Positions 1 to 24,081 of a stretch of 24,081 bases of DNA are shown here, piece by piece. Where the stretch lies: IMG/VR virus record IMGVR_UViG_3300046466_000127, positions 1-24,081 of that record; one strand, given 5' to 3'. The translations under genes were made by a program, and so were the position numbers. A model generated the notes under the pieces. The model was not told where the DNA came from and ran no database searches. It was given only the letters and a program-made list of their open reading frames with translations. Each line of letters opens with the position of its first letter. Within the stretch, counting starts at the first letter, position 1. The stretch comes from a virus.

Positions 1-1209
1 CAACCGTTAAAAGATAAAGGACTAAAGATTCACGGGTCAAACCTGTGTAATGAGATTCACCTACCAACCAGCGCAGACAGAACTGCGGTGTGTTGCCTGT
101 CATCTCTGAATTTAGAATACTACGATGAATGGAAAGATACAACTATTGTGCGTGACCTTGTTAGGATGCTCGATAATGTCTTGCAATACTTTATCGACAA
201 CGCACCCGACACCATTGCCAGAGCAAAATACAGTGCAGCAAGAGAACGGTCAATCGGACTTGGAGCAATGGGATTCCACAGTCTCCTCCAAAAACATGGA
301 GTCGCATGGGAGTCCGAAGCCGCAAGAGAAATCAACCGAACCGTGTTTGACCACATTAAATCAGAAGCAGTTGCAGAAACTGAACTCCTTGCCCAAGAAC
401 GTGGTGAATATCCTGATGGCGATGGGTCTGGAAGGCGCAACTCACACTTGCTTGCCATTGCGCCCAACGCAAGTTCAGGAATAATTCTATCAACAAGTCC
501 TTCTATCGAACCGCTGAAGGCAAATGCATATACTCATCGAACTCGTGCGGGTTCATTCTTGGTAAAGAACAAATACCTCGAACAACTGCTTGATGAGAGA
601 AGTGAGAACACCGAATCCACTTGGACATCTATTATTACCAAGAAAGGTTCTGTTCAACATCTACCGTTCCTTACCGAAGGTGAGAAGGCAGTATTCAAGA
701 CCGCAGATGAACTTGACCAGATGTGGGTGGTGCAACACTCCGCAGAACGTCAACAGTTTGTTTGTCAAGGTCAATCTGTGAACCTGTTCTTCCCGTCTGG
801 TGCGGATAAGTCTTATGTAAACAAGGTTCACTATAGTGCATGGGCGAAAGGATTGAAAGGTCTCTATTACCTACGCACCGAATCAAAACAACGGGCAGAG
901 AACGTGTCTGAGAAGGTAGAACGTGTCGCACTACAAGGTGATATGCGTTCTATCGTCTATGGTAAGTCCGACTGTCCATTCTGTTCTATGGCAAAGGAAG
1001 AACTCCGCTTGAGGGGTATTCCTTTTGATTACATCGACCTGAAAGAGATAGGTAAGACCGCTCGTGAAGTGACAGGCCGAGATGTCAAAACAGTCCCACA
1101 GATTTATCTGGAAGGAGAATATGTGGGCGGATATGAAGAACTTATGGAATACCTAAACAAATCATTAGAAACACAAGAAGACGATGAATGTCGTGCTTGC
1201 GAGGGATAA
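1..1209 (+). CDS. nrdA: Ribonucleotide reductase class Ia alpha subunit, C-terminal part, with internal glutaredoxin domain (5' end outside window)
   Basis: This enzyme reduces ribonucleoside diphosphates to deoxyribonucleotides for phage DNA synthesis. The frame is open from base 1, so the gene starts upstream and only 402 residues are visible. The motif SNLCNEI near visible residue 16 holds the thiyl-radical cysteine (E. coli C439), and VCCLSS (bases 88-105) holds the partner of C462. The signature PNASSGIILSTSPSIEPL and the radical-relay tyrosine pair (visible residues 289-290) are also present. Visible residues 315-389 form a glutaredoxin domain with a CPFC active site (bases 973-984) and the usual TVP cis-proline. 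The protein then ends in a CRAC motif, like the redox tail normally found at the NrdA C-terminus. The glutaredoxin therefore seems to lie between core and tail. Three bases separate it from nrdB, so the two are surely cotranscribed. The identification is secure. Confidence 0.97.
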   Translation, partial: QPLKDKGLKIHGSNLCNEIHLPTSADRTAVCCLSSLNLEYYDEWKDTTIVRDLVRMLDNVLQYFIDNAPDTIARAKYSAARERSIGLGAMGFHSLLQKHGVAWESEAAREINRTVFDHIKSEAVAETELLAQERGEYPDGDGSGRRNSHLLAIAPNASSGIILSTSPSIEPLKANAYTHRTRAGSFLVKNKYLEQLLDERSENTESTWTSIITKKGSVQHLPFLTEGEKAVFKTADELDQMWVVQHSAERQQFVCQGQSVNLFFPSGADKSYVNKVHYSAWAKGLKGLYYLRTESKQRAENVSEKVERVALQGDMRSIVYGKSDCPFCSMAKEELRLRGIPFDYIDLKEIGKTAREVTGRDVKTVPQIYLEGEYVGGYEELMEYLNKSLETQEDDECRACEG

Positions 1210-1212
1210 AAA

Positions 1213-2175
1213 ATGTCATTACTAGATTTTTCAAAAACATACCGGCCGTTCCTCTACCCGTGGGCAGTGGAACTATCAAAGAAACACGAAGAGATACACT
1301 GGATTGAAGACGAAGCAGAACTGTCCGAAGACGTTCAGGATTGGAAGACTAAACTGAGTGAACCAGAGAAGAACTTTATCACACAGGTTCTCCGTCTGTT
1401 TACACAATCAGATGTTCAAGTTGGTGAGAACTACCACGAACTTCTGATTCCAAAGTTCAAGAATAATGAAGTCCGTAATATGTTATCATCGTTTGCGGGT
1501 CGAGAAGCAGTTCACCAACGTGCATATGCATTGTTGAATGATACTCTGGGTCTGCCTGATGAGGACTTCCATATGTTCCTCGAATACAAAGAGATGTCCG
1601 ACAAGATTGACTTCATGAAACAGGGTGACATCAACAGTCATACGGGTCTGGCATTGGCCCTCGCACAGTCTGTATTCAACGAAGGTCTGTCAGTGTTCGC
1701 ATCGTTTGTGATGTTGTTGAACTTCCAACGGTATGGTAAGATGAAGGGTATGGGAACAATTGTTGAGTGGTCTATTCGTGACGAGACTCTGCATGTTCAG
1801 GGTAACGCGAAACTATTCCGTGAGTTCTGTGAAGAACATCCGCGCATCGTGAACGATGAACTGAAATCTAAAATCTATCAGATGGCAAAAGATGTAGTCA
1901 AACTCGAAGACCGTTTCATCAAACTTGCTTTTGATGGTATGGAGATGGAAGGTCTGACCGAAGAGGATGTCAAACAATATATCCGTCACATCGCAGACCG
2001 TAGACTCCTACAACTTGGTATGAAACCAAAGTTTGGTGTCAAGGATAATCCCCTACCGTGGTTAGACTGGGTATTAAATGGTGCATCGCATGACAACTTC
2101 TTCGAGAAACGTGTTACCGAATACTCTGTAAATGGTATGGAAGGTGACTGGGGTTGGGATGAAGTTGCAGCATAA
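1213..2175 (+). CDS. nrdB: Ribonucleotide reductase class Ia beta subunit (diiron-tyrosyl radical)
   Basis: This is the radical-generating partner of the upstream alpha subunit. The 320 residues keep the full ligand set: D67, E98, H101, radical Y105, E157, E191 and H194. They match E. coli D84, E115, H118, Y122, E204, E238 and H241. The spacings D67-E98 (31) and E157-E191 (34) are identical to E. coli. The stretch between Y105 and E157 is about 30 residues shorter, a compact phage-like form. The ATG lies three bases after the nrdA stop. The stop overlaps the next ATG (TAATG). Nothing suggests loss of function, so with nrdA this should form a working class Ia enzyme. Confidence 0.97.
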   Translation: MSLLDFSKTYRPFLYPWAVELSKKHEEIHWIEDEAELSEDVQDWKTKLSEPEKNFITQVLRLFTQSDVQVGENYHELLIPKFKNNEVRNMLSSFAGREAVHQRAYALLNDTLGLPDEDFHMFLEYKEMSDKIDFMKQGDINSHTGLALALAQSVFNEGLSVFASFVMLLNFQRYGKMKGMGTIVEWSIRDETLHVQGNAKLFREFCEEHPRIVNDELKSKIYQMAKDVVKLEDRFIKLAFDGMEMEGLTEEDVKQYIRHIADRRLLQLGMKPKFGVKDNPLPWLDWVLNGASHDNFFEKRVTEYSVNGMEGDWGWDEVAA

Positions 2176-2291
2176 TGGACGAATCGTATGAACTCGAATG
2201 TGAAGTTTGTGACCATCGAACTGAAGTCCTAGTTTACGATAGCGAGGAAGAGCCCTCATTCTGCCCTATGTGCGGAACACCAATATCATAA
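2175..2291 (+). CDS. Small zinc-ribbon protein, 38 residues
   Basis: A short ORF starts on the ATG that overlaps the nrdB stop (TAATG) and encodes 38 acidic residues. It has two cysteine knuckles: CEVC at residues 9-12 and CPMCG at residues 30-34. This is the layout of a minimal zinc ribbon. About 17 residues separate the knuckles, which is enough for the beta hairpin. The length is below many gene-calling cut-offs, so it is easily missed. Translational coupling to nrdB suggests coexpression with the reductase genes. A role in nucleic acid or protein binding is only a guess. Similar mini zinc ribbons are common in T4-like phages. Confidence 0.7.
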   Translation: MDESYELECEVCDHRTEVLVYDSEEEPSFCPMCGTPIS

Positions 2292-2305
2292 CCATATATA
2301 CATTC

Positions 2306-2710
2306 ATGTGGATGTATGAAAATAAAGTATTTGAACCAGTAGACGAATTCCTTGAAGAATATCAGGGGTTCGTCTACTGTATTACAAATCTACAGAACGG
2401 TAAAAAGTATATTGGTAAAAAGTTTTTCTGGAAACCCAAAGTGTTACCCAAGACAAAAACCAGAAAGAGAAAAGTGAGGACAAGAGTCCAGTCTGATTGG
2501 CAAAGTTACCACGGGTCTTCTGGCGCCGTTCTAGACCTATTAGAACAGGGTGTTTCCTTCAATCGAGAGATACTACGACTTTGTAAGACTAAAGGTGAAT
2601 GTTCTTACTATGAGGCAAAACTGCAATTTGAAAATGACGTATTGTTAAATGATGACTACTACAATGAATTCATCGGGTGTAAAATACACTCAAGACATCT
2701 TAAATCGTGA
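2306..2710 (+). CDS. GIY-YIG endonuclease, SegE-like
   Basis: The N-terminal third carries the GIY-YIG signature in the form GFVYCITN ... KKYIGKKFFW, followed by a basic stretch rich in K and R that fits DNA contact. The remainder matches the compact SegE-like phage nucleases by general layout. Such proteins are free-standing homing or mobility nucleases, or DNA-processing enzymes, in T4-like phages. I chose the ATG at 2306, which opens with MWMYENK. A GTG at 2270 would extend the frame but would overlap the zinc-ribbon gene. No Shine-Dalgarno sequence is visible. The 3' end overlaps the ANL-like gene by about 60 bases. The nuclease family is fairly sure; the biological role is not. Confidence 0.8.
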   Translation: MWMYENKVFEPVDEFLEEYQGFVYCITNLQNGKKYIGKKFFWKPKVLPKTKTRKRKVRTRVQSDWQSYHGSSGAVLDLLEQGVSFNREILRLCKTKGECSYYEAKLQFENDVLLNDDYYNEFIGCKIHSRHLKS

Positions 2711-3917
2711 TATAATCAATAGAGAGATTTGGTGGTCTGACCATCAAAACCAACCAGAACCTAGAGAATCACGCGAATATTTTATTCGACTAATCAATAG
2801 ATGGAAACATCTATTAGAACTTAGTGGTGTAGTAAAAGGCAATCTCGTAACAATTTCACTCCTAAGTGTTGATACTATGCATGTCTCTGCAATCATCGCA
2901 TGTGCAGAGATGGGTCTAAAGATTATATTGTTAGACAGTCCCGCGACAGAAGAATCTCTTCCATACACCAAACTTGCGCTACATGGGCCATCTGATTTTT
3001 ATCTACATTTTAGTCATGAGGGTGATGGTGTGTATGGTGGTCTCCACGGTGAGATGATGAGACGATATGGGGGACAATCGATAGATGCGGTAAAACTGCC
3101 AGAAATGTCAACTGAAGATACAACGTTTAATTATGAAATTTCTCCTGATGACCCTCTATTGATGAGTTCTACTTCTGGAACAACTAAACCATCTAGACCA
3201 GTTTACTTCTCTCATCGAGAAGTTATGACAATCTCCCGTAGGAATGTGGATATATTTAAGTTTGATGAGAACTCAAAGGTTGTTCACTCAAGAAACCTAC
3301 ATCATGCTTCTGCAATGTTGACATCTCTCATTCCATCTCTAATGGTTGCAAATAGACATCTGACTCTTCCAATAAGTCACGATACAAACCTAGATGTGAA
3401 TGGTGCGAATGAGAGTTCATGGCAGATGATTTATAATGACGAGTTTACTCATGTTATGATAGCAAACGAAAAGTCGTTGAGACTATTTCTCGATAAATTT
3501 GATAAACCATTTAAGAAACCCCTGAACATCAATATGTGTGGGTTCACTCTTAATGAGACTTTCGTAGACCTCGCACGAGAATATAATGTGAAGTTTCATT
3601 CTCACTACGGGTCTATTGATACTGCAATCCCTTTACTGATAAACTTTGTTGACGAGGATAGTGTGGTCAAAGAAAATGGTCTGGGTGTGTTGGCAGATGA
3701 CTTCTATCAGTTCGATGGTAAAGAGATTCGGTGTGAACTCTGGGACGAACCACGATATATCGAGGACACGTTATATCTGATTGACGGTCATTTCTTTATC
3801 GAACCAAGAGAACTACCCGAAGTTCCAGATGATGTTGACCTAGAACCCTTCTTTCAAGATACGAAGATAAACTTCGAACAACTTCGTGGATATCTAAATG
3901 AACGCAATAAGTCGTGA
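2649..3917 (+). CDS. ANL superfamily adenylate-forming protein lacking the C-terminal lid domain
   Basis: The 422 residues look like the large N-terminal domain of acyl-CoA synthetase/NRPS-adenylation enzymes. A Ser/Thr/Gly-rich phosphate loop is at 173-184 (SSTSGTTKPSRP), close to motif A3. Motif A4-like His pair is at 218-219, an A5-like YGSID at 320-324 and an A7-like YLIDG at 376-380 with a possible ribose-binding Asp. The protein stops before motifs A8-A10, so the mobile lid with the catalytic Lys is missing. It may therefore bind or adenylate a carboxylate without a thioester step. The A3 loop has a second Pro and lacks the usual GxPK order. The start is uncertain: ATGs at 2649, 2652 and 2664 all lie inside the nuclease gene. 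A divergent relative follows directly. The substrate is unknown. Confidence 0.75.
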   Translation: MMTTTMNSSGVKYTQDILNRDIINREIWWSDHQNQPEPRESREYFIRLINRWKHLLELSGVVKGNLVTISLLSVDTMHVSAIIACAEMGLKIILLDSPATEESLPYTKLALHGPSDFYLHFSHEGDGVYGGLHGEMMRRYGGQSIDAVKLPEMSTEDTTFNYEISPDDPLLMSSTSGTTKPSRPVYFSHREVMTISRRNVDIFKFDENSKVVHSRNLHHASAMLTSLIPSLMVANRHLTLPISHDTNLDVNGANESSWQMIYNDEFTHVMIANEKSLRLFLDKFDKPFKKPLNINMCGFTLNETFVDLAREYNVKFHSHYGSIDTAIPLLINFVDEDSVVKENGLGVLADDFYQFDGKEIRCELWDEPRYIEDTLYLIDGHFFIEPRELPEVPDDVDLEPFFQDTKINFEQLRGYLNERNKS

Positions 3918-4857
3918 GATTATTCGGAAAGACCTCCTAATCGATGATGTCGATTATGAGAATCTATGTCTTTCTATCAACCAACACAAACGTTTCTTTC
4001 TGTCAAAGGGTATGGAGAAGGGTGATGTCGTATGTCTCAACCTTCCGCCTGATGGTGTATCATATATTGCATCCTATATCGCATGTCTTGAACTGGGACT
4101 ACCACTATTCATATGGGATGACTTTCTCTGGGATATCACAAATGACGAACACATACATGGCGGCGCGAAAGATTTTGTAAAGAGAAGTGATAGGGTCATT
4201 GACAATATCACCAACTGGACATCTAAGTTTAATACCAATCGTCATTTCATTCAACATACGATATTTGATGAAGACCTAAACTATGAGTTGTTTCCTTACT
4301 GGGCAAAGGCAATGGATGCTCTCAGGGAGACTGGATTTAGACATTCGTATGAGGGTGTAAAGGGTATGCCGACAGATGATATCCAACCGTGGTGGGTCAG
4401 TAAAGAAGATGTTGCAATCGTGGTGAACTATAATCTGGATTCGGACGAACCTAAATTCAAAGATGTTACCCATCAAGAACTTCTATCTGGATTGAAAGAC
4501 TTTCCGAAGGATGAGGTGTTTGGATTCAGCACATCACTTCACCACCATGACATTCTACAAAAAGGTATCCTACCCGCATTGATGAACTCAAAAAGATTGG
4601 TGTATCTGTTCACTCCGTCTCCTAAACTATATGGTGAGAGAGTGAAAGTGTTTCTTCGTAGAACAACACGCAAAATGAAACGATACGGTGTCAATGCGAT
4701 GTATACGGATGGGCCTGATAGTATGAGTAATTTGTTTGAAATAATGGGAGATGATGACTTTCTTGAGACTATCAGGATTATAATTACCGAAGAAAGAGGA
4801 GAATTCCACGATTATTGGGAGGCAGAAAAAAATATTATTTTCGAAAAAAGTGCTTGA
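3898..4857 (+). CDS. Degenerate ANL-like protein, divergent tandem relative of the preceding gene
   Basis: The 319 residues parallel the preceding protein in order. A helix followed by a GDVVCLNLP strand and IACLELGLPLFIWDD (residues 42-75) mirrors GNLVTISLL and IACAEMGLKIILLDS upstream. NLDSDEPKFKDVTHQEL occupies the place of the phosphate loop, and SLHHHD (213-218) matches the other protein's NLHHAS. The Ser/Thr/Gly loop and its Lys are gone, and no YGxxE motif is seen. Catalysis is therefore unlikely; a regulatory or scaffolding partner of the first ANL protein is plausible. The start overlaps the upstream stop by 20 bases. Its own stop is embedded in the -35 box of the next promoter. Origin by duplication is inferred from the parallel motifs, not from an alignment. 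Confidence 0.65.
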   Translation: MNAISREIIRKDLLIDDVDYENLCLSINQHKRFFLSKGMEKGDVVCLNLPPDGVSYIASYIACLELGLPLFIWDDFLWDITNDEHIHGGAKDFVKRSDRVIDNITNWTSKFNTNRHFIQHTIFDEDLNYELFPYWAKAMDALRETGFRHSYEGVKGMPTDDIQPWWVSKEDVAIVVNYNLDSDEPKFKDVTHQELLSGLKDFPKDEVFGFSTSLHHHDILQKGILPALMNSKRLVYLFTPSPKLYGERVKVFLRRTTRKMKRYGVNAMYTDGPDSMSNLFEIMGDDDFLETIRIIITEERGEFHDYWEAEKNIIFEKSA

Positions 4858-4882
4858 CATATCATGTTCTTTTTGTTATAGT
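4854..4882 (+). promoter_or_regulatory. Sigma70-type promoter, TTGACA-17-TATAGT
   Basis: A perfect -35 TTGACA (4854-4859) stands 17 bases before TATAGT (4877-4882), which is preceded by TGT, an extended -10. The -35 overlaps the stop codon of the ANL-like gene. It drives the gene at 4912, which has a strong AAGGAGA ribosome site at 4899-4905. Use by host RNA polymerase is expected. Confidence 0.85.
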
Positions 4883-4911
4883 AAGATATAGTTGAGAAAA
4901 GGAGAGAAACT

Positions 4912-5340
4912 ATGGCTTATGTAACACAAGAGATGAAAAAAGAGTTGGCGCCTGGCATCAAGGCGGTTCTCAAGAAGTATGGTATGAAAGGTTCTATCAG
5001 TATCAACAACTATAGTTCTTTGGTTGTGACCCTGAAAGAAGGGCCTTTGTCTTTTACTGGTGTTGACCGGCGTGGTGAGAATATTTACTACCCTGCTACT
5101 GATGGCAATATCCACAGTCAAGTCAATACATACCACGTTGATAAATTTTACACTGGAGAGACTGCTGACTTTCTGAATGAGTTGGTTGCCGCCATGAAAG
5201 GTGTAACGAGTCGTGGTGAGTGGTATGACAAGACCGATATCATGACTGACTACTTTGACATCGCATACTATGTAAACGTCAATGTTGGTAAGTTTGATAA
5301 AGGTTACATCCAAACGGGTGTGGAGTCGCTCGCCGCATAA
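4912..5340 (+). CDS. Small phage protein, possibly LPD29-like
   Basis: This 142-residue soluble protein has no signal peptide or membrane segment. It begins with an amphipathic helix (KKELAPGIKAVLKKYG) followed by a beta-rich stretch with SISINNYSSLVVTL and then EGPLSF. A later helix (ADFLNELVAAMKGV) and a YFDIAYYVNVNVG strand close the fold. This order resembles the large polyvalent-protein-associated domain LPD29, known from phage and plasmid polyvalent proteins, but I recognise it only by eye. The gene is a single-gene unit with its own sigma70 promoter, a strong ribosome site and a strong terminator 65 bases downstream. It is probably early and highly expressed. Its function is unknown. 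Confidence 0.8.
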   Translation: MAYVTQEMKKELAPGIKAVLKKYGMKGSISINNYSSLVVTLKEGPLSFTGVDRRGENIYYPATDGNIHSQVNTYHVDKFYTGETADFLNELVAAMKGVTSRGEWYDKTDIMTDYFDIAYYVNVNVGKFDKGYIQTGVESLAA

Positions 5341-5343
5341 ATA
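5336..5343 (+). promoter_or_regulatory. Possible late-type promoter box CATAAATA
   Basis: The box differs from the T4 late consensus TATAAATA only in the first base, a form reported for T4-like cyanophages (NATAAATA). It overlaps the stop codon of the upstream gene. If active, a transcript would begin near 5350 and meet the terminator at 5405, giving an RNA of about 90 nt. This is weak evidence. Confidence 0.3.
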
Positions 5344-5344
5344 G

Positions 5345-5404
5345 GAATACGGGACATCCCCGTTATAAGTGCGAAACCTATCTCTGCGGAGTAGGGAGTA
5401 GGGT
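5345..5404 (+). ncRNA. Candidate structured RNA or 3' untranslated region
   Basis: This non-coding stretch between a stop codon and a terminator can fold into two hairpins. One pairs ACGGG (5349-5353) with CCCGT (5359-5363). The other pairs CCTA-CTC (5377-5384, one bulged T) with GAGTAGG (5389-5395) around a TGCG loop. A third hairpin is the terminator itself. It could be a stabilising 3' UTR or a small phage RNA. No known RNA family is recognised. Confidence 0.25.
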
Positions 5405-5438
5405 AAAGGGGGCGGTGTCAGACTGCCCCTTTTATTTT
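5405..5438 (+). terminator. Rho-independent terminator
   Basis: A 12-bp stem pairs AAAGGGGGCGGT (5405-5416) with ACTGCCCCTTTT (5422-5433) around the loop GTCAG, with two G-U pairs. The run TTTTATTTT follows. This is a strong intrinsic terminator that ends the transcript of the 4912 gene. Confidence 0.9.
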
Positions 5439-5442
5439 GTGC

Positions 5443-5471
5443 TTGACAAAAGTTGGAAAATATGTTAGTAT
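5443..5471 (+). promoter_or_regulatory. Sigma70-type promoter, TTGACA-17-TAGTAT
   Basis: TTGACA (5443-5448), 17 bases of spacer, then TAGTAT (5466-5471) with TGT just before it (extended -10). It starts right after the terminator and drives the 62-residue ORF at 5496. The ribosome site AAAGGA is at 5482-5487. It shares the string GTGCTTGACA with the promoter at 4854. Confidence 0.8.
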
Positions 5472-5495
5472 ACATATGATGAAAGGAATATTGTT

Positions 5496-5684
5496 ATGAA
5501 ACTAAATCTTGACCCAGAAATTTTGCAGAAGAGGTATGCAATCAAAGGGTTTCTAGAGTCGGCTGAAAATGACCTAGAGAAGGCACAGAAGCGTGGAAAC
5601 AAGGAATCTGTGGCAACTTATACATATCTTGTAGGTGAATATCAGATAATGTTAGAAGAATTTGATGAATATTACGACCTGTAG
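5496..5684 (+). CDS. Small acidic helical protein, unknown
   Basis: The 62 residues are strongly charged and predicted by eye to form two or three helices, with no cysteine and no membrane segment. The product begins MKLNLDPEIL and ends in the acidic tail EEFDEYYDL. A dedicated promoter and good ribosome site make it a real gene, probably expressed early. Small acidic early proteins in T4-like phages often bind host proteins, but nothing in the sequence identifies a partner. The family is not recognised. Confidence 0.75.
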   Translation: MKLNLDPEILQKRYAIKGFLESAENDLEKAQKRGNKESVATYTYLVGEYQIMLEEFDEYYDL

Positions 5685-5722
5685 AGAACCCTAAAACACT
5701 ATATAATATATACGGAGAAATA

Positions 5723-6142
5723 ATGGAACTTGAAGTTTTTGAAATTTTTCACCAGTTTTCGCAAATGAAAACTCGAAAAGATAAGATTGCTTTTCTAAAA
5801 GAAAAAGGCAATATCCCCGCAGTCAAGGATGTCATTCGCGGTGCATTTGATGACCGACTACAATTCATCCTTCCCGCAGGCAAACCCCCATACACCCCTA
5901 ATCGACCAGAGAGTGTTCCCTCAACTTTGAGAAAGAAACACCGTGAGTTTGGCGACTATGTGAAAGGCGCTCGTTCTGCACAGTTGAAACAGTTCCAAAT
6001 CGAAAAACAATTCATTCAAATGTTAGAAGCAATTCATCCAGAAGATGCACTTATCGTTCTGGACATGGTGAACAAGAAGTCACCAGTTAAAGGTTTGACT
6101 AAAAAGATTGCAGAGGAGGCATTCCCGAATCTGATATCTTAA
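5723..6142 (+). CDS. DUF6433-like T4-type phage protein
   Basis: The 139 residues match, from memory, a family widespread in marine T4-like phages (DUF6433). The features are an N-terminal EVFEIFHQFS, a KTRKDKIAFLKE helix, AVKDVIRGAFD and then a proline-rich ILPAGKPPYTPN. The C-terminal half is helical and basic and ends FPNLIS. The family's role is unknown; it tends to sit near replication genes in these phages. Start: ATG at 5723 with GGAGA (5714-5718) at a good distance. It is 38 bases downstream of the previous stop, with no clear promoter of its own beyond a TATAAT at 5702 that lacks a -35 box. Confidence 0.8.
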   Translation: MELEVFEIFHQFSQMKTRKDKIAFLKEKGNIPAVKDVIRGAFDDRLQFILPAGKPPYTPNRPESVPSTLRKKHREFGDYVKGARSAQLKQFQIEKQFIQMLEAIHPEDALIVLDMVNKKSPVKGLTKKIAEEAFPNLIS

Positions 6143-6186
6143 CTTTTCGTTATGTTTTCTTTCAACTCTAACAACAAGGAGCAATT

Positions 6187-6354
6187 ATGCCAAGAACGCA
6201 AATAGAGAGATTGAAAAACGACAGTAGAGAACTCGATAACTATATCCACCGTCTCAAGAAAAAGGGAAGAGACAACCTTGCTCATAGGTTATCGAAAAAA
6301 CAAAGTTTTCTCAATCAGACTATTGCCGAATACGAAAGTTCAATTCTAGCATAA
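6187..6354 (+). CDS. Small basic coiled-coil-like protein, 55 residues
   Basis: This short ORF is supported by a strong AAGGAG (6176-6181) five bases before the ATG. The product (MPRTQIERLKNDSRELDNYI...) is basic, rich in K, R and Q, and looks wholly alpha-helical with a heptad-like pattern of L and I. There is no cysteine and no membrane segment. The composition would fit a nucleic acid-binding or oligomerising small protein. The family is not recognised. It lies 44 bases after the DUF6433-like gene and is probably cotranscribed with it. Confidence 0.7.
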   Translation: MPRTQIERLKNDSRELDNYIHRLKKKGRDNLAHRLSKKQSFLNQTIAEYESSILA

Positions 6355-6365
6355 AGGTAGGTGGT

Positions 6366-6408
6366 CAAGTATCTCGTTGGGGGTGCTAGCCACCCTCAAC
6401 GTTACTTG
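6366..6408 (+). promoter_or_regulatory. Stem-loop reaching into the ribosome site of the next gene
   Basis: An inner stem pairs GTTGGGGGTG (6376-6385) with CACCCTCAAC (6391-6400) around loop CTAGC, with one G-U pair. An outer stem pairs CAAGTA (6366-6371) with TACTTG (6403-6408). The last paired base is the first G of the GGAGA ribosome site at 6408-6412. No T-run follows, so it is not a standard terminator. It may control translation or stabilise the mRNA. Confidence 0.55.
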
Positions 6409-6416
6409 GAGACAAA

Positions 6417-6650
6417 ATGCCAACATATACAATGATGCATAAAGAGACTGAAGAAGAGAAAGATATCTTCTGTTCTTATGATGAGTCTCAAAAATTTCTT
6501 GAAGAAAACCCTGATTGGTGTCGAGTAATCGGTGCGCCTGCACTGGTGACACAAACAGGCAATGTAATCAACAAAACATCAGGTGATTGGAAAAACTTGA
6601 TGGAGAATGTCAAAAAAGGTTCGGGTAAAGGGAATACTATCAAGACATGA
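6417..6650 (+). CDS. FmdB-like small phage protein
   Basis: The 77-residue product begins MPTYTMMHKETEEEKDIFCS and continues SQKFLEENP, then APALVTQTG and a basic tail. This is the layout of FmdB-like putative regulatory proteins common in T4-like marine phages. Those often carry a zinc ribbon; here the paired cysteines are absent, with only C19 and C35 present, so metal binding is doubtful. Start: ATG 6417 with GGAGA at 6408-6412, partly inside a hairpin. The stop overlaps the phoH ATG (ATGA), so the two are translationally coupled. The molecular role is unknown. Confidence 0.7.
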   Translation: MPTYTMMHKETEEEKDIFCSYDESQKFLEENPDWCRVIGAPALVTQTGNVINKTSGDWKNLMENVKKGSGKGNTIKT

Positions 6651-7333
6651 CTATGAAACGTCTCAAGATAGACCACCTGTTAACCTACGAAGCAATCACA
6701 CAAAATCAAAGAATAGCATACGACTCGTGGGATGACAGAGACCATTTGGTTCTCTGTGGTTCGGCAGGAACGGGTAAGACCTTTATCGGAATGTATCTCG
6801 CACTCGCGGATGTTCTAGATAAATCGTATGAACAAGACAAACTTGTTATCGTAAGGAGCGTTGTTCCGACACGGGAGATGGGGTATCTGCCTGGCTCAAT
6901 CGAGGAGAAGGTTGATGCATATACCGCACCGTATCGGTCAATCGCAACCGAACTATTCAATGAGAAACTCGCATATGATATGCTTGAGACACAGGGTGCA
7001 ATCTCGTTTATGTCCACTTCATTCATTCGGGGACAGACAATCGATGACGCAATCATTCTGGTTGATGAGATGCAGAACCTTACATACCACGAACTGGATA
7101 GTATTATCACTCGTGTGGGACGCAATACACGCATCATCTTCAGTGGAGACTACTATCAATCAGACCTAAATAAAGAGACTGACAAGAACGGTATTCTGGA
7201 CTTTATGAACATCATGGAAGTCATGAACAACTTTACAACCGTAGAATTCGGATGGGCAGATATTGTAAGGTCAGACTTTGTTCGAGACTATATCATGACC
7301 AAAGAAATGGTCGAAAGAGGAAAACTAAATTGA
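6647..7333 (+). CDS. phoH: PhoH-like P-loop ATPase
   Basis: The 228 residues show a Walker A GSAGTGKT at 38-45, VRSVVPTREMGYLPGS (69-84) typical of PhoH, and a Walker B IILVDEMQN at 136-144. SGDYYQSDL, the sensor-like region, follows. The length fits the single-domain PhoH of marine phages. PhoH proteins are ATPases/helicases linked to RNA metabolism and, in some hosts, phosphate stress. Their role in phages is unsettled. The start overlaps the upstream stop (ATGA), and a second ATG lies two codons later. The stop TGA overlaps the TTG start of the peptidase gene downstream. The identification is secure, the function is not. Confidence 0.95.
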   Translation: MTMKRLKIDHLLTYEAITQNQRIAYDSWDDRDHLVLCGSAGTGKTFIGMYLALADVLDKSYEQDKLVIVRSVVPTREMGYLPGSIEEKVDAYTAPYRSIATELFNEKLAYDMLETQGAISFMSTSFIRGQTIDDAIILVDEMQNLTYHELDSIITRVGRNTRIIFSGDYYQSDLNKETDKNGILDFMNIMEVMNNFTTVEFGWADIVRSDFVRDYIMTKEMVERGKLN

Positions 7334-7791
7334 GACTATCACCAAACTTCACCTTGAGTGAATTTACCAAGTCCCAGACTGCTCTGCGACAAGGTATCGA
7401 CAACACACCGAATGAAGAACACTTGGTTGCGGCACAGGCGTTGTTCCTGATGGTCGTTCAACCTGTTCGAGATAACTTTGGTGTTACCGTAATCAACTCT
7501 GGATACCGTGGCCCTGCACTGAATGAAGCGGTTGGCGGTTCGTCAAAGTCCCAACATTGTAAGGGTGAGGCAGTGGACATCGAATGTCCAGGCACATCTA
7601 ACTACGAAGTCGCAAAGTGGATTGAAGACAATCTGGACTTTGACCAACTCATCCTTGAGTTCTATACGCCTGGCATTCCTGACTCTGGTTGGGTTCATGT
7701 GTCGTATAAGGTGGAAGGTAATCGTAAATCAGTATTGACCGCAATGAGAGAAGATGGCAAGACAGTCTATAAGACTGGACTAATTGAATGA
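7330..7791 (+). CDS. M15 family zinc peptidase (peptidoglycan D-Ala-D-Ala type)
   Basis: The 153-residue product begins RLSPNFTLSEFTKSQTA, typical of the M15A group. Zinc ligands are H76 and D83 in SQHCKGEAVDIE and H123 in GWVHVSY, with INSGYRG before them. Such phage enzymes cut peptide cross-links of peptidoglycan and serve as endolysin or tail-associated lysin. No signal peptide or membrane anchor is seen, so export would need a holin or virion delivery. I chose the TTG start at 7330, which overlaps the phoH stop and has GAGG at 7316-7319. The frame is open further upstream, but that part lies inside phoH and lacks family similarity. Confidence 0.9.
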   Translation: MRLSPNFTLSEFTKSQTALRQGIDNTPNEEHLVAAQALFLMVVQPVRDNFGVTVINSGYRGPALNEAVGGSSKSQHCKGEAVDIECPGTSNYEVAKWIEDNLDFDQLILEFYTPGIPDSGWVHVSYKVEGNRKSVLTAMREDGKTVYKTGLIE

Positions 7792-8633
7792 AAAATATCA
7801 TCTATCAATATATGATAATTGATGAAGATACTAACAAACGGGGTAAAGTTCCTCAGTATCCTCAAGGCACTCGCGCAGAACTATATCAAAAAACCGCAGA
7901 CCTCTCTGCGGAATCATTTCGCACCTATGCAAATAAGATAGGCGCAATACACCATTATACGAATAATAAGGTGTTTACTAAAGGTAAATCTGGGACTACT
8001 GTTCCTTTGTTTGAAGTTCTACGATTAGTTTACGACCCTCTCTATGATGACTTTGATAAGTTGTTGTTTGTCGATACGGATATTATTGCAAATACTGAAG
8101 AGAACATCTTTGACATAGAAGACTGTGATGTTTATGGTGTGTTTGAGTCTGATATTCGGACAACCAAAGGGGGTGGATATAATAGTTGGGATTATAGTCA
8201 AAAAAAATATCAAGAAGTTGCAACAAGATTTAATAGAACGGGTGTCCCTATCGTTGAGAACCGATGGGGTAAAGAACCATCAAGTATAACCTGTTTCAAT
8301 ACTGGTGTCATGGTTTGGTCAAGAGATGCACGACTCAAAGCACGAGAGTGTTTTGATGACTGGTATGAATACATGATGGCAGGAGAGGGTAAGGATGCGT
8401 TTTGGGTAAACAATGACCAGTTCTTCATCTCTGGTCAATTGACCAAACACGGATTTGACATCAAGGGTATTGACCAGACTTGGAATGATACACCCACCCA
8501 TTGGGAAGATGACCGTGGATATGATATGAATTTTCTGCACTACACGGGTGGCGGTAATAAAGTTATCATGCTTGATGATTATACAAATAATAAATTCAAA
8601 TACTTAAAAAAATTCAAATATGTAAAGGCATAA
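7788..8633 (+). CDS. GT8-like (GT-A fold) glycosyltransferase
   Basis: The 281 residues carry a nucleotide-sugar metal site DTD at 96-98 in LLFVDTDIIANTEENIFD. FNTGVMVW follows at 170-177, NNDQ at 208-211 and HYTGGG at 251-256. This order is that of GT8-type glycosyltransferases. It would transfer a sugar from a nucleotide donor in the cytoplasm; the acceptor is unknown. The ATG overlaps the peptidase stop (ATGA). The C-terminus is a lysine-rich repeat (KFKYLKKFKYVKA), and a third copy of the underlying DNA lies just after the stop in another frame. Confidence 0.88.
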   Translation: MKNIIYQYMIIDEDTNKRGKVPQYPQGTRAELYQKTADLSAESFRTYANKIGAIHHYTNNKVFTKGKSGTTVPLFEVLRLVYDPLYDDFDKLLFVDTDIIANTEENIFDIEDCDVYGVFESDIRTTKGGGYNSWDYSQKKYQEVATRFNRTGVPIVENRWGKEPSSITCFNTGVMVWSRDARLKARECFDDWYEYMMAGEGKDAFWVNNDQFFISGQLTKHGFDIKGIDQTWNDTPTHWEDDRGYDMNFLHYTGGGNKVIMLDDYTNNKFKYLKKFKYVKA

Positions 8634-8654
8634 AAAGGGCAAATTCAAATACTT
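8592..8654 (+). repeat. Three short direct repeats of AAATTCAAATA at a gene end
   Basis: AAATTCAAATACTT occurs at 8592-8605 and 8641-8654, and the shorter AAATTCAAATA at 8610-8620. The first two copies are in frame and encode KFKY twice. The third lies after the stop and, in its own frame, would read KFKYLKP then a stop. This looks like a small tandem duplication at the 3' end of the glycosyltransferase gene. Confidence 0.7.
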
Positions 8655-8714
8655 GAAACCGTAAAGATTGAAGACCGCACTTACGCAATCGTGCAGATAC
8701 TCAACTTTAATTTT

Positions 8715-8864
8715 ATGAATACTTACGAGATTATCTGTTCGGATGAATATTATAGTGATGTTGTCGCAGGCCCGTATCTTTCTATAGAGGAAGCGGTCAA
8801 AGACTTACTGTCTGTTGCCGAGATGCATGAAAAAATACATGCACGACCCACAAAAAACGCTTGA
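8715..8864 (+). CDS. Small hypothetical protein, 49 residues
   Basis: The ORF MNTYEIICSDEYYSDVVAG... with SIEEAVKDLLSVAEMH looks like the many small alpha/beta phage proteins that open with a short strand and carry a helix. The frame stays open back to 8634 without a stop, reading IEDRTYAIVQILNFNF before the Met, and a GTG at 8691 is an alternative start. No clear ribosome site precedes either start. The TGA stop lies within the -35 box of the next promoter. It could be a complete small gene or the remains of a longer one disturbed by the repeat upstream. The family is not recognised. Confidence 0.45.
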   Translation: MNTYEIICSDEYYSDVVAGPYLSIEEAVKDLLSVAEMHEKIHARPTKNA

Positions 8865-8889
8865 CAAACTGTGCCCTTTCTTGTATTAT
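8861..8889 (+). promoter_or_regulatory. Sigma70-type promoter, TTGACA-17-TATTAT
   Basis: TTGACA (8861-8866), a 17-base spacer and TATTAT (8884-8889). A TATAAT at 8887-8892 would have a 20-base spacer. A good AAAGGA ribosome site (8901-8906) and ATG 8913 follow. It shares GCTTGACA with the two promoters near 4.9 and 5.4 kb and probably starts the transcript through the carbamoyltransferase and glycosyltransferase genes. Confidence 0.8.
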
Positions 8890-8912
8890 AATAGTATAAG
8901 AAAGGAAAATAT

Positions 8913-9488
8913 ATGAAAAAATATCACAAAGTAGTTCTTACCGACATTGATGGTGTTGTCCTTAACTGGGGATATGCCTTTGATATCTGGATGCAAGAAA
9001 AGGGTTATGTTGTTAAAGACCCCGATTCCTATGATATAGGTAAGGTCTATGGACTTGAACCTTCTGAATCAAAAGAAATGGTTCGGTTGTTCAACGAAAG
9101 TGCTGCGATTGGTTTTCTACCACCTCTCCGCGATGCAATGCACTATATCAAGAAACTCCATGAAGAACATGGGTATGTCTTTCACGCAATCACAAGTTTG
9201 AGTAAAGACTTTAACGCACAGAAACTTCGGACACAGAACCTTCAGAAGTTGTTTGGTGAAACTGTGTTTGAGAAGTTTATCTATCTTGATACTGGGGCTG
9301 ACAAAGACCAAGAGTTAAGTCAGTATGAAGGTAAAGATTATGTCTGGGTTGAAGACAAGATTGAGAATGCCCAGTGTGGTGCAAGTTTTGGTCTTGACTC
9401 TATTCTCATGGAACACAGTTTCAACATGGATAATACAGAGTTTCCCCTGATGAAAAACTGGAAAGATATATACGAATATTTAACTTGA
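8913..9488 (+). CDS. HAD-superfamily phosphatase
   Basis: HAD motif I is seen as LTDIDGVV with D11 (nucleophile) and D13. Motif II is ITS around T94-S95, and motif IV is VEDKIENA with E147-D148. The 191 residues leave room for a small helical cap (roughly residues 25-75). Likely activity is removal of phosphate from a small phosphorylated compound, a sugar phosphate or a nucleotide. Nearby glycan genes favour a sugar phosphate, while the same type of enzyme in phages also acts as a 5'-deoxynucleotidase. It is the first gene after a strong promoter. Its end overlaps the frame of the next gene, whose ATG I place at 9500. Confidence 0.85.
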   Translation: MKKYHKVVLTDIDGVVLNWGYAFDIWMQEKGYVVKDPDSYDIGKVYGLEPSESKEMVRLFNESAAIGFLPPLRDAMHYIKKLHEEHGYVFHAITSLSKDFNAQKLRTQNLQKLFGETVFEKFIYLDTGADKDQELSQYEGKDYVWVEDKIENAQCGASFGLDSILMEHSFNMDNTEFPLMKNWKDIYEYLT

Positions 9489-9499
9489 TATATACTCCT

Positions 9500-11002
9500 A
9501 TGAGATATGTTGGTTATTCAGAATACTTTCACGATGCGGCATTGGCTATCGTCAATCCCGATGGTAAAGTCGCATATGCGTCACAATCAGAACGATATAG
9601 TAAAATAAAAAACGATGAATTGATATTCCCTGAGATGTGGAATTTTGTCAATGATGATGACCACGTTACCTTTTATGAAGATATAAATTTGCGTAAAAAA
9701 ATGATGGGCGGTTATCGCACATTTGGTGCCCCTAAATTTAGGAATCAAAAAGAAGAACAAACAGCGCCAATTAGTAATTCATACCTGTATGATGATTTTA
9801 ATCTACATCATGAAAGTCATTGTGCTCTCGCATTTTTCACTCGGCCGTGGCAATCAAAAGAAGACACAGTTTGTGTTTCAGTAGATGGTTCGGGTGAACT
9901 TGAATCGGTTGCAATTCATGACCACAATCTAAAACCCATAAAAAAAGTTATGTGGCCACAATCTCTTGGAATGTTATATGGGACTGTGACTGGAGCAATA
10001 GGTTTGAAATCTCTTAGAGATGAATATATCGTCATGGGACTTTCTTCGTATGGTGAGGTTGACAAAAAACTTTACGACATATTATATAACGGTTATTATT
10101 GGTTTGAAAGTGAACAGGGATTATACGAGAAAATGATTGTAGATTTTGAACAAACTTCAATCGCAGAAAGTTCCCTAAGCGCTAAATTTGTTGTATATGA
10201 AACAAGAATAAAAAATAGGTGCAAGGAGATATCTATGGAGGATGCCGCTGCAACTGTTCAAAATTTCTTTGAGGTCGAAGTTCTTAAAATTATGAAGGAA
10301 GCAAGAAAGTATGGGTCTAAACTTGTCTATGGTGGTGGTTGTGCCCAAAATGTTATTGCAAACTCTATGATACGCGAACTCTTTGATGACATGCATATTG
10401 CAATCGCACCTAATGATGCAGGCAATGCTCTAGGGTGTGCAGCATACACATGGCATAAAAACACGGGGGGAACACATCTAGACTGGTCTCCATATTTGGG
10501 TCATAATATTGACCGTGATATCAATCCAAAAGAAGTTGCAAAGTATCTCGTTGAAAATCGAGTCTGTGGTATTGCAAATGGTCGAGCAGAGTATGGCCCT
10601 CGTGCATTGGGTAATCGGTCTCTGATTGCAGATGTTCGTTATGATGTCAAGGATACCGTTAATGAAATAAAAAAGAGACACAAGTTCAGACCTTTTGGCC
10701 CTGCAATTCTGTCAGAATTTCAAGACCACTATTTTGATGGTCATAAAAATGAATATATGCAGTATGCTGCAATTGCAAAACATCCTTATGACTCTGTAAC
10801 ACATATAGATAATACTGCAAGGGTGCAAGTAGTAAAACCTGATTGCAAATCTGTTCTTAGACAGATATTAGAAGAATATTTTGAACTTACACAAGTCCCA
10901 ATGTTACTAAATACTTCTTTGAACATAAGAAATCAACCTATGGTAAATACCATTGAGGACGCTATAGAATGGGAAAAAAAATATAACGTAAGAGTATTCT
11001 AA
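9500..11002 (+). CDS. NodU/CmcH-family carbamoyltransferase
   Basis: This enzyme transfers a carbamoyl group from carbamoyl phosphate, via carbamoyl-adenylate, to a sugar hydroxyl. The N-terminal ASKHA/Kae1-like domain shows YFHDAALAIV (9-18), QSERYSK (29-35), HHESHCALAFF (103-113) and VSVDGSGE (126-133). A GGGCAQNVIAN motif is at 278-288. The C-terminal domain has GRAEYGPRALGNRS (361-374), FRPFGPAIL and later LLNTSLN. These are the family's main signatures, so the enzyme looks intact at 500 residues, slightly shorter than NodU. I prefer ATG 9500 to the in-frame TTG at 9485. The stop overlaps the next ATG. This gene looks more AT-rich than its neighbours, a hint of separate acquisition. Confidence 0.95.
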   Translation: MRYVGYSEYFHDAALAIVNPDGKVAYASQSERYSKIKNDELIFPEMWNFVNDDDHVTFYEDINLRKKMMGGYRTFGAPKFRNQKEEQTAPISNSYLYDDFNLHHESHCALAFFTRPWQSKEDTVCVSVDGSGELESVAIHDHNLKPIKKVMWPQSLGMLYGTVTGAIGLKSLRDEYIVMGLSSYGEVDKKLYDILYNGYYWFESEQGLYEKMIVDFEQTSIAESSLSAKFVVYETRIKNRCKEISMEDAAATVQNFFEVEVLKIMKEARKYGSKLVYGGGCAQNVIANSMIRELFDDMHIAIAPNDAGNALGCAAYTWHKNTGGTHLDWSPYLGHNIDRDINPKEVAKYLVENRVCGIANGRAEYGPRALGNRSLIADVRYDVKDTVNEIKKRHKFRPFGPAILSEFQDHYFDGHKNEYMQYAAIAKHPYDSVTHIDNTARVQVVKPDCKSVLRQILEEYFELTQVPMLLNTSLNIRNQPMVNTIEDAIEWEKKYNVRVF

Positions 11003-11331
11003 TGGCAAAAAAACAAAAACAATTACAAGAACAATCAATTTATGATAAGTATGATTTAGATGGGGATGGAACAGTGACAGATGAAGAACTCGCTCGAGCC
11101 GAAGAGATGCGTAGATTTGATAATGAAGATGCGAAGGCAGACGCACAACGTAAGATGGCGTGGTTTGCTCTGTGGGGTATGTTGTTATATCCACCTAGTA
11201 TTGGTGTAGCAAGTATATTTGGATTAGATATTGCAGCATCTTTGATTGCAGATATCGCATCTGTTTATTTCGTATCGGTTGCAGCAATCGTTGCAGCATT
11301 CTTCGGGGCATCTGCACTGAACAAAAAGTAA
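11002..11331 (+). CDS. EF-hand protein with two membrane segments
   Basis: An almost perfect EF-hand calcium loop lies at residues 18-29 (DLDGDGTVTDEE), with ligands at D18, D20, D22, T24, T26 and E29. A charged helix follows. Two hydrophobic stretches, about 53-73 and 84-104, suggest a helical hairpin in the membrane with the EF-hand on one face. A similar 100-110 residue protein (DLDGDG plus WFALWGMLLYP) is, from memory, common in marine T4-like phages; its role is unknown. Membrane location and size could fit a holin or a membrane-associated calcium sensor. It is squeezed between two glycan genes with TAATG overlaps on both sides, so it is cotranslated with them. Confidence 0.85.
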   Translation: MAKKQKQLQEQSIYDKYDLDGDGTVTDEELARAEEMRRFDNEDAKADAQRKMAWFALWGMLLYPPSIGVASIFGLDIAASLIADIASVYFVSVAAIVAAFFGASALNKK

Positions 11332-12170
11332 TGAAAATAAGATGGCGTGGAACTTGGGGTGTTGGTGACTTCATGCAAGCACTCAACGCCTCTCATAATT
11401 ATTGTTTCAAAAATAAGACAACAGTAAATCTTGAGATGCACTGGCGACATGATGAAGACTACCTTCATCATCCTAAAGACCCAGAAACAATCATTCAAAG
11501 AATGGATTGGCTACACACACAATATCATCGTCAGGATGATGTGACAGTCACGCATGTTTTTAATTCTCAACTATTTCCGTATAATAACCTCGATACATCA
11601 GCCAATAAAACCCGATGTTATTTTGATGACAAGCCTGTTGCATCTCCAAAAAATGACTGGATATTCAAACCAGAGTCATTTGTTCCCAAAAGAAAAAAGA
11701 TAGTTATCTGGACACCTACATATAATAGTCAAGCACCAAGAACTTGGAAAAACTTCTTGACAAGTGATGATTGGTATGATATAATTAAGCTACTTTCTTG
11801 GGAGGGTTGGATACTAGTAGAATTAACTTATCGAACTCCTATCAGTGTTGCATTCAAACAAATATCAGAGGCAGATTTTATTGTATGTTATGATGGTATG
11901 TGGCACTTGATTGCAAGAAATTTTGGTAAACCTATGTTCATACCATCTTGGGAAGGTATCACTGAATACAACACACCACAGGCAATAAGAAGACCTATTT
12001 TAGATTTATCTAAATATAAAGACAATCCCTCTGGGGCGACAGCTGTTGGTCGCAAGGATGTTAAGAAATTTTTTGGTGATGGTAATAAAAAGTTTGAACC
12101 TAATCTTACTAAAATGAAAACAAAAGCAAAAGTTTATTTGAAAAATCTAAAAAAATATCATGAAGATTGA
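11331..12170 (+). CDS. GT-B glycosyltransferase, heptosyltransferase (GT9)-like
   Basis: The protein opens with MKIRWRGTWGVGDFMQALN, resembling the N-terminal GIGD loop of ADP-heptose:LPS heptosyltransferases. The C-terminal half has a strand-loop KKIVIWTPTYNSQAPRTW and EADFIVCYDGMWHLIARNFGKP, the donor-site region where GT9 enzymes have D/S-GxxH-A. This supports a GT-B transferase of 279 residues acting in the cytoplasm on a lipid- or protein-linked glycan. The donor sugar cannot be told. The tail is lysine-rich. The start overlaps the previous stop, and the next gene begins 11 bases before its own stop. It is AT-rich by eye, like the carbamoyltransferase. Confidence 0.75.
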   Translation: MKIRWRGTWGVGDFMQALNASHNYCFKNKTTVNLEMHWRHDEDYLHHPKDPETIIQRMDWLHTQYHRQDDVTVTHVFNSQLFPYNNLDTSANKTRCYFDDKPVASPKNDWIFKPESFVPKRKKIVIWTPTYNSQAPRTWKNFLTSDDWYDIIKLLSWEGWILVELTYRTPISVAFKQISEADFIVCYDGMWHLIARNFGKPMFIPSWEGITEYNTPQAIRRPILDLSKYKDNPSGATAVGRKDVKKFFGDGNKKFEPNLTKMKTKAKVYLKNLKKYHED

Positions 12171-13119
12171 TAGAGCAGTAATTGAAGTCTATGGTGGATG
12201 TAACTACTCATGTAGTATGTGTCCTCAAGATATGCGAACAGGTGGTCGGGATAAACGATTCAAGGGTAAGATGACTCTTGAAGAGTTTGAACAGAACGTA
12301 GCAGATTGTGCTCAACATGGTCTACGAGTCGTAAACCTTGATGGTAGTGGTGAGGCAACCGCAGTCAATAACCTACCCGATTATATCAGGATTGTCAAGA
12401 AATATAATGCACAGGCTGTTATCTTTTCTAATGGGTTCAAGATGCATGGTCAATACATGAAGGACTGTGTTGATGCGGGTCTTGACTTCTATCGGTTCTC
12501 ATTCATTGGGTCAAACCATGATAAATACGATGAGTGGATGTATAATAAAGTCGGTGGGACATACGAAAAAATTATTCAGAACATCCGCGAAATGAAGGCG
12601 TATGTAGAAGAGACCGAATCAAAATGTGTAGTTGCGACATATCATCTGATTACTGACAATGACAATCTACAGAATGAACTAGACGAATACAAAGCATTGG
12701 TCGAAGACCTAGGCGTCAGAACAGAGATTTGGAAACTACATAACTGGAGTGGTGTGTATGACCCGTCTTATAAACGCGAAGGTGAGGTAAAGACCTGTGG
12801 GCGACCTTTTAGTCCAGACGTTGTTATTCGTGTTGGTGGCCTTGATGGTAAAAGAGGTGCTGTCGCTCCTTGTTGCCAAGTCTTGGGTAGAGACGAGGAA
12901 GCAGTTCTCGGTCACACATCTGAAAACACAATTGAAGAAATCTGGTTCGGTGATGCGTATAGTCAACTCCGTGATGACCATACTACTGGAAATTATCCTG
13001 ATTACTGCCGTGGGTGCGACTTTCTTCTTGATGACCCCGAAGTTCTAATTTATACAAATCACAATCGCGACCTCCACCACATGTATGGCACGGAGTTTGA
13101 CCTCAATGATTTCCGATAA
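12160..13119 (+). CDS. Radical SAM enzyme with SPASM-type auxiliary cluster domain
   Basis: The CxxxCxxC motif at C14, C18 and C21 (CNYSCSMCPQD) binds the [4Fe-4S] cluster that cleaves S-adenosylmethionine. A glycine-rich GSGEAT segment follows. The C-terminal part has a cysteine set typical of SPASM domains (TCGRPF, APCC, then CRGC after LGH...IEEIWFGD). It can hold one or two auxiliary clusters. Such enzymes modify peptides or sugars by radical chemistry; which substrate applies here is unknown. Placed between glycosyltransferases, a sugar or glycoprotein is plausible. Length (319) is normal. The start overlaps the GT-B gene by 11 bases. Confidence 0.9.
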   Translation: MKIDRAVIEVYGGCNYSCSMCPQDMRTGGRDKRFKGKMTLEEFEQNVADCAQHGLRVVNLDGSGEATAVNNLPDYIRIVKKYNAQAVIFSNGFKMHGQYMKDCVDAGLDFYRFSFIGSNHDKYDEWMYNKVGGTYEKIIQNIREMKAYVEETESKCVVATYHLITDNDNLQNELDEYKALVEDLGVRTEIWKLHNWSGVYDPSYKREGEVKTCGRPFSPDVVIRVGGLDGKRGAVAPCCQVLGRDEEAVLGHTSENTIEEIWFGDAYSQLRDDHTTGNYPDYCRGCDFLLDDPEVLIYTNHNRDLHHMYGTEFDLNDFR

Positions 13120-13705
13120 CATTTGGATGATACAGATACCTGATAACGAGGTATCACAATATTATGTGAATAGGGTTTTACCTTCGTGGAATAATCATAA
13201 GGTAAATATGTTTGATGCATATACACCAGACCATATGCCTGACCATCTGAACTTCGGAAAGTTTTGGAACTTTCGAGACTTCAGTCAATCAGAGAAGGCG
13301 GGGTTCTATAGTCATTTAGAACTGTGGAAAAAATGTTTTGAAGAGGATGAACCTATCGCAATCATTGAACACGATGTGATGTGCATCAAAGATGATATGC
13401 CTATCATAGATAATTTCTTTGCCTTCTGCGATTTTGACTCTGAACAGAGTCATGAAAACTATGCCACAAGATTTAGAGGTCATCCCTATTGGGGGACGGG
13501 AGAGATGTTCTGTCCAGTCACTCATGCATATTACATGACACCTGATGTGGCAGAGACGATGTATTATAATCTTATAGATACAAAACTGAATAAATTTGTT
13601 GATGATTACATGTGGGAATTCATGGGTAAGGATACAAACAAAATTGTAAATTACACAAATCCTCTGTATGACAAAGAAGTTGGAGCAACGATGATTCATG
13701 AATAG
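13106..13705 (+). CDS. GT25-like glycosyltransferase (1 of 3)
   Basis: SEKAGFYSHLELWKKCFEEDEPIAIIEHDV matches, in two pieces, the GT25 pattern of an SHxxLW helix followed by a strand ending in an acidic metal-site motif. Here that motif is EHD rather than EDD. VTHAYYMTPDVAETMYYNL corresponds to the later GT25 AYxxxxxGA region. About 200 residues. LPS-type GT25 enzymes add hexoses in the cytoplasm. I chose ATG 13106, with GGAG at 13092-13095, over ATG 13085, since both overlap the radical SAM gene. It overlaps the next gene by 8 bases. Two related genes occur at 21929 and 22624. Confidence 0.8.
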   Translation: MISDNIWMIQIPDNEVSQYYVNRVLPSWNNHKVNMFDAYTPDHMPDHLNFGKFWNFRDFSQSEKAGFYSHLELWKKCFEEDEPIAIIEHDVMCIKDDMPIIDNFFAFCDFDSEQSHENYATRFRGHPYWGTGEMFCPVTHAYYMTPDVAETMYYNLIDTKLNKFVDDYMWEFMGKDTNKIVNYTNPLYDKEVGATMIHE

Positions 13706-14486
13706 AATGATTTTCCAAGTGGCGGTAGGTAAACCGTCCAAACTATATGAACACTGCATTGAAAGTGTTGCACAATACTGTGAGAAATATAATATTAAAC
13801 ATGTCGTATTGACTCAACCCAAACTGCGTATCAAACCTGACATCTTTACCAGTGGACGAAGTGAGGAATCCTATATGAAGTATGGGGGATATCTGCCTAT
13901 CTATGAGAAGGAGAATGCGTTTGAGTATCTGGATGACTATGACCAGATTGCAATCGTAGATGCAGACATCTATATCCGACCAGACGCACCAAATATCTTT
14001 GAAGACTTTGGAACAGAACATGCGTTTGGTGCGGTATGTGAACGCGAGATGAATATTCAGGATTGGTATAAAAACAAGATTATCAACTACTCGCGTATGC
14101 AATACAATCCGCTTCATCGGAATACCCTTGATTTCAAACCAAACAATCTGGGGTTTGAGTTCTTTAACATGGGTCTCATTCTGTTGAACAGTAAACTCTT
14201 CAAACCATACCTCAAAGGCCAAGACCCACATAGTTTTATCAATCGTATGGAGTTTAAGGACTTTGTTGATGGTGTGGGTGCATGGAAGTGGTCTACCGAC
14301 CAGACACTACTGAACTACTTTCTCAAGAGATATAACATTCCAACTAAACATATGAACGGTAAATGGAATGGTCTGTATAGTGCAGTCGATAATCTGAAGG
14401 ATTGTCACTTCATTCATTTCTTCCTAAAAGACAAACTTCCCAATGCTGGTGAGAATGTTGGAGAGTTGATGAAACAAATCGTATAA
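13698..14486 (+). CDS. GT8-like (GT-A fold) glycosyltransferase
   Basis: The 262 residues contain the metal-binding triad DAD at 88-90 in IAIVDADIYIRPDAPNIFE. FFNMGLILLN, STDQTLLNYF and a C-terminal HFIHFF follow, the GT8-like order. A nucleotide-sugar donor is expected; the acceptor is unknown. It resembles the other GT8-like proteins in the window (7788 and 23264) in motif order, but not closely by eye. The 3' end carries the T4-type late promoter, which overlaps its stop codon, so it is the last gene of the upstream transcription block. Confidence 0.85.
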   Translation: MNRMIFQVAVGKPSKLYEHCIESVAQYCEKYNIKHVVLTQPKLRIKPDIFTSGRSEESYMKYGGYLPIYEKENAFEYLDDYDQIAIVDADIYIRPDAPNIFEDFGTEHAFGAVCEREMNIQDWYKNKIINYSRMQYNPLHRNTLDFKPNNLGFEFFNMGLILLNSKLFKPYLKGQDPHSFINRMEFKDFVDGVGAWKWSTDQTLLNYFLKRYNIPTKHMNGKWNGLYSAVDNLKDCHFIHFFLKDKLPNAGENVGELMKQIV

Positions 14487-14489
14487 ATA
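14482..14489 (+). promoter_or_regulatory. T4-type late promoter box TATAAATA
   Basis: An exact match to the T4 late promoter consensus, TATAAATA, lies 35 bases before the ATG at 14524. It overlaps the stop codon of the GT8-like gene. The leader is short and non-coding, with AAGGA at 14513-14517. Late transcription by RNA polymerase carrying a gp55-type sigma factor is expected for the genes downstream. Confidence 0.75.
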
Positions 14490-14523
14490 ATGTTATTGTC
14501 AATAGAGTGAATAAGGAACTAAC

Positions 14524-15222
14524 ATGTTAAACCCACAAGAGTTTGTGAAGAAAATTCGCAACGAAAATCAAGCATTGTTCGAAGCATCCAAGATGAACGT
14601 CAAGGCATACTTCGAAGGCGACCTTTCTAAAGAGGAAATGGTTGACCACTTCATTGGTCGCATGGTCAATGAACGTATGAACATGTCTGAAATCTCCGCA
14701 CAAATCGCAAGTGCAGACGATGATGCAGACCCAAGAGAATTAGAATTACTTTCAAAACAAGCAGCAGATGAAGCAAAACACTATCGTATGGTCAAGGAAG
14801 TTATTGAACATATCACTGGTGAAGAAGTAGATGCTGCAAGTGCGATTGCAAAAGAACGCGAAATGGATACTGCCAAAGGTGCATCTCTGTTAGAAAAGTA
14901 TGACGCAGAGAATGACGAGGCAGTCCTCGCCGCATATCAGTTGGTTGCGGAAGGTCGTGCAGAAGCGGTATGGAATCAGATGGCAGATACTATCGAAGAT
15001 AGTTTCATTTCTGGTCGTTATCGCGAGATTGCAAAGGACGAAGGTTTCCACAGTGGTATCGGTGCATACAAGTTACGCAAAGTTGCAACCGATGAGAAAA
15101 CACAGAGTCGTGTTCTTCGTATTATCGAAGCAATGCGTAAAGACCTGTTTGAAATCTCGTGTGCAAATACAGTCGAAGCAAAAGGTTCACGCGAACTTGT
15201 GAACACAGTCTACGGTTGGTAA
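14524..15222 (+). CDS. Ferritin-like diiron carboxylate protein
   Basis: The 232 residues are almost entirely helical with the spacing of a four-helix diiron bundle. Candidate ligands are E50 (VNERMNM), E83 and H86 in DEAKH, E143 or E147 in AEGRAEAVW, and E173 and H176 in DEGFH. Two ExxH pairs plus further Glu are diagnostic of the ferritin-like superfamily. Possible roles are oxygen-dependent hydroxylation or oxidation of a sugar, lipid or RNA, in the manner of MiaE-like and deformylating oxygenases, or iron storage. As first gene of a late unit rich in glycan-tailoring genes, an oxygenase is attractive but unproven. Three other genes of the window also use iron or other metals. Confidence 0.8.
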   Translation: MLNPQEFVKKIRNENQALFEASKMNVKAYFEGDLSKEEMVDHFIGRMVNERMNMSEISAQIASADDDADPRELELLSKQAADEAKHYRMVKEVIEHITGEEVDAASAIAKEREMDTAKGASLLEKYDAENDEAVLAAYQLVAEGRAEAVWNQMADTIEDSFISGRYREIAKDEGFHSGIGAYKLRKVATDEKTQSRVLRIIEAMRKDLFEISCANTVEAKGSRELVNTVYGW

Positions 15223-15774
15223 ATGAACGTAGGACTCACACAACGAGTCCTCACGCACAACGGACAAGTTCATGACTCTTTAGACCACAACTGGTATCGG
15301 TTGTTGAAGGGTCATGAACTTATCCCCATCCCAAATCGTGAAGACTTAGATTATGAATCCCTTGCGGAGTCTCTCGACCTTCTCATCGTCACAGGTGGGG
15401 ATAACGAAGAGATTCGTATTATCACAGAAGTATCTCTCATAACCGAAATGTCAAGACTGGGTAAACCCATTCTTGGTATCTGTCATGGTGCGTTTCTCCT
15501 AACAGAGATGCTTGGCGGTAGCACGAAGGAAATCGAAGGTCACTATGATACCGAACATCTTGTATATGGAGATGCACCTACCCACATCCGTGTGAACAGT
15601 TTTCATAATATTTCTATTGACAAACAGCCCCCAAATGGTGTATACTTATATATTGATGGGAATGGTAACATTGAGTCTTGGATGAAAGACAACATATGTG
15701 CAATTGTCTGGCATCCTGAAAGAATGACCAGACCCTTTATACCTGATGAGATACGGAAGGTGACAGGATTATGA
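15223..15774 (+). CDS. Class I glutamine amidotransferase-like hydrolase (peptidase C26 type)
   Basis: The triad is visible: nucleophile C87 in ILGICHGAF, with H164 and E166 in IVWHPERM. NSFHN (125-129) is the additional motif of the C26 gamma-glutamyl hydrolase group. The N-terminal QRV...HDSLDHNW resembles, by memory, members found in surface polysaccharide clusters. These include Campylobacter Cj1417, which hydrolyses gamma-glutamyl-CDP-amidate. The family removes glutamine-derived glutamate or ammonia. It follows the ferritin-like gene with no gap (TAA then ATG). A free-standing enzyme of 183 residues with no synthase domain favours a hydrolase role. The specific substrate is inference. 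Confidence 0.88.
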   Translation: MNVGLTQRVLTHNGQVHDSLDHNWYRLLKGHELIPIPNREDLDYESLAESLDLLIVTGGDNEEIRIITEVSLITEMSRLGKPILGICHGAFLLTEMLGGSTKEIEGHYDTEHLVYGDAPTHIRVNSFHNISIDKQPPNGVYLYIDGNGNIESWMKDNICAIVWHPERMTRPFIPDEIRKVTGL

Positions 15775-16451
15775 TGAAACAGATTGATAATGGAGAGACT
15801 TATCAGGTTACCGATATTTGGAATTATGATATCCAAGTTATAAGGGGTGTCAATACGACTTATATCAATAACAATAACTCGATAGGAACAAGTTATATTA
15901 TGGGTAAAGACTGTAGTGTCCATATGAAGAACGGTTGGTCAGTTGAGACTAACAGTTTCGCAGGGCAGACAGACAATGAGTTCACGGTTGAGACACATAA
16001 TGATACCTCTGTGTTTGCTCACATCAAGTTCTATGGTCTGCATCTCAACGATGACCGCATGTTCATACCACATGATAATCCAAAAGGCAACCTATCTTAC
16101 ATGGACGGCGGAACGAACACCACCGCAGTCAATCCTGGCCGTCTTGGACTTCCCGTCATCAACTATGTCCACTTCCCCGCAGGGATGAAACAGACTCTCC
16201 ACACTCATCCAAGTCAACGCATCGGATTAGTCCTGTCTGGTAAAGGTGAGATTGAACTTGATAATGATGTAATGTTCCCTATCAAGGCGGGGGATTGTTG
16301 GGTCATGGAGAGAAATGTTTTACATAATTTTATGTGTAATAAGGGTGAGGATGTTACATTATTTGTATTCAGTCCTGACTCTGGAACAGGGCCAACAGAT
16401 GAAATCAACCCATTGAAAGTGAGAACCTATGTCGGACAACAACGATTATAA
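15771..16451 (+). CDS. Cupin-fold protein
   Basis: The C-terminal half shows the cupin metal-site motifs HTHPSQR (144-150) with later E160 in GKGEIEL, then G-D in IKAGDCWVMERNVLHNF with H185. That is cupin motif 1 and 2 in order. The N-terminal half (residues 1-110) is beta-rich and may form a second, degenerate barrel. Possible activities are sugar isomerase, epimerase or dioxygenase. It could equally bind a small molecule. It overlaps the amidotransferase stop (ATG at 15771 or 15774). It is part of the late tailoring block, so modification of a sugar is plausible but not shown. Confidence 0.82.
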   Translation: MMKQIDNGETYQVTDIWNYDIQVIRGVNTTYINNNNSIGTSYIMGKDCSVHMKNGWSVETNSFAGQTDNEFTVETHNDTSVFAHIKFYGLHLNDDRMFIPHDNPKGNLSYMDGGTNTTAVNPGRLGLPVINYVHFPAGMKQTLHTHPSQRIGLVLSGKGEIELDNDVMFPIKAGDCWVMERNVLHNFMCNKGEDVTLFVFSPDSGTGPTDEINPLKVRTYVGQQRL

Positions 16452-17067
16452 AAAACTATTAATCATAACAGGCCCACAGGGGTCTGGCAATCATCTATTC
16501 AGTAAAGTGTTTAGTTATCATCCATATGTGAGTGGATGGGATTTTGGTGACAAGTATTGGATACCAAGTGACGAAGAACCCTTTGCAGAATGTTGGGTAG
16601 ACCCATCAAAGACGAAGAGTATGTTGAAAAGTTCTGCGGTTGTTGCAAACGTCAGTGTGCCTTTTGTGTATGACGGAGTGAAACAAGTTCCAAAGATACA
16701 AGAAGTCATGAAGGAGGCACAAAACGTAGGGTATGATGTTAAGGTCTGTATTGTAGTTCGAGACCGTAATATAAATATGGAACAACAGTTTAGGGTTAGA
16801 AACGAATTCACATTGCCACAAGCACTAGGATATTATTACAAACTAGATGCCGACTTACAGTTCCTTTCTCATGAGTCGTTATATTTGTATGGTGGTGCGT
16901 ATCTGAAGTGGTTGTCAAAGGTTCTTGACTTTCCGATTGCATATAATGATGAACGAATTGAGAAAGATATTGCAAAAGACCAAAATGCAAAATATGTGGA
17001 GCCTGTTGACTCTCACTGGTTGGATGAACAAGTATGGCAAGGGATAAGACCAAAGAATGAACGGTAA
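16429..17067 (+). CDS. P-loop sulfotransferase-like protein (1 of 3)
   Basis: LLIITGPQGSGNHLFSKVFSYHP near the N-terminus is a P-loop of the sulfotransferase type; GSGNHLF at 18-24 would bind the 5'-phosphosulfate of PAPS. VKVCIVVRDRNINMEQQF looks like the 3'-phosphate binding region (VxxR). The protein has 212 residues. A kinase cannot be excluded, because the loop is also compatible with nucleotide kinases. It overlaps the cupin gene by 23 bases and the next sulfotransferase-like gene by 11 bases. The three such genes at 16.4-18.8 kb share only the fold, not clear sequence identity. Confidence 0.65.
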   Translation: MSDNNDYKKLLIITGPQGSGNHLFSKVFSYHPYVSGWDFGDKYWIPSDEEPFAECWVDPSKTKSMLKSSAVVANVSVPFVYDGVKQVPKIQEVMKEAQNVGYDVKVCIVVRDRNINMEQQFRVRNEFTLPQALGYYYKLDADLQFLSHESLYLYGGAYLKWLSKVLDFPIAYNDERIEKDIAKDQNAKYVEPVDSHWLDEQVWQGIRPKNER

Positions 17068-17593
17068 ATACATCTTTGTCACTGGTGCGCCTGGTTCACG
17101 ATGGAGTGGTTATGTTGAAGACCACCTATACATTCGTGACGATATAGACAAGAGTGATAGGTCACCTGAACGAGAGTATTGGCATGGTCGTGATGGTTGT
17201 AGAGACTTAGTGCATAGAGGTGCATACTTTGACCCTGGCATGGAGTTTCGAAATGATGAGAAATATTGGGATAAACCATTTAGTGGTGAAGGTATTCGCA
17301 TAATCAAGTCTCATACATTTGCTTATCATATATATTGGTTGATGAGATGGAACTGTCCTATTCATCTGGTATATAGAACTAATCAAGAATGTTTTGATTG
17401 GTGGCACGAATGTGGTGGTTGGAATATCAAGTATCCCGACTATAAATGGTATCGAGACGATGACAATATGATAGAACAGATACAAATGCAGAACCTTCTT
17501 ATCAAAGAATTTGTTGAAGAAGAAGGTCTTGAAAAACATAATGACGGAAAAAGAGATTATTACATATGGACGCCAAAGACAGAGAATGGTTAA
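17057..17593 (+). CDS. P-loop sulfotransferase-like protein (2 of 3)
   Basis: The N-terminal YIFVTGAPGSRWSGYVE contains a P-loop-like GAPGSRWSG (10-18). RIIKSHTFAYHIYWLM followed by IHLVYRTNQECFDWW recalls the sulfotransferase KSH strand and the Arg-containing 3'-phosphate site. The 178 residues are rich in Trp and Tyr. It is short for a sulfotransferase, so it may be a reduced enzyme or a divergent kinase. It overlaps genes on both sides (the methyltransferase ATG lies inside it). The assignment rests on the motif order. Confidence 0.55.
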   Translation: MNGKYIFVTGAPGSRWSGYVEDHLYIRDDIDKSDRSPEREYWHGRDGCRDLVHRGAYFDPGMEFRNDEKYWDKPFSGEGIRIIKSHTFAYHIYWLMRWNCPIHLVYRTNQECFDWWHECGGWNIKYPDYKWYRDDDNMIEQIQMQNLLIKEFVEEEGLEKHNDGKRDYYIWTPKTENG

Positions 17594-18135
17594 AAGATTA
17601 CTTTACTTACCATTGGCCCAGTTCACGCACTGCGGGATTGGATGATTATTATTGGACAGGATGGAGATTGATAGATGAAATACAAGAAGGAGAAACCGTC
17701 TTGGATGTCGGTTGCGGGGTTAATCCGTTTAAGAGACATATTAAAGGATTACATGGCATCGATATTACAGACATTGGGAGTGACGAACAAGTCGCAATCG
17801 AGGACTATAGACCAGAAACTAAATTTGATGTTGCTTTTTGCCTCGGCTCTATTAATTTTGGCGGCTGGTCTGAAGTAGTAGAACAAATCAATTCACTGAC
17901 ACGAAGGTGTCTAAAAGATGAATGTCGAATTTATTGGAGATGTAATCCAGGCCATCGTGACCATGAGAATGAATTAGTCAACCAAGTTCCCTTCTTTAAT
18001 TGGAATATAAATCATCATATCATGTTGACACAAAATACAGGTTTCAAAGTTACAGAATTTATGCCTGATAATAATAGGATGTATGTGAAATGGGAAAGAA
18101 AATCTTCGTCCATATCCCCAAAAACGGGGGGATGA
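17566..18135 (+). CDS. Class I SAM-dependent methyltransferase (1 of 3)
   Basis: Motif I is VLDVGCGVNP (45-54). KFDVAFCLGSINFGGW is in the position of motif IV. The C-terminal strands and EFMPDNNRMYVKWERK complete the fold of 189 residues. It should transfer methyl from S-adenosylmethionine to a small molecule or sugar. The target is unknown. The start lies inside the upstream gene (28-base overlap). The last 46 bases overlap the sulfotransferase start at 18090, so the C-terminus SSSISPKTGG comes from a region read in two frames. Confidence 0.82.
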   Translation: MDAKDREWLKDYFTYHWPSSRTAGLDDYYWTGWRLIDEIQEGETVLDVGCGVNPFKRHIKGLHGIDITDIGSDEQVAIEDYRPETKFDVAFCLGSINFGGWSEVVEQINSLTRRCLKDECRIYWRCNPGHRDHENELVNQVPFFNWNINHHIMLTQNTGFKVTEFMPDNNRMYVKWERKSSSISPKTGG

Positions 18136-18779
18136 CAATCAGGAGAAATCCTGAACTGCGACCAAAAGTATTACTCGCAACACCAGAAAATCATATTAAT
18201 CGTCAGTATACAGAAGACCTTTTTCGCGTTATGCAAGAAAACCGCGAACATCACGGTTTTGAACATGCAAGGTGGAGAGACTGGAATCAACAGGTTCGAG
18301 AAAATCATCGTGCATTTGCAATTGTTCGTAACCCGTGGAGTCGAGTTGTATCGCGATTTGAATTTGCAAAAAAGGTAATCTATAAAGAAGATGGTTCTGA
18401 CCATTTTGGTAGAACAGATTATATTGACTGTTCCTCGTTTGAAGCATTCCTTGAAACTCGACACGAATGGGGTGGTAGAAAGTTCTTCTGGCATCGTGCA
18501 ATCCGTGGGTGGTATCCCGCATTGGATTATGTGACTGATGAAAAAGGTAAACTTAGGTGTGACATTCTTAGGTTTGAACACTATGATGATGACGTAAAAT
18601 CATATCTGGGTGTCCTATTCAATCCCGAACCTCGCAATGTGACTGGATATAAACAGTCTACATATACTGATTACTATAACGATAAAACAATTCAGATTGT
18701 TGCTGACTGGTATAAAAAAGATATTGACTATTGGGGATTCGACTTTGATAGTGCTGCACAAAGGAACTATTGGAGATGA
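18090..18779 (+). CDS. Carbohydrate sulfotransferase (Sulfotransfer_2 type; 3 of 3)
   Basis: This is the clearest sulfotransferase. IFVHIPKNGGMTI (5-17) is the 5'-phosphosulfate loop, and AIVRNPWSRVVSRF (77-90), with R80 and S84, is the 3'-phosphate site. DILRFEHYDDDV and later QIVADWYKKDIDYWGFDF match the usual C-terminal helices. It has 229 residues. The family transfers sulfate from PAPS to hydroxyls of glycans in the cytoplasm or Golgi of known members. A phage enzyme would need host PAPS. The stop overlaps the following methyltransferase ATG (ATGATG). Activity is likely, since both binding motifs are intact. Confidence 0.85.
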   Translation: MGKKIFVHIPKNGGMTIRRNPELRPKVLLATPENHINRQYTEDLFRVMQENREHHGFEHARWRDWNQQVRENHRAFAIVRNPWSRVVSRFEFAKKVIYKEDGSDHFGRTDYIDCSSFEAFLETRHEWGGRKFFWHRAIRGWYPALDYVTDEKGKLRCDILRFEHYDDDVKSYLGVLFNPEPRNVTGYKQSTYTDYYNDKTIQIVADWYKKDIDYWGFDFDSAAQRNYWR

Positions 18780-19372
18780 TGGGAAGCCCAATAAACAAAG
18801 ACTCCGTAAATATTATGGGGTTGATAGAACCAAACTCGATAGGCGCAGAAGTGGGCGTCTGGTTTGGAAACTCCTCACAGAAATTCTTGGGTCGAGGAGT
18901 GAGAGAACTTCATCTCGTAGATGCATGGAGTATTGAACCATATAAAGAATCTACAGAACATGGCACATATGAAAACTATCTAGAAAGATATTCCAAGATG
19001 TGTGGGGGTAATACCGAAAAAGATTTCCAAAAATACTATGATAGTGTTTATAGAACAGTGAAGTCAACAATAGGAACAGACCCTCGTGTTACCATTTATC
19101 GAATGAACTCTAATGAGTGGTTTGATAGTTTTGATAAGAAACTTGATTGGATTTATGTTGACGGTGACCATTCCTACGAGGGGTGTCTTCGTGACTTGAA
19201 CAATGCACTAAAGGTTGTCAGAGTTGGCGGTCTTATTCTTGGAGATGATTATAAATGGCCAGATACAAAATTTGGTAAGACTGGTGTCACTCGAGCGGTA
19301 GACAAGTTTTGTTATAGTAATGGTTTATTGAAAGAACAACACGGACAAGTTCAGTTTAGTATAAAGGTATAA
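18776..19372 (+). CDS. Class I SAM-dependent methyltransferase (2 of 3)
   Basis: GAEVGVWFGNSSQKF (23-37) is motif I. DWIYVDGDHSYEG (124-136) and VVRVGGLILGDDYKW are the later motifs of the Methyltransf_24 group, which includes sugar O-methyltransferases. The residues DGDHSYEG may bind a metal. Likely action is O-methylation of a glycan hydroxyl. Start: ATG 18776 or 18779, overlapping the sulfotransferase stop; a TTG at 18770 is in frame but less likely. AAAGGA is at 18760-18765. Confidence 0.85.
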   Translation: MMGSPINKDSVNIMGLIEPNSIGAEVGVWFGNSSQKFLGRGVRELHLVDAWSIEPYKESTEHGTYENYLERYSKMCGGNTEKDFQKYYDSVYRTVKSTIGTDPRVTIYRMNSNEWFDSFDKKLDWIYVDGDHSYEGCLRDLNNALKVVRVGGLILGDDYKWPDTKFGKTGVTRAVDKFCYSNGLLKEQHGQVQFSIKV

Positions 19373-19373
19373 T

Positions 19374-19901
19374 ATGCATCCCTCATCAATCGCAAATATG
19401 AAAAGGTGTAGAGAACACCTAAATGAAGTTATCGGAAAAGACATCACAGTTTTGGATGTTGGTGGTCGTGCATTGAAAGCAGATAAGGATAGGTCATATC
19501 GTCCAATCTGGGAAGATGTTGCAGAGAAATATCTAATTGCAGACCTTGTGGCAGGATTGAATGTTGACTTACCAATGCCTGGCCCTTATACAATTCCCCT
19601 TGAGGACGAGTCTGTCGATTTGGTTGTGAGTGGTCAAACCCTTGAACATGTCAAGAATCCCTTTCGAAGTGTTACTGAGATGACACGAGTTTTGAAAACG
19701 GGTTCACATATTATTTTAATTGCACCATCTACTGGCCCTCGACATGATAGTATTGACTGTTGGAGATTTATGGATGACAGTTTCAAGGCAATCGCCGAGG
19801 AATGTGGTCTAAAAGTTGTGTTAGATTATATCGATTTTGGCCCGTGGGAAGAACGGTCTGCAAGATGGAAAGACCATGTTTTCATCGGTAAGAAGAAATG
19901 A
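19374..19901 (+). CDS. Class I SAM-dependent methyltransferase (3 of 3)
   Basis: VLDVGGRAL (26-34) is motif I, with Gly-Gly instead of the usual Gly-x-Gly. DLVVSGQTLEHVKNP is motif IV of the Methyltransf_11 group, and HIILIAPSTGPRHDS follows. It has 175 residues. The ATG lies one base after the previous stop, and the last bases overlap the HAD-NTase start (ATGA at 19898). The substrate is unknown. With the two other methyltransferases it gives this late unit three methylation steps. Confidence 0.82.
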   Translation: MHPSSIANMKRCREHLNEVIGKDITVLDVGGRALKADKDRSYRPIWEDVAEKYLIADLVAGLNVDLPMPGPYTIPLEDESVDLVVSGQTLEHVKNPFRSVTEMTRVLKTGSHIILIAPSTGPRHDSIDCWRFMDDSFKAIAEECGLKVVLDYIDFGPWEERSARWKDHVFIGKKK

Positions 19902-21223
19902 TAAAACTTATATTGTTTGACCTAGATGGAGTTCTGGTCAATACAAAAAATATACATTTTGATGCATTGAATGAGGCGTTGGGTGAACGTGCAGTCACCC
20001 GTGACGAACACTTGTCCTTGTATGATGGTATGACTACCATGAACAAATTACGTTTCATGGGGTTCTCTGAGTCTGAATCCAAGAAAATATTTTATGACAA
20101 ACAACTCTATACTTATCGAAGACTAGACTCACTTGAAAAAAACAATAATATCATTGATTTATTTTTAGAATTAAAGAAAGAAGGATATGAAATTGGAATT
20201 TGTTCTAACGCAATTAAAAAGACTGTGGTTAAATGTCTATCCAGAGTTGGTATTACTCACCTATGTGATTTTTTTCTCTGTTCTGGTGATGTAACTAATC
20301 CAAAACCACACCCCGAAATATATTGGAAAGCGATGTCAACTATGGGTGTTCTTCCTGAAGAGACTTTGATTGTTGAGGACTCTCATGTTGGTCTGTTGGC
20401 AGCGCATCGGTCTAGTGCAAATGTGATTAGGGTGAACAGTCCTGATGATGTAAATCTTGGTTTAATAGAAAGAATCAAAGGTCAAACTCCAACTCCTCGA
20501 TGGAAAGATGAGAAACTAAACGTAGTCATACCAATGGCAGGCGCGGGTAGTCGTTTTTCAAATGCGGGATATACTTTTCCTAAACCACTGATTGATGTCA
20601 ATGGGAAACCAATGATTCAAAGAGTTGTAGAGAATATCGCGATTGAAGCAAACTATATTTTCATTGTCCAAAAATCACATCGAGAGAAATACAATCTGGA
20701 TTCGATGTTGAACATGATTGCACCAAACTGCAAGATTGTGGAGATTGAAGGTATGACAGAAGGTGCTGCTTGCACAACTCTACTCGCAAAAGAATATATC
20801 AATAATGACTCACCACTGTTTATTGCAAACTCTGACCAATATGTAAAATGGGATTCATCACACTTCATGTATAAAATGAAGGAACATGATGTTGATGGTG
20901 GTATTGTTACTTTCAAAGCAACACATCCCAAGTGGTCATATGCACAGACAGATGGTCTAGGTAATGTCGTGAAGGTTGCGGAGAAAGACCCAATCAGTGA
21001 CAATGCGACTGTTGGGTTTTACTACTGGAAACGTGGTAGAGATTATGTGTCTTTCTGTGAAGACATGATTGCGCTTGACCAGAGAGTAAATGGTGAGTTT
21101 TATGTCTGTCCTGTATATAATAATGCGATACGCGAAGGAAAAGGTATTAAGATATATGAGGTTGAAGAGATGTGGGGACTAGGAACTCCTGAAGACCTTG
21201 AACAATACTTGAGAGAGAATTGA
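19898..21223 (+). CDS. HAD phosphatase fused to a nucleotidylyltransferase
   Basis: Residues 1-196 are a HAD hydrolase of the beta-phosphoglucomutase type. Motif I is FDLDGVLVN (D8, D10), motif II is ICSNA, motif III has K136 in NPKPHPE, and motif IV is VEDSHVGLLAA (E160, D161). Residues 207-441 form a GT-A nucleotidylyltransferase with VVIPMAGAGSRF (209-220), FPKPLIDVNGKPM (227-239) and a later NSDQ metal-site motif. It would make a nucleotide-activated sugar or other phosphorylated compound, with the HAD part removing or transferring phosphate on a related intermediate. The single chain suggests consecutive steps. The NTase resembles a group found beside HAD genes in surface polysaccharide clusters. 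Confidence 0.9.
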   Translation: MIKLILFDLDGVLVNTKNIHFDALNEALGERAVTRDEHLSLYDGMTTMNKLRFMGFSESESKKIFYDKQLYTYRRLDSLEKNNNIIDLFLELKKEGYEIGICSNAIKKTVVKCLSRVGITHLCDFFLCSGDVTNPKPHPEIYWKAMSTMGVLPEETLIVEDSHVGLLAAHRSSANVIRVNSPDDVNLGLIERIKGQTPTPRWKDEKLNVVIPMAGAGSRFSNAGYTFPKPLIDVNGKPMIQRVVENIAIEANYIFIVQKSHREKYNLDSMLNMIAPNCKIVEIEGMTEGAACTTLLAKEYINNDSPLFIANSDQYVKWDSSHFMYKMKEHDVDGGIVTFKATHPKWSYAQTDGLGNVVKVAEKDPISDNATVGFYYWKRGRDYVSFCEDMIALDQRVNGEFYVCPVYNNAIREGKGIKIYEVEEMWGLGTPEDLEQYLREN

Positions 21224-21957
21224 TGAGAGTCGCATTATGTGTATCTGGTAAGTGGACGGGTGAAGACTATACGAATTTTTTGAGAGAAAGAATTCCACAT
21301 GATGAGTTTTATACTGCAACCTATACTGGTATCGAAATGCCGTTTGAACCAGATTTTCGTATGGATGAACCAGAAAATACTTATCATTCACTATTTGATA
21401 CACAACCATATCCAGACAGTGAGTCTGAAGGTCGAAGAGATATTCTTGGAAGAGATGAACATAAAATTTTGTCAGAATATAGAAAATATAAAAAAGCTTC
21501 TGAACATTGGCATAAACAAATATTATTACACGCATGGATATGTGAACAAATAGAAACAGATATCATTATTAGAGCGAGATTTGAAACGATTGTATCAAAT
21601 CAGATAGATTGGCAAGAGTGGATTGACAAATGTTATGATGAAGAAATACCTATTGGTTTCAATACAAGAACTGAAGGTGATGCAAATCAATACCATCATG
21701 ATTTGATGAGAGCAACCGAAGTTGGTTTTTATATCAACGATGCACTAATAATTCATCCGAAGAAAGTTTTAGAATGGGATTATGTGAATCATCTATATAA
21801 GGAGAAGAAACTAAGAGGAGCAGAAGAGGGATGGTATCAAGTCCTATCTGAGTCTCAGGGTCATTATCATATGTGTTATCATGGTGGAGCATATTCTATA
21901 AAAGATGAGGCAATAGTGAAAGATGCTGATGAAAGTATTTATAATTACTCTTCTTGA
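21223..21957 (+). CDS. Unknown, possibly GT-A-like glycan protein
   Basis: The 244 residues begin RVALCVSGKWTG and contain DIIIRARFETI near the middle, a pattern seen in some glycan-related proteins of unknown function (R-x-A/x-x-SG start plus VIRxRxE). GFYINDALIIHPK follows. No standard DXD motif is obvious. The coding sequence is more AT-rich than that of its neighbours. It starts on ATG 21223, overlapping the previous stop. I treat the glycosyltransferase link as an inference; the family is not recognised. Placement between the NTase fusion and two GT25-like genes suggests a step in the same pathway. Confidence 0.7.
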   Translation: MRVALCVSGKWTGEDYTNFLRERIPHDEFYTATYTGIEMPFEPDFRMDEPENTYHSLFDTQPYPDSESEGRRDILGRDEHKILSEYRKYKKASEHWHKQILLHAWICEQIETDIIIRARFETIVSNQIDWQEWIDKCYDEEIPIGFNTRTEGDANQYHHDLMRATEVGFYINDALIIHPKKVLEWDYVNHLYKEKKLRGAEEGWYQVLSESQGHYHMCYHGGAYSIKDEAIVKDADESIYNYSS

Positions 21958-22627
21958 TGACCGCAATTCTCGTGATGCATGTAATCGCGTCATTAAGTCT
22001 ATTGATGACACAGGTTCAGACCTTGAACCAATAATCTTTCGTGCGACTACACCTGAGTCACTCGAAGAAGATATGTGGTTGAAACTCGATTGGACGTTCC
22101 CAACCAATGCAAGTCAAGACCGTATGGACATGGCGACAGGACTATATCTTCAACATTATCAGACCGCAAACTTACAGAATCGTATTGCCTGTATGGTAAG
22201 TCACATGCGTTTATGGCAGAGGTCAATCGACCTTGAAGAACCAATTATGGTTCTGGAACACGATGCACTCTTCATTCGCAAGTTTAGATTTTCGGACTTG
22301 ACAGATGGGTTCAAAGGTGGTATAGTAGGACTCAATGACCCTCGTGGTGCAACTCGAAAGGCGAGTCTGTTTCATTCAAAGGTCAGTTCGCGTATGGGAT
22401 TACAACCAGTTCCAGACCTTGAGGACAACTATCCTCACGGACTCGCTGGAAATTCCGCATATATAATTACACCAAAGGGTGCAAAGAAAGTATTGAAGAA
22501 GGTAGGGGAAATAGGAATGTGGCCCAATGACGCACTTATGAACAAACAGTTCTTTCCGTGGATGCAAGTAGTCTATCCTTACTATACAACTATTCAGAAG
22601 GGGTTGGTCTCAACCACAACGTCATGA
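21929..22627 (+). CDS. GT25-like glycosyltransferase (2 of 3)
   Basis: NRIACMVSHMRLWQRSI followed by EEPIMVLEHDALFI is the GT25 SHxxLW helix and metal-site strand; the motif reads EHD. NSAYIITPKGAKKVLK is the later GT25 signature. About 232 residues. Start: ATG 21929 (MKVFIITLLD) rather than 21923; both overlap the upstream gene by about 30 bases. The next gene is a close relative in layout, so the pair probably arose by duplication. It would add one sugar to a growing glycan; linkage and sugar are unknown. Confidence 0.85.
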   Translation: MKVFIITLLDDRNSRDACNRVIKSIDDTGSDLEPIIFRATTPESLEEDMWLKLDWTFPTNASQDRMDMATGLYLQHYQTANLQNRIACMVSHMRLWQRSIDLEEPIMVLEHDALFIRKFRFSDLTDGFKGGIVGLNDPRGATRKASLFHSKVSSRMGLQPVPDLEDNYPHGLAGNSAYIITPKGAKKVLKKVGEIGMWPNDALMNKQFFPWMQVVYPYYTTIQKGLVSTTTS

Positions 22628-23271
22628 AAGCAAAAGTAATTACAATAATGCATAACTCTTCGAGTATCGATGTCGCAGAACGTTGTATCGCGTCAGGTAA
22701 AAAACACGGCGTGACCGTAAAATGGTTTCGGGCTATTACACCGAATGATGAACCACTTGAACTACTAGAACGTGAGGGTATTCCACCTAGTGCATTTGAC
22801 GAGAGATACTCTCGCAATCTGAATTGTATCTCTGCATTCCTATCACACTATTCATTATGGAAAGAGTGTGCATCAGGTGAAGAGACCTATGCAATCTTTG
22901 AACACGATGCGGTCATCACTGCACCTCTCCCAACTCAACCGTTTCATTATGTAATGAATATTGGTCATCCCTCTTATGGTAACTGGAATACACCAACATT
23001 GATAGGAGTTAATCAGTTAACCACTAAACGATACTTCCCAGGCGCACATGCATACATGGTCACGCCCGCAGGCGCGAAGAAACTTGTAGAGGCCGCGCCT
23101 CAACTTGCACGACCAACAGACATATATCTAAATCTAGATAACTTCCCGTGGTTACAAGAATACTATCCGTTCTGTGCAGAGGCGCAAGATAGTTTTACCA
23201 CAATTCAAGTAGAAGAAGGTTGTCTTGCAAAACACAACTGGAAGAAAGGATACAATATAATCGATGCGTGA
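22624..23271 (+). CDS. GT25-like glycosyltransferase (3 of 3)
   Basis: LNCISAFLSHYSLWKECAS then TYAIFEHDAVI repeats the layout of the preceding protein, again with EHD. HAYMVTPAGAKKLVEA matches the AYxxxxxGAKK signature, and FPWLQEYYP recalls the FPWMQVVYP of the neighbour. I chose ATG 22624, in the ATGA overlap with the upstream stop, giving 215 residues; a further upstream in-frame start at 22558 lies inside the preceding gene. The 3' end overlaps the next gene by 8 bases. Confidence 0.85.
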   Translation: MKAKVITIMHNSSSIDVAERCIASGKKHGVTVKWFRAITPNDEPLELLEREGIPPSAFDERYSRNLNCISAFLSHYSLWKECASGEETYAIFEHDAVITAPLPTQPFHYVMNIGHPSYGNWNTPTLIGVNQLTTKRYFPGAHAYMVTPAGAKKLVEAAPQLARPTDIYLNLDNFPWLQEYYPFCAEAQDSFTTIQVEEGCLAKHNWKKGYNIIDA

Positions 23272-23932
23272 GATATTTGTAACAGGTTGTGACGAGAAGA
23301 CCGAATGGCAACTCCCGTGGTTCATACAGAAATTCCGTGAACATAATCCAGAGGCGCAACTTGTAATTGCTGACTTTGGTATGAGTGATTATATGTGGCA
23401 ACAAGTCTATGATGACTTTGATGACCACTTTGAAGTGTTGAGTGAAGCAAAGGGGTGGTTCAAAAAACCCCGTGCATTACTTGATGCGTCTCGTTTAGAT
23501 GATGTGTCGAAGGTATGTTGGATTGACACTGATTGTGAAATCAAGGGTAACATTGAACACATCTTTGACCTGTCACAACCACATCGTCTTGGTATGGTTG
23601 AAGACCGTCCGTGGACTAGACGTAGAAATGAACTGGGTGAATGGTATAACTCTGGTGTTGTTTTGATTGAAGGCACACCAAACATTGTGAAGATGTGGGC
23701 AGACGAATGTCTTCGGAATCCTGTGCAGGGTGACCAAGAAGTATTGTATCTAATGATGGAGGGCGACCCTCTTCAAAAACTTACATATATCCATCCGTTG
23801 CCCCACACATATAATACTTTACGATTAGACTACATAGATGGTATAAATGTAAGAAACCCAAAGATTGTCCATCATACGGGCAAAAAAGGTAATGACGCAA
23901 TTAGGAGACAGATAAATGAATTATTTACTTGA
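23264..23932 (+). CDS. GT8-like (GT-A fold) glycosyltransferase
   Basis: DTD at 88-90 in VCWIDTDCEIKGNIEHIFD is the metal and donor-binding motif. EWYNSGVVLIEG, GDQEVLYLMM and a C-terminal PKIVHHTGKKG follow, the GT8 order. The protein has 222 residues and no membrane segment. It is the last complete gene of the glycan block in this window. Its 3' end overlaps the conserved small phage ORF by 17 bases, so the operon continues past the island into general phage genes. Confidence 0.87.
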   Translation: MREIFVTGCDEKTEWQLPWFIQKFREHNPEAQLVIADFGMSDYMWQQVYDDFDDHFEVLSEAKGWFKKPRALLDASRLDDVSKVCWIDTDCEIKGNIEHIFDLSQPHRLGMVEDRPWTRRRNELGEWYNSGVVLIEGTPNIVKMWADECLRNPVQGDQEVLYLMMEGDPLQKLTYIHPLPHTYNTLRLDYIDGINVRNPKIVHHTGKKGNDAIRRQINELFT

Positions 23933-24081
23933 AGCATTAGTAACAAAACTTGAAGGTGAAATTGCAATCGCAAGAGCAAACATCAGAGTTTATATGGAAA
24001 ATTCCGTTGGTATCGGAGAACATCCCGAAGTGGTGCAAGCAATTGAAACACAAATTGAAAATATCGCAACCGCAGAAGAAA
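23916..24081 (+). CDS. Conserved small phage protein, 5' part (3' end outside window)
   Basis: The frame starts at ATG 23916 with AGGAG at 23903-23907 and runs open to the end of the window (55 codons). The product begins MNYLLEALVTKLEGEIAIA and continues ENSVGIGEHPEVVQAIETQ, a helical, acidic protein resembling one seen, from memory, in many marine T4-like phages. The function is unknown. It marks the return from the glycan island to common phage genes. Coding confidence is good, with the ribosome site and the family-like sequence as support. Confidence 0.75.
   Translation, partial: MNYLLEALVTKLEGEIAIARANIRVYMENSVGIGEHPEVVQAIETQIENIATAEE

Follow-up and report, generated by a model that had tools for sequence, protein, structure and literature searches.

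A conserved viral gene pair encoding a compact ANL-fold adenylation protein and its degenerate, truncated paralog

The stretch of DNA analysed here (the window) is a 24,081-base record of an uncultured virus, and the carriers of the gene pair that it contains are uncultured marine T4-like phages. The genes, which we call A and B, follow one another on the same strand (Table 1). The initial annotation had started A at position 2649, giving 422 residues, whereas relatives begin at an ATG equivalent to position 2664; the overlap with the upstream GIY-YIG gene persists even from this later start. A and B also share the end of one reading frame and the beginning of the next, and translational coupling of the two is likely. 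In most relatives the pair is found between the GIY-YIG and phrog_10415 genes, behind nrdA-nrdB. The PHROG family matching the GIY-YIG gene (Pfam 1.9e-34) is phrog_447, labelled ‘NAD synthetase’, and this label, which is used in phage C48C1 too, looks like a misannotation. The closest NrdA sequences are those of phage C48C1 and of Methylophilales phages; a cyanophage host was considered and rejected, as eight contigs contained no psbA-type gene.

Table 1 Features of the A/B locus in the window
Feature	Position	Strand	Basis or remark
SegE-like GIY-YIG endonuclease gene	2270..2710	+	Conserved left border; 3' end overlaps A
Gene A, compact ANL adenylation protein	2664..3917	+	417 aa from ATG 2664; Pfam match, AF2 fold, relatives
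A3 phosphate loop of A, SSTSGTTKPSRP (residues 168-179)	3165..3200	+	SSTSG core in 43/43 distinct relatives
A4-like motif of A, RNLHHASA (residues 210-217)	3291..3314	+	Assigned by sequence reading
A5 motif of A, YGSID (residues 315-319)	3606..3620	+	Aligned with MenE FGMTE
A7/A8-like region of A, invariant D368 to R382	3765..3809	+	Assigned by sequence reading
C-terminal DTKINFEQLRG of A (residues 399-409), invariant K401	3858..3890	+	A10-like motif, candidate catalytic lysine
A/B reading-frame overlap, 20 nt	3898..3917	+	ORF coordinates
Gene B, truncated ANL paralog without P-loop, 319 aa	3898..4857	+	Profile, AF2 fold, relatives
P-loop-equivalent region of B, degenerate (NYNLDSDEPKFKDVTH)	4426..4473	+	Compared with relatives
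phrog_10415 gene, function unassigned	4912..5340	+	Right border in most relatives

A is confirmed as an ANL-fold adenylation protein, with a similarity that lies well beyond chance. The window protein matches the AMP-binding family PF00501 (E=1.3e-5) and MenE-type models (3.9e-6), in both cases under the curated cut-off, and PF00501 is matched by all 14 of the A relatives searched, the best at 2.9e-11. MenE, Acs and long-chain acyl-CoA ligases are among the best models, a profile search of PDB sequences leads to acetyl-CoA synthetase and MenE, and the AF2 model (pLDDT 78.8, pTM 0.85) finds ANL structures in 50/50 of the PDB fold matches listed (best E 2.0e-15). The window B protein alone has no match to the Pfam AMP-binding family; 8/14 of its relatives do match it (best E 1.1e-5), and the corresponding profile search of PDB sequences returns LgrA adenylation domains at 3e-4. 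The AF2 model of B (pLDDT 72.8, pTM 0.80) again has ANL folds throughout the top 50 matches listed, the best at 9.8e-12. The initial annotation had read a common order of ANL motifs in two consecutive proteins, and the Pfam, profile and fold matches, including the structure predictions of each protein taken singly, all agree with that reading.

The active-site motifs of A are retained in relatives that have diverged to about 50% identity, which supports the view that A is catalytically competent. The segments kept are SSTSG[TS]T..[S][RK], HSRNLHHASA, SH[YF]GSIDTA and the C-terminal DTK.....LRG, together with an Asp and an Arg that fit A7 and A8; with conservative changes allowed, the A3 pattern SSTSG[TS]T and the A5 pattern SH[YF]G[ST][IV]DTA each occur in 43/43 A relatives. 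The usual ANL A5 motif is YGxTE, of which YGSID is a variant with Asp in place of Glu, and the P-loop Lys is often Arg in this family. Some relatives carry the canonical SGTTGxSK phosphate loop, and the deepest members are almost canonical (GDRLEYRNGKYYHLGR; SGTTDYSK in one of them, L229), while the A7/A8-like region of deeper relatives reads GD...NGKYYHLGR or DD...DGKYILKGR. The phosphate loop and YGSID that had been noted in the first protein are both in place.

The most unusual feature of A is its lid. A canonical ANL lid spans about 100 residues from A8 to A10, whereas only about 35-45 residues remain after the A8-like Arg of A, so that the lid is cut to about 40. We had initially taken A to be strictly lid-less, and this was revised once an A10-like tail was recognised at the C-terminus: PFFQDTKINFEQLRGYL aligns beside the EntE A10 segment PLTAVGKVDKKQLRQWL. 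Scored with an A10 matrix derived from six E. coli enzymes, the column of K401 ranks first in the A family, with a mean of 8.0 against 2.3 for the next. Single-sequence scores at K401 are modest, with tail shuffles giving p ~0.02-0.03 and other window proteins scoring as high, and the isolated tail, aligned by profile to the E. coli ANL enzymes, gives an E of 0.36, which is non-significant alone. The resemblance of this motif to A10 with its catalytic lysine is therefore suggestive, and the earlier statement that A ends before the lid holds for the canonical lid but needs amending to a reduced lid whose short tail may keep the catalytic lysine. Given this lid, A is best described from its sequence as a variant, non-canonical member of the superfamily. 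A tail that retains the lysine and little else would fit an enzyme that makes acyl-adenylates and has no need of a lid for thioester transfer.

B is more closely tied to A than to the six E. coli ANL enzymes compared. The two proteins match at E=5e-6 by BLASTP and at 5e-31 by profile-profile comparison, which is stronger than the match of six E. coli ANL enzymes to the A and B profiles (9e-12 and 2e-7), and B is therefore supported as a paralog of A. The loss of the phosphate loop from the second protein, as originally noted, extends to the family (P-loop in 0/35 distinct B). Its description as a degenerate partner was right but understated the defect: B retains the N-terminal half of the core and stops before A5, so that it is without A5-A10 as well. 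Both genes are under purifying selection, with similar dN/dS values of 0.13-0.28 for B and 0.11-0.24 for A, while the divergence of B is about three times as fast as that of A. These ratios and the wide retention of B led us to reject a recent pseudogene.

We sampled 80 viral loci carrying A and looked for B within 5 kb and then along the contigs. B lies within 5 kb of A in 57/80, in several gene orders, and ten further loci with A alone or with A beside an SGNH-like gene have it about 7-8 kb upstream on the same contig. The arrangements within 5 kb are A-B (21 loci), B-A (17), A-SGNH-B (15), B-A-SGNH (4), A-SGNH (10) and A alone (13). Where B is still missing, the contig in most cases stops before B could appear, and all of a first set of ten records contain B. 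A and B thus almost always travel together, a near-universal pairing that bears out the co-occurrence in related phages on which the initial annotation had staked its proposal. Among twelve contigs of the wider group that have the same border gene and no A at the locus, a profile search recovered no A, an empty answer that carries little weight. Three contigs (L161, L163 and L164) have A, no recognisable B and a third ANL-like paralog of 472 residues about 7 kb off; a copy of this paralog at L237:7638-9056 on the minus strand, likewise from a contig with A and no recognisable B, bears the degenerate P-loop TSGYSGDDYK. One of the 21 A-B loci has A split in two frames. At L011:6004-7243, A is spread over two ORFs that overlap, of 302 and 126 aa, and its identity to the window protein rises from 51% to 87% near residue 300; we read the split as a frameshift or an assembly error in a mosaic gene.

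The genes that recur beside the pair point to acyl or surface decoration. An SGNH-like gene is found between or after A and B in 29/80 loci; its product has 270-291 residues, the gene touches A, and the assignment is based on GCSF and GHPD motifs and on a best match to DUF6071 at 3.2e-6, with a catalytic Asp not evident. On contigs where B is distant, a desaturase-like gene overlaps B by 14 nt, with matches to the DesA family (1.8e-6) and SCD1 (0.008) and with one relative annotated FA_desaturase in Pelagibacter phage Mosig; such genes occur on 7/14 contigs with A and 1/8 without. At L194:2937-4448, B is fused to a Methyltransf_24 domain in a protein of 503 aa, and a PhyH-type dioxygenase gene lies between this fusion and A. 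A carbamoyltransferase-family gene lies just upstream of A in G020, and in L046 a relative of a gene from the window's glycan cluster directly follows A. Of the contigs carrying A, 10/12 also have a relative of the window carbamoyltransferase, as against 2/8 of those lacking A (Fisher p 0.019, with no correction for phylogeny). In the window itself, the pair is adjoined by neither an SGNH nor a desaturase gene. The earlier remark that no phage pathway is an obvious home for such proteins is weakened by these SGNH-like, desaturase-like, carbamoyltransferase, methyltransferase and dioxygenase neighbours, all of them from related loci. The neighbours could also be passengers of shared mobility in a variable region, which would count against the link to decoration.

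We tentatively propose, as a plausible reading that falls short of probable, that A and its dead partner B are the two subunits of an acyl-adenylating enzyme, whose product feeds a module for surface or lipid decoration. A would use ATP to adenylate a carboxylic acid. This is most probably not an amino acid; an acyl or fatty acid would be an example. NRPS adenylation domains carry an amino-acid-binding Asp at the A4 position; no Asp of this type is seen there in A by sequence reading, and this, with the fatty-acid-type chemistry of the neighbours, leads us to favour an acyl over an amino acid. A would work with its shortened lid, the A10-type lysine being kept and the remainder gone. B, as a truncated and catalytically dead paralog, would be needed by A as a partner; it presumably heterodimerises with A and may complete or regulate it, or present the acceptor. 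The pair would be the source of activated acyl groups for the decoration of a surface glycan or lipid by a module that the phage itself encodes, and no large lid for thioester transfer would be required. The analysis establishes the ANL fold of both proteins, the conserved motifs of A and their loss from B, purifying selection, the pairing and the neighbour genes; from these we infer the adenylation activity, the part played by K401, the complex, its substrate and its acceptor. In a more specific version, which we regard as somewhat doubtful, a mini-lid catalytic subunit and an obligate truncated pseudo-ANL subunit make up a phage-specific heteromeric ANL enzyme. It would form acyl-adenylates and transfer them to acceptors, surface or lipid, with neither CoA nor a carrier protein involved.

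A conserved dead paralog and the missing full lid would also be expected of a non-catalytic sensor or regulator, in which B, altered when A takes up ATP or an acyl-adenylate, signals to another phage or host protein. Pseudoenzyme partners that regulate active paralogs are known, as in the AdoMetDC-prozyme of T. brucei (PMC5201418), where a catalytic subunit and a catalytically dead paralog are likewise maintained together; that system differs in fold and organism. We nevertheless consider a sensor unlikely, because the active-site motifs of A are kept in relatives differing at about half of their residues, which fits catalysis better, and because the genes that recur beside the pair are metabolic. 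B might instead be a decaying duplicate, left adjacent by tandem duplication, with A acting alone. Its truncation, its lost P-loop and its faster evolution are what decay would produce, yet we find this very hard to credit in view of its dN/dS, its retention about 7-8 kb away in ten contigs, its presence in both gene orders and its fusion to a methyltransferase.

The speed at which the locus changes invites another explanation. A (50-66% identity) and B (18-34%) diverge far faster than neighbours such as NrdB (97-99%), identity along A is mosaic and gene orders are swapped between loci, all of which would be explained if the pair served counter-defence or host takeover by modifying or consuming some molecule or protein of the host. 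Surface-modification genes are also expected to diverge fast, however, the partner genes look metabolic, and PADLOC models give only weak partial matches that we take as chance (PDC-S42 at 0.027; GajA at 4e-4 over 47 aa of B), so that a role of this kind seems distinctly improbable. The position behind nrdA-nrdB in most relatives would suit a role in modifying the bases of phage DNA, or its precursors, with an acyl or amide group; many relatives of the locus keep nrdAB without A and B, and the carbamoyltransferase, desaturase and SGNH-like neighbours do not fit such a role, leaving it very improbable.

Comparison with known systems bears on how much of this is new. Uncultured Caudovirales phages in BFVD encode short ANL-fold proteins of 359-442 and 465 aa (A0A6J5L571, A0A6J5L563 and A0A6J7WHT9; best E 1.7e-22) under the automatic name ‘AMP-dependent synthetase/ligase’, and ANL proteins are therefore not in themselves a novelty among phages. 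They share at most 18% identity with A over the structural alignment, and their record lines describe no partner. With the ANL superfamily at large (acyl-CoA synthetases, NRPS adenylation domains, fatty acyl-AMP ligases; PF00501), A and B share the fold and A shares motifs A3 and A5, probably A7 and A8, and perhaps A10; A differs in its length of 385-445 aa, its lid of about 40 residues, its scores below all curated cut-offs and its obligate-looking truncated paralog. In Dlt D-alanylation, the ANL enzyme DltA works with the SGNH-like DltD. Some of the loci described here similarly place an ANL gene beside an SGNH-like gene, and we propose surface esterification by this analogy; unlike in Dlt, no DltB (MBOAT) or DltC carrier is seen among the immediate neighbours of the pair, and no test here marks A as a D-alanine ligase. 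A and B had no tblastn match in 50,697 annotated phage records, a scan of bacterial and archaeal genomes for A alone found none, PHROGs gave no match for A, B or the SGNH-like gene, and a literature search returned nothing on point for phage ANL enzymes, lid-less adenylation proteins or ANL heterodimers. The conserved pair, with its degenerate partner and reduced lid, appears to be new.

Lid rotation has long been held to be central to ANL chemistry, and an ANL enzyme that has hardly any lid and works with a dead paralog dedicated to it would, if the proposal is correct, bear on that view. Common marine T4-like phages would then own an acyl-activation step, and infection would be tied to host-envelope chemistry or to that of phage-coat glycans. 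The A family is short, conserved and soluble-looking, and should thus be easily tested.

The same window contains a long cluster of glycosyltransferases and modifying genes (7788-23932), a phage glycan-building region that includes a NodU-like carbamoyltransferase (9485-11002), a radical SAM/SPASM gene (12160-13119) and cupin, sulfotransferase-like and methyltransferase genes. A 232-aa helical protein encoded at 14524-15222 has ferritin-like EAKHY-type motifs and no Pfam, PHROG or NCBIfam match of note. The product of the next gene (15223-15774) is a glutamine amidotransferase whose nearest match is gamma-glutamyl-CDP-amidate hydrolase (NF045546, 1e-15), and HAD and nucleotidyltransferase domains are fused in the protein encoded at 19898-21223; these two genes suggest a phosphoramidate-type sugar decoration, resembling Campylobacter MeOPN, in the same phage.
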